Shown here: positions 1 to 64,000 of the stretch, in pieces | Numbering within the stretch: the first letter of the stretch is position 1 | Layout of the letters: each line of letters starts with the position of its first letter | Source of the DNA: Rhodococcoides fascians A25f | GTDB lineage: Bacteria; Actinomycetota; Actinomycetes; Mycobacteriales; Mycobacteriaceae | NCBI RefSeq assembly: GCF_000760935.2 | Contig: NZ_CP049744.1 | Span: forward strand, 1,832,501 to 1,896,500 | Direction of reading: 5' to 3' | Length of the DNA stretch: 64,000 nucleotides | Translations under genes and position numbers: made by a program | Notes under the pieces: generated by a model | What the model saw: the letters and a program-made list of their open reading frames with translations, nothing else | What the model was told of the DNA's origin: nothing | Database searches by the model: none

Positions 1-2092
<2,092 letters not shown>

Positions 2093-2243
2093 AGAAGCTA
2101 CGCGTCCACTGTGCAATATCTGAAACAACACACGAGTTGTTCAGCAAGCACAATCGAATACAGGTCCACGACGAAACACCACCCCGACAGCACGTGGGGG
2201 ACGTGTTCTCCGACTGAGACCGCTCGTGACACTGTTTCGCAGA

Positions 2244-2362
2244 GTTACGGCGGCCATAGCGGAGGGGAAACGCCCGGTCCCATTCCGAACCCGGAAGCTA
2301 AGCCCTCCAGCGCCGATGGTACTGCACTCGACAGGGTGTGGGAGAGTAGGACACCGCCGAAC
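2244..2362 (+). rRNA. rrf: 5S ribosomal RNA
   Basis: About 119 bases downstream of the 23S gene, after a spacer of about 150 bases with no tRNA. The sequence begins GTTACGGCGGCCATAGCG and contains the conserved CCCATTCCGAACCCGGAAG block and a GGTACTGCA segment. The 3' end (ACACCGCCGAAC) pairs with the 5' end. This closes the rrn operon, and a terminator follows immediately. Confidence 0.96.
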
Positions 2363-2371
2363 ACAATTTAA

Positions 2372-2407
2372 CGGAATGCCCCCGACCTCACGGTCGGGGG
2401 CATTCCG
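2372..2407 (+). terminator. rrn operon terminator hairpin
   Basis: Perfect 16-bp inverted repeat (arms 2372-2387 and 2392-2407) around a TCAC loop, rich in GC, starting 10 bases after the 5S rRNA end. There is no long U tract, which is common in actinomycetes. Position and stem strength make it the rRNA operon terminator. Confidence 0.9.
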
Positions 2408-2545
2408 CATTTCGAAACCATCACCCCCACAACCGAACCCATGCGCGCCGATCGCGACACCGACGACTCTCCAGTCCCCAACAACCCGGGGTGTGCCGTG
2501 CTCGGTTGTGTACCGGGACTCGGCTGTGTGGCACAGTCGAAGTCG

Positions 2546-3166
2546 ATGAAACTCGCCGTCGACCAGCACCGTGTCAGCAGAATTCTGCTCGATTTCGATC
2601 TGACCATCGAATTCGACGATGGAGCCACCATTTCCTTCAGCGAAGTGGTGATCGATGACCTCACGGTCGACGAAGACAATCAGTTCGAGGGTTTACGAGC
2701 CTTCGCGGCCTTGCACGGTCTCGTGTGCGAGGACGTTGACTACGACCGATCGGGCGTGCTGCGAATGGCGTTCGCCGGCGGGCACACAGTGGTGGCTCGT
2801 CCCCGCGACGAAGTCGAATCCTGGGAGTATTGCGCCGCAGACGGGTCCACAGTCCTGTGCGGACCGGATGGAGCCGTCGAGTCGTGGCCGGCCCCGGAGC
2901 ACCCCGGTACGGAAGGGCCGACTGTCGAAGGTCTCCCGTCCATCGGAGCGACTGTGGTTCGGTTGTCGACGGGCGACGAGCCGGCTGTCGAATTCTCGGA
3001 CGGCACGAAGCTGCTGTTCGACCTTCCGCTCGATTCCGGCTATCTCGTGTTGCGGGAGAGCGTCACGTCGAGCTCGAGCTCCGAAGAAGGCGACGAGGCC
3101 CACGGCGATTGGGTAGTCGAGCTGTCCTCGGGACACGTGATCTTCTATCGGCCGCGAACCGCGTAG
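2546..3166 (+). CDS. hypothetical protein with a repeated beta-rich (DUF6188-like) module
   Basis: 206-residue acidic soluble protein with no signal peptide or membrane segment. It contains two similar stretches in which strand-forming segments of the type ILLDFDLTIEFDDG and AVEFSDGTKLLFDL are followed by a glycine-containing end (SWEYCAADG; SGHVIFYRP). This suggests a duplicated small beta domain, perhaps related to DUF6188. The frame is open upstream to 2441, but that extension is cysteine-rich and lacks a good ribosome site, so the ATG at 2546 is preferred. Its 3' end overlaps the convergent DUF2071 gene by 22 bases. Function unknown. Confidence 0.6.
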   Translation: MKLAVDQHRVSRILLDFDLTIEFDDGATISFSEVVIDDLTVDEDNQFEGLRAFAALHGLVCEDVDYDRSGVLRMAFAGGHTVVARPRDEVESWEYCAADGSTVLCGPDGAVESWPAPEHPGTEGPTVEGLPSIGATVVRLSTGDEPAVEFSDGTKLLFDLPLDSGYLVLRESVTSSSSSEEGDEAHGDWVVELSSGHVIFYRPRTA

Positions 3167-3894
3167 GGCTTTCCGAACTGGGTTTCGACTCCCGGTGAAT
3201 ACAGCACCGAGTCCGGCGGTCGTGTGCTGACGCCGGGCAGGCCTGCCGCAGCAACGAGTTCGTCGGAGCAGTGGGTCAGTTCGGCATCGACCAGGTTCCA
3301 GTGTCGGTGCACGTTCGGTACGTACAGCAGCCGGCCGGCCAGCGAGGTGTGCAACCCCCATCGCGCGGTGAGAAACACGGCCAGTGAGTTCTCGGACATG
3401 TCGCGTGTTCCTCGGACGATTCCGAAATCGGTCGTGGCACCGCGATGCGGGGGAGCGAGCCGTCGGCTGCGGTAGCCGATCGTGGTGGTGTCGTCGTCGA
3501 TGTCGATGGATGCCCAGCGATACGGAATGCGAGCGACGTTGGTGCCCAACACGACTGCCAGTCTGGACGCCTCCAATGATCTGAACACGACGCCGCGTCG
3601 ACCCTCTGCGTCGACGGAGTAGAGCCGGACGTTGATCTCCCCGAACGTACCGAAATAGGGAACCGGGTGCCGATATCCGAGTCCGGCACCGACCATGTGA
3701 AAGCCGATCAGGCCGACCCAGGTCGAACCGTCGAACTCGTCCGGTTCACATCCTTCGGGAAGCAGCGGGGCGACGGCCGAACTCGGGACTTGCCAATGCA
3801 AGAAGACCAGCCGTTCCCAGCGCTGATCCATCAGGATCGGACGAGGCAACAGCGGTGGCCGCGGCCAGAGGCGTCGGGCATCGTCTCGATTCAT
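3145..3894 (-). CDS. DUF2071 (YqjF/COG3361-like) protein
   Basis: 249 residues. The N-terminal pattern LMDQRWERLVFLHWQVPSS, the following LLPEGCEPDEFDGSTWVGLI and the later PYFGTFGEINVRLYS are typical of the YqjF/DUF2071 family, whose fold resembles acetoacetate decarboxylase and whose biochemical role is not established. The protein is cytosolic with no membrane segments. It converges on and overlaps the preceding hypothetical gene, and the SIMPL gene lies upstream on the same strand. Family assignment is firm; function is unknown. Confidence 0.85.
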   Translation of the reverse strand: MNRDDARRLWPRPPLLPRPILMDQRWERLVFLHWQVPSSAVAPLLPEGCEPDEFDGSTWVGLIGFHMVGAGLGYRHPVPYFGTFGEINVRLYSVDAEGRRGVVFRSLEASRLAVVLGTNVARIPYRWASIDIDDDTTTIGYRSRRLAPPHRGATTDFGIVRGTRDMSENSLAVFLTARWGLHTSLAGRLLYVPNVHRHWNLVDAELTHCSDELVAAAGLPGVSTRPPDSVLYSPGVETQFGKPYAVRGR

Positions 3895-3917
3895 GGGTCG
3901 AGCGTATGCGCGCGGAG

Positions 3918-4586
3918 TCAGGTAGCGGTGAATCGGGCGTGCACGCTCGCAACGATCGTGATGTTCTCGGGTTTGAGCGCGAACCCGGCCGGGGCCGACT
4001 TCGCGGCGAACATGCGAGGGGAGGCGTCGGGGCCGCCGTGCTCTGCGGTCCCCGGCAGCAGACCTGGATCGGCTATCGCGACGGCGTGCACGCTCGTTCT
4101 CCCCAGGCTCGACGCGTAGGCCTCGGCTTTGGCCACCGCGTCCTGAACGGCGAGTTCACGTACTGCCAGCGTTTGCGAGATCCGGCTCGATTCGGTCAGG
4201 TCCCAATCGAAGTGATCGATCGACACACCCTCGAGCGCAGAGGCTGCGTAGACGAAGGCATCGACGAGGTCGAGCTGGCTGAACTGTACTTCCACCGACG
4301 CCTCCGCCTGGTAGACGTACGGCAGTTGTTCGCCGTCGTGGTTGAACGGCCGGTTCCGCGAGTGCCGCACCTGATCGACGGACCATCGATCGATGGGGCC
4401 GCCGTCGCTGCTGTAGAGCGGCTCGACAAGACGCGTCAGCTCGCGGACGAGTTGTTGGGCCGGCTCGGACGCCGACTCCGCCGTTCGTCCGTCGGTACGG
4501 ACGGTCAGCGACAGCGTGCACTGCTCGGGCGGATAGGTGGCAGCGCCGTGACCGACGACTGTGATGTCGAGTGCTCCATGGCTCAT
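3918..4586 (-). CDS. SIMPL domain (DUF541) protein
   Basis: 222 residues from the ATG at 4586. The N-terminus (ITVVGHGAATYPPEQCTLSL) and the segment VRELAVQDAVAKAEAYASSLG are the two hallmarks of the SIMPL/DUF541 family. Bacterial members are often periplasmic or oxidative-stress related, but no secretion signal is visible here, so a cytosolic location is likely. The frame extends upstream to 4631 without a ribosome site, so the shorter start is chosen. It lies between DUF2071 (same strand) and the divergent oxygenase. Confidence 0.82.
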   Translation of the reverse strand: MSHGALDITVVGHGAATYPPEQCTLSLTVRTDGRTAESASEPAQQLVRELTRLVEPLYSSDGGPIDRWSVDQVRHSRNRPFNHDGEQLPYVYQAEASVEVQFSQLDLVDAFVYAASALEGVSIDHFDWDLTESSRISQTLAVRELAVQDAVAKAEAYASSLGRTSVHAVAIADPGLLPGTAEHGGPDASPRMFAAKSAPAGFALKPENITIVASVHARFTAT

Positions 4587-4673
4587 GGCGTCCAGTGTGG
4601 CATTCGCGCATGGATATTCACGGAACCTCAACAGTGCTGGCCGACGCGTCAGGTGGGGAGGACAATCGCGAGC

Positions 4674-5666
4674 ATGCTTCCTGTTCTCGATCTTGCTTCG
4701 GCCGAAAAGGATCCATCCGCGTTCGAGCGGGCACTACGCGAGGCCGCCCATCGGTCGGGCTTCTTCTACCTCGTCGGGCACGGGATCGAGACCGAGCGAA
4801 TGCACGACGTGCTGCGTCTGGCACGGGAGTTCTTTGCTGTGTCGGACGATGTCAAAGACGAGATCAGTCAGCTGAAGAGCCCTCATTTCCGCGGCTATTC
4901 GCGGGTGGGTGGAGAGCTGACCAACGGTCGGGTGGATTGGCGGGAGCAGATCGACATCGGACCCGAACGGCCGGCGATCGAGGGTGGAGAAGGCTACTGG
5001 AATCTTCAGGGCCCCAATCTGTGGCCCTCGCAGCCAGCAGGATTCCGGGAGACGTTCGAGCAGTGGGAGCGGACGGTCTCGAGCCTCGGCCTCCGTCTCC
5101 TCCGGCATTGGGCGCAGTCGCTCGGCGCATCCCGGAACGTGTTCGACCAGGCCTTCGCCACCGCACCAGCAACCCTCATGAAGGTCGTGCGCTACCCGGG
5201 CACGCCTGATCACTCGCAGGGCGTCGGCGCACACAAGGATTCCGGAGTGCTGACGCTGCTCCTCGTCGAACCGGATTCGTCCGGACTGCAGGTGGAGACG
5301 ACTCCCGATACGTGGATCGATGTGCCGCCGTTGGCCGGGGCATTCATCGTCAACATCGGCGAGTTGTTGGAAGTGGCAACCGGTGGTTACCTCCGGGCCA
5401 CGCGGCACCGGGTGGTCGCGCCTGGGCCCGGCATCGACCGGATATCGGTGCCACACTTCCTGAGCCCGGCGCTCGATGCCGTCGTACCGGTGATCGAGCT
5501 GCCTGCCGAATTGGCGCAGCATTCAAGGGGAGTCGAGAACGATCCCGACAACCCCATCTACAGCACCTACGGCGAGAACGCATGGAAGTCCCGCACACGA
5601 GCACACCCCGACGTGGCCCAGTTGCACCACGGCATCGTTCCTGCCGGGCAGCGGTCCGCCTACTGA
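4674..5666 (+). CDS. isopenicillin N synthase-like 2-oxoglutarate/Fe(II) oxygenase
   Basis: 330 residues. The N-terminal half has the DIOX_N pattern (AAHRSGFFYLVGHGI near residues 25-38). The C-terminal jelly roll carries the iron ligands H187 and D189 in GAHKDSGVLTLLL and H245 in RATRHRVV, plus the 2-oxoglutarate-binding R256/S258 pair in RISVPHFL. All catalytic residues are intact. The substrate cannot be told from sequence; the family oxidises small metabolites. A much longer in-frame extension back to 3855 runs antisense through the SIMPL gene and is rejected. The start ATG at 4674 precedes LPVLDLA, the usual beginning for the family. The 3' end overlaps the convergent DoxX gene by a few bases. 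Confidence 0.88.
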   Translation: MLPVLDLASAEKDPSAFERALREAAHRSGFFYLVGHGIETERMHDVLRLAREFFAVSDDVKDEISQLKSPHFRGYSRVGGELTNGRVDWREQIDIGPERPAIEGGEGYWNLQGPNLWPSQPAGFRETFEQWERTVSSLGLRLLRHWAQSLGASRNVFDQAFATAPATLMKVVRYPGTPDHSQGVGAHKDSGVLTLLLVEPDSSGLQVETTPDTWIDVPPLAGAFIVNIGELLEVATGGYLRATRHRVVAPGPGIDRISVPHFLSPALDAVVPVIELPAELAQHSRGVENDPDNPIYSTYGENAWKSRTRAHPDVAQLHHGIVPAGQRSAY

Positions 5667-6088
5667 CTCCGGGTGCGCCCGTGTCGTGACAATCGATACT
5701 TCGCCCATGCCCCGGTGCACCACAGCGCCCACAGGATCAACAATGGCTGGAACAGCAATCGGATTCCTCGTGCAGTGTCGGAGTCGAGGCCGAACGCGTC
5801 GGTGTGCGTGACGAACTGTGAAATGTTGCCGGGGAACACCGCGACGAAGAAGGCCGCGACCACCCAGCCGACGAGCGGTGCGCGGGCAGTCCAGAACAGC
5901 AGTGCCAGCCCGAGCACGATCTCGACGACCCCCGATGCCAGCACGACGAAGTCGGTGCTCAGTGGCACCCACCCGGGCACCTGGGCGGCGAAAGTGCTGC
6001 GCGCCCAGAACAGGTGGCTCAGGCCGGCGAAGACGAGGAACGCCCCGAGTACGACCCGGCCGATGGTGCGAGATATCGATTTCGTCAT
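5660..6088 (-). CDS. DoxX-like small integral membrane protein
   Basis: 142 residues with about four hydrophobic segments: VVLGAFLVFAGLSHLFW, FVVLASGVVEIVLGLALLFW, LVGWVVAAFFVAVFPGN and LLFQPLLILWALWC. The pattern FAGLSHL...F near the N-terminus and FPGNISQF in the third segment fit the DoxX/MauE-like family of small membrane proteins of unclear function. The frame is open to 6616 but that part is antisense to dinB; the ATG at 6088 starts just before the first helix. It converges on the oxygenase and diverges from dinB. Confidence 0.85.
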   Translation of the reverse strand: MTKSISRTIGRVVLGAFLVFAGLSHLFWARSTFAAQVPGWVPLSTDFVVLASGVVEIVLGLALLFWTARAPLVGWVVAAFFVAVFPGNISQFVTHTDAFGLDSDTARGIRLLFQPLLILWALWCTGAWAKYRLSRHGRTRSQ

Positions 6089-6122
6089 TGCGCCATGAGA
6101 CACCACGGGCACACTGGGCACC

Positions 6123-7190
6123 ATGACCGGGAGCACCCCAACCGACCCAGGGCGTCGCCGATGGGTACTGCATGTCGACCTCGACCAGTTCATCGCTGCC
6201 GTCGAAGTGCTGCGCAACCCCGATCTGGTGGGCAAAGCAGTGGTGGTCGGCGGTAGGGGAGATCCGACCGAGCGCGGTGTGGTCTCGACGGCGTCGTACG
6301 AGGCGAGGGCCAAGGGTGTCGGTTCCGGGATGCCGCTGCGCATTGCCGCGAAGAAGATCCCCGACGCGGTCTTTCTCCCGGTCGACAAACCGGCATACGA
6401 CGAGGCGTCGGCGATGGTGATGGACACGCTGCGGACGTTGGGTGTCGTAGTCGAGGTGATCGGCTGGGACGAAGCATTTCTCGGTGTCGAGACCGATGAC
6501 CCGGAGCGCTTCGCCAAGACAGTGCACGACTCGGTGTTCGACGCGACAGGGTTGCATTGCTCGGTCGGCATCGGAGACAACAAGTTACGAGCCAAGATCG
6601 CGACCGACTTCGACAAGCCGCAGGGCGTCTACCGGCTGACGCAGGACAACTGGTTCGAGGTGATGGGTGAGCGTGGTACCGACGCGCTGTGGGGGATCGG
6701 CAAGAAGATCTCGAAGAGGCTCACCGCACTGGGCATCTCGACCGTTCGTGAATTGGCCGATGCCGACGATGCGGACCTGGCTGCGGCGTTCGGACCGAAG
6801 ATCGGCCCCTGGCTCGGCACGAAGGGGCGGGGTATCGATCTCGCGCCGGTCACGTCCGAGCCGTGGGTAGCGCGATCACACAGTCGCGAAGTCACATTCC
6901 AGACCAACGTCGCCGAGTGGTCCGTGATTCGGCAAGAGGTCGCGGCTCTGACGTCGAAAGTGTTGGCAGACATCGAAGCCGAGAACCGGCCGGCCGTGCG
7001 AGCGGCACTGAAGATACGCTACGCACCGTTCGAGACGCATACCGTCAGCGCGCCGATCGTCGGTGCGCCGACCTTCGATCCGGAGATTCTGACCTCGGCT
7101 GCAGTGGCCCTCGTCGATCGCCTCGACCACAATCGAGAGGTTCGACTGATCGGCGTGCGGCTGGAAATGACTCCGCCGCAACCTCTCTGA
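6123..7190 (+). CDS. dinB: Y-family DNA polymerase IV, DinB2 type
   Basis: 355-residue translesion polymerase. Catalytic acidic residues are visible: D19 in HVDLDQF and D116-E117 in VIGWDEAFLGVE. The thumb helix-hairpin-helix (LWGIGKKISKRLTALGI) and little-finger domain (HSREVTFQT) follow. Two features depart from ordinary DinB. The residue in the steric-gate position is I24 instead of Phe or Tyr. The C-terminus ends in LEMTPPQPL with no QxxLF-like beta-clamp motif. Both match the mycobacterial DinB2 group, in which M. smegmatis DinB2 has Leu at the gate and uses ribonucleotides readily. By analogy this enzyme may insert rNTPs; that is inference. Confidence 0.92.
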   Translation: MTGSTPTDPGRRRWVLHVDLDQFIAAVEVLRNPDLVGKAVVVGGRGDPTERGVVSTASYEARAKGVGSGMPLRIAAKKIPDAVFLPVDKPAYDEASAMVMDTLRTLGVVVEVIGWDEAFLGVETDDPERFAKTVHDSVFDATGLHCSVGIGDNKLRAKIATDFDKPQGVYRLTQDNWFEVMGERGTDALWGIGKKISKRLTALGISTVRELADADDADLAAAFGPKIGPWLGTKGRGIDLAPVTSEPWVARSHSREVTFQTNVAEWSVIRQEVAALTSKVLADIEAENRPAVRAALKIRYAPFETHTVSAPIVGAPTFDPEILTSAAVALVDRLDHNREVRLIGVRLEMTPPQPL

Positions 7191-7895
7191 CTACTTGCGC
7201 CCCGCCGCCCAGCGCAGTCCCCAACCGTACTTCTTGTCCAGGTCGGCCTGGCTGCCCTGGATGTACTCGACCTCACGGGTGACCGTGATTCCGGCAGACG
7301 TGTTCTCCAACAGTGCGATCGAGCAGATCCGCGCAGAGTTCTCGGCCGAGTCGAGTCGTACCTCCACCTGCGGTCCGCTGGTGGGGTACAGCGTCACCAC
7401 TCCGTCGACGGCAGCCCAGTTCGGTGCGCCGTCGTAGATCATTGCGAAGATCAGGATGCGGGCGAACTTCTCGGGGTGGGCGAGATTGATGTGCATGTTC
7501 TCGCCGCCGCTGACCGAACCGGAACGGTCGTCGCCGTCGAGAGCGATGAACGGCGCATCCTGCAGTGAACCGAAGCTGTTACCGAGCGCCTGTACGACGC
7601 CTTTGGAGCCGTCGCGCAATTCGTAGAGGCACCCGAGGTCGAGATCGACTCCGCCCGAACCGTACGACGCGGCAGCCAGCTTTGCCAGGAAGCCCTTCTT
7701 CTTCGGCTGTGCAGCGGGTGCGCCGGTGGACCAGTTCAGGTTGACCCGCATCGAACCCTGCTTCTCGCCGGACTTGGTGAGGCTGATCGTCGGCGACGCC
7801 TTGGACAGCGTGACCTTGCTCAGACTGACGGGAGCTCCGGCCTGCGACGCCGAGGATTGCCCGGCCGAGGGCTTGCGGGTGTAGTCGATGGCCAT
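7191..7895 (-). CDS. TerD family stress protein
   Basis: 234 residues. An N-terminal extension rich in Ser, Ala and Lys (about residues 1-70) precedes a complete TerD/CABP domain with the calcium-binding-type segments VDLDLGCLYEL, IALDGDDRSGS and GENMHINL, followed by ILIFAMIYDGAPNW. Such proteins occur in tellurite and general stress loci and bind Ca2+. The start at 7895 (MAIDYTRKPS) follows an AAGGCACCACC ribosome-binding region. It is a lone TerD without other ter genes nearby. The frameshifted reading of the upstream poxB would run antisense... it would read through this region on the same strand in another frame, but that is not a natural gene end. Confidence 0.88.
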   Translation of the reverse strand: MAIDYTRKPSAGQSSASQAGAPVSLSKVTLSKASPTISLTKSGEKQGSMRVNLNWSTGAPAAQPKKKGFLAKLAAASYGSGGVDLDLGCLYELRDGSKGVVQALGNSFGSLQDAPFIALDGDDRSGSVSGGENMHINLAHPEKFARILIFAMIYDGAPNWAAVDGVVTLYPTSGPQVEVRLDSAENSARICSIALLENTSAGITVTREVEYIQGSQADLDKKYGWGLRWAAGRK

Positions 7896-8100
7896 GGTGG
7901 TGCCTTCCGAACGGTCGATTCCCGGATCGCGATGTCCGGTTTGGGCGGTCCGTCGAGAATAGCCGCAAACCCGGCGATCGACGCTCGGTGTCGGCCGCAC
8001 GCCGAACGGTGGATCGAGGCACCTGCGACAGAACTCGGCGCGACGGGTGAGACCTCGAGGGTCACCCGTCGCGCCGACGTCGAGAGACGTGAGGTCCGAT

Positions 8101-9853
8101 CTACGGTCGCGGCACGTTGCGCAGATTCGACTTCGCCATCCGAACGGCCTCGCCGACGCCGCCGTTGAGTACGACCTTGCTCATCGCGAGCGCGAATCCC
8201 TTGATCTGCTCTCCGGTGATGGTCGGCGGCACCGACCAGCGCGAGCGGGTCGGTGATCAACTGGACCAGTGCCGGGCCGTCGACCGCGAAAGCCGCCTCG
8301 AGTGCGCTGCGGATGTCCTCGGGCTTCTCGACGCGTTGCGCGTGGAGGCCTGCTGCGGCAGCGATGCCGGTGTAGTCGACCTGGGGCACGTCGACGCCGA
8401 AGTCGGGCAGGCCATCGACGAGCATCTCGGCCTTGACCATGCCGAGCGTCGAATTGTCGAACAGCACGATCTTGACGGGCAGCTTGTACATCGCGACGGT
8501 CAAGAGTTCGGAGAGCAGCATCGAGAAGCCGCCGTCGCCGGAGATCGAGACAACTTGGCGGCCCGGGTTGGCGAACTGCGCTCCGATGGCGTGTGGCAAC
8601 GCGTTGGCCATGGATCCGTGCAGCATCGACGCGACGAAAGCTCTGCGGCCGGTGGGGTTGATGTAGCGCGCGGTCCACACGTTGCACATGCCGGTGTCCG
8701 TGGTGAACACTGCGTCGTCGGCGGCGAGGTCGTCGAGCACCGAGGCGGCGTACTCGGGGTGGATCGGAACGAGCTTCTCGGCGTTGCGGGTGTACGCGCC
8801 GACGGTCTTGCCCATCAGGTCGTTGTGCTTGTCCACCCACTTCTCCACGTAGCGGCGGTCTGTCTTGCGAGTGACCAACGGAGCCAATGCATTCAGGGTG
8901 GCGCGAACATCACCGTGGATCGGGTACTGCACCGAGGTTCGACGGCCGAGCTTGGTGGGATCGATGTCGATCTGCGCGGTCGTGACGTCCTCGGGGAGGA
9001 ACTGCTGATACGGAAAGTCGGTGCCGAGCAGGATGAGTAGATCGGCGTCGTGGATCCCGGCATGCGCAGCTCCGTACCCGAGCAGCCCCGTCATGCCGAC
9101 GTCGTACGGGTTGTCGTACTGGATGAACTCCTTGCCGCGCAACGAATGTCCGACGGGAGCGCCGATGGTGTCGGCAAATGCGACCACCTCGTCATGGGCA
9201 CCCTTGACGCCGTAACCGGCGAAGATGGCAACCTTCTCGGCGTTGTTGATGGCGTCGGCCAGTGTCTGGATGTCCGCCGCGGGCGGTGTGACGATCGGTG
9301 CCGAGGGAATGGCGATGGGGTCCATCGTTCCTGCGGCCGACAGCTCGGCGATATCGCCCGGGAGCGTCAGAACAGACACCCCGCCCCCGGTGACAGCGGC
9401 ATTGATCGCTGCACGGAACACCCGAGGTGCCTGCTCCGCGGTGGAGACGAACTCGTTGTAGAGCGAGCATTCGCCGAAGAGTCGATCGGGGTGTGTCTCC
9501 TGGAAGTAGCCCGAGCCGATCTCACTGCTGGGAATGTGCGATGCGATCGCCAGAACCGGTGCGCCGGAACGGTGTGCGTCGAACAGGCCGTTGATCAGAT
9601 GCAGGTTGCCCGGGCCGCACGAACCTGCGCATACTGCCAGAGCGCCGGTGGTCTGCGCGTCGGCCGATGCAGCGAACGCCGCGGCCTCCTCGTGTCGTAC
9701 GTGAATCCAGTCGATACCGCCCTTGGCCGATCCGCCGGTACGACGCACTGCGTCGACCACCGGATTGAGACTGTCGCCGACGATGCCGTAGATGCGTTGT
9801 ACGCCGGCGTCGACGAGTCCTCGAACGAGCTGATCGGCCACTGTGGTGGGCAT
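8101..9853 (-). CDS. poxB: pyruvate dehydrogenase (quinone)/pyruvate oxidase, with a +1 frameshift near 8236
   Basis: ThDP enzyme that oxidises pyruvate to acetate and CO2 with electrons passed to quinone. The thiamine-activating Glu lies in HVRHEEAAAF (residues 52-60), and the ThDP/Mg motif GDGGFSMLLSE is followed by LFDNSTLGMVK. Reading starts at ATG 9853 behind a GGAGAATTTCAC ribosome site. After DPLAL (about residue 538) the frame shifts. One extra C on the plus strand at 8236-8237 separates the main frame from PPTITGEQIKGFALAMSKVV... which ends NLRNVPRP at the stop 8101-8103, exactly the family's C-terminus. With the shift corrected the protein is 583 residues. As written it loses 42 native residues and gains a tail of about 138 residues running to 7820. 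It is either a sequencing error or a recent mutation. Confidence 0.9.
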
Positions 9854-10093
9854 GTGAAATTCTCCTCGGATGTAGTGGCGCGTTCGGATCGATGTGCCTC
9901 ACGTGCGCCAGTTCGACGCCTTCCCTGTGCCGAGGGCGTATCAAACATAGAAGTGCAGAGCGATCGGTCCCGCGCGAGGAAAGCCCAGGTAGAGGCCCGG
10001 CGCGATCTCCGTCACGTGGCGATATTCCGGGCCGGCACCCATCGAAGAATGGGGCTGTCCCGACATGCCGTTCGCTGGAGAGGTCGGCAAAAA

Positions 10094-10116
10094 TGAACAG
10101 GCTCTGTACAGGTTCA
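10094..10116. promoter_or_regulatory. candidate GntR operator
   Basis: A perfect palindrome CTGTACAG (10104-10111) lies between inverted TGAAC (10094-10098) and GTTCA (10112-10116), about 25 bases before the gntR start codon. A second TGTAC occurs at about 10126, and a related GTGTACATGTC spans the ADP-ribosylglycohydrolase start near 10907. The sites fit autoregulation by the adjacent GntR/HutC regulator, but no binding site for this protein is known. Confidence 0.45.
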
Positions 10117-10139
10117 CTTTTGCGATGTACGGTACTGAC

Positions 10140-10877
10140 ATGACCGAGCCCGCTATGACCCAGCGCACATCGGAGCGTGCGCGGCACAAGCGTCACCAGG
10201 TGCTCGCCTCACTCAAGAACACCATCGAGTCCGGCGACATCCCCTCCGGCTCGTTCCTGCCAGGAGAGAACGAACTCGCCCGCGAGTTCTCGGTCAGCCG
10301 CGGAACCATTCGTTCTGCGCTCAGTGCGTTGGAAGATCAGAAGCTGATCGAAAAACGCAGCGGCATAGGATCGCTCGTCACCTTCGACGGCCATCAGATC
10401 GAGACCGCAGACGGTTGGGCTCGGGCGCTGTCGTCCGCCGGTGTCGAGATGCACACCCGCACTCTCCGCATCGAGCGCATCGTGGACCCAGAACTGGCTG
10501 CCGAGGCCGGAACTCCGACTCTGAACTTCGTTGCCGTCGATCGAGTGCGACACGTGGTCGACGGGCGTCCGGTGTCGTTGGAGCGCAGCCGTATTCCGGC
10601 ACTGGGAACGCTCGCGGACCTGCCCGAGAACGGATTGGCGGGGGACTCACTGACGTCAACCTTGAGGTCCGCGGGGCTCGTGGCGGCCAGTGGCGAGCAA
10701 TGGGTGTCGGTGGTTCCGGTGGACTCGGCCGACGCGGCAGTTCTCGAAGTGCCGGTAGGCACTCCCTACCTGCACAGCATCCGGGTCAGTCGGGACGCAT
10801 CGGGTCGATTCGTCGAAAAAGTCGTCAGTCTCCTTGCACCCGAGCGCTTTCGGCTCCATCTCACCTTCAACTCCTGA
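10140..10877 (+). CDS. GntR family (HutC/UTRA) transcriptional regulator
   Basis: 245 residues. The N-terminal winged helix (SGSFLPGENELAREFSVSRGTIRSALSALEDQKLI) is classic GntR. The C-terminal UTRA ligand-binding domain covers about residues 85-240 and ends RFRLHLTFNS. It diverges from poxB across a 286-base intergenic region and is followed after 35 bases by the ADP-ribosylglycohydrolase gene in the same direction, so it probably controls that module. The upstream in-frame ATG at 10065 would cover the promoter; ATG 10140 is preferred. The ligand is unknown; by comparison with E. coli YegW a nucleoside or derivative is plausible. Confidence 0.88.
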   Translation: MTEPAMTQRTSERARHKRHQVLASLKNTIESGDIPSGSFLPGENELAREFSVSRGTIRSALSALEDQKLIEKRSGIGSLVTFDGHQIETADGWARALSSAGVEMHTRTLRIERIVDPELAAEAGTPTLNFVAVDRVRHVVDGRPVSLERSRIPALGTLADLPENGLAGDSLTSTLRSAGLVAASGEQWVSVVPVDSADAAVLEVPVGTPYLHSIRVSRDASGRFVEKVVSLLAPERFRLHLTFNS

Positions 10878-10912
10878 TCTATCTCACCGCCTCACCGGCA
10901 AGGACTGTGTAC

Positions 10913-11914
10913 ATGTCTACTTCGCGTGACCGCGCCCTCGGGGCCTTCTACGGACTGGCACTGGGCGATGCCCTGGGAATGCCGACGCAATCGATGCGCC
11001 GGGAGGACATCGTCGAGGATTACGGACAGTTGCGCGGATTCGTTGCCGCCGGTCCGCGTCAGCTCATCGCGCACGGTATGTCGGCAGGCTCGATCACCGA
11101 CGATACCGAGCAGGCGATCATGTTGGCGCAGTTGATCGTCGACGGTGACGGTGTGGTCGATCCCTCGGCTTTCGCCCGCGCCTTGATCGCGTGGGAGTCC
11201 GAGATGTCCGCGCGCGGATCGCTGGATCTGCTGGGACCGTCCACCAAGCGAGCCGTGGAACGGATACTCGACGGCTCCGATCCGAACGAGGCGGGCAAGT
11301 TCGGCAGCACCAACGGTGCGGCCATGCGAATCACACCCGCGGCAATTGCGGCATCGTTGGACGGCGGTATCGTGCCGTTCGTCGACGCGATCTACAGTTG
11401 CAGCTTCGTCACCCACAACACCTCTCTCGGAATAGCTTCCGCCGCAGCGGTTGCCGGTGCCATCAGTGCCGGGATCGCAGGTGCCGAGTTGCACGAGGCG
11501 GTCGACATCGGTGTCGCCGCCGCCACCGAGGGGGCCACCCGTGGATATTGGGTCGCCGGCGGAAACATCGCAGCCCGTATTCGTTGGGCAGTCGAGCTGG
11601 TCGGCAAGTCCGCCGACAGGCACATCACGGACACAGTGGCAGACGTCATCGGCACGTCCGTCGCGTCACAGGAATCAGTGGTAGCGGCCTTCGCATTGGC
11701 CGTTGCGTACGACGACCCATGGGACGTCGTACTGGCAGCCGCCACCATCGGCGGCGACACCGACACCATCGCAGCGATAGCAGGTGCTGTCCGCGGTGCC
11801 GTCGGTGGCCTGGCAGCGTGGCCCGGCGAAGCGATACGAACGGTAACCGACGTGAACAAGCTCGATCTGGAGCCCATCGTCGATCGACTGCTCGCTCTCC
11901 GTAACACGAACTGA
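10913..11914 (+). CDS. ADP-ribosylglycohydrolase (DraG/ARH) family protein
   Basis: 333 residues, all of the ARH fold. Metal-binding motifs are present: SITDDTE (about residues 60-66) and the C-terminal GGDTDTIAAIAG. The protein begins ALGAFYGLALGDALG, the family's opening helix. DraG-like members hydrolyse the N-glycosidic bond of ADP-ribose. Members linked to sugar kinases and nucleoside carriers, like E. coli YegU, more likely cleave a small nucleoside-type substrate. The downstream permease and PfkB kinase favour that reading: import, glycosidic cleavage, phosphorylation of the freed sugar. This is inference from context. Confidence 0.88.
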   Translation: MSTSRDRALGAFYGLALGDALGMPTQSMRREDIVEDYGQLRGFVAAGPRQLIAHGMSAGSITDDTEQAIMLAQLIVDGDGVVDPSAFARALIAWESEMSARGSLDLLGPSTKRAVERILDGSDPNEAGKFGSTNGAAMRITPAAIAASLDGGIVPFVDAIYSCSFVTHNTSLGIASAAAVAGAISAGIAGAELHEAVDIGVAAATEGATRGYWVAGGNIAARIRWAVELVGKSADRHITDTVADVIGTSVASQESVVAAFALAVAYDDPWDVVLAAATIGGDTDTIAAIAGAVRGAVGGLAAWPGEAIRTVTDVNKLDLEPIVDRLLALRNTN

Positions 11915-11944
11915 CACAGTTCGACTCACCCTTGGAGCACAACC

Positions 11945-13411
11945 ATGACCTCATCCGCTTCCACGTCTGCATCGGACACGACAGTCGACGTATTGTCGCT
12001 GGAAACTAGGGGGATCGAGCCCGTTCCGGACGACGAGCGCAACGGTAACCCGCTGCAGTTGTTCTGGGTGTGGTTCGCCGCGAACATCTCCATCCTCGGT
12101 CTACCGCTCGGGGCAACCCTGGTGGTCTTCACCGGTCTGAACATCTGGCAAGCATTGATTGTGGCGCTGGTGGGCGCGGCGGGTTCGTTCGCCATCGTCG
12201 GAATCGTGTCGATTGCCGGTAAACGTGGCGGGGCACCCAGTCTCACGTTGTCGCGGGCAACCTTCGGGGTGCGCGGAAACATCGGCCCCACACTGGTCTC
12301 ACTGATGTCGCGACTCGGCTGGGAAACCGTCAACACCACGACCGCGGCATTTGTACTGCTGTCGATCTTCACACTGATCTTCGGTGGATCCGGCGTCGCG
12401 AAAGATCATGCCGTCGTCACGATCGTGTCCATCGTCGTCTTCATCGTGCTGACACTGGTGGTCAGCGGTCTGGGGCATGCGGCGATCCTCGTCATTCAAC
12501 GCTGGTCGACGTGGATCTTCGGTGCGCTGAACATCTTCGTCGCGATCTTCCTGATCGCCACCGTCGACTGGACTGCAGTGACCAGTACTCCGGCCGGATC
12601 CATCAGCGCGATGGTCATCGGGGTCGGAACCATCGCTGCCGGAACAGGTATCGGTTGGGCGAATGCCGGAGCCGACATGTCGCGGTACCAGCGAAAGAGT
12701 GTGGGAGCCGGCTCGTTGGTGCTCTCCAGCGCGGCCGGAGCCGGAATTCCTCTCGTTCTGCTGATCGGACTCGGCGCGCTGCTGTCGGCAGGCGACAACA
12801 GCCTTGCGTCCGCATCGGATCCGGTTGCGGCAATCCGAGAAATTCTGCCGGCTTGGATGGCCGTTCCGTATCTGATCACCGCATTCGGCGGATTGCTGTT
12901 GTCCAACCATCTTTCGGTGTATTCGGCCAGTCTCACGACGTTGACCCTCGGTTTTCGGATCAAGCGGGTCTATGCGGTCGGAGTCGACGTGTTCGTCACG
13001 TTCGTCGGCGCCATCTACTTCATGCTTATCTCCGACGGTTTCTACGGCCCGTTCATCACGTTCATCTCGGTTCTGGCAGTTCCGCTCACAGCGTGGCTCG
13101 GAGTGTTCATGTCCGACATGATCAAACGAAAGACGTACGACGCGGCATCGATCATGAACGTGGGCAACACCAGTCGCTACTGGTACACCGGAGGAGTCAA
13201 CTGGTACGCCTTCGCGAGCTGGGCGGCGGGAATCGTGGTGGGCTTTCTGTTCACTGCGATCACGGTGGACGGCGACGTGATCTACACCGGACCGCTGTCC
13301 GGCAGCTGGATCGGTGACAACGGACTCGGCTGGGTGGCATCGTTCGTGATCGCCGCCGGGCTCTATCTCGTCACCGGTGGAGCGCGGCGAACCGAGACGG
13401 TTTCTCGGTGA
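11945..13411 (+). CDS. NCS1 family cytosine/purine permease
   Basis: 488-residue polytopic membrane protein with about 12 hydrophobic helices. It starts after GGAGCACAACC. The N-terminal cytosolic region ends in GIEPVPDDERNGNPLQLFWVWFAANI, a pattern typical of NCS1 carriers, followed by LPLGATLVVFTGLN and GRAGGAP-like (KRGGAPSLTLSRATFG) segments. It is expected to import a nucleobase, nucleoside or related base with a cation. It lies between the ADP-ribosylglycohydrolase and PfkB genes, and its stop codon overlaps the kinase start (GTGA). It takes the position filled by the NHS-type carrier YegT in the E. coli locus. Confidence 0.9.
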   Translation: MTSSASTSASDTTVDVLSLETRGIEPVPDDERNGNPLQLFWVWFAANISILGLPLGATLVVFTGLNIWQALIVALVGAAGSFAIVGIVSIAGKRGGAPSLTLSRATFGVRGNIGPTLVSLMSRLGWETVNTTTAAFVLLSIFTLIFGGSGVAKDHAVVTIVSIVVFIVLTLVVSGLGHAAILVIQRWSTWIFGALNIFVAIFLIATVDWTAVTSTPAGSISAMVIGVGTIAAGTGIGWANAGADMSRYQRKSVGAGSLVLSSAAGAGIPLVLLIGLGALLSAGDNSLASASDPVAAIREILPAWMAVPYLITAFGGLLLSNHLSVYSASLTTLTLGFRIKRVYAVGVDVFVTFVGAIYFMLISDGFYGPFITFISVLAVPLTAWLGVFMSDMIKRKTYDAASIMNVGNTSRYWYTGGVNWYAFASWAAGIVVGFLFTAITVDGDVIYTGPLSGSWIGDNGLGWVASFVIAAGLYLVTGGARRTETVSR

Positions 13412-14331
13412 CTCCACGATTGATCCACACCGGTCAGGTGATCGTCGACGTGGTGATGGCCGTACCCGAAGTGCCGGTTCCGGGAGGTGACGTCGTGGCG
13501 ACGTCACTGAACGAGACCGCGGGCGGTGGACTCAATGTGATGGTCGCTGCGATTCGTGACGACCTGCCGGTGATCTTCGCCGGCAGATACGGGTCCGGCC
13601 ACTACGGTTCGATCGTCCGTGAAGCTCTGTCTTCCAGCGGTGCTCTTGTCGTCAACGCTGTTCCTGCTGAGCAGGACTCGGGATTCTGCATCGCCCTCGT
13701 CGATGCGAACACCGAGCGCACGTTCGTGACCTACCCTGGGGCCGAGGCGGAACTGAGCATCGGGGACCTCGAGGCGGCAGGGGTACGGAGTGCGGACTCG
13801 GTGTACATCACCGGCTACGGGTTGGCGCACGAGAGCAACGCCGCGGCACTGACCGCGTGGCTACCGACGCTACCCGCGGACGTCACGGTGCTGTTCGATC
13901 CGTCCCCGTTGATCGCCACGCTGAACCGCGACGTGGTGGACGCCGTTCTCGCCCGTGCCGACATCGTGAGCGTGAATCTACGCGAGGGCATGCTCATGAC
14001 GGATGAGGTCGATATCGACTCCATCGCAGCCGAATTGGTGACGAGGGTGCGGCCCGATGCGGCGGTGGTAGTCCGTACCGGTCCGGACGGTTGTCGAATC
14101 GCGGGCGGTGGACGAACGTCGCAATCGGTTCCGGGGTTCGAGGTGCAGGCGGTGGACTCGAACGGTGCGGGCGATGCTCACGCCGGGGTGTTGTTGGCGG
14201 GACTCTCCCGTGGACTCGGTCTGTACGACGCGGCGCTGCGGGCCAATGCTGCTGCAGCACTTGCGGTCACCGAGCGAGGACCGGCGACGGCTCCGCTTCG
14301 ATCACGTACCGACGGGTTGGTCGGAGAGTGA
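13408..14331 (+). CDS. PfkB/ribokinase family sugar or nucleoside kinase
   Basis: 307 residues starting at a GTG that overlaps the permease stop by four bases, so translation is coupled. The N-terminal substrate region has GGGLNVMVAA. The C-terminal signature DSNGAGDAHAGVLLAGL contains the catalytic Asp and the GAGD anion hole. The family phosphorylates ribose, nucleosides or related sugars with ATP. In this module it would phosphorylate the sugar released by the glycohydrolase, or the imported nucleoside itself. Its 3' end overlaps the convergent LacI gene by 30 bases. Confidence 0.9.
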   Translation: MTPRLIHTGQVIVDVVMAVPEVPVPGGDVVATSLNETAGGGLNVMVAAIRDDLPVIFAGRYGSGHYGSIVREALSSSGALVVNAVPAEQDSGFCIALVDANTERTFVTYPGAEAELSIGDLEAAGVRSADSVYITGYGLAHESNAAALTAWLPTLPADVTVLFDPSPLIATLNRDVVDAVLARADIVSVNLREGMLMTDEVDIDSIAAELVTRVRPDAAVVVRTGPDGCRIAGGGRTSQSVPGFEVQAVDSNGAGDAHAGVLLAGLSRGLGLYDAALRANAAAALAVTERGPATAPLRSRTDGLVGE

Positions 14332-15357
14332 GGGGGCCCTCCGTCCCGGAACCGTCGAGTCACGCACGACGAGTGTCGGTGTCAACGCCATCGAGGACGC
14401 CGGAAGTCCGTGGGTGACCGCCAGCAGCATTTCTGCTGCGCGCGTGCCGATTTCGCGGTGGGGGCTGTGAATCGTCGTCAGCGGAACGGTCAACTCGCTG
14501 CAGATCGAGATGTCGTTGTAGCCGACGACGGCTACGTCGCGTCCTGGCTGCAGCCCCGACTCACGCAGCACGCCGAGCACTCCGATGGCGCTGAAATCGT
14601 TGGTCGCGAAGATGGCCGTCGGCGGAGTCGGCAGCGCCAGAAGTGCGCTGGCCCCGCGTCTTCCGGCGTCGGGATCGAACCCCTCTTCCCGAACGTACTC
14701 GTCCGGGACGTCGATGCCGGCGTCGTGCAGAGCGGCGCGGCAGCCTTCGAGCCGGTCGATTCCGGTGCTGGCCCAGGCCGGACCCGACACGATGCCCACG
14801 CGAGTGTGGCCGAGTCGGGCGAGGTGTTCGCCGGCCAGGTAGCCGCCGCGATGGTCGTCGCACGTCACCGAGGCCATCCCGGGGTATCGACGGCTGACGA
14901 GGACGAATTTGATGCCCCGACGATGGAGGTTCTCGAGATTCTCACTGTCGAGGCGGGCGTCGCCGAAGATCAGTCCGTCGACGTTGCGGCCGACGAGAAG
15001 GTCGATCCGTCGTCGCTGCTGGACCGGATCGTCGTGGGTGTTCGCGACGAACGTCTCGTAGCCCGCGCGGTTGGCCGTTTCCTCGATCGCGTCGTACATC
15101 GCGGAGAGCACCACATCGGTCAGTCGTGGCACCAGGACGCCGAAGGCGGTGGATTTCTTCGTGGTCAGACTCGCCGCGTTGGGATTGGGCACGTAGTCCA
15201 TCTCGCGGGCCAGCTCGAACAGTCGCAGATCTCCGGCACTGGCGCCGGCCGGGTCGAGCGCGACGCGGCGCAGCGCTCGGGAAACGGTCGAGACATGCAC
15301 TCCCGCAGCAGCCGCGACCGTTTTGAGCGTGACGCTCCCCGAACTGGTGCTGTCCAC
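14302..15357 (-). CDS. LacI family transcriptional regulator
   Basis: 351 residues. The N-terminal HTH reads VTLKTVAAAAGVHVSTVSRALRR, then the hinge, then a periplasmic-binding-protein-like effector domain (about residues 65-335) with typical GYNDISI and LTTIHSP segments. It diverges from the formamidase-like gene, and a LacI-type operator sits in the space between them. A related site lies before the 16.6 kb operon. It therefore probably represses the pyridine carboxylate locus. This differs from Pseudomonas nic clusters, which use the MarR-type NicR. Effector unknown. Confidence 0.88.
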   Translation of the reverse strand: MDSTSSGSVTLKTVAAAAGVHVSTVSRALRRVALDPAGASAGDLRLFELAREMDYVPNPNAASLTTKKSTAFGVLVPRLTDVVLSAMYDAIEETANRAGYETFVANTHDDPVQQRRRIDLLVGRNVDGLIFGDARLDSENLENLHRRGIKFVLVSRRYPGMASVTCDDHRGGYLAGEHLARLGHTRVGIVSGPAWASTGIDRLEGCRAALHDAGIDVPDEYVREEGFDPDAGRRGASALLALPTPPTAIFATNDFSAIGVLGVLRESGLQPGRDVAVVGYNDISICSELTVPLTTIHSPHREIGTRAAEMLLAVTHGLPASSMALTPTLVVRDSTVPGRRAPSLSDQPVGT

Positions 15358-15423
15358 TTGCGGTTCCCCTCGATCATCCGTCGGACCTGCCCCGACCCCT
15401 GCTGGCCCCTAAGCTAGCACCGT

Positions 15424-15439
15424 GCGCAATCGTTTGCGC
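15424..15439. promoter_or_regulatory. LacI-type operator before the formamidase-like gene
   Basis: GCGCAATCGTTTGCGC: a 16-bp near-perfect palindrome centred on CG (seven of eight pairs match), the form expected for LacI/PurR-type repressors. It lies between the divergent lacI and amiF-like genes, 31 bases before the preferred ATG at 15470. The alternative upstream GTG at 15422 would place the operator inside the gene, which argues for the later start. Confidence 0.7.
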
Positions 15440-15469
15440 AATAAGTTGCCCCCGAGGAACGGACTTCTG

Positions 15470-16504
15470 ATGACAGGTTTGGGTGGTCTCAATCCATCGC
15501 CGACGTCTCTCACTCTCGGCCTGGTGCAGCAGCAGGTTCCGCTGATCACCAGCATGGCCGATGTGGACGAGACGACCGATCGCGTGTGCAGGCAACTGCG
15601 TGAGGCGAAGGCCGGGTTCGCCGCACTCGACCTCGTTGTGTTCCCGGAGTATTCGTTGCACGGTCTGCGGAAGTCCTCGTGGGCGTCCGACGAGGTGATG
15701 TGCGACATGGACGGTCCGCAGGTGGAGCGATTGCGTGCGGCGTGCCGCGAGTCGAAGGTCTGGGGGTGCTTCAGCATCATGGAACGCAACCCCGGCGGAG
15801 CGCCGTTCAACTCCGGAATCGTCGTCGACGATCAGGGGGAGATAGCCCTGTACGTTCGCAAACTTCATCCCTGGACGCCCAAGGAGCCCTGGGAGCCCGG
15901 CGACATCGGCCTACCGGTCTGCACGGGGCCGAAGGGTTCGGTGCTGTCGCTGTTGATCTGTCATGACGGGATGTTCCCGGAGATGGCGCGGGAGGCGAGC
16001 TACCGCGGTGCCAATGTGCTGCTGCGCACGGCCGGATACAAGTTCCCGCTTCGGCAGTCTTGGCGTATCACCAACGAGGCCAATGCATTCCACAACCTGG
16101 CGTTCACGGCCTCGGTCTGTTTGGCCGGGGAGGACGGCAACGGTATCCCGTCCATGGGTGAGGCGATGGTGTGCGACTTCGAGGGCACGATCGTCGAGCG
16201 CGGCGACTCCACCCCCGACCGGGTGGTGACGGTGTCGATCGAACCGGCCCGCGCCGATGCTGCCCGGCGCGAGTGGGGCGTGGAGAACAACATCTATCAA
16301 TTGGGGCATCGTGGGTACACCGCGCTCGACGGCGGGGCGCGCGATTGCCCGTACACCTACGTCCGCGATCTCGCCGACGGAACCTACCGAGTTCCGTGGG
16401 AGGACGAGGTTCGCATCGTCGACGGGACGTCGGAGGGGTACGGACCTCCGCGTCGAGACGGCAGTCCGATCGATACGGCCAGGGCCGGTCTGCGCGGCGA
16501 GTAA
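15470..16504 (+). CDS. formamidase-like (AmiF) nitrilase-superfamily amidase
   Basis: 344 residues, matching AmiF formamidase almost throughout: FPEYSLHGL with E60, VRKLHPWTPKEPWEPGD with K131, LLICHDGMFPE with C164, then ENNIYQLGHRGY and PWEDEV near the end. The Glu-Lys-Cys triad is intact and at nearly the same positions as in H. pylori AmiF. AmiF cleaves formamide to formate and ammonia. Here the gene sits in a pyridine-degradation locus where N-formylmaleamate must lose its formyl group, so an N-formyl amide may be the true substrate (inference). It is preceded by its own LacI-type operator and a GAGGAAC ribosome site. Start at ATG 15470 rather than GTG 15422. Confidence 0.88.
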   Translation: MTGLGGLNPSPTSLTLGLVQQQVPLITSMADVDETTDRVCRQLREAKAGFAALDLVVFPEYSLHGLRKSSWASDEVMCDMDGPQVERLRAACRESKVWGCFSIMERNPGGAPFNSGIVVDDQGEIALYVRKLHPWTPKEPWEPGDIGLPVCTGPKGSVLSLLICHDGMFPEMAREASYRGANVLLRTAGYKFPLRQSWRITNEANAFHNLAFTASVCLAGEDGNGIPSMGEAMVCDFEGTIVERGDSTPDRVVTVSIEPARADAARREWGVENNIYQLGHRGYTALDGGARDCPYTYVRDLADGTYRVPWEDEVRIVDGTSEGYGPPRRDGSPIDTARAGLRGE

Positions 16505-16612
16505 GGCGGAGGTTACGCGATCGGTGCCCGTGTAACGGTGCCATTAATTGGTCTTCGATTTGTTGGCCAATGCTCGACATCGAGCGTGAAACCCCCCTAT
16601 CGTCAGGGCTAC

Positions 16613-16638
16613 GCAATCGGTTGCACGACCGGTTGCAC
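16613..16638. promoter_or_regulatory. paired LacI-type operators before the pyridine-degradation operon
   Basis: GCAATCGGTTGC (16613-16624) is a CG-centred palindrome sharing the CAATCGnTTGC core with the site at 15424-15439. The nonamer CGGTTGCAC occurs at 16618-16626 and again at 16630-16638, giving a second, weaker half-site. They end 25 bases before the ATG at 16664, a good repressor position. Confidence 0.65.
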
Positions 16639-16663
16639 AGCAAGCGAAAGAAGGCTCGTTTCG

Positions 16664-17296
16664 ATGACTTCCCAGGTAGGCGACTCTCTGGAGCTCACGG
16701 ACCGCACCCGCCACGACATCGATTCGATGTCGTCGGGGGATGTGTACAAACTCTTGTCCTGTGCGGTGCAGCCACGCCCGATCGCCTGGATCTCCACAGT
16801 GTCCGGCACCGGTGTTCGCAACCTGGCACCGTTCAGCTTCTTCAACGTCGCGTCACGGAACCCGGCCACCCTGATGATCTCCATCGGTGAGCGCATCGGC
16901 TTTCCGGGCGAATTCAAGGACACGTTGGTCAATATCCGCGACACCGGCGAATTCGTCGTCAACATCCCGTCGGCGGAGACTGTGAACGCCGTGACCGCAA
17001 GTTTCGCGACAGTGGACGCGGACGTCGACGAGTTCGAGCTCTCGCACATGACGGCCGTTCCATCGGTGTCTGTCTCGGCCCCGTCGGTGCTCGAATCCCT
17101 GGTCTCTCTCGAATGCCGGACGCTCCAGGAAATCGCACTCGGTTCCGACACTCTCGTGCTCGGGACCGTCACGACGGTGACCAGCAGACCGGGGTTGCTC
17201 ACCGACGATCTGCACGTCGACACGCTCGAACACCGATTCCTCGGCAGGTTGGCCGGCCCGTTCTACACAACCGACATGAATCGAGTGGCGCAATGA
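16664..17296 (+). CDS. flavin reductase-like, FMN-binding split-barrel protein
   Basis: 210 residues. The segment RPIAWISTVSGTGVRNLAPFSFFNVASRNPATLMIS (about residues 39-74) is the conserved FMN-binding core of the DIM6/NTAB flavin reductase-like family, and LVNIRDTGEFVVNI follows. First gene of the pyridine-degradation operon; its stop codon overlaps the next start (ATGA). The NicC-like monooxygenase in the operon is single-component and needs no separate reductase, so the partner of this protein is unclear. It could reduce flavin for an enzyme elsewhere or bind FMN for another reaction. Start chosen after GAAAGAAGG; the frame is open to 16538 across the operators. Confidence 0.83.
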   Translation: MTSQVGDSLELTDRTRHDIDSMSSGDVYKLLSCAVQPRPIAWISTVSGTGVRNLAPFSFFNVASRNPATLMISIGERIGFPGEFKDTLVNIRDTGEFVVNIPSAETVNAVTASFATVDADVDEFELSHMTAVPSVSVSAPSVLESLVSLECRTLQEIALGSDTLVLGTVTTVTSRPGLLTDDLHVDTLEHRFLGRLAGPFYTTDMNRVAQ

Positions 17297-18186
17297 CCAC
17301 CTCGGCGCATCTGCGCGGCGTCGACGCTCGGCCGGTGGTCGATACGTTCGATATCGCTGTGGTGCAGACCAGTTCGCGAACCGGTGCCTGGCAGCAGAAT
17401 ATCGACGCGGTGAGCTCGGAAGTCCGTGTTCTCGCCGCCGGTGGCTCCAAGGTGATCGTGCTGCCCGAACTGTTCGCCAGCGGTTACGATCTCGGCAGCA
17501 TCGACGCGATGGCCGAGTCGGTGCCCGGCCGCACATCGATCGCGCTCGGAGAACTCGCCGCCGAGACCGATACGGTTCTGGTGACGGCAATGGTGTTCCG
17601 CGATTCCGAGGGAGTCGTCTTCGACAGCTCACTCGTCGTGGGTCCGGACGGTCTGCTTGCCCTGGGACACAAGCGGTTTCTGTGGGACCGTGAGAACGCG
17701 GTGTTCACCCCGGGTGCGCAGAGCGGTCTGCTGGTCGACACCCCGTTCGGATCAATCGGCGTCGTGATCTGTTACGAGGCAGGGTTTCCCGAGACCGTCC
17801 GCGATCTGGTGCAGCGAGGAGCCGATATCATCGCCGTGCCGTCGGCCTTCGGTCACGTCCGCCTGCACGTGTGGAAGCTGCTCACGCGATCCCGCGCACT
17901 CGAGAACGGTGTTGTCGTGGCCGCAGCGGGGCTCACCGGGCAGACCGGCGACGGACCGCGGTTCGCCGGACACAGCGTCATTGTCGGGCCGCAGGGCCGC
18001 ACCATCGTCGAGATGGCCGAGACCGTCGGATCGGTCTCGGCGACGGTCTCCAGACGCGAACTGCAAGACGCACGCGACGAAGTGCCCTATCTGAAAGATC
18101 TTGCCCGACTGGGCGGTATCACCGAGACACGAACGACCGAGAACGATCACGAGAGGAACCGAGATGTTCGATCTGCGATCAGCTGA
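17293..18186 (+). CDS. carbon-nitrogen hydrolase (nitrilase superfamily), candidate maleamate amidase
   Basis: 297 residues. Catalytic triad: E59 in VLPELFASGY, K127 in LGHKRFLWD, C160 in GVVICYEAGFPE. These enzymes hydrolyse amide or carbamoyl C-N bonds. It overlaps the flavin-reductase-like gene by four bases and nicX by 23 bases, so it belongs to the pyridine operon. In the known nicotinate route NicF, an isochorismatase-type enzyme, converts maleamate to maleate and ammonia; no such gene is present here, and this enzyme is a candidate substitute (inference). The second nitrilase-family enzyme of the locus is the AmiF-like protein. Confidence 0.85.
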   Translation: MTTSAHLRGVDARPVVDTFDIAVVQTSSRTGAWQQNIDAVSSEVRVLAAGGSKVIVLPELFASGYDLGSIDAMAESVPGRTSIALGELAAETDTVLVTAMVFRDSEGVVFDSSLVVGPDGLLALGHKRFLWDRENAVFTPGAQSGLLVDTPFGSIGVVICYEAGFPETVRDLVQRGADIIAVPSAFGHVRLHVWKLLTRSRALENGVVVAAAGLTGQTGDGPRFAGHSVIVGPQGRTIVEMAETVGSVSATVSRRELQDARDEVPYLKDLARLGGITETRTTENDHERNRDVRSAIS

Positions 18187-19195
18187 TCTGTTGCGCGCCT
18201 TCACCCGTCAGCTCGAGCTGTGCAAAGTTCAGCCCGGAGAACAGGTGGTGATTCTCGCGGAACCGTCGAGCCGTGGTGACTACATCTCGGCTGCTTTCGG
18301 AGCGGCCCAGAGCCTGGGCGCACAGGTACTCGCGGCCACCGTCCCGGGCGGCAGCCCCGCACCGATGCCCAGCACGCACACCGGTGCAGGCCCCGGGCTT
18401 GTCTCGGTCATGAACAGTTCGGTGGCTCAGGACATGCTCAAGGGTGCGGACCTGGTGGTAGACCTCACCAGTGAGGGCTTCATCCATGCGCCCATTCAGC
18501 AGGAAATTCTGGCCGCCGGCACGCGCATCATCTTCGTCTGCGACGCCCCGGACGTGTTGATCCGGAACATGCCGCAGGACGGCGACAAAGAACGGGTCCA
18601 GGCGGGGGTCGATCTGATCCGCAGCGGCTCGACCATGCGCATCACCAACGACGCTGGCACCGATCTGACCGTGCAGCTGAGCAATTCGCAGCCCGAGTTC
18701 CAGGTGGGCTTCGCCGACGACAAGGGCCGCTGGGATCACTGGCCGTCCACCATGGTGTTGTGTTGGCCGGAGATCTCGAATGGAAAGATCGTGCTCTCCG
18801 AGGGCGATATCTTGTTGCCGTTCAAGGAATACGTCCGGGACGAGACGACTCTGACGGTCACCAACGGCCACATCGACGAGGTGACCGGCGGGGGTGAAGC
18901 TGCATTGCTCAACATGTTCTTCGCGGACTCCAACGACAAGTGGGCGCGCTACCTGTCTCACATGGGCTGGGGACTGATGAAGACCGGCGACTGGTTCGCT
19001 GCGGCGATGTACGGCAAGGACGACATCATGGGCATGGACGCCCGAGCGTTCGCCGGCAGCTTCCTGTGGTCCACCGGCCCGCATCCCGTACTCGGCCGAG
19101 ATTCCTACGCGCACCTCGACATCGGAATGCGCGCCTGCACCGTATCCATCGACGGCATCGATGTCGTCACCGAAGGTCGATTGGTGGAGAGCTGA
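18164..19195 (+). CDS. nicX: 2,5-dihydroxypyridine 5,6-dioxygenase (NicX-like)
   Basis: 343 residues, close to the roughly 350 of Pseudomonas putida NicX. The enzyme opens the ring of 2,5-dihydroxypyridine with O2 to give N-formylmaleamate and needs Fe(II). Family blocks are evident: KGRWDHWPS, GDILLPFKEYVRDE, SHMGWGL, GMDARAFAGSFLWSTGP and AHLDIGMRAC. Residues H266, H317 and D319 align with the iron ligands H265, H318 and D320 reported for NicX. The ATG at 18164 follows GAGAGGAACC. The gene overlaps the nitrilase gene and is followed one base later by the NicC-like gene. It is the best marker for the pathway assignment. Confidence 0.87.
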   Translation: MFDLRSADLLRAFTRQLELCKVQPGEQVVILAEPSSRGDYISAAFGAAQSLGAQVLAATVPGGSPAPMPSTHTGAGPGLVSVMNSSVAQDMLKGADLVVDLTSEGFIHAPIQQEILAAGTRIIFVCDAPDVLIRNMPQDGDKERVQAGVDLIRSGSTMRITNDAGTDLTVQLSNSQPEFQVGFADDKGRWDHWPSTMVLCWPEISNGKIVLSEGDILLPFKEYVRDETTLTVTNGHIDEVTGGGEAALLNMFFADSNDKWARYLSHMGWGLMKTGDWFAAAMYGKDDIMGMDARAFAGSFLWSTGPHPVLGRDSYAHLDIGMRACTVSIDGIDVVTEGRLVES

Positions 19196-19196
19196 C

Positions 19197-20456
19197 ATGG
19201 CACCGATCGAAGTGGTGATCGCGGGCGGCGGTTTGGGTGGGCTGACCGCGGCGCTCTCTTTGCGGCACAGGGGCATCCAGGTGACGGTGCTCGAAGCCGC
19301 TGCCGAGCTCGGCGAGGTCGGAGCAGGCATCCAGACCGCACCGAACGCCAGCCGCATTCTCATCGCTCTCGGGATGCGTGACAAGCTGGAAGCGATCAAG
19401 ACCGAGCCGATGGACCAGGTGCGCAGGCGGTGGGAGAACGGCAAGGTCATTGCGCTCACCGCCCTCGGCGAGTACTGCAAGAAGACGTTCAATGCGCCGT
19501 ATTGGCATTACCATCGCGCGGACCTGCATTCGGCCATTCATGCGCAGTGCCTGGACCCCGACGGCCCGGGCCCGATGGTGGTGTTCGAGACCGACGCGAA
19601 GGTCGTCGAGGTCGATCGAACGAATCCGACGCGGCCCGTCGCGGTCACCGGAACCGGAAGACGCTACGAGTCGGACCTGCTCATCGGAGCCGACGGTATT
19701 CGTTCGACCGTGCGCGATCTGATCGGTCTACCCGATACTCTCGTGTTCTCCGGTGAAATGGCCTATCGCGCTTTGATTCCGGGTGATCGCATCGTCAAGG
19801 ACCCGGCCACCCGCTGGCTCGTCGACCGATACCAGAGCACCATCTGGTACGGACCCGACCGACACCTGGTGCACTACATGATCCGTAACGGTGAGTACCT
19901 CAATGTCGTTGCGCTGGCCCCGTGTACCGACGAGGTCCGCGACGGCGGACCGCGGCTCGTCGGGCCCGAGGAACTGATGGGGACGTTCCCGGACTGGGAC
20001 GACCGCGCCCACGCGATGCTCTCGAAGGCCGACGAGAACGTGCTGTGCCAGGCGCTCTACTACCGCAGACCCGATCCTCGCTGGACCGACGGCCGCGTCG
20101 CCTTGCTGGGCGACGCGTGCCATGCCATGCTGCCGTACCAGGCGCAGGGCGCGTCGCAGGCGATGGAAGATGCGGCCGTGCTCGCCGAGGAACTCGCGAA
20201 GGTCACCTCGAGCGGAATCGACGACGCGTTGGCACGCTACGTCTTTCGCCGAGCCCGGCACGCGCGGATGGTGCAGGACGCGAGCCTGCAGAACAAGACT
20301 TTCTACCACATACCCGATGGACCCGAGCAGCAGAAGCGGGACGCGACACTGGCGTCGTTCGATGGGGAGTCCGACATCTCGTACGACTGGCTGTGGAGCG
20401 GTACTCCGCTCGACGACAGCGACGACGAGAAATTCCATTACTCGTTCGTCCGATGA
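19197..20456 (+). CDS. nicC: FAD-dependent monooxygenase, 6-hydroxynicotinate 3-monooxygenase (NicC)-like
   Basis: 419 residues of the single-component (class A) flavin hydroxylase family. The FAD-binding GxGxxG motif is GGGLGGLTAALSL near residue 8, the second motif LLIGADGIRSTVRDLI follows, and RVALLGDACHAMLPYQAQGASQAMEDA holds the conserved GD. NicC hydroxylates and decarboxylates 6-hydroxynicotinate to 2,5-dihydroxypyridine, the substrate of the adjacent NicX. Salicylate hydroxylases look similar, so the specific role rests on context. The ATG at 19197 follows GGTGGAGAG and overlaps nothing; the stop overlaps the transporter start (ATGA). Confidence 0.82.
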   Translation: MAPIEVVIAGGGLGGLTAALSLRHRGIQVTVLEAAAELGEVGAGIQTAPNASRILIALGMRDKLEAIKTEPMDQVRRRWENGKVIALTALGEYCKKTFNAPYWHYHRADLHSAIHAQCLDPDGPGPMVVFETDAKVVEVDRTNPTRPVAVTGTGRRYESDLLIGADGIRSTVRDLIGLPDTLVFSGEMAYRALIPGDRIVKDPATRWLVDRYQSTIWYGPDRHLVHYMIRNGEYLNVVALAPCTDEVRDGGPRLVGPEELMGTFPDWDDRAHAMLSKADENVLCQALYYRRPDPRWTDGRVALLGDACHAMLPYQAQGASQAMEDAAVLAEELAKVTSSGIDDALARYVFRRARHARMVQDASLQNKTFYHIPDGPEQQKRDATLASFDGESDISYDWLWSGTPLDDSDDEKFHYSFVR

Positions 20457-21883
20457 CGACCTCGGACCACAACACCGCGCCGGAGGCTGCGATGAAGACT
20501 GGTGATCAGGTAGTACAGGAGCTCCCCTGGAAATGGGGTGTGCAGGGCAAGATCTTCATCATCGGCGGGCTGGGCTACATGTTCGACGCCTGGGACGTAG
20601 CGCTGAACGGATTCTTGACGCCCCTGCTCGGCAGCTACTGGGACCTCTCCCAGGCCGAGCGCGGGCTCGTCGCCACCGGCAACCTGATCGGCATGGCCGT
20701 CGGCGCCGTCGTGTGGGGAACGATCGCCGACCGAGTCGGGCGTAAGCGCGCATTCTCGTTGACGCTGTTGATCTTTGCGCTGTTCTCGGTCCTCGGCGCT
20801 TTCGCGCCGAGCTTCGAGATCTTCATCATCCTGCGGTTCCTGGCCGGGTTCGGCCTCGGCGGCTGCATCCCCGTGGACTACGCGCTGGTCAGCGAATTCT
20901 CACCCCGCCGAATTCGCGGCAAAATTCTGTCCGCGATGGACGTCTGGTGGCCCATCGGTGCCACCATCTGCGGCGTCGTCGCCACGCTTCTCGTCCCCAT
21001 CGACGGAGACGTTCGTTGGCGCTACATGCTGCTGTTCATGGTTCTGCCTGCGCTGCTGCTGTTCTGGGTTCGACGCGGCATCCCCGAGTCGCCGATCTAC
21101 CTCGCCAAGGTCGGCCGAGAAGTCGAGGCCCGCGCCGTCATCGACGACATGGTGACGCGCACCGGATCCGAGGCCGTCGAGTACGTCATCGTCGCCGATA
21201 CCGCGCCGAAGGGGCCGGGCGGAATGAAAGCGGCTCTGACACAGCTGAAATCGGTCTGGCGCTACAGCCCACGCATTACCGCCGCAGCGTGGATGCTGTT
21301 CGTGTCGATCATGCTGCTGTACTACGCGGCGCTCAGTTGGATGCCGTCCATCCTGCGGGCCGAGGGCTACGGCGAGTTCGCAGCCTTCGCCGGTACGACG
21401 CTCATGACCGGAGTAGGCATCGTCGGTGTGCTCACCTCGGCGTTCATAGTCGAGATATTCGGTCGCAAGTGGGTCATCGGGTTGTCGGGTCCTATCGCCG
21501 GTAGTGCGCTGGTCTTGTTCGCTGTCATGCTCGACATCCAGTCTGCAGCTCTGATCTGGCTGGGCATCTTCGGATTCGTCATCCAGCTGACCATCCCGGT
21601 GCTGTACTGCTACGTCTCCGAGTTGTACCCCACCAATATTCGCGCCTCGGGATTCGGCTACGCATCCTCGGTCAGTCGGGTGGCCACCGGATTCGCTCCT
21701 CTCCTGTTCGGTTCGGTCATGTGGCCGATCCTCGGTCTGCCGTTGACATTCGGCATCGTCACAGCGTTCGTGCTGTTCGCGGTTATCTGGATGGCGTACT
21801 TCGCACCGGAGACCAAGGGGCGCGAACTCGACACCCTCGTCGACGAACCCGCCGAGGTAGTCGCAGGCGAGGCTCGGGTCTGA
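20453..21883 (+). CDS. MFS transporter, NiaP/NicT-like aromatic acid carrier
   Basis: 476 residues, 12 predicted membrane helices. GGLGYMFDAWDVALNGF in helix 1 has the Asp pattern of niacin and aromatic acid carriers (NiaP/AAHS). The loop after helix 2 is ADRVGRKRAF, and RFLAGFGLGGCIPVDYALVSEF is helix 4. It ends with a hydrophilic tail, APETKGRELDTL. In this operon it most likely imports nicotinate or a similar pyridine carboxylate. Start overlaps the nicC-like stop (ATGA), and its stop overlaps the next start by one base (TGATG). Confidence 0.87.
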   Translation: MTTSDHNTAPEAAMKTGDQVVQELPWKWGVQGKIFIIGGLGYMFDAWDVALNGFLTPLLGSYWDLSQAERGLVATGNLIGMAVGAVVWGTIADRVGRKRAFSLTLLIFALFSVLGAFAPSFEIFIILRFLAGFGLGGCIPVDYALVSEFSPRRIRGKILSAMDVWWPIGATICGVVATLLVPIDGDVRWRYMLLFMVLPALLLFWVRRGIPESPIYLAKVGREVEARAVIDDMVTRTGSEAVEYVIVADTAPKGPGGMKAALTQLKSVWRYSPRITAAAWMLFVSIMLLYYAALSWMPSILRAEGYGEFAAFAGTTLMTGVGIVGVLTSAFIVEIFGRKWVIGLSGPIAGSALVLFAVMLDIQSAALIWLGIFGFVIQLTIPVLYCYVSELYPTNIRASGFGYASSVSRVATGFAPLLFGSVMWPILGLPLTFGIVTAFVLFAVIWMAYFAPETKGRELDTLVDEPAEVVAGEARV

Positions 21884-22734
21884 TGAAGCCCGCGCAGTTC
21901 GACTACCACCGGGCACGCGATGTCTCGGGTGCAGTGCGGCTGCTGGCCGAGCTGGGCGAGGACGCGAAGATCATCGCCGGAGGCCAGTCCCTGGTCGCCA
22001 TGATGAACTTCCGCCTCGCCCGGCCCGGACATCTGGTCGACGTGGGTGGGTTGAACACTTTGCGTTACATCCGCCGAGAATCCGACGGCCTCCACATCGG
22101 AGCGCTCACCACCCACCACGACGTCGAATCCGGAGACGTGGGAACGGACTTCGCTGTTCTTCGCCAGGCCATGCGGTGGGTGGGGCACTACCCGATCCGT
22201 ACGCGCGGAACTGTCGGAGGCAGCATCGCTCATGCGGACGCCACCGCGGAATGGTGCTTGCTCGCCATCCTGCTCGACGCCCGCATCGTCGTCGAGAGCG
22301 TGCGGGGGCGGCGAACCGTCGAGGCAGACTCGTTCTTCTTCGGGTACTACTCCACCGATCTCGCGTTCGACGAGATGATCGTCGAGATCGTGTTCCCGCA
22401 CCCGGCACCACACGCTGCGGTGACCGAGTATGCCGAGCGACAGGGTGATTTCGCGATCGTGGGCGCGGCCGTATCCCTCGATCTCGACGGTGTGGCCGTG
22501 GTGGGTGGACGCGTCGCTCTCGCGGGAGTGGGCGCGACTCCCGTTCGATCGTCCGCAGGTGAGGCCGTTCTGGCCGCCGGTGGAACGTTCGGCGACTGTG
22601 CGGATGCCGCAGCCGAGGAACTGGAATTGGAGGACGAGGGCATGGTCACTGCCGAATATCGGCGCACCCTGGTGCGCACATTGGTGGCCGAAGCCTGCAG
22701 CGACGCACTGGTATCGCAGGGGGTGCCCACATGA
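21883..22734 (+). CDS. molybdenum hydroxylase, FAD-binding (medium, CoxM-type) subunit
   Basis: 283 residues. KIIAGGQSLVAMMNFRLARPGHLVDV (about residues 29-54) and IRTRGTVGGSIAHADATAEW (about 105-124) are the two FAD-binding signatures of the CoxM/XdhB family. The C-terminal domain is of the CO-dehydrogenase flavoprotein type. It passes electrons from the iron-sulfur subunit to FAD and an acceptor. Gene order medium, large, small subunit is the classic CoxMLS arrangement. With the next two genes it would form a nicotinate 6-hydroxylase (nicotinate dehydrogenase) or a hydroxylase of a related ring. Confidence 0.92.
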   Translation: MKPAQFDYHRARDVSGAVRLLAELGEDAKIIAGGQSLVAMMNFRLARPGHLVDVGGLNTLRYIRRESDGLHIGALTTHHDVESGDVGTDFAVLRQAMRWVGHYPIRTRGTVGGSIAHADATAEWCLLAILLDARIVVESVRGRRTVEADSFFFGYYSTDLAFDEMIVEIVFPHPAPHAAVTEYAERQGDFAIVGAAVSLDLDGVAVVGGRVALAGVGATPVRSSAGEAVLAAGGTFGDCADAAAEELELEDEGMVTAEYRRTLVRTLVAEACSDALVSQGVPT

Positions 22735-25097
22735 GCGTCGATCAGGTTCTCACGCCCAAGTTCGTCGGCACCTCGGTCGCACGCCGCGAGGACCCTCGAT
22801 TGCTCACCGGCCGAGGCAGATTCGTCGATGACATCGCGATGCCGGGCATGCTGCACGCCCAGTTCGTGCGCAGCACCGTGGCGGCCGGACACATCACCGG
22901 TCTCGATGTCGGTGATGTCGCAGGGGTCGAGGGAGTACACCGCGTCTTCACTGCGGCGGACTTGGACCTGCGGCCGATTCGCGCCGAATTATCCCGTCCG
23001 CTCAGCGAATTCGTGCCCACCGACATGCCCGTCCTGGCGCACGACGTCGTACGTTACGTCGGTGAGCCGTTGGCCATCGTCGTCGCCGCCGATGCGTACA
23101 GCGTCGAGGACGGACTCGAAGCGGCACGAGTGTCGTACCGGACCGTCACCGCAGTCACCTCCGCAGATCAGGCCATATCCGAGGGCGTGCCCCTGGTGCA
23201 CGATTCGGTGCCGAACAACACCGTCGTGGACGTGCAGATGTTCGCCACCGAGGGCATCGACGAGATCTTTCACGACGCACACACCGTGGTGTCCGTGCAG
23301 TCCAGAACGGGGCGTCAGAACGCACTGCCGCTCGAGACCCGCGGATGCATTGCCTACTGGGACGACCGCGACGAACAGTTGATCATCTATATCTGCACGC
23401 AGGTCCCGCACCAGGTTCGGACAGTCACCGCGCAGTGCCTCGGTCTCGACGAACGCCAGGTTCGGGTCGTCGTGCCCGACATGGGCGGCGGGTTCGGGCA
23501 GAAGTGCGTCGTCGGCCGCGAGGAGATCGCCGTCGCGGCAGCTGCATTGAAGCTCCGTCGCCCGGTCAAGTGGATCGAGGATCGCAAGGACGCACTGACG
23601 GCGTCCTTCCTGGCACGCGAGCAGCAGTACGACGTGCGGGCCGCGTTCGATTCCGAGGGGCACATTCTCGGCCTCGACGCCGACGTCGTGTGCGACATGG
23701 GTGCGTACTCGTGCTACCCCTTCACCGCGGGCATCGAGCCGCTCATGGCCTCCGCCGAAATGCCGGGGGTGTATCAGGTTCCGGCCTATCGGGTGCGGGG
23801 TCGTTCCGTGTTCAGCAACAAGGCACCGACGGCGCCGTACCGCGGAGTGTCACGCCCGCAGTACGTGATGGTGATGGAGCGGCTGTTCGAGCGAGCGGCT
23901 CGCGAACTGCAGCTCGATGCAGTGGAGATCAGGCGGCGCAACGTGATCACCGCGTTCCCGTACACCGGTGTCAACAACATCACCTACGACCCGGGCTCGT
24001 ACCTCGAGGCCCTGAACCTGTGCGAGCAGACGCTGCGGGACGGCGGTTGGTACGACCTTCAGGAGCGGGCGACCGCCGACGGCCGACACATCGGCATCGG
24101 CTACTCGTGCTTCAGCGAGCGAACCGGATACGGCAGCAGTGCATTCGCGGCCCGCAAGATGAACGTGGTCCCCGGATTCGACATCTCGGAGGTCAGGATG
24201 GACACCTCCGGCACCGTCGTCGTGACCACCGGAACGATGAGCCACGGGCAGAGCCACGAGACCACCATGGCGCAGATCGTGGCCGACCGACTGGGAATCA
24301 CGGTCGATCAGGTCAAGATCGTGCAGGGCGACACCGACCGGATCACGTACGGCTTCGGATCGTTCGCCTCTCGCTCGATCACCATCGGCGGCAGTGCGGT
24401 GGCGCTGGCGTCGACCAAATTGGGAGACAAGCTGTGCGAGATCGCCGCGCACCTGCTGGAGACTCGCGACGACAACGTCGAGCTGGCCTCGGGGCGGGTG
24501 CGTCAGCGTGACGACCACTCGAAGTACGTCACCTACCGGGATATCGCCGACGTCGCGTATCTGAAGGCACAGTTGCTGCCCAAGGGGGTCGAGCCGGGGT
24601 TGTCCGCGACGGCGAGTTTCGACGTGTTCAACGACGGCACGTTCTCCAACGCCACCCACGGCGTCGTCGTCGAATTGCACGAGGGCACCGGGCAAGTGGA
24701 GATCCTGAAGTACGTCTGTGTCGAGGACTGCGGGGTCGCGATCAATCCGAAGATCGTCGAGGGCCAGTGCCGCGGCGGGATCGCGCAGGGGATCGCCGGC
24801 GCGTTGTTCGAGCAGGTGTCGTACGACGAGAATGGAAACCCGCTGTGCGCCAGCTTCATCGACTACAAGGTGCCGACGGCGTGCGAGATTCCCGACATCG
24901 AGATCCATCACCTCGAAACTCCCTGCCTGTTCACCGAATCCGGAGCCAAAGGGGCAGGTGAGGGTGGAACGATCGGCGCACCGGCCGCGGTGCTCAATGC
25001 CGTCAACGACGGATTGCGTTCCACCGGAGTCGAACTGAACGACACACCGATCACTCCCGTCGCAGTACAGGCGGCACTGGCGAAGGGAAGGCCATGA
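22731..25097 (+). CDS. molybdenum hydroxylase, molybdopterin-binding (large) subunit
   Basis: 788 residues, normal for xanthine dehydrogenase-family large subunits. It opens GTSVARREDPRLLTGRGRFVDD, typical of CoxL-type proteins, and contains the cofactor loop DMGGGFGQKC and APYRGVSRP. The C-terminal GAKGAGEGGTIGAP carries the catalytic Glu. The CO-dehydrogenase active-site loop (AYRCSFR) is absent, so it is not CO dehydrogenase. Expected reaction: water-derived hydroxylation of the pyridine ring, for example nicotinate to 6-hydroxynicotinate. The start overlaps the FAD-subunit stop (ATGA) and the stop overlaps the iron-sulfur subunit start. Confidence 0.92.
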   Translation: MSVDQVLTPKFVGTSVARREDPRLLTGRGRFVDDIAMPGMLHAQFVRSTVAAGHITGLDVGDVAGVEGVHRVFTAADLDLRPIRAELSRPLSEFVPTDMPVLAHDVVRYVGEPLAIVVAADAYSVEDGLEAARVSYRTVTAVTSADQAISEGVPLVHDSVPNNTVVDVQMFATEGIDEIFHDAHTVVSVQSRTGRQNALPLETRGCIAYWDDRDEQLIIYICTQVPHQVRTVTAQCLGLDERQVRVVVPDMGGGFGQKCVVGREEIAVAAAALKLRRPVKWIEDRKDALTASFLAREQQYDVRAAFDSEGHILGLDADVVCDMGAYSCYPFTAGIEPLMASAEMPGVYQVPAYRVRGRSVFSNKAPTAPYRGVSRPQYVMVMERLFERAARELQLDAVEIRRRNVITAFPYTGVNNITYDPGSYLEALNLCEQTLRDGGWYDLQERATADGRHIGIGYSCFSERTGYGSSAFAARKMNVVPGFDISEVRMDTSGTVVVTTGTMSHGQSHETTMAQIVADRLGITVDQVKIVQGDTDRITYGFGSFASRSITIGGSAVALASTKLGDKLCEIAAHLLETRDDNVELASGRVRQRDDHSKYVTYRDIADVAYLKAQLLPKGVEPGLSATASFDVFNDGTFSNATHGVVVELHEGTGQVEILKYVCVEDCGVAINPKIVEGQCRGGIAQGIAGALFEQVSYDENGNPLCASFIDYKVPTACEIPDIEIHHLETPCLFTESGAKGAGEGGTIGAPAAVLNAVNDGLRSTGVELNDTPITPVAVQAALAKGRP

Positions 25098-25597
25098 GCA
25101 ACAAGCAACTGATCGAACTGACCGTCAACGGTATCGAGCACGAAGTGATCAGCGAGCCACGCCGCACCCTGGTCGACGTGCTACGGCACGACCTGCAGCT
25201 GACCGGAACCCATGTGGGGTGCGAGCACGGCGTGTGCGGTGCCTGCACCGTTCTGATCGACGGCAAACCGGCTCGCGCCTGCCTGACCTTCGCGGCGCAG
25301 GTCGAGAGCTCCGACATCCGGACCGTCGAATCACTCGGCCGGGACGGCGAATTGAGTGACCTACAGCAGGCATTCGCAGACCACCACGGCCTGCAGTGCG
25401 GATTCTGCACGCCTGGATTTCTGATGCTGGCCGAGGGCTATCTCGCCGAGCATCCGGACGCCACCAAGGAGGAGATCCGCGAGGTGGTCGCCTCGAACTA
25501 CTGCCGTTGCACCGGATACCAGACCATCGTCGAGGCCATCGACTCGTGCGCCGAACAGCGCCGCTGCGTCGGCTGTGTGAACGGAGTTTCCCAGTGA
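25094..25597 (+). CDS. molybdenum hydroxylase, 2x[2Fe-2S] (small) subunit
   Basis: 167 residues. The plant-type cluster ligands are C43, C48, C51 and C63 (GCEHGVCGACTVLIDG...AC). The second cluster ligands are C102, C105, C137 and C139 (QCGFCTPG and YCRCTGYQ). It carries electrons from the molybdenum centre to the FAD subunit. Start overlaps the large-subunit stop by four bases, and the stop is overlapped by the GTG of the CoxG-like gene, showing a fully coupled unit. All eight cysteines are present, so the subunit should be functional. Confidence 0.94.
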   Translation: MSNKQLIELTVNGIEHEVISEPRRTLVDVLRHDLQLTGTHVGCEHGVCGACTVLIDGKPARACLTFAAQVESSDIRTVESLGRDGELSDLQQAFADHHGLQCGFCTPGFLMLAEGYLAEHPDATKEEIREVVASNYCRCTGYQTIVEAIDSCAEQRRCVGCVNGVSQ

Positions 25598-26220
25598 TAC
25601 TGACCAATACCCTCGAGATCGACGCATCGGCCGATGACGTCTTTCGGCTGATCAACGACGTCGAGAAGGTGGCGACCTGTGTACCGGGTGCCGCCATCAC
25701 CGGCAAAGACGGTGAGACATTTCTCGGCGGGGTCAAAGTGAAGGTCGGGCCGATCAGCGCCTCGTACGCGGGCACCATTCGGTTCCTCGAGGTCGACGCC
25801 GAGACCCGCACGCTCTCACTCGAAGCCAAGGGCGCGGACTCGCACGGAAACGGCGATGCCGAGGCTCAGGTGGATCTGTCGGTCGAGGCGATCGGCGACC
25901 GCTCGCGGTTGACGTTGAACACCGATCTGGTCATCAGCGGAAAGATCGTCTCGTTCGGCAAGGGCGCGATCGTCGCGGTCTCGAACAAGGTGCTGCAGCA
26001 GTTCGCCGTCAATCTCGGTGCGCTGCTCAGTGGTTCGGCTACGGCCGATCCAACCACGCCGGCAGCGGTGAGGGCTGCTGTTGCGAGCCCGATCGGCGGT
26101 GAGTTGAACGCGATGAGCCTGCTGCCCGAACCGGTGCGCAAGTACGCACCGATCGCGGGCATCTTCCTCGCCGGAATGGTCGAGGGCTGGCTGGTGTCCA
26201 GGGCCTTCGGGCGACGGTAG
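25594..26220 (+). CDS. CoxG-like SRPBCC protein (molybdenum hydroxylase accessory)
   Basis: 208 residues from a GTG overlapping the previous stop. Residues 1-145 form an SRPBCC/CoxG domain (FRLINDVEKVATCVPGAAIT, GGVKVKVGPISASYAGTIRF). The C-terminal part ends in a hydrophobic helix, YAPIAGIFLAGMVEGWLVSRAFG. CoxG in carboxydotrophs anchors CO dehydrogenase at the membrane, and homologues accompany many molybdenum hydroxylases, so a role in membrane anchoring or maturation is plausible. Last gene of the operon; the convergent racemase-like gene begins one base later. Confidence 0.88.
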   Translation: MILTNTLEIDASADDVFRLINDVEKVATCVPGAAITGKDGETFLGGVKVKVGPISASYAGTIRFLEVDAETRTLSLEAKGADSHGNGDAEAQVDLSVEAIGDRSRLTLNTDLVISGKIVSFGKGAIVAVSNKVLQQFAVNLGALLSGSATADPTTPAAVRAAVASPIGGELNAMSLLPEPVRKYAPIAGIFLAGMVEGWLVSRAFGRR

Positions 26221-26221
26221 C

Positions 26222-26887
26222 TCAGCTGCGCACCGCGCTCGAGATTCTGTCGACGACCATCGCAACGGCACTCGGAACCGGCTCGATGACGTCCACGTCG
26301 GTGCGCAGCGCCAGCCGCCGAGCCGAATCGCTCAACGGTCCGCCGCCGATGACGACGGCGCTGGCTCCGGCGGCCGCTGCTGCATCGACCGCTGTTCCCA
26401 GTTCGACAACGCTCGATGCGAGGTCCTCGGCCAGGACCAACGGCGATGACGCAGTGAGGAACACACCCGCGAAATCGCCGTCGGGCACGGTGGCACGAGT
26501 CAGTGCATCGAGTGGGGCGGCGAGATCGGCTGTGGTGGTGGCGATCGCGAAGCGGCGACCGCCTCGTGCGGCGTGCAGGATTCCTGCCTCGCCGATCCCG
26601 ATGACCGGAATGTCGACGAGGGTTCGGAGTTCGGCCGCACCGGGATCACCGAACGCGCCGACGATCACGGCGGCCGGGTCATGGTGCTCGATCGCGTCGA
26701 GGGCCGCTGCTACGACATCCGCTTCGGCAGCACGCAGCTGTTCGGTGCCGGTGATCATCGCCGGTCCGGTACCCGCGGTGACCCCGATGACGGTGAATTC
26801 TGTGTCGTAGAGCCAACGCCGCGCGACGTCGACGAGCAGCTGCGTCGTTGCAGTGTTCGAGTTGGGGTTGATCAAGAGAATCTTCAC
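26222..26887 (-). CDS. Asp/Glu/hydantoin racemase-fold protein lacking both catalytic cysteines
   Basis: 221 residues. The fold is clear: ILLINPNSN at the start, VIVGAFGDPGAAELR, VIGIGEAGILHAA and VVIGGGPLSDSA. Active racemases of this family, including allantoin and hydantoin racemases and maleate isomerase, use two Cys residues, found where A78 (in VGAFGDPG) and G182 (in VIGGGPL) lie here. This protein contains no cysteine at all, so a normal two-base Cys racemisation is not possible. It may bind a ligand or catalyse another reaction. It follows the MFS transporter gene by three bases on the same strand and is probably co-transcribed with it. Confidence 0.82.
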   Translation of the reverse strand: MKILLINPNSNTATTQLLVDVARRWLYDTEFTVIGVTAGTGPAMITGTEQLRAAEADVVAAALDAIEHHDPAAVIVGAFGDPGAAELRTLVDIPVIGIGEAGILHAARGGRRFAIATTTADLAAPLDALTRATVPDGDFAGVFLTASSPLVLAEDLASSVVELGTAVDAAAAAGASAVVIGGGPLSDSARRLALRTDVDVIEPVPSAVAMVVDRISSAVRS

Positions 26888-26890
26888 GGT

Positions 26891-28309
26891 TCAGCCATCT
26901 TCCGGCATGGGTTGTCCGAAGGTCTCTTTCGGGAACTGCACGGCGATTCCGCACACGATGAACAGGCCCGCCAGCATCGCGAACATGGCACCCACGCCGG
27001 ACGAGTCCAGGACGGCTCCGGCGATGAGCGGGAACAGTCCGCCGGAGAGGGAGCCCAGCGCCAGGATCACCGACGTCGCGAGGCCACGGATTCGCGTCGG
27101 GTATTGCTCGGGCGCGAACAGCCAGATAGTCGTGTTGAGGATGATGACCGAGAAATTGAACAGCGCACCGAAGAACAGTACGAGGCCGATAGAGGTTGCG
27201 AAGAAGCCGAATCCGAGTCCGGCAACGATGCCGAGCGCCGCTCCGCAGGTCAACGTCACTTTACGTGGAAGCTTGCGAGCAATGAGCGCGGCGGTCAGAG
27301 CGCCGATCAGCGACCCGGACTGCATCACGAGGGTGTACCAGAGCGCACTCGAGATCGACATTCCCCGCTCGGTCAGGATGACGGGGATGAGGGTGAGCAT
27401 CGAGATCTGGGCTGCGTAGGACATGCAGACGGCGATGCCGAGGGCGAGAGTGCTTCTGCGGTAACGCTTGCCGAACATTTCCGTCCACCGTGCGCGCGGT
27501 GCGGCCTGTTCGTCGACCGAGGTGTCGACGTTCAAGTACTGAACCTCGGAGTCGAGCGCGCCACGAAGCTTGCCCTGCGCGAGGCGGTTGATGACGGTGT
27601 TGGCCTCGGCCACACGGCCCGTCGCCGCGAGGAAGCGCGGTGTTTCCGGAAGCGAGCGGCGATAGAACACGACCGCGAGTGCCGGCAGCACGAGCAGACC
27701 GAACAGCCAACGCCAGCGATCGTCACCGGTGAAGATGGCGAAGACGATGACGCCGAACAGTGGGGCGAGCATGTTGCCCAGGCCGGCCGCTGCGACGTTG
27801 ATCATGCCGACCGCGGTACCGCGATGCTTGGCGGAGAAGAACTCGGAGAGCATGATCACCGCCACGGCGATTTCACCGCCGAGTCCGAGCCCGACCAGGA
27901 ATCGAGCGCCCACCAATACTTCGTAGTTGGGTGCGAATGCGCACAGTAGCGAGCCGAATGCGAACACGAGCAGGTTTGCACCGAGGAGGGTTCGACGACC
28001 GAAACGGTCCATCACCGCGCCGGCCAGGATGCGGCCGAGTGCGACGGCGGTGAACGTCGCTGTGTTCAGCAGTCCGATCTCGGTGCCGCCGAGGCCCCAG
28101 GATTCACGCAGTAGCGGCCCGGTGATGCCGACGGCATTCTGTTCGACGGCGTCGAAGAACACACCGAACAGGACCATGGCGACAATGCCGAAGTGCGCAG
28201 TGGTGAGGCCGATCTTCGAGTACGACGCCTCGATCTGTTCGCTGAGACCGGCCGCCTCGGGCGGTGGGTCGATCGGTGACTGCTTCTCGTTCGTGGTCGG
28301 GACGCTCAT
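26891..28309 (-). CDS. MFS transporter (organic acid or sugar-acid type)
   Basis: 472 residues with 12 predicted helices, a hydrophilic N-terminus of about 35 residues and a central loop around residues 225-275. Signature loops are AGAVMDRFGRRTL after helix 2 and RFLVGLGLGGEIAVAVIM in helix 4, with PEQYPTRIRG late in the protein, so it belongs to the metabolite:H+ symporter group. Substrate unknown. Its promoter region carries one TGGTATACCA site and faces the divergent GntR/FCD regulator, which has two more such sites. The racemase-like gene follows as a second operon member. Confidence 0.87.
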   Translation of the reverse strand: MSVPTTNEKQSPIDPPPEAAGLSEQIEASYSKIGLTTAHFGIVAMVLFGVFFDAVEQNAVGITGPLLRESWGLGGTEIGLLNTATFTAVALGRILAGAVMDRFGRRTLLGANLLVFAFGSLLCAFAPNYEVLVGARFLVGLGLGGEIAVAVIMLSEFFSAKHRGTAVGMINVAAAGLGNMLAPLFGVIVFAIFTGDDRWRWLFGLLVLPALAVVFYRRSLPETPRFLAATGRVAEANTVINRLAQGKLRGALDSEVQYLNVDTSVDEQAAPRARWTEMFGKRYRRSTLALGIAVCMSYAAQISMLTLIPVILTERGMSISSALWYTLVMQSGSLIGALTAALIARKLPRKVTLTCGAALGIVAGLGFGFFATSIGLVLFFGALFNFSVIILNTTIWLFAPEQYPTRIRGLATSVILALGSLSGGLFPLIAGAVLDSSGVGAMFAMLAGLFIVCGIAVQFPKETFGQPMPEDG

Positions 28310-28328
28310 CCCAGTGCCTCTCGCTCAG

Positions 28329-28338
28329 TGGTATACCA
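28329..28338. promoter_or_regulatory. GntR/FCD operator at the MFS promoter
   Basis: TGGTATACCA, a perfect 10-bp palindrome 20 bases upstream of the MFS start codon. It matches the general FCD-regulator pattern (TnGTnnACnA-like) and two further copies before the divergent regulator gene. Confidence 0.7.
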
Positions 28339-28475
28339 ACAGCGGAGAATTTACGGAGATGCGCGCCGTGGAAGGTTTCCTGGCAGTAACACTTGCGTTT
28401 CCAAATGCTCTCACCTGGTTCTTTCCTTGGACGTTTGAGCGTTGCGACATCCGCCGCCGGAGCCTGCGGATGCGC

Positions 28476-28503
28476 GGTATACCTTCAACTCGCTGGTATA
28501 CAA
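28476..28503. promoter_or_regulatory. two GntR/FCD operator copies before the regulator gene
   Basis: GGTATACC (28476-28483, perfect) and TGGTATACAA (28494-28503, one mismatch) lie 18 bases apart centre to centre, just upstream of the ATG at 28509. With the copy at 28329-28338 they make three like sites in one 199-base divergent region, which supports autoregulation and control of the transporter. Confidence 0.7.
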
Positions 28504-28508
28504 ACATC

Positions 28509-29183
28509 ATGGCTTCCACGGAAGGTCGCGAGTCGCTGTCGCGTGCGGTGTTCGACGCGATCAGAACACGCATCCTCGACGGCCGCCTCCGGCCTGGTGA
28601 AACACTGAGTGAGCGCAATCTGGGAACCGAGCTGCAGGTGTCGAGGGTGCCGATTCGCGAGGCTCTTCCGTTGCTCGAAGCAGCCGGGTTGGTGACTCTG
28701 TCGCCGAGACGTCCTGCCGTGGTGACGGCCGTGACCCGAAGTTCTGTCGACGAGTTGTACGACATCAGGTCCGCGCTCGAGCCACTCGTGGCTAGACGGG
28801 CAGCGTCCGCAGTGGCGGCGGGCTCGGATTCCTCGTCGTTGGTCGATGCCGTGTCCCGTGCAGGTGCAGCGCTCGACCGGGGCGATCTACTCGAATTTCA
28901 TCACGCAAGCGCAGGAGTGCACTCGGGGATCGAGGCATTGTCCGCCAACAGACTGTTCCCGGTCATCATGGAACCGTTGCGGGAGCGCAGCAATCGACTC
29001 AACATGGCCAATCTCGAACGGGATCCGTCGCTGCGACACGGGGAGCACGTCTCCCTCGTCGACGCCATCGCCAAGGGGGACCCGGACTTGGCTGCCGCTG
29101 TTGCGTTCGCCCACGTGGAATGGGGCCGGGCACGCACGTTCGAGACTCTGGCACAGGTTCCGGGTTACGACCCACAGCACTGA
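28509..29183 (+). CDS. GntR family regulator, FCD (FadR/VanR) type
   Basis: 224 residues. The winged helix is SRAVFDAIRTRILDGRLRPGETLSERNLGTELQVSRVPIREALPLLEAAGLV, followed by an all-helical FCD domain (about residues 85-210) with DELYDIRSALEPLVARRAA and later HxxH positions (GEHVSLVDAI) of the metal site. It diverges from the MFS/racemase-like pair and has palindromic sites on both sides, so it is the likely repressor of that pair. The effector is probably a small carboxylate. The frame is open far upstream to 27927, antisense to the MFS gene; ATG 28509 is used. Confidence 0.88.
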   Translation: MASTEGRESLSRAVFDAIRTRILDGRLRPGETLSERNLGTELQVSRVPIREALPLLEAAGLVTLSPRRPAVVTAVTRSSVDELYDIRSALEPLVARRAASAVAAGSDSSSLVDAVSRAGAALDRGDLLEFHHASAGVHSGIEALSANRLFPVIMEPLRERSNRLNMANLERDPSLRHGEHVSLVDAIAKGDPDLAAAVAFAHVEWGRARTFETLAQVPGYDPQH

Positions 29184-29199
29184 GTCGAGTGCGCTGTCC

Positions 29200-30318
29200 T
29201 CAACGCGACGCGGTCAGTCGGGACACCTGTACGGCCCCGGCAGTCCCGAGCACGAGCACTCCCGTCGCGACAGCGAAGGCAATCGAATACGAGTCGCCGA
29301 TGGCAGGTGCGACGATCAGTGGGCCGAGTACCTGCCCGACGCCGTAGACCGCGGTCAGCGTCGCTGCGGTACGTCCGATGGGCAATGTCTGGGCGGTGCT
29401 CATCGTCAGCATCGTGATGCCCATGAACGTTCCGCCGAACAGCAGAGCCGAGAACACTGCGGCGACGGTGTTCCCGGTCAGGGCGGGGAGTACCGCTGCG
29501 ATCGATTGCAAAGCGAACGCTGCCACCAGGGCGTTGCGCATACTGGTTCGGCGGGCGACTGCCTGCCACAGCACCGTCGCCGGTACCGCGGCGAATCCGA
29601 CGACGATCCACACCGCCGGACCCACCGATGTGCTGCCGTGGCCACCGACCGCCGCCACGAGAAACGTACCGACGATGATGTAGCCGAGACCCTCGAGGAA
29701 GTACGCGAACAGCAATGTCCGCCATACGGTTCGGGTCCTGCCGTCGATGTCGCCGGGCGCAGCCCGCGTTGCTGGCTCGGCATGCACCCGCAGCGTCCAC
29801 GCCGGGGCGACGAGGACGACTGTCAGCATCGCCGAGCACGCCCACAGCGCCTCCCACGACAGATGTGGCCCGACGAGCAACGTCAGAATTCCCGACGCCG
29901 CGATGCCTGCGCCGACGCCGCCGAACGCGATACCGGGGGAGGCACCGTCGGCGCGATGTTTCGTCACGGTGCTCGCGCACGCGATGAAGACCGCGGCGCT
30001 CGCCAGGCCGGCCAGGAACCGCAGCGCCGAGAACGCTGCGGTGGAATGCACAGCAGCCATGGCCAATTCGCTGGCCACGAGCACGACCGTCCACAGCCTG
30101 AACGACGTCGTCGTATTGATCGACGGGCGCACGGACAACACGATTGCCCCGACGAGGTAGCCGGCATAGTTCGCGGTCGCGATGACGGCACCGCTGCTCG
30201 GTGTCAGCTCTGCCGCATCGACCATGATCGGTAGCAGCGGCGTGAACACGAATCGCCCGACGCCCATCGCCGCCGCGAGTCCGGCCGCGGCAGCGAACGA
30301 CAGTCGACGGCCGTTCAT
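29200..30318 (-). CDS. YbfB/YjiJ family MFS transporter
   Basis: 372 residues with about 12 helices. The start RRLSFAAAAGLAAAMGVGRFVFTPLLPIM is the marker of the YbfB/YjiJ group (the GxGRFxxTPLLP motif). ANYAGYLVGA, FGGVGAGIAASG and AVYGVGQVLGPLI are further family motifs. Substrate unknown. The ATG at 30318 is preferred over a GTG nine bases upstream because AGGGGGT then has a normal spacing. It ends 16 bases from the convergent FCD regulator. Confidence 0.85.
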   Translation of the reverse strand: MNGRRLSFAAAAGLAAAMGVGRFVFTPLLPIMVDAAELTPSSGAVIATANYAGYLVGAIVLSVRPSINTTTSFRLWTVVLVASELAMAAVHSTAAFSALRFLAGLASAAVFIACASTVTKHRADGASPGIAFGGVGAGIAASGILTLLVGPHLSWEALWACSAMLTVVLVAPAWTLRVHAEPATRAAPGDIDGRTRTVWRTLLFAYFLEGLGYIIVGTFLVAAVGGHGSTSVGPAVWIVVGFAAVPATVLWQAVARRTSMRNALVAAFALQSIAAVLPALTGNTVAAVFSALLFGGTFMGITMLTMSTAQTLPIGRTAATLTAVYGVGQVLGPLIVAPAIGDSYSIAFAVATGVLVLGTAGAVQVSRLTASR

Positions 30319-30473
30319 GGCGAGCACCCCCTATATCGTTAGCCGGGCCAACGGTACCCGCCGCATTCACGACTCCGGAATCGGACCGGACGGAACCGAT
30401 CCGAGCCCACGGGCGTCAAACCCGATGACGCCGATTCACCGGGCGTCGATACGGTGCGACTCGGGGGAGCGTC

Positions 30474-30773
30474 ATGACAGTGAATGTGGATCCAGTGATT
30501 CTGCGGCAGTTCTCGAATGTGTTGTCGGGAACGGGGGAGGCGATCGCCGAGTTGGATACCCTCGCCCCGTTCCGCGAGTCCGAGAATGCGCTGCAGGGTA
30601 CCGACTTCGGCGCAGCATGTGCGGCGGCCGCGGCGGCGGCGGCGGGAGCTGTTGCAGCACTGGCCGGCCGGGCCGAATGCGTCGCAGACATTGCCCGCGG
30701 CGTCGCGCAGAACTACGAGATCGCCGACGACGAACTCGCTCGCCGCCTCGCTGCGATGGACCAGCCGAAATGA
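30474..30773 (+). CDS. EspC-like (DUF2580) type VII secretion substrate
   Basis: 99 residues, two long helices. The pattern MTVNVDPVILRQFSNVLSGTG at the start, an alanine-rich turn region (residues 49-63) and YEIADDELARRL at residues 81-92 resemble EspC and related ESX-associated proteins. Y81-x-x-x-D85 fits the general type VII export motif YxxxD/E. First gene of a four-gene operon; its stop overlaps the next start (ATGA). A strong GGGGGAGC ribosome site precedes it. No ESX core genes (eccB-E, mycP) are in this window, so export would depend on a system elsewhere. Confidence 0.75.
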   Translation: MTVNVDPVILRQFSNVLSGTGEAIAELDTLAPFRESENALQGTDFGAACAAAAAAAAGAVAALAGRAECVADIARGVAQNYEIADDELARRLAAMDQPK

Positions 30774-31753
30774 CGCCGACCGTGCCGCACGTTGCGGGCT
30801 GGGAGCCGGAGTCGATGCGCAAGACGATGATCGAACTGGCCGAGATCGTCGAGCGCGTCAACGGCCAGCGCACCGGGGTGTTGGAGGAGCAGGATGTGCT
30901 GGCCGAGACGTGGACCGGCGAGGCAGCGAGCGCCGCGGCAGAACGCGTGGTGGCCGAATGCTCCCGGATGAGCTCCGTGTGCGGTGAGATCGATTCACTC
31001 GGTAAGGCATTCGAGACCGCAGCAGGAATGGTCGACGCCGCGAAGGCGCATCTGCAGGCGCAGGTGTCGGCGGCGACCGCGAGCGGGTTCGCCGTACAGG
31101 CAGACGGTGTGGTCGATCCCGACGGGATGATCGCGCTGATTCCGGACAGCCTGGGCGAAGAGAAAGTACGCCAGGCCGACGAACTGCGCTCTGCTGCAGT
31201 TCAGTTGACGGAGGACATTCAGGATGCGCTGAAGCAGGCAGAGCGGGCCGCCCTCGACGCTGCGCAGCAGTTGGCCGAGCCCACGAAGCTGCTGACCGCT
31301 CTTGCGCTGGGCAGCCCGCCGGGAAAGTTCGTCGAGAACCCGGACGGATCGTTCTCGTGGATGCCGGACTGGCCGACGACCGTAGCATCGACGGTGATCG
31401 GCGGCATGGCCGCCGTGACGAGGCGGGCGCTGGAATTTCCCGGTGTCGATTCCGTCGACGATGTTGCCAGGAACATCGGCCGTGGGCTCGGGGTCTTCGG
31501 AGTCGCTGCGGGCGCGATTCCCGGGATCGCGGGAAAAATTGATGACGGCATGGACCCGACCGAAGCCGTCATCGTCGAGGTCACACCGATTGCCGCGGGA
31601 GCAGTTACGACCTGGGCGTTCGGTGTCCTGGGTGGCATGGCGGGTTCCGTCGTTCCGGGACCTGGGACCGTGGTCGGCGCTGCTGGCGGAATCGCTCTGG
31701 GCGGACTCGTCAGCTACGGAGTGGACAAGCTGTTCGAGGCGGCAGGGAAATGA
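30770..31753 (+). CDS. WxG-like protein with glycine-rich hydrophobic C-terminus, candidate type VII effector
   Basis: 327 residues. Residues 1-125 are predicted helical hairpins with W48-T-G50 (ETWTGEAAS), reminiscent of WXG100-type proteins. Residues about 220-327 are hydrophobic and rich in Gly and Ala, ending GSVVPGPGTVVGAAGGIALGG before VDKLFEAAGK, a pattern resembling a glycine zipper. No signal peptide. Encoded directly after the EspC-like partner (four-base overlap) and before a membrane protein (four-base overlap). A secreted, possibly membrane-inserting effector with its partner and protective neighbour is one reading; no toxin family was recognised. Function unproven. Confidence 0.65.
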   Translation: MTPTVPHVAGWEPESMRKTMIELAEIVERVNGQRTGVLEEQDVLAETWTGEAASAAAERVVAECSRMSSVCGEIDSLGKAFETAAGMVDAAKAHLQAQVSAATASGFAVQADGVVDPDGMIALIPDSLGEEKVRQADELRSAAVQLTEDIQDALKQAERAALDAAQQLAEPTKLLTALALGSPPGKFVENPDGSFSWMPDWPTTVASTVIGGMAAVTRRALEFPGVDSVDDVARNIGRGLGVFGVAAGAIPGIAGKIDDGMDPTEAVIVEVTPIAAGAVTTWAFGVLGGMAGSVVPGPGTVVGAAGGIALGGLVSYGVDKLFEAAGK

Positions 31754-32691
31754 GCGAGTACAGGGACAGCCGGACGCCACAGCGTGAGGATGTGCTGAGC
31801 AAAAGCGTGGTAGGACAGAAGTATCCACTGTGGGTGAGAACGTGGCGAAGTGTCCATATCGGGTGGCTCGTAGCGTTCGCCGGTCTTGCGGGGGCATCTG
31901 TAGCAATCCTCGTGACCGTGGTGGTTCTGTTCGAGCATCTTCACCCAGACGTGCTCATGGGATTGTCTTGGCTCGCGTTTTTTGTGATCGTGGCACTCGG
32001 GCAGTCGGTGATGCTGTCCGGTGTCGGATCGGCTCGGTTGTCGCGTTTCGTACGACCGATCGATGTTGCCGTGGTGGGACGTGGCTTGGCGGTGCCTGGG
32101 CGCGGAGACTTTTTGCTCCGGACCTTGATCTTCGCCTTCGCGGTTCTGCTCGGCGTGTCGTACTTCCACTGGAGGGATGACGAACCCGGACGTCGCCAGT
32201 TCAGGGCGGAGATATCGACGCTCGTCGGAGCCCCGGTGGTGCTGCTGTGCTTCGTCCTGGGATTCGTCATCGTCAACCGGACGAGAATTTCACTGCATCC
32301 CGACGGCATAGTGCAGGAGATCTATCGACGTCGGGCATGGAAGGTGACCAGCGACGTCACGGTTGTTCCGTGGGACGGGATTCTCGGACTGCAGCCACAA
32401 ACACATCCGAATCCGGCGGTGCCCCATCCGCACTTGTACCCCACTGTCCGGGTTGTGTATCGCGAAGCCGACAGCGAATCGGATCAGGAGCTGATGCTGA
32501 TGGTGTGCGAGAAGAAGGTCGAACCGAACTCGTTGCTCGCGCTGTTGCAATGGTGTCGCGACAATCCCTGGGCTCGTGAGCAACTGGGCCACGACGATGC
32601 GCGCGAGTTGCTGCGTCCACCCAGTCTGCTCGAGCGCATCCGCGCCGACCGAGCCGCCTCGATCTCCGCTGGAAGGAATGCTGTCCAGTGA
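31750..32691 (+). CDS. integral membrane protein of unknown function in the type VII-like operon
   Basis: 313 residues. Hydrophobic segments lie near residues 38-60, 68-92, 123-138 and 154-174. The C-terminal cytosolic half has a strand-rich region (RISLHPDGIVQEIYRRRAWK...VVPWDGILGLQPQ) that looks like a PH-type or bPH membrane-associated domain. Starts at an ATG overlapping the effector-like gene's stop. Position after a candidate membrane-active effector would suit an immunity or tethering role, which is speculative. No close family recognised. Confidence 0.65.
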   Translation: MSEYRDSRTPQREDVLSKSVVGQKYPLWVRTWRSVHIGWLVAFAGLAGASVAILVTVVVLFEHLHPDVLMGLSWLAFFVIVALGQSVMLSGVGSARLSRFVRPIDVAVVGRGLAVPGRGDFLLRTLIFAFAVLLGVSYFHWRDDEPGRRQFRAEISTLVGAPVVLLCFVLGFVIVNRTRISLHPDGIVQEIYRRRAWKVTSDVTVVPWDGILGLQPQTHPNPAVPHPHLYPTVRVVYREADSESDQELMLMVCEKKVEPNSLLALLQWCRDNPWAREQLGHDDARELLRPPSLLERIRADRAASISAGRNAVQ

Positions 32692-33218
32692 CGGTTCGCG
32701 AGGGATCGATCGAACGTTTTCTGCAGCAGCAGGGTGTCGAACTCGTGCCCGTACATCGCAGCGAATGCAACAGGTTCGGTCTCGAATTGCCGGCAATGCC
32801 GGGCTGGGACCTGGTTCCCGAGCACCTGTTCCCGCATGCCACCGCGGTGCTGTGTTCGCCGGCGAACGCCGTCGACGGGTTCGTGCCGAATGCAATGGCT
32901 CTGGTGGGTAAGTTCACGCGATCAGTGGACCCGATCTCGTTGCTGAAGTGCGGGTTCGGAGACTCACGGGCGTTGCCGGGTTGGGTCGAAGTCAGTCGCG
33001 ACCGAGCACCGCTGCGCGGACTCCCGTCCGTCTCGATCGCCGGCCGATACGACTGGGACGGTCGGACGCTGTTCGCCCGGACCCGCTATGTCGTCGTCCA
33101 CCACATTGTCGATCAGTACCTCGTACAGATGACGGTCACCCTGCCCGACCTGACCAGGGCTCGATTGGGTTGGGCAGCAGACGAGTTCGTGGACGAGGTG
33201 CGGATCGGGTACGAGTGA
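32688..33218 (+). CDS. LpqN-like (LpqN/LpqT domain) protein without signal peptide
   Basis: 176 residues from a GTG overlapping the previous stop. The order LELPAMPGWDLVPEHLFPHATAVLCSP, PNAMALVGKF, RYDWDGRTLFARTRYVV and LVQMTVTLPD matches the LpqN/Lpp-LpqN domain found in mycobacterial lipoproteins. Unlike LpqN, it has no lipobox and should stay in the cytosol. LpqN-domain proteins of this form are repeatedly linked with ESX substrates in actinomycetes, possibly as chaperones (inference). Last gene of the operon; it converges on the binding-protein gene. Confidence 0.72.
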   Translation: MTVREGSIERFLQQQGVELVPVHRSECNRFGLELPAMPGWDLVPEHLFPHATAVLCSPANAVDGFVPNAMALVGKFTRSVDPISLLKCGFGDSRALPGWVEVSRDRAPLRGLPSVSIAGRYDWDGRTLFARTRYVVVHHIVDQYLVQMTVTLPDLTRARLGWAADEFVDEVRIGYE

Positions 33219-33219
33219 C

Positions 33220-34164
33220 TCACGCCGGAATCTGCTGCACCACCGCGGCGACGGCCTCCACCTGGTCCGCGATTCGAGGACCCCATCGACTCGACAGATC
33301 CTCGTCCATCGGGAAGATCCTGCCGTCCCGGACGGCGCGCATCGACCCCCAGCCCGGCCGAACTGCGACGGATCGGTCTGTCACTCCGCAGCATTGGGCG
33401 TCGGCGAGGAAGACCACATCGGGGTCCGCGGTGATCACCGTCTCTGCGGACAGCTGCGGGTAGTCGCCTGCATCGGAGCCGTCGGCGATGCTCCGCAGAC
33501 CGAAGAGGCCGTAGATCTGCCCGACGAAGCTCTGGCTGGTCACGGTGTACAGCGTGTCGTCGAGTTCGTGGAAGTACGTCAACGGCTCTTCGCGCGTCGG
33601 CACGCTCGCGACGGCGGCGTCGATCCGGTCACGCATCTGCGCGACCACTGCGTCGCCTTCGGCGTCGTGCCCGGTCGCGTCGGCCACCTGTTCGATCTGC
33701 GAGTACGCGTCGTCGAGGCTCGTGGCGGCCGGCAGCAACAGCGTCGGGACCCCCGCATCGGCCAGGGTGGATGTCACTATGCCCAAGTCGGTGGAGGTGA
33801 TCACCAGATCGGGGTCGTACGCGACGATCGCCTCGAGGCTCGGCGTGAATGCCGACAGGCCGGTCTTCGGCGCGTCGGCAGGATAGTCCGACTGATCGTC
33901 GACGGCCGCAACCTGCTCACCCGCGCCGACAGCGAACAGGGTCTCCGTCGCCGTCGGGCTGAGCGAGACGATCGTGCGGGGCATCGCGTCGATGGTGACG
34001 GTCCCGCCGTCCGAGCCCGACGCGATCGACTTGGGAAACTCCCCGTTCGACGCAGCGGACGGGGTGGCAGGCGGTGCATCCGTCGTCGAACTGCCGCACC
34101 CGGCTGCAACGAGCGCGACGACCGCGAACCCTGCTGAGATCATTCGTGCCGATCGACGCTGCAC
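33220..34164 (-). CDS. FeCT-family ABC transporter substrate-binding lipoprotein (siderophore or cobalamin type)
   Basis: 314 residues. The signal sequence RMISAGFAVVALVAAGC has a lipobox ending at the lipidated Cys. The mature part is a BtuF/FecB-type binding protein: RTIVSLSPTATETLFAVGAGEQVAAVD, EAIVAYDPDLVI, ADPDVVFLAD and the C-terminal RWGPRIADQVEAVA. It would bind a ferric siderophore, haem or vitamin B12 outside the membrane. No permease or ATPase gene is adjacent, so it is an orphan binding protein here. The GTG at 34164 is chosen because AGGAG sits at normal spacing; the frame is open to 34278. Confidence 0.85.
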   Translation of the reverse strand: MQRRSARMISAGFAVVALVAAGCGSSTTDAPPATPSAASNGEFPKSIASGSDGGTVTIDAMPRTIVSLSPTATETLFAVGAGEQVAAVDDQSDYPADAPKTGLSAFTPSLEAIVAYDPDLVITSTDLGIVTSTLADAGVPTLLLPAATSLDDAYSQIEQVADATGHDAEGDAVVAQMRDRIDAAVASVPTREEPLTYFHELDDTLYTVTSQSFVGQIYGLFGLRSIADGSDAGDYPQLSAETVITADPDVVFLADAQCCGVTDRSVAVRPGWGSMRAVRDGRIFPMDEDLSSRWGPRIADQVEAVAAVVQQIPA

Positions 34165-34216
34165 TGCCACTCCTGTGTCCGATGTCCCTGGAGGGCCAAC
34201 ACTATCGGGTCTTCGG

Positions 34217-36520
34217 TCACCGTCCCAGGCTGCGCGCCAGGTACCGCCCGGTGTGGGTGTCCGAGGTGAGCAGCCCATCCACCGTTCCGGTGAACGTGAT
34301 CAGGCCGCCGTTGTGCCCGCCGTCGGGGCCGAGGTCGATGACCCAATCGGCAGCGGCAACGACGTCCAGGTTGTGTTCGATGACGATCACCGATCTGCCC
34401 TCGTCGACCATCCCGGACAACAACGCGATCAGATTCGACACGTCCGACGGGTGCAGGCCGGTCGTCGGTTCGTCGAGTACCAACACCGGTGACGATCCGA
34501 CCAGCTCGGTGGCGAGCTTGAGGCGTTGGCGCTCGCCACCGGACAACGACGAGAGGTTCTGGCCGAGGGAGAGGTAACCGAGCCCGACGTCTCGGCACCG
34601 CCGCAGAATGTCGCGGATCCTCTTGACGTCGAAGAAGTCCTGCGCGTCCTCGACGGACATCTCGAAAATGTCGGCGATGCTGACGCCGTCGACGGTATGC
34701 CGGATCGCGCCCGACCGAAATCGCCTGCCCTGGCACGTCTCGCATGTGCTGGTCACCGGGTCGGTGAATCCGAGATCGGTGAAGATCACGCCACTGCCCT
34801 GACAGTCGGGGCAGGCCCCGTCGGAGTTGGGTGAGAACAGCGATGGTGGCTGGCCGGTCTTCTTGGCGAAGTGCGCGCGGATCGGGTCGAGCAGCCCGGT
34901 GTACGTCGCGGGGGAGGAGCGGCGCGAGCCGCGGATGGGGGCCTGGTCGATGATGACGGCGTCCGGCGCGGCCTCGCGGAGGTGCCCGTGGATGAGAGAA
35001 GACTTGCCGGAACCGGCGACCCCGGTGACGGCGGTCAGCACGCCCAGCGGAACGTCGACGCTGACGTCGCGCAGATTGTGGGTGCGTGCTCCGGTGATGC
35101 TCAGCCAGCCGGAAGGAGTACGGGGAGTGCGCAATTCGATGTTCTCACGACGCAGGGCGGCACCGGTCCGGGTGTCGGCGTCACGCAGCTCGTCGTAGGT
35201 TCCCTCGAACACGACTGTGCCGCCGGCCTTTCCTGCACCGGGTCCGATCTCGACGATGCGGTCGGCGATGGCCATCACCTCGGGGTCGTGCTCGACGACG
35301 AGGACGGTGTTGCCCTTGTCGCGGAGCGCGAGCAGCATGTCGTCGAGGCGGTGCACGTCGCGGGGGTGCAACCCGGTGGTCGGCTCGTCGAAAACGTAGA
35401 GCATGTCGTTGAGTGTGGCTCCCAGGTGCCGGACCATCTTGATGCGCTGCGATTCACCACCGGAGAGCGACGACGTAGCGCGGTCCAGGCTGAGGTAGCC
35501 CAGCCCGAGATCGACGAGTCTGCGTAGTTGCGTGACGATTTCGCTGGTGAAGGTGCCCAGGCCTTTGATCTGCCAGCCGTCGATGCGGTCGGCGAGTTCG
35601 GAGACCTGCATCGCGAAGGCGTCGGGCAGGGACAACCCTTCGAGGGTGGCACCTCGGATGGTCTCGTTGTATCGAGAGCCGCCGCAGTCCTCGCAGGTGC
35701 CCCGGGTGACGATGCGCTCGAACGCCAGCTTGGACTTTCCCTTGAGCGCATCGGCGTCTTTCGCCAGGTAGCTGCGTCGGAAGCGGGAGACGATGCCCTC
35801 GTAGCTCTTCATGGCTGCGTCCGGGTTCGTCACCTCGACCTCGCCGGGCTTGGCGTCGAAGAAGATGTGGCGCTCGCGGGCCGAGTACTGCTCGATCGGG
35901 ACGTCCAGGTCGAACAGACCCGAGTCGGAGAACACCCGGTACGGCCATTTGCCGACCTCGAAGTCCGGATGCTTGAACGGCCCTTCTCGCAAGGACTTTG
36001 ACTCGTCCACCAGTTCGCCGAGGTCGACGACCTTTGCTTCGCCGAGCCCCTCGCACTCGGGGCACATGCCGGCGGGGTCGTTGAACGAGAATGCGTTGGC
36101 GTAGCCGATCGACGGCGTGACGCCGCGGGACCACAGCATGCGTAGCCAGTCCCCGATGTCGGTGATCGTGCCGACCGTCGAACGCGGGCCACCGAAGAGA
36201 CGCTTCTGATCGACGATCACGACGGCCGACAGGTTGGCGATCAGATCCGCGTCGGGCCGACCGTAGGACGGAAGGAACGTCTGCGCGAACGCGGTGAACG
36301 TGGAGTTGATCTGTCGTTGAGCCTCGGCTGCGATGGTGTCGAACACCAGCGATGACTTGCCCGACCCGGAGACGCCGGCGAACACGACGAGCGAACGTTT
36401 GGGCAGGTCGAGGCTCACATTACGAAGATTGTTCTCGCGGGCACCGCGAACGATGATGGTGGACAGGTCTTGGTCAGGTGTGGCTGGCGGAGTGGAGATC
36501 ATCGGCTGGGCTGGAGTCAT
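34217..36520 (-). CDS. UvrA-like ABC ATPase (excinuclease subunit A paralogue)
   Basis: 767 residues, shorter than true UvrA (about 950). Two ABC modules carry Walker A motifs GVSGSGKSS (near residue 49) and GVAGSGKSS, and signature motifs SLSGGESQR and SLSGGERQR. Zinc-binding CxxC pairs are CPEC, CEDCGGSRY, CPDCQGSG and CETCQGRRF. The N-terminal region for UvrB binding is reduced. This resembles the DrrC/UvrA2-type paralogues associated with DNA-binding drug resistance more than repair UvrA. No partner uvr gene is nearby. The role (drug self-protection or auxiliary repair) cannot be decided from sequence. Confidence 0.87.
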   Translation of the reverse strand: MTPAQPMISTPPATPDQDLSTIIVRGARENNLRNVSLDLPKRSLVVFAGVSGSGKSSLVFDTIAAEAQRQINSTFTAFAQTFLPSYGRPDADLIANLSAVVIVDQKRLFGGPRSTVGTITDIGDWLRMLWSRGVTPSIGYANAFSFNDPAGMCPECEGLGEAKVVDLGELVDESKSLREGPFKHPDFEVGKWPYRVFSDSGLFDLDVPIEQYSARERHIFFDAKPGEVEVTNPDAAMKSYEGIVSRFRRSYLAKDADALKGKSKLAFERIVTRGTCEDCGGSRYNETIRGATLEGLSLPDAFAMQVSELADRIDGWQIKGLGTFTSEIVTQLRRLVDLGLGYLSLDRATSSLSGGESQRIKMVRHLGATLNDMLYVFDEPTTGLHPRDVHRLDDMLLALRDKGNTVLVVEHDPEVMAIADRIVEIGPGAGKAGGTVVFEGTYDELRDADTRTGAALRRENIELRTPRTPSGWLSITGARTHNLRDVSVDVPLGVLTAVTGVAGSGKSSLIHGHLREAAPDAVIIDQAPIRGSRRSSPATYTGLLDPIRAHFAKKTGQPPSLFSPNSDGACPDCQGSGVIFTDLGFTDPVTSTCETCQGRRFRSGAIRHTVDGVSIADIFEMSVEDAQDFFDVKRIRDILRRCRDVGLGYLSLGQNLSSLSGGERQRLKLATELVGSSPVLVLDEPTTGLHPSDVSNLIALLSGMVDEGRSVIVIEHNLDVVAAADWVIDLGPDGGHNGGLITFTGTVDGLLTSDTHTGRYLARSLGR

Positions 36521-36658
36521 TGCGCGGGAGTCGCCTTTCGCCGCCCCCGGCGCTGGTTCGCCCGGGGCCGACGCAGTCTACCGTACGGCGTACGGAAATG
36601 CTGCTCAGGCTCGTTGCGTACAGTCCACGGCCAGACCGCTGATGCGCACTCCGCGGCG

Positions 36659-37192
36659 TCAGGCGTGGTGTTGAACCACTGATGTCGTGTCACCGCCGGT
36701 CGAGCTGTAGGCGAGGTGACCTCCGATGAGTCCACCCACGCTGGCGGAAGCGAGACCAGCCGCGGCGAGCGCTTTGGCAACACCGTCGGTGTGCTTGCGG
36801 CGTCGTAGGTAGGAGCCGAGGAACAGGAATACGCCGGTCGCGTTCGAGGCCGCGTGGATCATCCCGACCCGTCGCTGGCGAACGTTCATCGTCGACCAGT
36901 CGGCCCAACCGGTGGCGATAGCTGCCGGTGCGGACGCCAGCCCGACGGAGATGACCAGTTTGCTCGCCCGGGACTGGTGATTCATCAGGTCGAGTACCAC
37001 TGCGCTCGTCCAGCTGCCGATGGTGACGTTGACCAGCGCAGGGTGGATGGGGTGTCCGATCCACCGTCCGCGGAGCGCGGAACCGATGGCGGTGTCGTCG
37101 AGTGCGGGCGCGAGAACTCCGTTGATCGCGTTGCTGGCTCCGTCGAGAAAGGAGGCCGATTCGAGGCTGTCCAGTGCTTGTTTGGCTGTCAT
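36659..37192 (-). CDS. DUF2231 membrane protein
   Basis: 177 residues. The segment GRWIGHPIHPALVNVTIGSWTSAVVLDLM near residues 43-71 is the DUF2231 hallmark (GHPxHP...P). Four hydrophobic helices follow, including LVISVGLASAPAAIATGWADW, with GGLIGGHLAYS near the end. The family is linked in some genomes with cytochrome or haem functions but has no defined activity. Start uncertain: ATG 37192 or 37204, both with a purine-rich run close by. It diverges from the acyl-CoA synthetase gene. Confidence 0.84.
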   Translation of the reverse strand: MTAKQALDSLESASFLDGASNAINGVLAPALDDTAIGSALRGRWIGHPIHPALVNVTIGSWTSAVVLDLMNHQSRASKLVISVGLASAPAAIATGWADWSTMNVRQRRVGMIHAASNATGVFLFLGSYLRRRKHTDGVAKALAAAGLASASVGGLIGGHLAYSSTGGDTTSVVQHHA

Positions 37193-37281
37193 ACCTTCCC
37201 GCATGCCCCACTTGTCCTGTGCGAACCGTAAGGGCAGCCAAACACGGGACGAAATGCTTGGACGTCCTATAACGTCGGGTG

Positions 37282-38778
37282 ATGAGCAGCGGAACACGAG
37301 TGAACACCGTCGACGGCGTCCTGCGACGGTCGGCAGCGAAATTCCCCGACCGTCTCGCGGTGACGTTCGAGGGACGCAGCCACACCTACCGAGAACTCGA
37401 TACCGCGGTCACCCGCGCCGCTCGTCGACTGCGTGCGATGGGGTTGGAGAAAGGTGACCGTGTGGCGGCGTACGGCGTCAACTCCGACGCGTACGTCGTC
37501 GCGTTCCTCGCCTGTGTCCGAGCCGGGTTGGTGCATGTTCCGATCAACTACGCGCTCGTGGGCGAGGAATTGCAGTACTTGCTGGATCAGTCGGGCTCAC
37601 GCGCGGTGCTGGTCGACCCAGCGTTGGCACCCATCCTCGACTCGGTTCGCACCAACCTGAGCATCGAGCACGTGGTGTCTCTTCCCGATGTGCTGGGCAC
37701 GGACGGCGACAGTTCCGACCTCGACTCCGCCGCAGAGTCGACCGACCTCGCTCAGTTGCTCTACACCTCCGGAACGACGTCGAAACCCAAGGGCGCGATG
37801 ATGTCTCACGGTGCGCTGGTTGCGGAGTACGTCTCGTGTGTCATCGCTCTCGGGTTCACTCAGGACGACGATCCGCTGCTAGTGATGCCGATGTACCACT
37901 CGGCGGGGATGCACGTGTTCATGCTGCCGTACCTGTCTGTGGGTGCCACTGTGCGTTTGATGCGTAGGCCCGACGTTCCGGAAATCCTGCGCCGCATAGA
38001 AGAAGAGAAGATCAAGTCGCTGTTCCTGGCACCTACGGTGTGGGTTCCGCTGGCCAATCACCCCGATCTGGAGACGCGCGATCTCTCGTCCTTGAAGAAG
38101 GCGCAGTACGGGTCGTCGATAATGCCGGTCACAGTGCTCACCCGACTGCGAGAGCGGTATCCGGACATCGAGTTCTACAACTGTTTCGGGCAGTCCGAAA
38201 TAGGGCCGCTGGCAACGGTATTGCTGCCTGCTGAGCACGAAGCGAGGCCGGCGTCGTGCGGCCGCGCGGTGTTCTTCGTCGAGACCCGCGTCGTCGACGC
38301 CGACGGCAACGATGTTCCGGACGGTGAGCCCGGCGAGATCCTCTACCGTTCCCCTCAGTTGTGCGACGGCTACTGGGACAAGCCGGAGGCGACGGCAGAT
38401 GCGTTCTCGGACGGGTGGTTTCATTCCGGCGATTTGGTGACCCGCGATGCCGAGGGGTTCATCACCGTCGTCGACCGGATCAAGGACGTGATCAATACCG
38501 GCGGCATTCTCGTCGCGTCACGCGAGGTGGAGGATGCGATCTACACCCATTCGGCGGTGGCCGAGGTCGCGGTGATCGGGACCCCCGACGACCGGTGGAT
38601 CGAGGCGGTCACTGCGGTCGTCGTACTGAAGGACGGGCAGCAGTTGTCGGTGGAGGCGTTGATCGACCACGTCAAGGGTCGCATCGCCCCGTTCAAGGTG
38701 CCCAAGACAGTCACGTTCGTCGACGAGTTACCGCGCAACCAGAGCGGGAAGCTGCTCAAGCGAGAGTTGCGCGGTTGA
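37282..38778 (+). CDS. acyl-CoA synthetase (AMP-dependent ligase, ANL superfamily)
   Basis: 498 residues. The AMP-binding P-loop is LLYTSGTTSKPKGAMMSH (near residue 160). The adenylate motifs FYNCFGQSEIGP and GWFHSGDLVTRDAEGFITVVDRIKD follow, and the C-terminal catalytic Lys is in NQSGKLLKREL. It activates a carboxylic acid to acyl-AMP and then acyl-CoA. The family resembles long-chain fatty acid and related ligases, and the precise chain length or ring substrate is not readable. A single gene divergent from DUF2231; it is followed by the convergent HNH gene. Confidence 0.9.
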   Translation: MSSGTRVNTVDGVLRRSAAKFPDRLAVTFEGRSHTYRELDTAVTRAARRLRAMGLEKGDRVAAYGVNSDAYVVAFLACVRAGLVHVPINYALVGEELQYLLDQSGSRAVLVDPALAPILDSVRTNLSIEHVVSLPDVLGTDGDSSDLDSAAESTDLAQLLYTSGTTSKPKGAMMSHGALVAEYVSCVIALGFTQDDDPLLVMPMYHSAGMHVFMLPYLSVGATVRLMRRPDVPEILRRIEEEKIKSLFLAPTVWVPLANHPDLETRDLSSLKKAQYGSSIMPVTVLTRLRERYPDIEFYNCFGQSEIGPLATVLLPAEHEARPASCGRAVFFVETRVVDADGNDVPDGEPGEILYRSPQLCDGYWDKPEATADAFSDGWFHSGDLVTRDAEGFITVVDRIKDVINTGGILVASREVEDAIYTHSAVAEVAVIGTPDDRWIEAVTAVVVLKDGQQLSVEALIDHVKGRIAPFKVPKTVTFVDELPRNQSGKLLKRELRG

Positions 38779-38785
38779 CCTGTTG

Positions 38786-40705
38786 TCAGGCTGCTCGCCG
38801 TTTTCGTCGGTGGTAGGTGGGGATGGGTTGTCTTGTGGGGTCGACGGATTCGGGTGGGATGGCGTACGGGTGTCCGTCCTCGCCCATGATCAATTGCCAG
38901 TCGCCGTGGTGGACGAGGCGGTGGCATTCCCCGCACACCAACGCGAGGTTGTTCAGATCGGTTGCGCCGCCGTCTTCCCAGAACTTCACGTGGTGGGCCT
39001 GGCACCACTGCGCGGGGCGGCCACACATCACGCAGCAGGTATCGCGGATGGTCAGGGCGATGCGTTGGTCGTCGCTGGCGAGCCTGGTGGTGCGCCCGAG
39101 CGCGAGCGGAACGCCGTGGTGGTCGACGATGACCGGGGTCAGGTCTGCGTCACAGGTGAGAAGTTCGGCAAGGAAGCGACTGATCGGGCCGGTCCAGTCG
39201 AGGTGGAACGGCCAGTCGGCGTCGCCCGGCTCGGGCGCAGACCCCTGCCCGGCACCACCACCACCGGCAGTATCGCCACCGGCTGCTGCCCCGCGGCGAG
39301 CATCGGCGTCGCCCGGCTCGGGCGCAGACCCCTGCCCGGCACCACCACCACCACCACCACCGGCAGTATCGCCGCCGGCTGCTGCCCCGCGGCGAGCACC
39401 GGCGTCGCCCGGCTCCGGCGCAGACTTCTGCCCGGCACCATCACCGCCCGCTGCTACTTTGCCGCGGGCACCGGCATCGCCCGGCTCGGGCGCAGGCCTC
39501 TGCCCGCCGCCATCACCGCCGGCTGTTGCATCGCCGCGAGCGTCGGTATGGCCTCGGGCAGCGCCGTCAGGACGCGGGTCGGTGGGACCGGTGCTGTCAC
39601 CCTCTTCGTGACGCACAGCGTCGCCGCCGGAACCGACACCGTGACGGCCGGCACCGCCGCTCGAAACACTCTCGGCGACTGCACTCGTTCCCGTCGGATC
39701 CGTTGTTGCGCTTCCGGGTTGCTCCTTGCCGCGGTGGGCGAGCAAGTCCCGCAGTGGAACGATCAGGTGCACCGACGCGCGAGACCCGCCCGCCGACCCG
39801 CGGTTGCTGCCGCGCAGGTGTCGGTCGAGGATCTGATCAAGGGCGTCGGCTCGCCGCTTCGACGGGCTCCGTGGATCGCGCTCGCCACCGGGACCGGGCC
39901 GCGGAGCCGTCAACGCCGACAGGGCGGTGAGCAGCTTCTCGGCCAGCAATCGGTCGGCGTTGCCACCGAATTGATAACGACCGTTCGCGAGAGGATGAAG
40001 ATCGAATCGGTTCAGGTCCGGGTTCTCCGACACCGGTGCCGGCGCGGGAGTCGGCGGAACCGGCTCGGGTGCAGGCGGTTCCGGGTCGGGCAGCCTGCCG
40101 CTTGGAGTCGCTGAATGATCGCTCCGCCCCGCCTGATCTTGATGCTCCTGCTCCCGCTTTTCCTGCTCTCGTTGTTGTTGCTCGCGTCGGTCCTTCTCGT
40201 GCCGAGCTCGGGCGTCGTCCGCCGCAGAGTGCGCCAGTGCTTGCGCACGTGAGGTGACCTGACCGGCGGTATTGCGTATCGCGGTGTCGAGGAGTTCGGC
40301 GACGATTGCGTCGCGTCGTTGCTCGTCGAGGGTGGGGTCGGCCAGCAGAACGACGTCGTAGCCCTCGGCGATTGCTGCGGCGTGCGCGGCGTGAATCTCA
40401 CCGCAGGCGAGGGCGTCGAGCACGGTGTGGTGATCGTGCAGCCAGTATCCCAGTGCGTTCTGGCGGGCGGCTGATCCGTCGGTGATCCGGACCGATCGGG
40501 CGTACCAGCGGGTGACGGACGAGTGACCGAGTTTCATCGCCAAGCCGCGTCGGTCGATTTCAGCAAGCAGCGTCAATCTGGTTGCAGCGAGTGCGTTTTC
40601 GAGGGAGGTCACGTCAGCGAGCTCGGAGACCAATTCCTGGTCCCCGAGCCCGAACACATCCCCCCATGTCTTCACACCACGAAAGCTATACCCACCCACC
40701 GACAC
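38786..40705 (-). CDS. DUF222/HNH endonuclease domain protein with internal repeats (13E12-type)
   Basis: 639 residues. The N-terminal DUF222 domain (about 20-320) starts with VTSLENALAATRLTLLAEIDRRG. The C-terminal HNH nuclease is CVMCGRPAQWCQAHHVKFWEDGG followed by TDLNNLALVCGECHRLVHHG. Between them lies a low-complexity linker (about 345-490) containing four copies of a unit with the core SAPEPGDA and an Ala/Gly-rich tail, which is also a DNA minisatellite. Related REP13E12-type genes are multicopy in actinomycetes. Nuclease residues look intact. Whether it acts as a mobile or defence nuclease is unknown. Confidence 0.88.
   Translation of the reverse strand: MSVGGYSFRGVKTWGDVFGLGDQELVSELADVTSLENALAATRLTLLAEIDRRGLAMKLGHSSVTRWYARSVRITDGSAARQNALGYWLHDHHTVLDALACGEIHAAHAAAIAEGYDVVLLADPTLDEQRRDAIVAELLDTAIRNTAGQVTSRAQALAHSAADDARARHEKDRREQQQREQEKREQEHQDQAGRSDHSATPSGRLPDPEPPAPEPVPPTPAPAPVSENPDLNRFDLHPLANGRYQFGGNADRLLAEKLLTALSALTAPRPGPGGERDPRSPSKRRADALDQILDRHLRGSNRGSAGGSRASVHLIVPLRDLLAHRGKEQPGSATTDPTGTSAVAESVSSGGAGRHGVGSGGDAVRHEEGDSTGPTDPRPDGAARGHTDARGDATAGGDGGGQRPAPEPGDAGARGKVAAGGDGAGQKSAPEPGDAGARRGAAAGGDTAGGGGGGGAGQGSAPEPGDADARRGAAAGGDTAGGGGAGQGSAPEPGDADWPFHLDWTGPISRFLAELLTCDADLTPVIVDHHGVPLALGRTTRLASDDQRIALTIRDTCCVMCGRPAQWCQAHHVKFWEDGGATDLNNLALVCGECHRLVHHGDWQLIMGEDGHPYAIPPESVDPTRQPIPTYHRRKRRAA
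39221..39541. repeat. in-frame minisatellite inside the DUF222/HNH gene
   Basis: Four tandem copies beginning with (G/A)TCGCCCGGCTC at 39221, 39308, 39404 and 39476, so units of 87, 96 and 72 bases, all multiples of three. Variation comes largely from the number of CAC (Gly codon on the minus strand) triplets. The first two copies are nearly identical, suggesting recent expansion. It encodes a flexible linker between DUF222 and HNH. Confidence 0.85.
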
Positions 40706-40721
40706 GTTTCTGCGACGCCGG

Positions 40722-41117
40722 TCAACGCTTCCAGCGAATACGGATCGGGCCCTTCGCAGTGGACGGATCGACCACGGATCCTTTCTGGGTGATCTCTACT
40801 TCTCCTGCGTCGACCATGCGGCGAGCAGCGCGGCGGACCGGCTCCATCAACTCGCGCCATCCGTCGTCGGACAGTGCTCGTGCCACGTCGGAGGGGCAGA
40901 TCGTGGCGTCGCGGGATCTGGCGTCGAGCAGGGTGCGAATCTTGTCTTCGAGTTCCTTGTCGGTGCTGCTCACCTTGTGTCGCCGGCACGCGTCGCTGCA
41001 GTACTTGATGTCATCCCAGTTCTTCTCCCACTTCTTGCGCCACTCGATTCTCCGCCCGCACGATGCGCAGACCTTGTCCGCGGGGTGAGCCGTGGGGGAG
41101 CGACGGGAGTGGGCCAT
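40722..41117 (-). CDS. DUF2256-DUF3253 fusion protein
   Basis: 131 residues. The N-terminal half has four likely zinc ligands, C17, C20, C40 and C44, in CASCGRRIEWRKKWEKNW and YCSDACR, which is the DUF2256 pattern. The C-terminal half (about 55-131) is DUF3253, a small winged-helix-like domain with SDVARALSDDGWRELMEPVRRAARRM. It may bind nucleic acid; function unknown. The ATG at 41117 is chosen over an open extension to 41288, which is antisense to the deformylase. Confidence 0.85.
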   Translation of the reverse strand: MAHSRRSPTAHPADKVCASCGRRIEWRKKWEKNWDDIKYCSDACRRHKVSSTDKELEDKIRTLLDARSRDATICPSDVARALSDDGWRELMEPVRRAARRMVDAGEVEITQKGSVVDPSTAKGPIRIRWKR

Positions 41118-41139
41118 GCTTCGACAGTAACCTCGTCGC

Positions 41140-41706
41140 ATGGCGATTCGATCCATCCTCATTGCCGGCGACCCGCGTCTGACGACCCGAGCCACTCCCG
41201 TCACCGAGTTCGATGCGGAACTGGCAGCGTTCGTGGACGACCTGTTCGAGACGAACACCGCCGCGCACGGGGCCGGCCTCGCGGCCAACCAAGTCGGTGA
41301 TCCGCGCGCAGCTTTCGTCTACGACCTGCGCGACAGCGGAGTGCGTCACCGCGGGCACGTGATCAATCCGGTGCTCGAGACGTCGGCGATCCCGGAGACG
41401 ATGCCAGCCCCGGAGGACCCCGAAGGGTGTCTGTCGGTCCCTGGGGAGCGGTACCCCACGGGACGCGCCGAGTGGGCCCGCGTCACCGGCGTCGATGTGG
41501 AGGGGAATGCGGTGACGGTCGAGGGCGAGGGCTACCTGGCTCGGTGTCTGCAGCACGAGTGCGACCATCTGGCCGGCCACCTGTATCTCGACCGCCTGAT
41601 CGGACGCAATCAGCGTGCAGCGAAGAAGATGGTCAAAGCCAATGGGTGGTCGGGACCGGGCAACAGCTGGCTGCCCGGATCCGACTCGAACCCGTTCGGT
41701 TGGTGA
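41140..41706 (+). CDS. def: peptide deformylase
   Basis: 188 residues. The three deformylase motifs are [11 protein letters not shown] (residues 43-53), EGCLSVPG (95-102, metal ligand C97) and [16 protein letters not shown] (metal ligands H139 and H143, catalytic E140). It removes the formyl group from new N-termini, using Fe2+ or Zn2+. Rhodococci usually carry more than one def gene, so this may be a secondary copy; no fmt gene is adjacent. It diverges from the DUF2256-DUF3253 gene. Confidence 0.94.
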
Positions 41707-41789
41707 TCAGCACGCCCCGGTGACAGCGCACTCTGTCGAGCGCTCCATCCTCGAACTGCGCTGCCGCCGAACACGGCACACTGGAAACC

Positions 41790-42203
41790 ATGACCCCAAT
41801 CGAAGCTCCCATCGTCGCCGAGCGGCTCGGCCGTCGTCTCACGGTGTGGGGTGGTGGAAGTGTGCTCGCCGGAACCATGTTGGCGTTGCGCGGCTCGTCG
41901 CCCGCACGACGAGCGTTCGGTCTGCAGACGGCCGGGTGGGGTGCGATCGACCTGGCGATCGCGGGTGCCGGCGCACTGAATTCGAAGCCGCCGACGGCTG
42001 CGAGCCTCAGCCGGCTCTTGTGGATCAACGCGGGTCTCGACGTCCTCTACATCGCGACCGGTGCGCACATCGCCGTCAGGAAGCCTCGCTTCCGCCGCCG
42101 GATCACTGCCGACCAGGCGTTAGGCCACGGAACGGCAGTTGTGGTCCAAGGCGTAGCCCTGCTGGTTCTGGACACGACGCACGCACGCATGATTTCCGGC
42201 TAA
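41790..42203 (+). CDS. small membrane protein (DUF6992-like)
   Basis: 137 residues with four hydrophobic segments, including VWGGGSVLAGTMLALRG, FGLQTAGWGAIDLAIAGAGAL, LLWINAGLDVLYIATGAHIAV and HGTAVVVQGVALLVLDTTHA. The pattern QTAGWGAIDLAIA...LLWINAGLDVLYI is seen in uncharacterised DUF6992-type membrane proteins of actinomycetes. Located 83 bases after the deformylase gene, same strand. Function unknown. Confidence 0.7.
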   Translation: MTPIEAPIVAERLGRRLTVWGGGSVLAGTMLALRGSSPARRAFGLQTAGWGAIDLAIAGAGALNSKPPTAASLSRLLWINAGLDVLYIATGAHIAVRKPRFRRRITADQALGHGTAVVVQGVALLVLDTTHARMISG

Positions 42204-42345
42204 TCACACGAGTGTCATTCCCGCAGTAGGCGATTTGTCAAGTACCGACACGACCCATTTGTTGCGCGATGAGTAGATTTGCGTAACACTCGTCCCATCA
42301 GTCACATGAGTATCGTGGGTCACACGGGAAACGGTGGGTTCGTCC

Positions 42346-43614
42346 ATGCGTGTACGTAGTCGGCAGATCGCTGTCGGGGCTGTCCTGGCACTGGCAGTGA
42401 GCGGGCTCAGCGCTCTGACCGCGCCGACCGTCTCGGCCGAGCCGTGTGGTGGCCTCGGCGGACCGGGCTCGTCGCCGCTCTTCGGGTCCTCGGGCAGCGC
42501 GGGGATGTCGGGAAAGAACCCCCAGGGTCCGCAGGGCCCTCTTCCGCGCCTCACCGGCAACACGCAGAGCATCGCCTGGGTCACCGGCCCGCAGAGCGTG
42601 AACGACACCTACAACACTCTGGCGATGTCGGGAACCGACCTGGGCATCAGTTGGGACAACGGCTCCGGCCAGATCCTGATGGCGTTCGGCGACACGTTCG
42701 GCGATTGCTCGTCCGGAAATGCGCAGTGGCGCAGCAATGCTCTGTTCCGGTCGGACAAGGCGTCGACCGATCTCTCCCAAGGGATCAAGATCGGCCCGGC
42801 CGACCCGAACAACAGCACCTCGGGTGCTGTTGTCCGAGCCGACAATCCACGCTATGCCGCCGAGATCATCTCGAGCGCAAAGCTACCGAGCGTCGAGGAC
42901 ACGACCATCCCCACGGCGGCCATCGCGATCGGCAGCACCCAGTACATCAACTACATGTCGGTGCAGAGCTGGGGCGCGCCCGGTCGCTGGATCACGAACT
43001 ACTCCGCGACGGCCAAATCGACCGACAACGGCCAGAATTGGACGACGGATCCCAAGACGATCCGCGTCAACAAGGGCGTCACGATCCCCGGCTTCACCAA
43101 TGTCCACGAGAGCCAGGGGAAATTCCAGCAGAGTGCCTACGTGCTGAGCCGCGATGGTAAGACCCTGTACCAGTTCGGCACCCCCAACGGACGATTCGGT
43201 GATGCCTTCGTCTCACGGGTCGCGTCGGCCGACATCGAGAATCTCGACGCGTACGAGTACTCGACGCAGGATCCCGACCCAACCAAGCAGTGGTCGAAGA
43301 ACATCGGCGATACCGTCGCCATCGTCAAGGGTCCGGTCAGCGAAATGTCCGTTGCGTGGAACGACTACCTCGGCCGGTACGTGATGATGTACGGGGACGA
43401 GAACTCTCGTACGTTGGTCGCGCGCACCGCCGAGAATCCCGAGGGACCGTGGAGCGCGCCGAAGACGATCCTCGACGCGAACCAGACGGCGGGCGGTATC
43501 TACGCACCGTTCATTCATCCGATGTCGAGCGGAAAAGACCTGTACTTCACTGCATCTCGGTGGTCGGACTACAACGTGCTGCTGCTCAAGACGAACCTCG
43601 ATGCGCTGAAGTGA
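42346..43614 (+). CDS. secreted DUF4185 protein, candidate endo-D-arabinanase (GH183)
   Basis: 422 residues. A Sec signal peptide (VRSRQIAVGAVLALAVSGL..) is cleaved likely after VSA at about residue 31. The rest is a DUF4185 beta-propeller-like domain: LMAFGDTFGDC, EMSVAWNDYLGRYVMMYGDE and GGIYAPFIHPMSSGKDLYFTASRWSDYNVLLLK. DUF4185 has been reclassified as glycoside hydrolase family GH183, endo-D-arabinanases acting on mycobacterial arabinogalactan and lipoarabinomannan. In a mycolata host it may remodel its own wall arabinan or attack that of related cells. Start at ATG 42346; a GTG lies 12 bases upstream. Confidence 0.82.
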   Translation: MRVRSRQIAVGAVLALAVSGLSALTAPTVSAEPCGGLGGPGSSPLFGSSGSAGMSGKNPQGPQGPLPRLTGNTQSIAWVTGPQSVNDTYNTLAMSGTDLGISWDNGSGQILMAFGDTFGDCSSGNAQWRSNALFRSDKASTDLSQGIKIGPADPNNSTSGAVVRADNPRYAAEIISSAKLPSVEDTTIPTAAIAIGSTQYINYMSVQSWGAPGRWITNYSATAKSTDNGQNWTTDPKTIRVNKGVTIPGFTNVHESQGKFQQSAYVLSRDGKTLYQFGTPNGRFGDAFVSRVASADIENLDAYEYSTQDPDPTKQWSKNIGDTVAIVKGPVSEMSVAWNDYLGRYVMMYGDENSRTLVARTAENPEGPWSAPKTILDANQTAGGIYAPFIHPMSSGKDLYFTASRWSDYNVLLLKTNLDALK

Positions 43615-44209
43615 ACTCCGCCGATCGTTCGACGGCGGCTTCCAGGTAAGCGTCGACGTCCACATCGAGCGCTGCGGAGAGCAGCCCGCGGCGAATCGTC
43701 GAGCGATATCTGCTCGACGGTGCGCCGGGCTCCCGCACGATCGAGCTGGTCAGTGTGAAGGCCGGAATTCCGTCGATGTCCGGAAGCCGCAGCAGTGCAT
43801 CGTATTTCCCGCGGAAGCTCTCGCCCTCGCGATCCACTTCCAGCTGCGACCACTGTCCGACGGCGAGCGTCTCCGTCGCCCCGACATCGATGGCTGCGAC
43901 GACGTTCTCGACCGCAGCCAGGTGAGCGAACTGGGTTCGTTCGATCAGATAGCCATGCGCTACAGAACGATTCGCAGGATCGACCTTCGTCGACACGAAG
44001 GCGGATGCTCCGGTCCAGCGCCGGGAGACGCCCGCGAAGTACAGCGCATGATCGATCCACAGCCACCGTTGTTCGGTAGGTAGTGACGCGGCGGGTGCCG
44101 GCGGGTGCGCGCCGAATTCCGAGTGCTCGTCGGATCCGGTCAGGTAGGTATGGAACCTCTCTTGCAGCAGATTGGACCCGTACGAGACGTACCACAGCCG
44201 TTCGCTCAT
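43586..44209 (-). CDS. gamma-glutamylcyclotransferase-fold protein
   Basis: 207 residues. The N-terminal MSERLWYVSYGSNLLQERFHTYLTG contains the YGSNL substrate loop of the GGCT/AIG2-like fold, a form often mislabelled histone deacetylase in actinomycete annotations. The segment HALYFAGVSRRWTG follows. Function in this subgroup is unknown. Its start overlaps the stop of the upstream GIY-YIG-like gene by four bases, so the two are translationally coupled. Its 3' end overlaps the convergent DUF4185 gene by 29 bases. Confidence 0.7.
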   Translation of the reverse strand: MSERLWYVSYGSNLLQERFHTYLTGSDEHSEFGAHPPAPAASLPTEQRWLWIDHALYFAGVSRRWTGASAFVSTKVDPANRSVAHGYLIERTQFAHLAAVENVVAAIDVGATETLAVGQWSQLEVDREGESFRGKYDALLRLPDIDGIPAFTLTSSIVREPGAPSSRYRSTIRRGLLSAALDVDVDAYLEAAVERSAEFTSAHRGSS

Positions 44210-45162
44210 TCGGCCTCGAACAGCTGCCGGTACGCTTCGGCGAGTAGGTCGGCCGCGAGATCGTGGTTGTGTGCCGCTGCGCCCGTTGAGTTTCCGGACC
44301 GCATCAGTCGAGCGTTGAGGCCGTAGGCGAGGTCGTCGAAAGTGTCGTCGTCGATACCCAGGTCAACGTCCACGTCCTCTTCCAGCAGCGCCCCGAGGTC
44401 GATCGACCACGACCACACGCGTTCGTCTCGGTACGGTCCGCGTCCGGCGCTGACGGTCTCGTTGGAGATCTCGAGCTGCTCGTCGGTCCGGTCGCGCGGA
44501 ACGTTGGTATTGATGCGCAGGTCCAGCTCGATCGTGTCGTCGTCGTGCATGATCTCGTCGACGCGAAGGGTTTCGAATCCGCCGCACGTCAGCGTCAGCA
44601 GACGTCGAGGACCGCTCTCGTCCTGTGCGTCGGACAGAGCGCTGATCTGCCACAGGTACTTCTCGGTGTTCGCCGGATCGGGGATAGAGGAGTTGATGTA
44701 GTCGGCCACGATGCTGCGGATGGCGGGGTAAGCGATGTGGTCGGACAGCTCCCAGAACCGTCGACGGCTCTGCCCGACGGCCGCGTCCAGCAGCGTTGCG
44801 CGCTTGGCGCGTTCCTTCGGCAATGCGGCTTTCGCGCTCGGTGCGTCGCCGATCGCGGTCGGCTCCGCCGGACGCTGACGCAGGTCGATCAGTTGCGAGA
44901 CGAGCGCTGTCAACTGCTCGAGTTTGCCCTCGGTCCCGGGGGCGAAGTCGAGCGACTCGATGTCGGCCCAGATGGCGCGGTCGGCGGCGAATTGGGCTGC
45001 CACGGAGTCGGAGTATCCGACGAAGGCCTCGTCGTTCGTGAAGTGCAGGATGTACAGCCCGGATCGGTGATCCTTGGCCGCGAAGGTCGTGGCGATGGAT
45101 CCGGCATCGATGACATCGAACCGCTCGAAGGCGAACCCGTCGGGTGTGGAATCAGTCGGCAT
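44206..45162 (-). CDS. GIY-YIG-like domain protein of unknown function
   Basis: 318 acidic residues. Near residues 33-80, SGLYILHFTNDEAFVGYSDSVAAQFAADRAIWADIESLDFAPG has the GIY- and YIG-type strands (GLYILHF, AFVGYS), the following Arg and a later Glu typical of GIY-YIG nucleases. The remaining 230 residues match nothing recognised; they include a helical stretch and a C-terminal part with HNHDLAADLLAEAYRQLFEAE. First gene of a two-gene unit with the GGCT-fold gene. The start at ATG 45162 is chosen over 45195. It may be a nuclease or only share its fold. Confidence 0.62.
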   Translation of the reverse strand: MPTDSTPDGFAFERFDVIDAGSIATTFAAKDHRSGLYILHFTNDEAFVGYSDSVAAQFAADRAIWADIESLDFAPGTEGKLEQLTALVSQLIDLRQRPAEPTAIGDAPSAKAALPKERAKRATLLDAAVGQSRRRFWELSDHIAYPAIRSIVADYINSSIPDPANTEKYLWQISALSDAQDESGPRRLLTLTCGGFETLRVDEIMHDDDTIELDLRINTNVPRDRTDEQLEISNETVSAGRGPYRDERVWSWSIDLGALLEEDVDVDLGIDDDTFDDLAYGLNARLMRSGNSTGAAAHNHDLAADLLAEAYRQLFEAE

Positions 45163-45482
45163 GGTCGAGAATCTACCGATGTGAGCTGAAAGCACCTATT
45201 TCCGGCCTTGTCCGCAATGTCGGGAATTCGTTCCAGAAACCGATGATTTAGGTGAACCTTCGTAAATTCGACGTTCAGACTTGTTCTGGCACCGCCTGTT
45301 CCGCATTGTCCGATGTACCGGAGGTACTTCCGCTACCGTGAACGAAAGACGAATTCGTGGTGCTATCTTGTGGAATGTCTGTTTCCACCGCTAACGAAAC
45401 AAGCAGGTAACACGCGGTGTGAACAATGCCGAGAGCAGTGCCATCGGGCACGGCCGTGGTGCTCGATGGAAGGTGGTTTCGC
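45163..45482. other. intergenic region, promoter area of the peptide transporter
   Basis: 320 bases, less GC-rich than the surrounding genes, between the divergent GIY-YIG-like and permease genes. It holds a GTACC-GGA-GGTAC inverted repeat at 45315-45327 and a perfect ACGAATTCGT palindrome at 45349-45358, candidate regulator sites. No convincing gene was found. Confidence 0.5.
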
Positions 45483-46463
45483 GTGGGCGGTTATCTTGCG
45501 CGGAGGTTGCTGAACTACGTCGTCCTACTGCTCATCGCGACGTTTCTGACCTATCTTCTGGCCTCGCTCACGTTCGATCCGCTGTCCAATCTGCTCAGTC
45601 GCAATCCGCCGCCGTCGAGCGCTGTACTCGATGCCAAGCGCGCCGCGCTGCATCTGGACGACAACCCCGTGCTGCGCTATCTGAAGTGGCTGTGGGCTGT
45701 GCTTCATGGTGACTTCGGTCAGACCATCGCGGCCGGCTCCGTCAACGACGAACTGTGGCGACGCATCCTCGTCTCGCTGCGGTTGGTAGTGCTCGGCACC
45801 GTCCTGGGCGCCGTGCTCGGCACGCTCGTCGGTGCGTACGGTGCCGTCCGGCAGTACAAGATCTTCGATCACGTCGCGACTGTCGTGACGTTCATCCTCA
45901 TCAGCACTCCGATCCTGGTTCTGGCACCGGTTCTCAAATACCTTGCTGTGCAGGTCAATCAGAGCACCGGAAGCCAGTTCTTCCAATACACCGGTGAGAC
46001 GTCGACAACGCTCGCCCCCGGTCTGATGAACGAAATCATCGACCGCGCACAGCATTTGCTGTTGCCGACCGTCGTCCTGATGTTGTTCACCATCGGCGGT
46101 TACAGCCGCTACATGCGCAGCTCCATGCTCGACGAGCTGAACATGGACTACATCCGCACGGCGCGCGGCAAAGGGCTCACCCGCGGCCGCGCGATCTTCA
46201 AGCACGGTTTCCGTACTGCTCTGATCCCGATGGCGACGCTGTTCGCGTTCGGTATGGGCGCGGTGATCACCGGTGCCACGTTCACCGAGCGCGTCTTCGG
46301 TTGGTACGGCATGGGGGACTGGCTGATCTACGGCATCACCAGTCAGGACATCAACATCACGCTTGCAGTTTCGCTGTTCACCGCTCTGTCGGTGCTCGTC
46401 TCCGGCATGTTGACCGACATCTTCACCGCCGCTCTCGACCCGCGCGTTCGCTACGCGGACTGA
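45483..46463 (+). CDS. oligopeptide/dipeptide ABC transporter permease (DppB/OppB type)
   Basis: 326 residues, six predicted helices. The N-terminal segment GGYLARRLLNYVVLLLIATFLTYLLASL is the usual OppB start. The EAA loop contacting the ATPase is RTARGKGLTRGRAIFKHGFRTALIP. GTG 45483 has a GGAAGGTGG site at good spacing, whereas the frame's first ATG at 45426 adds residues unlike the family. First gene of a five-component importer operon. Confidence 0.92.
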   Translation: MGGYLARRLLNYVVLLLIATFLTYLLASLTFDPLSNLLSRNPPPSSAVLDAKRAALHLDDNPVLRYLKWLWAVLHGDFGQTIAAGSVNDELWRRILVSLRLVVLGTVLGAVLGTLVGAYGAVRQYKIFDHVATVVTFILISTPILVLAPVLKYLAVQVNQSTGSQFFQYTGETSTTLAPGLMNEIIDRAQHLLLPTVVLMLFTIGGYSRYMRSSMLDELNMDYIRTARGKGLTRGRAIFKHGFRTALIPMATLFAFGMGAVITGATFTERVFGWYGMGDWLIYGITSQDINITLAVSLFTALSVLVSGMLTDIFTAALDPRVRYAD

Positions 46464-46495
46464 CCCACCACCTCGGACGAAAGAAAGGACTGGCG

Positions 46496-47416
46496 ATGGC
46501 GACACCCGTGGTTCCCGAGATCACCGCGGTGGACGGCCCGAGCGACTCGACGGCTCCGATCACCCGCAGGCGCTTGGTGTTGCGCCGGTTCCTGCGCAAC
46601 CGGCCGGCGCTGGTGGGCATCGTGGTACTCGTGGCGATGTTCGTCGGCGCATTCGTGCTCCCGCATTTCATCCCGTTCACCTACGAGGAACTCGACGCGT
46701 ACGCGCTCAATTCGCCGCCGACCACCCGGCACTGGTTCGGCACCAACCAGATCGGGCAGGACGTCCTGGCTCAGACGTTGCGTGGTCTGCAGAAGTCGCT
46801 GATCATCGGCATGCTCGTCGCGTTGATCTCCACGGTGCTCGCAGGTGTCGTCGGTGCGGTGGCGGGGTATTTCGGCGGTTGGACCGACCGCGCGCTGATG
46901 TGGGTCGCCGATGTTCTGCTCGTCGTCCCGAGCTTCCTGGTCATCGCGATCTGCTCGCCGCTGTTTCGCGACAAGAGCTTCTTCATCCTGGTACTGCTGC
47001 TTGCGGCGTTCGCGTGGATGATCACCTCGCGCATCATCCGGGCGATGACGCGATCGCTGCGCGAGCGCGAATTCATCCGTGCCGCAAAGTACATGGGCGC
47101 AACGCCGAGCAGCGTGATCGGCAAGCACGTGCTGCCGTCGATGGCCTCGATCCTCATCGTCGACGTCACGCTCAACGTGGGTATCGCCATCATCGGTGAG
47201 GCGTCGCTGAGCTACTTCGGCTTCGGTGTCCAACGGCCCGACGTCTCTCTCGGCACACTGATCGCGGACGGTACGTCGTCCGCGTTGACGTATCCGTGGC
47301 TGTTCGCGTTCTGCTGTGGCGCGCTGGTATTGATCGTGCTGGCGACGAACTTCGTCGGCGACGGCCTGCGCGACGCATTCGATCCGAACTCGACGAGGGG
47401 GCAGGCACGTGGCTGA
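46496..47416 (+). CDS. oligopeptide/dipeptide ABC transporter permease (DppC/OppC type)
   Basis: 306 residues. N-terminal [28 protein letters not shown] is the OppC_N domain. [27 protein letters not shown] leads to the permease core, with EAA loop [21 protein letters not shown]. It pairs with the preceding DppB-type subunit. Good AAGAAAGGA ribosome site before ATG 46496. Its 3' end overlaps the ATPase gene start by eight bases. Confidence 0.93.
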
Positions 47417-49310
47417 GACTGTGCCGGTGTTGAAGGTCAGCGGACTCGAAGTCAGCTTCCCGAGCGAAGAAGGCCGTGTCACGGCAGTGCGTGGTCTGGA
47501 CTATCAGGTCGACAAGGGCGAGGTCATGGCCATCGTCGGCGAATCCGGCTCCGGTAAGTCGGTCTCGTCCCTGGCCGTCATGGGGTTGCTCCCGCAGAGC
47601 GCACGCGTCACCGGGTCCATCGAGCTGAACGGCCGTCAGCTACTGGGACTGTCCGATCGTGAGATGTCCCGTGAGCGTGGGCGTTCGGTGGCGATGATCT
47701 CGCAGGATCCGCTGACGGCGCTGACTCCCATCTACCGCATCGGCGACCAGATCGCCGAAGCGATCTCCGTGCACAACCCGTCGCTGAGCAAGGCAAAGGT
47801 CGAGGAGCGCACCTTGGAGTTGCTCGATCTGGTCGGCATCGCAGATCCGAAAACACGGGCGAAGTCGTATCCGCACGAGTTCTCCGGCGGTATGCGCCAA
47901 CGCGTCGTCATCGCGATGGCCATCGCGAACGATCCCGATCTCATCATCGCCGACGAGCCCACCACTGCTCTCGACGTGACGATCCAGGCGCAGATCCTTG
48001 ATCTGCTCCGTACCGCCCGCGACGTCACCGGCGCTGGCGTCGTGTTCATCACGCACGACCTGGGAGTCGTTGCCGGAGTTGCCGATCGGGCCATGGTCAT
48101 GTACGCCGGGCGCGCCGTCGAAACTGCTCCGGTCGACGAGCTGTACGCGCACCCGTCCATGCCCTACACAGTGGGCTTGCTCGGCTCTGTCCCTCGCCCG
48201 GACCGTCCTGCGCAGGAGCGGCTGGTGCCCATCGAGGGCACACCGCCCGCTCTGGTGAATCTCCCGACGGGCTGCCCGTTCGGGCCCCGATGCCCGTTGC
48301 ACACGGAGGCCTGCGACAAAGGCGAACCGCCGTTGATTCAGGTTGCCCCGAATCACAGCGCGGCGTGCATCCGCATCGATGCGGCGACGGCCGAGTCGGT
48401 GGAGGCGGAATTCGAGGGTGCCCCGCGGTCGGAGGCACCGGCGGAGTTGGTGGTGACCGTGCCGAAGGATGCTCCGGTGCTGTCGGTGACCGATCTGCAC
48501 AAGAGCTACCCGATGTTCAAGGGCTCCGTGCTGCGGCGTCGGGCCGGGGACGTGCCTGCCGTGCAAGGCATCAGCTTCGACGTGCACGCCGGATCCACTC
48601 TGGCCATCGTCGGTGAATCCGGGTGCGGCAAGTCGACGACTCTGCTCGAGATCATGGAATTCGTGAAGCCACAGCAGGGTTCGATCGAGATCAACGGCGT
48701 CGAGCCCTATAGCCTGAGCCGCGCCGAGCAACGAAAGTTGCGCGCACACATCCAGATCGTGTTTCAGGACCCGATGGGCTCACTCGATCCCCGCATGCCG
48801 GTGGGGGAGATCATCGCCGAGCCGTTGAAGATCAACGGCGTCCCGGTCGACGAGCGCACCCGCAGGGTTCGGGAACTGATGGACACCGTCGGAATGCGTC
48901 CCGAACTCGCGGATCGGTATCCCACGCAGTTCTCCGGCGGGCAGCGTCAACGTGTCGGTATTGCACGGGCTTTGGCGTTGAAGCCGTCGATCCTGGTCCT
49001 CGACGAGCCTGTGTCTGCGCTCGACGTGTCGATCCAGGCGGGCGTGCTGAACCTACTGCAGGATCTGCAGGAGGAGCTCGGTCTGGCGTATCTGTTCGTC
49101 TCGCACGATCTGTCGGTGGTGCGTCACCTCGCCGACGAAGTGGCCGTGATGCGCAACGGAGTGTTCGTGGAGAAGGGCCCGACGGCGAAGATATTCGACG
49201 CACCCAAGGACCCATACACACGGGCACTTCTGAAAGCCATCCCCATCCCCGATCCCGTGCTCCAACGAGCCCGAATCGCCGAGGCCGCAAAACTGGCCGA
49301 CGCCATCTGA
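47409..49310 (+). CDS. fused dipeptide ABC transporter ATPase (DppD-DppF)
   Basis: 633 residues with two complete ABC domains in one chain. The first (about 1-290) has Walker [12 protein letters not shown], signature [15 protein letters not shown] and the oligopeptide C-terminal [14 protein letters not shown] with Cys residues seen in OppD-type proteins. The second (about 350-633) has [15 protein letters not shown] and [15 protein letters not shown]. It powers the two permeases. GTG start at 47409, eight bases inside the upstream gene. Confidence 0.94.
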
Positions 49311-49345
49311 CCCGCAAGATACGGCACACTGAGAAAGGTGAACTG

Positions 49346-51034
49346 ATGAGAGCCAAGCTATTTCGGGCACTGGTCCCGATCGCGGTGGCCGTGACCACTG
49401 TGGGACTGGTGGCGGGGTGCAGCTCCGGTGATACCGGGCCCAACCCCGATGCGCCTGCGTCCTTCGAGAGCGGAGCGCAGATCAATCCGCATCCGATCAG
49501 CGATCTGCAACAGGGCGGGAACATGAACTTCCCGCTCTCGCAGGTGCCGACCAATTACAACTACTACCAAATCGACGGCACGACGGTCGATGCCGCGCGG
49601 TACTACGCCGCGCTGATGCCGACGGCGTTCAAGGCAGCACCCGACGCGAGCCTGTCGACCGCGACCGATTTCTTCACCGACATCACCGAGTCGGAGGTCG
49701 ACGGCAAACAGGTCGTCACCTACAACATCAACCCGAAGGCCAAGTGGAGCACGGGCCGTCCGTTGGACTACACCGACCTCATCGCCCAGTGGACTGCTAA
49801 CAGCGGCAAGGACCCGGCGTACGAGGCATCGTCGACGGCCGGGTACGACAAGGTCGAATCGGTCGTCCGCGGCGAGAACGACCAGCAGGTGATCCTGACC
49901 TACGCCGAGAAGTTCGGCGACTGGCGCTCCCTCTTTGTTCCTTTGATGCCCGCAGAATCCATGAGCAGTGTCGAGGCCTTCAACACTGGCTCCGTGAGCA
50001 CGATGCCGGCCACGGCAGGACCGTTCCGCATCCGGAACATCGAACCGGGTGGCAAACGCATTGTTGCCGAGCGCAACCCCGACTGGTGGGGTGAGAATCC
50101 GGCTGTGCTCGATACCATCACGTACCTGCCTCTCGACACCACGGCCTCCATCGGTGCGTTGCAGAGCGGCGAGATCGACTACTTCGAATTGGGCAGCAGT
50201 GCCGATGCATTCAAGGTTGCCCGAGGCATTCCGGACGTCGACCTGCGGCAGAGCCTCGGGTCGCAGTACCGGCACTTCGACTTCAACGGTGCGCCGGGTC
50301 GGATCACGTCCGACAAGGCCGTGCGGCTGGCCCTGATGAAGGCAATCGACCGCGACTATCTGGCCACTTCGCAGCTCGGTCAGATCACCTCCAACCCGAC
50401 GGTGCTGAACAGTCATATCTACGTCGACGGTCAGAAGGGTTACCAGGCCAACAACGGAGACGTCACGTTCGATCCGGAGAAGGCCAAGTCCGAGCTCGAC
50501 GCCGCCGGCTGGACGATGAACGGTGAGTTCCGCTCGAAGGACGGCCAGCAGCTCGATCTGCACGACATCATTCCGGCCGATACCCCGAATGCGACGCAGG
50601 AAGCACAGATCATCCAGCAGAACCTCAAGGCTGTCGGTGCCAACCTCATCATCGACGCGGTGCCGTCGGACGACTTCTTCGAGAAGTACATTCTGGTCGG
50701 TGCTTTCGACGTCACGCACTTCACCTGGGAGGGAACGCCGTACACCTCCAGCAGTGACGGCATCTTCCGTTTGACGCCCGGCAGCACGTTGCAGAACTAC
50801 GGTCAGGTCGGGTCGGACGAGATCAACGGTCTGCTCGACAAGGCGGCCGGCGAGCTCGACGACGACGCACGTATCGCCGACTACAACGAGGCGGACAAGG
50901 CGATTTGGGCCGAGGGCCACAGCCTGACGCTGTTCCAGCGTCCCTTCACCTACGCGACGAAGTCGAATCTCGCGAACTTCGGAGCACCGGGCTTCGGCGA
51001 TCTCGACTACTCGAAGGTCGGGTTCCTGAAATAA
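49346..51034 (+). CDS. ABC transporter substrate-binding lipoprotein, family 5 (peptide type)
   Basis: 562 residues. Signal and lipobox LVPIAVAVTTVGLVAGC end at the lipidated Cys (residue 25). The mature protein is a DppA/OppA-type binding protein: YNINPKAKWSTGRPLDYTDLIAQW, PFRIRNIEPGGKRIVAERNPDWWGE and KSELDAAGW. It completes the importer with the three upstream genes. Substrate likely a peptide or similar amide compound. The start follows AGAAAGGTGA. Confidence 0.93.
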   Translation: MRAKLFRALVPIAVAVTTVGLVAGCSSGDTGPNPDAPASFESGAQINPHPISDLQQGGNMNFPLSQVPTNYNYYQIDGTTVDAARYYAALMPTAFKAAPDASLSTATDFFTDITESEVDGKQVVTYNINPKAKWSTGRPLDYTDLIAQWTANSGKDPAYEASSTAGYDKVESVVRGENDQQVILTYAEKFGDWRSLFVPLMPAESMSSVEAFNTGSVSTMPATAGPFRIRNIEPGGKRIVAERNPDWWGENPAVLDTITYLPLDTTASIGALQSGEIDYFELGSSADAFKVARGIPDVDLRQSLGSQYRHFDFNGAPGRITSDKAVRLALMKAIDRDYLATSQLGQITSNPTVLNSHIYVDGQKGYQANNGDVTFDPEKAKSELDAAGWTMNGEFRSKDGQQLDLHDIIPADTPNATQEAQIIQQNLKAVGANLIIDAVPSDDFFEKYILVGAFDVTHFTWEGTPYTSSSDGIFRLTPGSTLQNYGQVGSDEINGLLDKAAGELDDDARIADYNEADKAIWAEGHSLTLFQRPFTYATKSNLANFGAPGFGDLDYSKVGFLK

Positions 51035-51687
51035 AGAACGGGCTCGGCTATCCGGTCGGTGTCGCGGCAATCAGTCTGGTTGTCGCGGCATCGACCGTTG
51101 TCGTCATAGCTCCACTGAGTGTGTTCGTCGCACTGATCGTCCTCGTTTGGACGGGTTGGTCGGTGGCGTGCGCTCTCCTGTCCGGGCGATCAGCACAGAC
51201 AGCTACTGCTCGAACCACAGTGCGACGGGTGCGTTTTCAGCATCGCATGCGATCGCGCGGTTACCTGGAGGTCCACGAGAACAAAGGGCGGGCCTGGTAC
51301 CCGGTTTACTTCCACACCGGGCTGCTGGCGATCGTCCCCGATGCCGATGCCCGCATGAGCACATCGATTCTCGGACGCCGGGCCTTTGTCGTCGAACCGG
51401 GGATAGTTGCGCTGCCGTCGGGGCGACGTCGCACCTCATTACCTCCCGGAACACCCCTCGATGCCCCTCGTCTCAAAGAGTCCGATCTACGCACGCGCAG
51501 TGAAAGATTCGGATCGCTACGCCGCCGAATCATGCTCGACGCCCCCGCCACGGTGGCCGGCCCGTTCATCGGCCTGCTGTGGCTGATCGTCGATGGGGGA
51601 GGATTCGCTCAGTTCGTCGCAGTCAGTCTGCTGGCTGCAGTCACCGCGCTCTGGTGGTCGGCAATCGGGGGCAGCGACCCCAGCTGA
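51031..51687 (+). CDS. small membrane protein of unknown function (start uncertain)
   Basis: About 218 residues in the frame from 51031. Two adjacent hydrophobic segments (VGVAAISLVVAASTVVVIAPL and FVALIVLVWTGWSVACALLSG) are followed by a basic loop, a strand-rich cytosolic part with WYPVYFHTGLLAIVPDADARM, and a final helix pair near FIGLLWLIVDGGGFAQFVAVSLLAAV. No normal start codon precedes the first helix: upstream only TTG 50905, deep in the binding-protein gene, and downstream GTG 51121, which would delete one helix. An ATA overlapping the previous TAA stop is possible. No family recognised. Confidence 0.6.
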   Translation: MKNGLGYPVGVAAISLVVAASTVVVIAPLSVFVALIVLVWTGWSVACALLSGRSAQTATARTTVRRVRFQHRMRSRGYLEVHENKGRAWYPVYFHTGLLAIVPDADARMSTSILGRRAFVVEPGIVALPSGRRRTSLPPGTPLDAPRLKESDLRTRSERFGSLRRRIMLDAPATVAGPFIGLLWLIVDGGGFAQFVAVSLLAAVTALWWSAIGGSDPS

Positions 51688-51768
51688 GCAATTGGGGCGA
51701 CGCGCGTTCGTAACTGCCGAGAAACACCCCTGATCTACGTTCGAGATTCGGACAATTCAGGAGGCACC

Positions 51769-53127
51769 ATGGCGCGTTCGATGGCGGAGCAGGCAGCAGA
51801 GACGATCACCAAGGGGATCGGTCGTCGCGGATTCATCCAGGCGGTCGCCGCCTTGGGCGCGGGCGTCGGAATTGCTGGAACGGCAGCGTGTTCGACCTCG
51901 TCGACGAGCACCTCCGCTTCGAGTTCGTCGGCACCGGCACCGGTAGGCATTCTTCAGCCCGGAGCCGGCGACATCTCCGGCGATCACTACCTGAGCTCGG
52001 AGGTCGACAAGGTCCTGTGGGGCTACGTCCCGACGGTCGAGTCCGAATCGGTGCTGCAGATGAAGTCCGGTGAAACGGTGACCATCGACGCGCTCAGCCA
52101 TGAGGGGATCCTCGAAGACCAGGGCCGCGACCCCGTCGAATTCTTTGGCGGCAAAGGTGTTTCCGAGTCCGATGTGCTGCAGGACGCGATCGACATTGCC
52201 GGCGGGTACGACCGGACGGTGCGCAACTTCGACCTCGACGGACCGCACGTGGTGACGGGCCCGGTGTTCGTCGAGGGTGCGCAGCGCGGCGACGTGCTCA
52301 AGATCGAGACGCTCGAGGCGATTCCCCGCGTTCCGTACGGCGTGGTGTCGAGCAGGCACGGCAAGGGATCTCTGGCGGTCACCGCGTCCGGTGAGGCACC
52401 TGCAGGTATCAGCCTGGACGAGGTCATGCCGCCGATCGGAAACGACGGCAGGAAGTCGGGTGACCCGACGCAGTACGGCAACGTGTCCACGTTCACGGCA
52501 GTCGAGGACGGGCAGGGCGTGATGCGGTACGGCGATGCGGCCGTACGCTTTCCGCTGCGACCGTTCATGGGCATGATGGGCGTTGCGTTCGCCAGTGACC
52601 CGGGTCTGACGTCCCCGAACGCCAATTCGATTCCTCCGACGCTCGGCGGCGGCAACATCGACGTCGGTCTGCTCGGGGTCGGTTCGACGTTCTACCTGCC
52701 CGTGTTCGCGGAGGGCGCGTTGTTCTACGTCGGCGATCCGCACATGGCGATGGGCGACGGCGAGGTTGCGCTCACCGCGATGGAGGGGTCGCTGCGCGGC
52801 ACCTTCCGTCTCACCGTCTGCAAGGCAGGCAGTGGAGACGCGCCATCCGTCGCGTACTCGTATCCTTTTGCAGAGAACGAGGATTCATGGATCCCGATCG
52901 GCCTGTCCGATCCGGACGGTGCTGTCGGCGGCCAGAGTTCGGACCTGAACGCCGCCATGCGTCGCGCTGTGGTCAATGCTCTCGATTTCTTGGAGACGGA
53001 TCTCGGCATGGACCGGGCGACGGCGTACGCATACCTCTCCGCTGCCGCGAACTTCACGGTCTCGCAGGTGGTCGACAAGACCGTCGGCGTGCACGGCCAG
53101 ATCTCGAAGTCGCACTTCGACCGGTAG
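51769..53127 (+). CDS. Tat-exported lipoprotein of the acetamidase/formamidase family
   Basis: 452 residues. Twin-arginine signal GRRGFIQAVAALGAGVGIAG with R19-R20, then lipobox TAAC with lipidated C41 and a Ser/Thr-rich linker. Residues from about 65 form the FmdA/AmdA domain: SGETVTIDALSHEG, FDLDGPHVVTGPVFVEGAQRGDVLKIE and GNIDVGLLGVGSTFYLPVFAEGALFYVGDPHMAMGDGE. Most family members are cytosolic, so this one would hydrolyse an amide at the cell surface. Placed just after the peptide-type importer; surface hydrolysis coupled to uptake is possible. Strong AGGAGG site before ATG 51769. Confidence 0.88.
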   Translation: MARSMAEQAAETITKGIGRRGFIQAVAALGAGVGIAGTAACSTSSTSTSASSSSAPAPVGILQPGAGDISGDHYLSSEVDKVLWGYVPTVESESVLQMKSGETVTIDALSHEGILEDQGRDPVEFFGGKGVSESDVLQDAIDIAGGYDRTVRNFDLDGPHVVTGPVFVEGAQRGDVLKIETLEAIPRVPYGVVSSRHGKGSLAVTASGEAPAGISLDEVMPPIGNDGRKSGDPTQYGNVSTFTAVEDGQGVMRYGDAAVRFPLRPFMGMMGVAFASDPGLTSPNANSIPPTLGGGNIDVGLLGVGSTFYLPVFAEGALFYVGDPHMAMGDGEVALTAMEGSLRGTFRLTVCKAGSGDAPSVAYSYPFAENEDSWIPIGLSDPDGAVGGQSSDLNAAMRRAVVNALDFLETDLGMDRATAYAYLSAAANFTVSQVVDKTVGVHGQISKSHFDR

Positions 53128-53200
53128 GAGTGCGCCTTCGGCGCAGTGGTGCGTCTAAGTGCCTCAGCGGGCACCTGATCACGCCACTGCCGAAGGCACC

Positions 53201-53818
53201 TCAGCGGTGCGCAGTCGCGATGAACTGCCGGGTTGCGGCGTCGACGATGTCTGCAGGCGTGATGTCTATTTCGTCGTTCAGCCAGGCGATCACGAGTTCG
53301 GCGAGTCCGCCGATGAACAGCAGGCCGTTGATCTCCGACTGCGGTTGGGGGAAAGCCTGGTCACCGTAGAGTTCGCGTGATTGTTCGGCGACCAGGTGTG
53401 CGAACGCGCGCATGGACTGTCGTCGGTACGCCCGGAGTGAGTCGACGGCCAGCGATTCGATCATCGCGACGCGGCCCTTGCGGGGGTCCTCGGTGAGCAC
53501 GCCGACGAACGCGGCGATGGCGTTGTGCACCTGTTCCTCGACGGTAGGTGCGGGGGAGTGCAGCGCGTCGAGCGCCTTGGCTCGGATCTCGTCGGATATC
53601 GAATCCACCACTCGTTCGAGTAGATCGTCTCTGCTGCTGAAGTTTTCGTAGAAATAGCGTTCGGTCAGCTTGGCGTGCGCGCAGATGGCGGTCATGGTTG
53701 CGCCCTTGGCCCCGGCGGCCGCGAACACCTCGAGCCCGGCATCGAGCAAACGGGCCCGACGGTCGGCAAGGCGATCGTCGGCGCTCATGCCGTTGTAGCG
53801 GCGGGTGGTGGAGGCCAT
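53201..53818 (-). CDS. TetR family transcriptional regulator
   Basis: 205 residues. HTH region RLLDAGLEVFAAAGAKGATMTAICAHAKLTERYFYENFSSRDDLLERV (about 22-70) is the TetR_N domain; the C-terminal helical domain binds an unknown ligand. It diverges from the P450 gene with an 85-base gap containing a large palindrome. The arrangement TetR next to a P450 is the same as Rv3058c-cyp136 (Rv3059) in M. tuberculosis. Start at ATG 53818; the frame is open to 54301 antisense to the P450. Confidence 0.9.
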   Translation of the reverse strand: MASTTRRYNGMSADDRLADRRARLLDAGLEVFAAAGAKGATMTAICAHAKLTERYFYENFSSRDDLLERVVDSISDEIRAKALDALHSPAPTVEEQVHNAIAAFVGVLTEDPRKGRVAMIESLAVDSLRAYRRQSMRAFAHLVAEQSRELYGDQAFPQPQSEINGLLFIGGLAELVIAWLNDEIDITPADIVDAATRQFIATAHR

Positions 53819-53865
53819 GGATAGATCTTGACAGAGGAGATAACTGTGACGCAGACTACATCTCA

Positions 53866-53887
53866 TCTGACAGGACGCTCTGTCAGA
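53866..53887. promoter_or_regulatory. TetR operator palindrome
   Basis: TCTGACAG (53866-53873) and CTGTCAGA (53880-53887) form a perfect 8-bp inverted repeat around GACGCT. It lies 16 bases before the P450 start codon and 47 bases from the tetR start, ideal for control of both. A half-site-like TTGACAG occurs at 53829. Confidence 0.8.
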
Positions 53888-53903
53888 TTGATGGAGGTCG
53901 ACA

Positions 53904-55256
53904 ATGTCCCGTGCTCTCGCAGCTCCACCTGCTGATTCGACGCTACAACCGGTGTTCGGCGACGGCGGTCTGCCCGTCGTCGGCCACACCCTCGAGTACA
54001 TCCGCGACCCCCTGAAACTGCTCGGGAGTCGGTGGGAGAAGTACGGCGAAGTGTCGTGGCTGACGATGGCCGGGCAGAAGTGGATCACCGTCCTCGGTCC
54101 CGACGCGTGCCAGCAGGTGCTGCAGAACGCGGACAAGGCGTTCGTCAACGGCGACGGGTGGTCCCTGCTGATCGGGCCCTTCTTCCACGGCGGTCTGATG
54201 CTGCTCGACTCCGAGGAGCATCTGCGGCACCGCCGAATCATGCAGCAGGCCTTCACCCGGGACCGCCTCACCAAGTCCGTCGACGCGTTGAACCCGGTCA
54301 CGGCAACGGGATTGGACGCCTGGCAGGGCGGACGCGACTTCCAGGTCTACCCCGCGCTCAAAGCCCTGACGCTGGAAGTTGCGACGAGCATTTTCATGGG
54401 CGGTGCCGAGGACAGTACCGACGCCGACATCGCGGAACTCAACGCCAGTTTCGTGGCGTGCGTCCAGGCCGCGACCTCGATCGTGCGCTATCGGGTTCCG
54501 GGAACGCGGTGGAAGCGGGGGCTGGACGGCCGGGCTGTGCTCGACGACTTCTTTCGCCGCTACCTACCGGCCAGGCGCGCACAGGAAACCGACGACCTCT
54601 TCTCGGTTCTCTGCCACATCGAAGGGGAGAACGGCGAGCGCTTCTCTGACGACGAAGTGATCGACCACATGATCTTCCTGCTCATGGCTGCGCACGACAC
54701 GTCGACGATCACGCTGTCGACGATGATGCAGTACCTCGGCCAGCATCCGGAGTGGCAGGACAAGTGTCGTGCCGATTCCGAGGCTCTCGGCACCGATGCG
54801 CCGACGTTGGCGCAACTCGACGAACTTCCCAGCGTCGATCTGGTGATGAAGGAATGTCTGCGTTTGGTGTCGCCGACCCCGGTGGTTGCCCGCCGGGCAA
54901 TCAAAGACACCGAGGTGCAGGGCAAGTTCGTTCCCGCAGGGACGTATGTGTCGGTTGCCCCGCACTTCACGCATCACATGGCGCAGTACTGGCCGAACCC
55001 CGAGAAGTTCGACCCCTGCCGATTCGCCGATGATCGCCGGGAGGACAAGGTGCACCGCTATGCCTGGGAGCCGTTCGGCGGCGGCGTGCACAAGTGCATC
55101 GGCATGTTCTTCGCGGGTGCGGAGATCAAAACGATCATGCACCATCTGCTGCTGTGGTTCGACTGGTCGGTCGATCCCGATTACGTTGCGCCGCTGAACT
55201 TCACGTCGCTGCCCTTCCCGGAGGACGGGCAGCCCGTGCAGCTTCGACGGCGGTAG
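53904..55256 (+). CDS. cytochrome P450, CYP136-like
   Basis: 450 residues. The I helix is FLLMAAHDTSTITLS with the acid-Thr pair; the K helix ExxR is in MKECLRLVSP. The haem loop EPFGGGVHKCIGM has the axial ligand C398. Overall it resembles the CYP51/CYP136 region of P450s, and the divergent TetR supports CYP136 by synteny. Electron donors are not encoded nearby. Substrate unknown, perhaps a lipid or sterol-like compound. The start follows ATGGAGGTCGACA. Confidence 0.87.
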   Translation: MSRALAAPPADSTLQPVFGDGGLPVVGHTLEYIRDPLKLLGSRWEKYGEVSWLTMAGQKWITVLGPDACQQVLQNADKAFVNGDGWSLLIGPFFHGGLMLLDSEEHLRHRRIMQQAFTRDRLTKSVDALNPVTATGLDAWQGGRDFQVYPALKALTLEVATSIFMGGAEDSTDADIAELNASFVACVQAATSIVRYRVPGTRWKRGLDGRAVLDDFFRRYLPARRAQETDDLFSVLCHIEGENGERFSDDEVIDHMIFLLMAAHDTSTITLSTMMQYLGQHPEWQDKCRADSEALGTDAPTLAQLDELPSVDLVMKECLRLVSPTPVVARRAIKDTEVQGKFVPAGTYVSVAPHFTHHMAQYWPNPEKFDPCRFADDRREDKVHRYAWEPFGGGVHKCIGMFFAGAEIKTIMHHLLLWFDWSVDPDYVAPLNFTSLPFPEDGQPVQLRRR

Positions 55257-55258
55257 TC

Positions 55259-56122
55259 CTAGTCGGCGCGGTCGGTGAGCCAGCCGATGATGTTCGCGGT
55301 GACCTCGTCACGGTTCGTCTCGTTGAGGATCTCGTGGCGGGCACCGGGGTAGAAGGTGACGGTGACGTCGCTCATGCCGGCCTCGCGGTATCGGGACGCG
55401 AGGGTTTCGATCAACTGTCCGCCGTCTGCGAGAGGGTCGTCGGTTCCCGAGGTGATGAGCAGCGGCAGGTCGGTGCGGATCTGCTCGAGGTTGTGTGGAT
55501 CGGCGAGCTTCTCGGCCTCACCGAACAGCGCCGGGACCGTCGACTCAGGGAGGTCGAAGCCGCACAGCGGGTCGGCGACGTAGGCGTCCACTTCGGCCTC
55601 GTCGCGAGAGAGCCATTCGTATCCGGTGCGGTGCTCGAAGGCGGCGTTGAACACGCTCAGGTCCCCGGCGGGGGCGTCGGCCATTCCGGCGGCGAGAACG
55701 TCCAGCGTGGTCGATCCCGACAACACCACACCCTCGTACAGATCCGATCGCTCGATCAGAACATGCTGCGCGGCAAACGAACCCATCGAGTGAGCGAACA
55801 GGAACAGTGGCAGGTCCGGGTACTCGTTCAGCAACGATTCGCCGAGTTGCTCGATGTCGGCCCACAACCCGGCGAAGGCGGCGGCACCGAAATCACCCGG
55901 AGTGTCGACGATCGACTCTCCGTGGCCGCGATGATCGGACGCGACGACGTGAAATCCGGCGTCGTTCAGCGCGGCGGCGAAGCGGGCGTAGCGGCTGCCG
56001 TGTTCGGCGAGTCCGTGCGCGATCTGTACGACGCCGCGAGCCGGATCGACGGACGTGGTCCAGGTGTAGGTGCTGATCTCGATGTCGTCCTGCTTGGATA
56101 CGAACGTCGAAGCGTTGGCCAC
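55259..56122 (-). CDS. alpha/beta hydrolase, monoacylglycerol lipase-like (serine aminopeptidase S33)
   Basis: 287 residues. VVQIAHGLAEHGSRYARFAAALNDAGFHVVASDHRGHGES is the typical MGL start. Nucleophile S112 in FAHSMGSFAAQH, acid in LLITSGTDDPLADGG, and His in YPGARHEILNE complete the triad. Likely cleaves monoacylglycerols or similar esters. GTG 56122 follows GAGGAGATTTTC; the frame is open to 56488 antisense to nothing convincing. It converges tightly on the P450 gene (2-base gap). Confidence 0.88.
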   Translation of the reverse strand: MANASTFVSKQDDIEISTYTWTTSVDPARGVVQIAHGLAEHGSRYARFAAALNDAGFHVVASDHRGHGESIVDTPGDFGAAAFAGLWADIEQLGESLLNEYPDLPLFLFAHSMGSFAAQHVLIERSDLYEGVVLSGSTTLDVLAAGMADAPAGDLSVFNAAFEHRTGYEWLSRDEAEVDAYVADPLCGFDLPESTVPALFGEAEKLADPHNLEQIRTDLPLLITSGTDDPLADGGQLIETLASRYREAGMSDVTVTFYPGARHEILNETNRDEVTANIIGWLTDRAD

Positions 56123-56169
56123 GAAAATCTCCTCGGAGCGGCGATAAGGACGAGACTCGAACTTATCTC

Positions 56170-56466
56170 CTACGCCTGCAGTATCGGGTCGAAATGCTCG
56201 ACGACGGGAAACGGCTCGTAGAAGTGATGCAACAGGGTCTTCCACTCCTGATACCGGTCGGACTGTCGAAAGCCCTCGGTGTGGTCTTCGAGTCGTTCCC
56301 ACTCCACCAGCAGTAGATACACATCGGGCTGCTCGATGCCCTTGGACAGAGTCAGATTCACGAACCCCGGCATCGAGGAGATGATCGACTTCGCGTCGGC
56401 GAACGCGGCCTCGAATTCGTCGGTTCGACTGGGGACGACGTGCAACAGTGCGTGTTCGACAATCAT
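56170..56466 (-). CDS. ABM-domain (antibiotic biosynthesis monooxygenase-like) small protein
   Basis: 98 residues, one dimeric alpha-beta barrel domain: EHALLHVVPSRTDEFEAAFADAKSII, then PGFVNLTLSKGIEQPDVYLLLVEWERLEDHTEGFRQSDRYQEW. Such proteins act as small monooxygenases, isomerases or haem-related enzymes; the function here is open. Located upstream of the lipase-like gene on the same strand, 47 bases away, so possibly one transcript. Confidence 0.83.
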   Translation of the reverse strand: MIVEHALLHVVPSRTDEFEAAFADAKSIISSMPGFVNLTLSKGIEQPDVYLLLVEWERLEDHTEGFRQSDRYQEWKTLLHHFYEPFPVVEHFDPILQA

Positions 56467-56494
56467 CGGAACAGTATGACCGCGGCACGACAAA

Positions 56495-56520
56495 GCTCCC
56501 CGGACAACTGCCCGGGGAGC
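56495..56520 (-). terminator. terminator after the aldehyde dehydrogenase gene
   Basis: GCTCCCCGG (56495-56503) pairs with CCGGGGAGC (56512-56520) over an eight-base loop. On the minus strand it lies just after the stop at 56535 and is followed by CTTTGT. Confidence 0.75.
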
Positions 56521-56534
56521 CGTGCCAACAGGAT

Positions 56535-57911
56535 CTACTTCGCGGACACTCTGACGAGTTTCTTGTTCACGAACTCGTCCATGCCCCAAGGTCCCAGCTC
56601 ACGGCCGACACCGGAGCGCTTGACTCCGCCGAACGGTAGGCCGGGCAGGGTGGTGCCGTGTTCGTTGACGAAGGCCATGCCAACTTCGAGTTGCTCGGCG
56701 ACGTCGCGAGCCTTGTCGAGGTCGGCGCTCCACACCGAGCCGCTGAGGCCGTAGGCAGAGGAGTTCGCCAATTCGATTGCCTGCTGCGGGCTTTCGACCT
56801 TGTAGATCACCGCTGCCGGTCCGAACAGCTCTTCGCTGTACGCACGCATGTCCGGGGTGACGTCGGTGAGCAGCGTCGGCTGGACGAATGCCCCCGGTCC
56901 GTCGATCTTCTTACCGCCGGTCAGTAGCGTCGCGCCCTTGGCGACGGCGTCGTCGATCTGCTCGATCAACGTATCGGCGGCGGTCTGCGACGACAGCGGG
57001 CCGAGGGTGGTGTTCGCGTCCAACGGGTCACCGGTCTGAACGGCCTCGAACGATGCGGTGAGCTTGGTGACGAAGTCGTCGTAGAACTCCTCGGCGACGA
57101 GGATGCGCTTGGCGGCGTTGCAGGCCTGGCCTGCGTTGGACAGCCGCGCCCGGGTCGCGGACTCGACCGTGGCGTCCATGTCGTCGGAGTCGAGCATGAT
57201 GAACACGTCCGAGCCGCCGAGTTCGAGCACGACCTTCTTGAGGTTGCGTCCGGCGGTTTCGGCGACCGAGGTGCCGGCCCGCTCGCTGCCGGTGAGCGAA
57301 ACACCCTGCACGCGTGGGTCGGCGATCATATCGGCGATCTGGTCGTTGGTCGCGAAGATGTTGATGTACGCGTCCTGGGGGAGCCCGGCCTGCTGGAAGA
57401 TCTCCTCCATCAGCAAAGCCGACTGCGGGCAATTCGGTGCGTGCTTGAGCAGAATCGTGTTGCCCACCATCAGGTTCGGGCCGGCGAACCGGGCAACCTG
57501 GTAGTACGGGAAGTTCCACGGCATGACGCCGACGAGGGCACCCACTGGCTTCCGCTGCAGCACTGTGTCTTCCGCGCCGGGGACGTCGAGCGTCTCGTCC
57601 TCGAGCAGCGCGGGTCCGTTGTCTGCGTAGTAGCGGTAGATGTTCGACGACAGCTCCACCTCGCCTTGGGATTCGGTGAGGGGCTTGCCCATTTCGAGGG
57701 AGATGGTTCGGGCCAGTTCGTCGGAACGCTCGGTGTAAAGGTCGGCGACCTTGTGCAGAATTTCGGCACGGTGCTTGGGTGGGGTTTTGCGCCACGTCTG
57801 GAAACCGGCGTGTGCGTCGGCCAGTGCGCGCTCGACGCCGGCCGCGTCGAGAGTCTCGAATTCCTTGACAGTTGTGCCGTCGGCAGGATTGACAGTTTTG
57901 TAGGTCGTCAT
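56535..57911 (-). CDS. succinate-semialdehyde-type aldehyde dehydrogenase
   Basis: 458 residues. Catalytic C264 lies in [12 protein letters not shown], general base E230 in [11 protein letters not shown], and N133 in [11 protein letters not shown]. The domain order and length match the GabD1/short SSADH group, which oxidises succinate semialdehyde or similar aldehydes to acids with NAD(P)+. The divergent-side neighbour is an AraC-type regulator on the same strand upstream. A clear hairpin terminator follows. Substrate not determined by sequence. Confidence 0.9.
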
Positions 57912-57978
57912 GATTCGTTCAACGGTCGGGGAGGGGCCCGTTGTTCCTATTCGGGCAAATCGGATGCTCCGTCAGTGG

Positions 57979-58965
57979 TCAGGAAGGGGCGCGAGGCCCG
58001 CCGTCGCGGTGACGCGTCCGGTACTCCATGGGCGTGCAATCGAATTGACGGCGGAATGTACGCGTCAGATGCGAGCTGTCGTAGAAGCCCCACCGGGCAG
58101 CGATCTCGCCCAGAGTGACCGCGGGATCGGCAGTGAGGATGTCTCGTATCGCGCCGTTCATGCGTTCGTGGCGCACGCATTCGGAGAAGGTGGTGCCGGC
58201 TGCGTTCAGTAGGCGGTACATCGTGCGGGTCGAGATCATCGCCTCGCGCGCTGCGGCGTCGGCGCTGACGCGGCCGGACGGTAGGGCGGTGCGGATGTAG
58301 TGGCGCAGCATCATTCGGGTGGCGTTGTCGCGTGTCTCCGAATCGCGGGTGGTCGTCGTCGATCCGGCCACCGCGGTCAGCACGTCGACGAACGATCGAT
58401 CGAGTGTCGCGAGGGCGACGGGGTCCAGCGTCGTACTCTCTTTCCACAACACCGACATCATCGTTCCCACCAGCGCGCCCGCACCCGCCGTGGTGTCGAT
58501 GCAGCTTCCCGTCACTCGGTCGGGATTCCACAATTGCCGCGGAATGCGAAACGAGAGCACCTTCCACATATCGCTGCCCTCCGGTTCGCGATACTCCATC
58601 CGGTAGGGGCGGGTGGTGTCGAAGACGGTGATCGAGCCGGGGGTGATCAGCGAGCGACGATCGTCCTGCTCGGCTAGGCAGGTCCCTTCCAGTTGCAGGT
58701 TGACGAATACGGCGTCCAATGGCGCTCGCGCGACTTCACGTCGACCGTGTGCGAGAACCTGTGTGACCGATGATATTTCGGCGCAGTTGATCACGGCCAG
58801 TTCCTGCGAGTCGACCCAGCCCGGGACGCCGTCGGGTACGGAGCTGCGGTCCCGTTGCGAACGGCCTCGATGGGGGGTCAACGGTGTGAATGCCTCGCAC
58901 ACCACGTCACCCCAGTAGCTCACCTGTTCCTGGGGGCTCAGCCCGGACGTGGACCAGTACGGCAC
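57979..58965 (-). CDS. AraC family regulator with AraC-binding-2 (FeaR/NitR-type) domain
   Basis: 328 residues. N-terminal sensor domain (about 15-200) has VFVNLQLEGTCLAEQDDRRSLITPGSITVFDTTRPYRM. The C-terminal HTH pair has ISTRTMYRLLNAAGTTFSECVRHERM and LGEIAARWGFYDSSHLTRTFRRQFDCTPMEYR. FeaR- and NitR-like members activate catabolic aldehyde or nitrile operons, so the downstream dehydrogenase (67 bases away, same strand) is the likely target. Confidence 0.87.
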   Translation of the reverse strand: MPYWSTSGLSPQEQVSYWGDVVCEAFTPLTPHRGRSQRDRSSVPDGVPGWVDSQELAVINCAEISSVTQVLAHGRREVARAPLDAVFVNLQLEGTCLAEQDDRRSLITPGSITVFDTTRPYRMEYREPEGSDMWKVLSFRIPRQLWNPDRVTGSCIDTTAGAGALVGTMMSVLWKESTTLDPVALATLDRSFVDVLTAVAGSTTTTRDSETRDNATRMMLRHYIRTALPSGRVSADAAAREAMISTRTMYRLLNAAGTTFSECVRHERMNGAIRDILTADPAVTLGEIAARWGFYDSSHLTRTFRRQFDCTPMEYRTRHRDGGPRAPS

Positions 58966-59073
58966 GTGGGCCCTCCTCCCGGTGTCGGCGATCAGACCGC
59001 TCGACGGTAGATCGCGTGATTGACGGCTGTATTTCCCCGGCGTAACAACCTCGACCGTGGCGGTCGTCGTGCG

Positions 59074-59556
59074 TCAGGCCGTTCTGCGGTACGTCGATTC
59101 GCAGTGGGCTGCCTCGGTGTGCAGCATCGGCAGGACCTCGTCGAGAAGACAGCGTTCGAGCTCGGCACGATGAGTGTCGAGCAGGGGAACGATCGTCACC
59201 CCGTCTGCCACGTGTGCTGCCTCGAGGTCGGCGATGAGTCCGGCCAGACCCGACGGTGTGCCGATGTAACAGACGGTCCTGGGGACGTGGACTCGTGCGT
59301 CGGCCAATTCCGTGCGCGCTGTTCTCGCGTCGTGCGCTACGTGAACCGCGACGTCGAGAACGACCGACGGCGCATCTGCCGGGCACCCGTGGTCGCTGTG
59401 CGCCGCGCGCAGGCGTGCTCGGGCGAGCTGAGCCGTGGCGAGGTCATCTGCCCGGATGCGAACGGTCTCGGCGGCGGGTGGGTCGGTCAGCCACCGTGGG
59501 TCCGACTGGTCGGTCGGTGTGAGAGACAGTGCGACAACCATATTCGTGGTGAGCAT
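59074..59556 (-). CDS. stand-alone C-terminal fragment of a luciferase-like (LLM) flavin protein
   Basis: 160 residues. VVLDVAVHVAHDARTARTELAD and the end segment CYIGTPSGLAGLIADLEAAHVADGVTIVPLLDTHRAELERCLLDEVLPML match the last 40% of DszA/NtaA-type monooxygenases (compare the GTPEQIADQL segment of the neighbour). The N-terminal catalytic barrel is missing. It begins 22 bases after the flavin reductase stop, so it is probably still translated with it. Either a decaying gene or a reduced accessory protein. Confidence 0.65.
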   Translation of the reverse strand: MLTTNMVVALSLTPTDQSDPRWLTDPPAAETVRIRADDLATAQLARARLRAAHSDHGCPADAPSVVLDVAVHVAHDARTARTELADARVHVPRTVCYIGTPSGLAGLIADLEAAHVADGVTIVPLLDTHRAELERCLLDEVLPMLHTEAAHCESTYRRTA

Positions 59557-59578
59557 GAGGGGTCCGTTCGCGTCGAGG

Positions 59579-60115
59579 TCAGTGAGTGGGTTCGGGTGGG
59601 GTCAGGGACCGCAGGGTGGATCCGTGCCATACGAGGGGTTCGGTGTTCGGATCGCTGCCCATGCGGTGCACCTCCATCAGCACGACGTCGTGGTCGCCGG
59701 CTCGAATCTCGCTGTGAATGCTGCACTCGAGGTGCGCTGCGGCACCGCCGATGAAGTGCGCGTCGGTCTCGGAGGTGAACGAGTCGATCCCGTCGAATCG
59801 ATCTCCGGACTTCGAGGAAAGCTGACCGATCGAGGATCGATGGAGTCCACTGAGCACCGACACCCCGAGGCGCGGCGATCTGCGCAGCTTCGGCCAGGTG
59901 GTCGAGGTGTGCTGCACGGCGAACAGCACGAGGGGTGGGTCGGCGGAGATCCCTACCTGAAAGGAGGAGGCCACGAGACCGACGGGCACGTCGTCGATGA
60001 CGGCCGACAGCATGACGATGCCCGACGGGAACAGCGCGAATGTCTTCCGAAGCAGGCTCGTGTCGTCGGAGACGTCGACGAGTGAGAGTGAGGGTGGTGT
60101 TGCCATCCGAGTCAT
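59579..60115 (-). CDS. NAD(P)H:flavin reductase (HpaC/DszD-like)
   Basis: 178 residues. LRKTFALFPSGIVMLSAVIDDVPVGLVASSFQVGISADPPLVLFAVQHTSTTWPKL (about 22-78) is the flavin reductase-like FMN-binding fold, and GGAAAHLECSIHSEIRAGDHDVVLMEVHRM near the end is typical of the short-chain HpaC/DszD type. It would supply reduced FMN to the two-component monooxygenase encoded just upstream. A 14-bp hairpin lies between the two genes. Start at ATG 60115 (or 60106). Confidence 0.88.
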   Translation of the reverse strand: MTRMATPPSLSLVDVSDDTSLLRKTFALFPSGIVMLSAVIDDVPVGLVASSFQVGISADPPLVLFAVQHTSTTWPKLRRSPRLGVSVLSGLHRSSIGQLSSKSGDRFDGIDSFTSETDAHFIGGAAAHLECSIHSEIRAGDHDVVLMEVHRMGSDPNTEPLVWHGSTLRSLTPPEPTH

Positions 60116-60155
60116 GTGTGACCGCCGTTCTGAGTGCTGAAGGTGACTGGTCGAG

Positions 60156-60188
60156 CGGGGGATGGCCGCCGAGTGCGGCCATCCCCCG
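60156..60188 (-). terminator. strong hairpin between monooxygenase and flavin reductase genes
   Basis: Perfect 14-bp inverted repeat (60156-60169 with 60175-60188) and a five-base loop, about 40 bases after the monooxygenase stop on the minus strand. It may terminate or attenuate the transcript so that less reductase than oxygenase is made. Confidence 0.75.
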
Positions 60189-60224
60189 TCCTGCAGAGCG
60201 ATGTGTGAGAGCTGCGGCGACGTG

Positions 60225-61649
60225 TCAGACGCCGGCGGTGACCCAGTCGACGTGTGTTCCGCCCGTGCCACTGACCTCGGCGTCGCGCACGAAGGCTCCT
60301 CGGTACTTGGCGGCTGCGTGCCGATCGGGGAGCTGAGGGCCGATCTCCGGGAACATGCGTTCGCGCAACGTGCCGGATCCGTATTCCTTCTGCGCGAGTC
60401 CACGTTCCTGCAGCACCGGGATGACGTAGTCGACGAAGTCCTCCGCCGACTGTGGGAAGTACTGGATGATCTGGTTGACGCCGTCCACGCCCGCGTCCTG
60501 CCACTGCTTGAGCTGATCCGCGATCTGCTCGGGGGTGCCCACCATGCGGCTGGCGTACGACAGGGCCCCGACGAGATCGGAGACCTTGGCCTTCTGTCCG
60601 TTGTTGGAGTCCTCGAACATGCGGGCGTATCCCTGCACTCCGGACATGGAGGTCTGTTCGATCGGCATGTCCGGGTCCAAGCCGGACACATCGATGCCCA
60701 TGTCGCGGCCGATGTGTGCGGCCAAGCCCCGATAGCTGATGTCCTCGTCGATTTCGGCGGACTTGCGCCAGGCCTCTTCCTCGGTGGAGCCGACGACGAA
60801 CGAGAAGCCCTGGATGAACTTGAGGTCACCGGCGTTGCGGCCGGCGGCCACCGTTTCCTTGCGCTGCTCGGCGATTCCCTTGCGAGCTCCCTCGATCGTG
60901 GGATAGACGACGAACGTGGCCTCGGCATGACGAGATGCGAACTCACGTCCCACTTTCGACGATCCGGCTTGATACATGACCGGTGTGCGCTGCGGGGACG
61001 GGGACGCCATGTGTGGGCCGAGGACCTTGTAACGCTCTCCCTGGTGGTAGATCCGGTGAATCTTGTCGGCATCGGCGTAGACCCCGGCTTCGCGATCTGC
61101 GAGCACCGCGCCGTCGTCCCACGATCCTTCCCACAGCTTGTAGACGACCTTCATGTACTCGTCTGCCCAGCGGTATCGCTCGTCGTGCTCGACGATCTTG
61201 TCGAAGCCGAAGTTCTGCGCGGCCGAGTGGGTGGCGCTGGTGACGATGTTCCACCCGATTCGCCCCTTGCTCAGGTGGTCCATCGTCGACATCTTGCGAG
61301 CGAAGCTGAAGGGGTGCTCGGTGAGGATCGAGCTGGTGAACGTGAGTCCGAGGTTGTCGGTTGCCCCGATGAGGGCAGCGCAGAGAGCAGCCGGGTCGTG
61401 ACAGGGCATGTGCAGCCCCTCCTCGATGTACGCGTTCCACTTGCCCTCGTACGCGGGATCGATCCCGACAACGTCCGCCAGGAAGAGGGCGTCGTACTTG
61501 CCGCGTTCGAGCGTCTTGGCGAGGTCGACCCACGTGTCGAGGGTGTCGAAGTGCACCTGGGTGGTTTTCGGATTGCGCCACAGACCGTGATAGGTGTGCG
61601 AGACGGTATTCATCTGGAATGCATTGAAGATCATTCGATTTCTTGTCAT
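60225..61649 (-). CDS. FMN-dependent monooxygenase of the NtaA/SnaA/DszA family
   Basis: 474 residues from ATG 61649. Typical blocks: RMIFNAFQMNTVSHTYHGLWRNP at the start, ALFLADVVG, LTEHPFSFARKMSTMDHLSKGRIGWNIVTS, QGERYKVLGPHMASPSPQRTPVMYQAGSS and MVGTPEQIADQLKQWQDAGVDG. The family uses reduced FMN and O2 to oxidise sulfones, nitrilotriacetate-type chelators or modified cysteines. The gene sits upstream of a flavin reductase. Substrate uncertain; sulfur scavenging is one possibility. The frame is open to 61757 but the ribosome site and family alignment favour 61649. Confidence 0.9.
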   Translation of the reverse strand: MTRNRMIFNAFQMNTVSHTYHGLWRNPKTTQVHFDTLDTWVDLAKTLERGKYDALFLADVVGIDPAYEGKWNAYIEEGLHMPCHDPAALCAALIGATDNLGLTFTSSILTEHPFSFARKMSTMDHLSKGRIGWNIVTSATHSAAQNFGFDKIVEHDERYRWADEYMKVVYKLWEGSWDDGAVLADREAGVYADADKIHRIYHQGERYKVLGPHMASPSPQRTPVMYQAGSSKVGREFASRHAEATFVVYPTIEGARKGIAEQRKETVAAGRNAGDLKFIQGFSFVVGSTEEEAWRKSAEIDEDISYRGLAAHIGRDMGIDVSGLDPDMPIEQTSMSGVQGYARMFEDSNNGQKAKVSDLVGALSYASRMVGTPEQIADQLKQWQDAGVDGVNQIIQYFPQSAEDFVDYVIPVLQERGLAQKEYGSGTLRERMFPEIGPQLPDRHAAAKYRGAFVRDAEVSGTGGTHVDWVTAGV

Positions 61650-62268
61650 GGACGGAAATCTAAACTCGACTTGTGTCGCGTCCATTAAACGCTGAATCCA
61701 TTGCGTTTCCATCACCTCACCGGTACTTCCAGTGGGTAGTGAGGGAGAACGGATCACCGAACATCATGTGGTGCAACATGATTGGTGGTCCAGCGTCGGG
61801 ATTGGGCTTTCGTGAAAAGGATATGCAAAAGCCGCACCCTGCTCGTGTTTTTCGGCAGATATGCGGCGTTCTATCGGTAATGTGCATCCCGGATAATCGG
61901 GTTACGGAAAGTCGGTTTCGGCCGGTGCAGCGGTACTTTTGCCTAGCCTGTTGTCGGAGGAATTCTTTCTCGTGGATTTGCGTGCGCCCGGTTCACGGCG
62001 GCGGTCGTGGGGGTGTGCGCTCCATGGTGCCCGCCCAGTGCGATGTCTCGATTGTAAAAATCGGCCATCTTTTTGTACCGGTGCGCCATGCCGGTCGATC
62101 CGGGCCTGGGGAGGTGGGTCTGCCGACCTGCAGAACTGCTACTGGTCAGTAACTTCGGCGCGTGGATGGAGTGATACCCCACTGCCCCGCACAGCAGCAG
62201 ATTCGACCATTAAAGTCGAGGTTGGACGCATCCAAAAGACGACGTTGAAACTGAGGCAAAGGCGAAAC
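61650..62268. other. 619-base non-coding region with inverted repeat
   Basis: Divergent promoter region of the flavin monooxygenase and icd genes, less GC-rich than its surroundings. ATCATGT (61763-61769) and ACATGAT (61776-61782) form a perfect 7-bp inverted repeat about 115 bases from the monooxygenase start, a possible operator. Open frames in the region (such as 61673-62152) look random. Its size leaves room for a small RNA or leader, but no known structure was recognised. Confidence 0.55.

Positions 62269-64000
<1,732 letters not shown>

Follow-up and report, generated by a model that had tools for sequence, protein, structure and literature searches.

A putative nicotinate degradation operon of Rhodococcoides fascians A25f with a formamidase-type lower cassette

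RESULTS AND DISCUSSION

Gene content and predicted regulation of the operon

The window, a 64,000-nucleotide stretch of the genome of the soil actinobacterium Rhodococcoides fascians A25f, contains an operon at positions 15470 to 26220 that begins with a gene for an AmiF-type formamidase and ends with one for a CoxG-like protein (Table 1). Between them lie, in order, genes for a PF01613 protein (flavin reductase-like), a second nitrilase-superfamily amidase (Nit), NicX, a NicC-like monooxygenase, a major facilitator superfamily (MFS) carrier, and three subunits of a molybdenum (Mo) hydroxylase. All genes named in the original prediction were present according to Pfam, NCBIfam, and PDB matches. 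Its proposal that NicD and NicF are replaced by an AmiF-like formamidase and a second nitrilase-superfamily amidase was also supported, and both genes lie in the operon. The PF01613 gene inside the operon, the divergent LacI gene, and two operator sites had been overlooked. The lower gene set was met again in 16 loci and is thus not a product of chance.

Table 1. Features of the operon and its flanking regulator in the window
Feature	Position	Strand	Evidence or remark
LacI-family regulator	14302..15357	-	NCBIfam LacI-family matches; divergent from operon
Operator site 1, GCAATCGTTTGC (pattern GCAANCGNTTGC)	15426..15437		Between LacI gene and AmiF
AmiF-type formamidase	15470..16504	+	NCBIfam NF009803, 501.7 bits (cut-off 406); PDB 5g3o, E 2.5e-113
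Operator site 2, GCAATCGGTTGC	16613..16624		3' of promoter-like sequence 16574-16603
Flavin reductase-like protein	16664..17296	+	PF01613, 77.1 bits
Nit, second nitrilase-superfamily amidase	17293..18186	+	PF00795 (CN-hydrolase), 124.1 bits
NicX-type 2,5-dihydroxypyridine 5,6-dioxygenase	18164..19195	+	PDB 7cn3, E 2.7e-65
NicC-like FAD monooxygenase	19197..20456	+	PF01494 (FAD_binding_3)
MFS carrier, aromatic acid:H+ symporter type	20453..21883	+	TIGR00895, 230.8 bits (under cut-off 418.55)
Mo hydroxylase FAD-binding subunit	21883..22734	+	PF00941 and PF03450
Mo hydroxylase molybdopterin-binding large subunit	22731..25097	+	PF02738, PF20256, PF01315; GAKGAGEGG from residue 738
Mo hydroxylase 2Fe-2S subunit	25094..25597	+	PF01799, PF00111
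CoxG-like protein	25594..26220	+	PF06240, 59.6 bits

The operator pattern GCAANCGNTTGC matched twice in the 64 kb, against 0.06 matches expected. Each of the 16 AmiF-type loci had at least one such site, whereas 16 loci on the NicD/NicF side had none. Likewise, a LacI relative was present in 16/16 AmiF-type loci and, at >50% identity, in 0/14 NicD/NicF-type loci. Across the window's genome, the pattern gave 26 matches versus 31 with the reversed pattern, and the sole exact one lay in the operon. When six genomes were searched for further sites, some excess over the reversed pattern was seen in G403 (38 versus 22) and G436 (13 versus 7), partly due to their own clusters. The divergent LacI-family protein is probably a local repressor controlling the operon via the GCAANCGNTTGC sites, its predicted operator. 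Upstream nucleoside-type genes, which lie beside the LacI gene in loci L002 to L006 but not in L008, L009, and L011, were rejected as part of the system.

Absence of NicD, NicF, and NicE from the operon

A NicD search at E ≤ 1e-15 gave matches in 0/9 AmiF-type genomes, the window's own among them, and in 3/3 controls, one of which was the query's own genome. For NicF, the window's genome was without a match at the same threshold, and weaker relatives were found outside the cluster in genomes G533, G436, and G523. At E ≤ 1e-15, the absence of NicD and NicF noted previously for the locus therefore extends to the whole genome.

A maleate isomerase had also been described as not visible, which is correct for the locus. 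The sole PF17645 maleate-isomerase-like gene of this genome, a homolog at 52% identity, lies 2.3 Mb from the operon, where it is adjoined by Hydantoinase_A and Hydantoinase_B genes. NicE was found in 14/14 NicD/NicF-type loci (inside or, by coordinates, just past them) and in 0/16 AmiF-type loci; judged by these gene counts, the absence of the isomerase is a trait of AmiF-type operons generally. A NicE homolog of at least 51% identity occurred anywhere in the genome in 5/16 AmiF-type genomes, and 11/16 were without a close homolog. These numbers and the hydantoinase neighbors weaken the case for the distant homolog as the pathway isomerase. Catalytic cysteines are a defining feature of maleate isomerases. 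RacE (26222 to 26887, minus strand), a PF01177 member, was rejected as the missing isomerase because it has no cysteine at all and because the RacE-MFS-GntR unit is inconstant beside the operon, being found 3' of it in L002 and L008 and not in L003 to L006.

Repeated exchange of the lower cassette

The NicX core was accompanied by NicD and NicF (and NicE) in 14 loci and by AmiF, the flavin protein, and Nit in 16, and no assigned locus had both cassettes; this count leaves out L022 and L023, which are incomplete, and L027, L028, L030, and L032, which are distant or have neither cassette. AmiF (E ≤ 1e-50) was present in 13/30 NicX-locus genomes, precisely the AmiF-type ones. In a survey of 201 genomes of the family, window-type NicX (≥74%) was found in 9, with AmiF at most 3 kb away in 9/9, and an AmiF match occurred in 6 of the remaining 192, four of these being about 36% identical; several of the surveyed genomes (e.g., G581 and G394) also supply loci, so that the counts overlap. 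The NicX tree required at least two changes of cassette label, and a single AmiF clade was rejected (p-AU, 0.0084). Together with homology, this swap on one NicX core (14 NicD/NicF versus 16 AmiF/Nit loci) supports the earlier suggestion of a non-orthologous version of the pathway. In L028, Nit and the flavin gene adjoin NicX, the genome has no AmiF match, and the locus has no NicD; its substrate may differ from that of the AmiF-type loci.

Proposed pathway

The gene set, the operator, the repeated cassette exchange, and the active-site and subfamily residues were computed here, and from them we infer all reactions and their order. Our preferred reading, with a probability of roughly 0.6, is a regulated operon through which nicotinate is broken down aerobically, with an alternative lower cassette in which AmiF acts before Nit. 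The Mo hydroxylase would convert nicotinate to 6-hydroxynicotinate, the NicC-like monooxygenase would convert this to 2,5-dihydroxypyridine, and NicX would open the ring to give N-formylmaleamate. AmiF would then yield formate and maleamate, as its small formyl pocket is retained and its added basic residues could anchor the acidic portion of the substrate. The omega-amidase-like Nit would release maleate and ammonia from maleamate. The flavin reductase-like protein would be a further member of the lower cassette, occupying the position of NicE, and the divergent LacI-family protein would control the operon.

Role of the flavin reductase-like protein

The flavin gene was present in 16/16 AmiF-type loci and 0/14 NicD/NicF-type loci, the reverse of the distribution of NicE. 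Given this three-for-three exchange and the 11/16 genomes without a close NicE homolog, the flavin protein is a candidate substitute for the isomerase, acting either by reducing the maleyl double bond, with exit as succinate and no isomerase, or by isomerizing it via the flavin. We regard this role as possible but somewhat unlikely. The scarcity of NicE homologs (5/16 genomes) and the occurrence of the upper enzymes without the flavin gene are in its favor; however, those five genomes do have a NicE-like gene, and the search covered NicE homologs only. The nearest solved structures are also ambivalent. One, 2-nitrobenzoate nitroreductase (NbaA, 4z85), is titled a nitroreductase, whereas the nearest is named component B of nitrilotriacetate (NTA) monooxygenase (3bpk), which we take to be of the flavin-supplying type. 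Relatives of 38 to 44% identity elsewhere in eight NicD/NicF-side genomes are a further point against replacement. The fungal nicotinate pathway is described as employing a flavin alkene reductase, HxnT, of a different family (PMC9304392), which adds some plausibility to a reductive step. Replacement of NicE fits either order of the amidases, and the reduction target could be N-formylmaleamate, maleamate, or maleate; a fold-based search with this protein singled out no substrate.

Alternatively, though this is unlikely, the flavin protein may play an auxiliary role, holding the iron of NicX in its reduced state or delivering reduced flavin, while an unlinked enzyme handles maleate. Its PF01613 membership agrees with such a role, as does its position next to NicX in L027 and L028, both of which lack AmiF. 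However, NicD/NicF-type loci encode NicX and the monooxygenase without any such gene alongside, and relatives of the FAD_binding_3 monooxygenase are found where no flavin reductase gene is close by. In addition, no oxygenase component dependent on external reduced flavin was recognized in the operon, where the only oxygenases are NicX and this monooxygenase.

AmiF subfamily and order of the amidases

In the alignment, AmiF keeps the Cys-Glu-Lys triad, the Trp/Tyr wall, and the other named active-site residues. Ten positions were identical in 16/16 cluster copies and different in 4/4 close stand-alone copies, seven of them at 64 to 68, 138, and 191 to 194. Within the top 120 homologs, R67, K68, K138, and K191 were the only residues that, at 95%/5%, told the 26 signature rows (including that of the window) apart from the 95 other rows; these four basic residues are foreign to stand-alone AmiFs. 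Both kinds, cluster and stand-alone, are found together in three genomes (G399/G572, G436, and G523), and there too the stand-alone copies lack the four residues. On the basis of these residues, the cluster AmiFs are a distinct subfamily, although part of the signature may reflect common descent of the cluster copies. The four basic residues lie near reported active-site residues, a nearness noticed post hoc and by sequence alone, from which we infer their place in the fold. The idea that AmiF acts on an N-formyl acid amide is thereby supported indirectly. The four residues fit an acidic substrate, so the favored order is that AmiF would deformylate N-formylmaleamate and Nit would hydrolyze maleamate.

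Maleamate is the unsaturated counterpart of succinamate. The best fold match of Nit was mouse Nit2 (2w1v; E, 4.3e-27; TM, 0.80; 29% identity), and the Glu, Lys, and Cys of its expected triad are invariant. Succinamate is a substrate of human Nit2/omega-amidase in a hydroxaminolysis assay (PMC5485471). Nit, which scores well under every NCBIfam cut-off, is thus proposed as the maleamate amidase.

In the opposite order, which we consider quite unlikely, Nit would cut N-formylmaleamate at the maleyl carbonyl to give maleate and formamide, and AmiF would convert formamide to formate and ammonia. This route would agree with the AmiF score over the formamidase cut-off and with the retained Trp137/Tyr192 (Helicobacter pylori numbers), which are reported to leave room for formamide only (PMC10781810). 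It would also agree with L028, where Nit adjoins NicX in a genome without AmiF, and direct formamide release has been considered, and not favored, for a similar step of 4-hydroxypyridine breakdown (PMC7356986). However, the Trp/Tyr pair alone is no mark of formamide specificity, since it is also kept in relatives of about 34% identity and the AmiF of Bacillus cereus also accepts acetamide (PMC10781810). If both kinds of AmiF used formamide, the four basic residues of the cluster copies would be hard to explain. For these two reasons, the wall kept in distant relatives and the basic residues, the formamide route ranks below the AmiF-first order. Counting against the AmiF-first order are the score of AmiF over the ordinary formamidase cut-off, that of Nit under the NCBIfam cut-offs, L028, a Gln in place of Glu177 in NicX, and the statement of a formamidase review that substrates other than formamide have never been systematically tested (PMC10781810).

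Upper pathway and substrate

The NicX of the operon keeps all four reported Fe ligands (His265, Ser302, His318, and Asp320; PMC7910607), as well as His105 and His189. Glu177, a substrate-binding residue in Pseudomonas putida NicX, is replaced by Gln in AmiF-type and NicD/NicF-type loci alike. Pfam and PDB matches place both a Mo hydroxylase and a NicC-like monooxygenase in the operon, with nicotinate and 6-hydroxynicotinate as their respective predicted substrates. The nearest solved structures of the monooxygenase include decarboxylative vanillate 1-hydroxylase and 4-hydroxybenzoate "decarboxylase," followed by NicC (8uiq/5eow), and no separate decarboxylase gene was recognized within the operon. 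Of the two substrates originally suggested for the route to N-formylmaleamate, nicotinate is supported, by homology and the cassette swap, and picolinate is less so. It is very doubtful that the substrate is another pyridine acid, such as picolinate or 5-hydroxypicolinate, likewise reaching 2,5-dihydroxypyridine: other upper modules do accompany the lower genes (UbiD and a UbiX-like flavoprotein in L024, HpaB and a flavin reductase in L027), but a Mo hydroxylase alongside a monooxygenase whose relatives are decarboxylating hydroxylases and NicC, and no recognized separate decarboxylase, fits nicotinate best. A 2,3,6-trihydroxypyridine/alpha-ketoglutaramate route that employs an omega-amidase has been described in Rhodococcus and Arthrobacter (PMC9304392) but was not favored here because the operon has a NicX relative.

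Significance and comparison with known systems

Taken as a whole, the cassette might replace NicD, NicF, and NicE with a retailored formamidase acting as deformylase, an omega-amidase-like protein hydrolyzing maleamate, and a PF01613 maleyl reductase or flavin isomerase, passing the carbon to succinate; in this complete form the proposal is tentative and rather unlikely. If true, the PF01613 flavoprotein would represent a novel type of enzyme that reduces the maleyl double bond and would have a testable function, and carbon would enter the tricarboxylic acid (TCA) cycle as succinate without a maleate isomerase. The lower part of nicotinate breakdown in bacteria would then be an exchangeable module, and database "formamidases" would include a subfamily with a different job, marked by four residues. 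Missing NicD, NicF, and NicE would be no ground for calling the nicotinate pathway absent. No literature linking formamidase to nicotinate breakdown was found in a search mostly outside subscription journals.

The P. putida nic pathway and the plasmid loci L035 and L036, with gene names assigned from their annotation, served as NicD/NicF/NicE-type references. The NicC-like monooxygenase and NicX are common to both systems, a Mo hydroxylase is present in L035, and the intermediates N-formylmaleamate and maleamate are probably the same. In contrast, the operon has no NicD, NicF, or clustered NicE and instead has AmiF, flavin reductase-like, and omega-amidase-like proteins. It adds a LacI-type regulator, an operator, and a separate FAD-binding subunit of the Mo hydroxylase, which is not annotated in L035.

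The operon shares a core of NicX, monooxygenase, Mo subunits, and CoxG-like protein with 13 actinobacterial operons (L010, L012 to L018, L020, L021, L029, L031, and L033), 11 of which also have the carrier. Unlike the present operon, these have NicF- and NicD-like genes, with NicE inside or just past the locus; in L010, these genes lie between the monooxygenase and the carrier.

Like omega-amidase/Nit2, whose known substrates are C4-C5 dicarboxylic monoamides, Nit has the nitrilase fold and triad, as predicted from fold and sequence. Similarly, the cluster AmiF scores over the NF009803 cut-off and keeps the named active-site residues, as do the AmiFs of H. pylori and B. cereus. However, it is only about 48 to 50% identical to them, has four extra basic residues, and is encoded in a ring-degradation operon.

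Gene order and neighborhood of the operon

Ten plus-strand genes follow one another in the operon. A gap of 159 bases separates the first two (AmiF and the flavin protein), and the remaining genes overlap or nearly touch. All gene types named in the original prediction are present; the flavin and CoxG-like proteins were not part of it. The host genome belongs to the Rhodococcus/Rhodococcoides fascians group, in which NicX of seven related loci (L002-L008) is 96-99% identical. The unit at 26222-29183 also comes after the operon in L002 and L008; L003-L006 do not have it there. The genes at 10065-14331 (GntR-type regulator, ADP-ribosylglycohydrolase, NCS1-type carrier, and PfkB kinase) look like a separate nucleoside/nucleobase unit.

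Features of the operon and its flanks
Feature	Position	Strand	Remarks
LacI-family gene	14302-15357		divergent to AmiF
Operon	15470-26220	+	AmiF, PF01613 flavin protein, Nit (CN-hydrolase), NicX, FAD monooxygenase, MFS carrier, three Mo hydroxylase subunits, CoxG-like
Asp/Glu-racemase-family protein	26222-26887	-	no cysteine at all
Aromatic-acid-type MFS carrier	26891-28309	-	beside racemase-family gene
GntR/FCD regulator	28347-29183	+	beside racemase-family gene and MFS carrier

Two copies of the motif GCAANCGNTTGC occur in the window (0.06 expected): one separates the LacI gene from AmiF, and the other follows a promoter-like sequence and precedes the flavin gene. Across 16 AmiF-type loci, 32 sites fit it; none was found in 16 loci on the NicD/NicF side (L022 and L023 counted in). 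In a looser search of six genomes, the window's genome had no excess (26 versus 31 in the control). The locus L027 (Actinomycetota MAG, 1659-11023) encodes a LacI relative with two such sites, HpaB with a flavin reductase, an NCS1 carrier, a PF01425 amidase, a flavin reductase-like gene, and NicX; neither AmiF nor Nit was found in this locus.

Upper-pathway enzymes

The window's NicX matches Pseudomonas putida NicX (7cn3) at an E value of 2.7e-65 and conserves the residues described in an excerpt of PMC7910607, namely all four iron ligands together with His105 and His189. Glu177 is replaced by Gln here and in 12/12 other actinobacterial loci examined. The closest solved structures to the monooxygenase are 8r2t (an FAD protein), decarboxylative vanillate 1-hydroxylase, a 4-hydroxybenzoate "decarboxylase," and tropone 2-monooxygenase, with NicC after these, which would fit decarboxylating hydroxylation of 6-hydroxynicotinate.

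Repeated exchange of the lower cassette

The NicX scan gave 31 loci, of which 12 carry AmiF, the flavin protein, and Nit, 13 carry NicD and NicF, and 6 were not assignable (2 ending early, 4 distant or with neither cassette). A plasmid locus (L033) brings the NicD/NicF-type loci to 14, and the window plus L116-L118 from three other genomes bring the AmiF-type loci to 16; none of the assigned loci has both cassettes. Pfam verified isochorismatase and alpha/beta-hydrolase genes in three loci (L010, L014, and L026), the first two of which also have verified Amdase genes. In L010 (13039-14469), a MarR regulator and the NicD-like hydrolase share one reading frame.

The cassette has been exchanged more than once. 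On the NicX tree (34 rows, 30 with a cassette label), two label changes are needed, one change suffices in 0/200 bootstrap trees, and grouping all AmiF-type rows in one clade is rejected (p-AU 0.0084); the exact placing is unsure because the L026 row is long. Mo hydroxylase accompanies both cassettes (14/16 AmiF-type and 13/14 NicD/NicF-type loci) and was not found in the compared DNA of L024, L025, and L026. Monooxygenase identity is 62% between L024 (AmiF type) and L026 (NicD type), versus 44-53% to the three others compared; thus, a second upper module is also found with both cassettes. The idea of a non-orthologous lower part, predicted from a single locus, is thereby strengthened to a repeated exchange (14 versus 16 loci). 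The Mycolicibacterium loci L024 and L025 (7800-20300) encode LacI, Nit, NicX, the monooxygenase, a flavin reductase-like gene, and AmiF, without Mo hydroxylase; L024 additionally carries UbiD and a UbiX-like flavoprotein.

AmiF (E<=1e-50) was present in 13 of the 30 genomes behind the NicX loci, exactly the AmiF-type ones. Among 201 genomes of the family, a set sharing some genomes with the 30, window-type NicX occurred in 9, all with AmiF within 3 kb; 6 of the other 192 had an AmiF match, two of at least 49%.

The usual lower enzymes

Searched with the L014 copy, NicD had no match at E<=1e-15 in 9/9 AmiF-type genomes tested; the search recovered the counterpart in 3/3 positive controls, one being the query's own genome. 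NicF had no match in the window's genome at the same cut-off. The predicted absence of both was borne out at these cut-offs. The original prediction saw no maleate isomerase, and NicE was found in none of the AmiF-type loci. The window's genome encodes a single maleate-isomerase-like protein (C1:4133644), which shares 52% identity with the isomerase of plasmid locus L034; its gene adjoins Hydantoinase_A and Hydantoinase_B genes. Anywhere in the genome, 5/16 AmiF-type genomes have a homolog of at least 51% (G000, G394, G397, G400, and G523). Of the remainder, 3 show matches of 26-29% only, and in 8 the search gave nothing at E<=1e-10; the single-contig assembly G436 is among the genomes without such a homolog. 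NicE lies within the compared DNA of 8/14 NicD/NicF-type loci; in the other 6, judged by coordinates alone, matches would lie just beyond the locus end. In G523 (C52, C65), besides an AmiF-type nicotinate cluster, another NicX relative occurs close to an isomerase that shares 86% identity with the L034 enzyme.

Proposed roles of the two amidases

The window's AmiF passes the formamidase family cut-off (501.7 versus 406 bits). According to an excerpt of PMC10781810, Trp137 and Tyr192 of Helicobacter pylori AmiF leave a small room with entry for formamide only. This wall and the other named residues are conserved in the two solved enzymes, in five AmiFs from clusters and a single stand-alone copy, and also in four relatives of ~34% identity. 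Four closer stand-alone AmiFs diverge from the cluster copies elsewhere, and one has Met instead of the wall Trp. Ten positions are invariant in 16/16 cluster copies and different in 4/4 of these closer ones; by sequence position, seven of them follow catalytic Glu60 (64, 67, and 68), adjoin Glu139 (138), or follow the wall residue Tyr190 (191, 192, and 194). Among the best 120 homologs, the signature is present in 26 rows (window included) and absent from 95, and R67, K68, K138, and K191 are the only positions separating them at 95%/5%. Each is a gain of a basic residue, which suggests an acidic substrate. The wall would leave space for the formyl group, with the basic residues as candidate contacts for the maleamate part. 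Shared ancestry of the cluster AmiFs is a partial alternative explanation of the signature. Both kinds of AmiF occur in three genomes (G399/G572, G436, and G523). In G416 (C10:27449-28456), a second AmiF-like copy has an in-frame TGA.

Nit reached no NCBIfam cut-off. Its predicted structure (mean pLDDT 82.6) best matches mouse Nit2 (E 4.3e-27, TM 0.80), from which we infer a maleamate amidase role. Succinamate is the saturated counterpart of maleamate. Human Nit2/omega-amidase acts on succinamate in a hydroxaminolysis assay (excerpt of PMC5485471). Possibly the order is reversed, with Nit freeing formamide for AmiF. L028 (Streptomyces brasiliensis), where Nit adjoins NicX and the genome has no AmiF match, fits this formamide route more easily. 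The predicted order, AmiF on N-formylmaleamate and the other amidase after it, gains support from the four-residue signature. At 8478-15307, L028 has flavin reductase-like, Nit, and NicX genes consecutively, then AllG, an NCS1 carrier, and malic enzyme.

The flavin protein as a probable third partner

The flavin gene is present in 16/16 AmiF-type versus 0/14 NicD/NicF-type loci; eight genomes of the latter side have a 38-44% relative elsewhere. Since the upper enzymes are found without this gene, the protein probably serves the lower pathway. The missing isomerase points to this flavoprotein, which may replace it, for example via double-bond reduction, although proteins of this type often do no more than reduce free flavin. 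NbaA, titled nitroreductase, is among its nearest solved relatives. According to an excerpt of PMC9304392, the fungal nicotinate pathway relies on a flavin alkene reductase from a different family. Judged solely against the literature searched, the alternative lower cassette is a new form of a known pathway.
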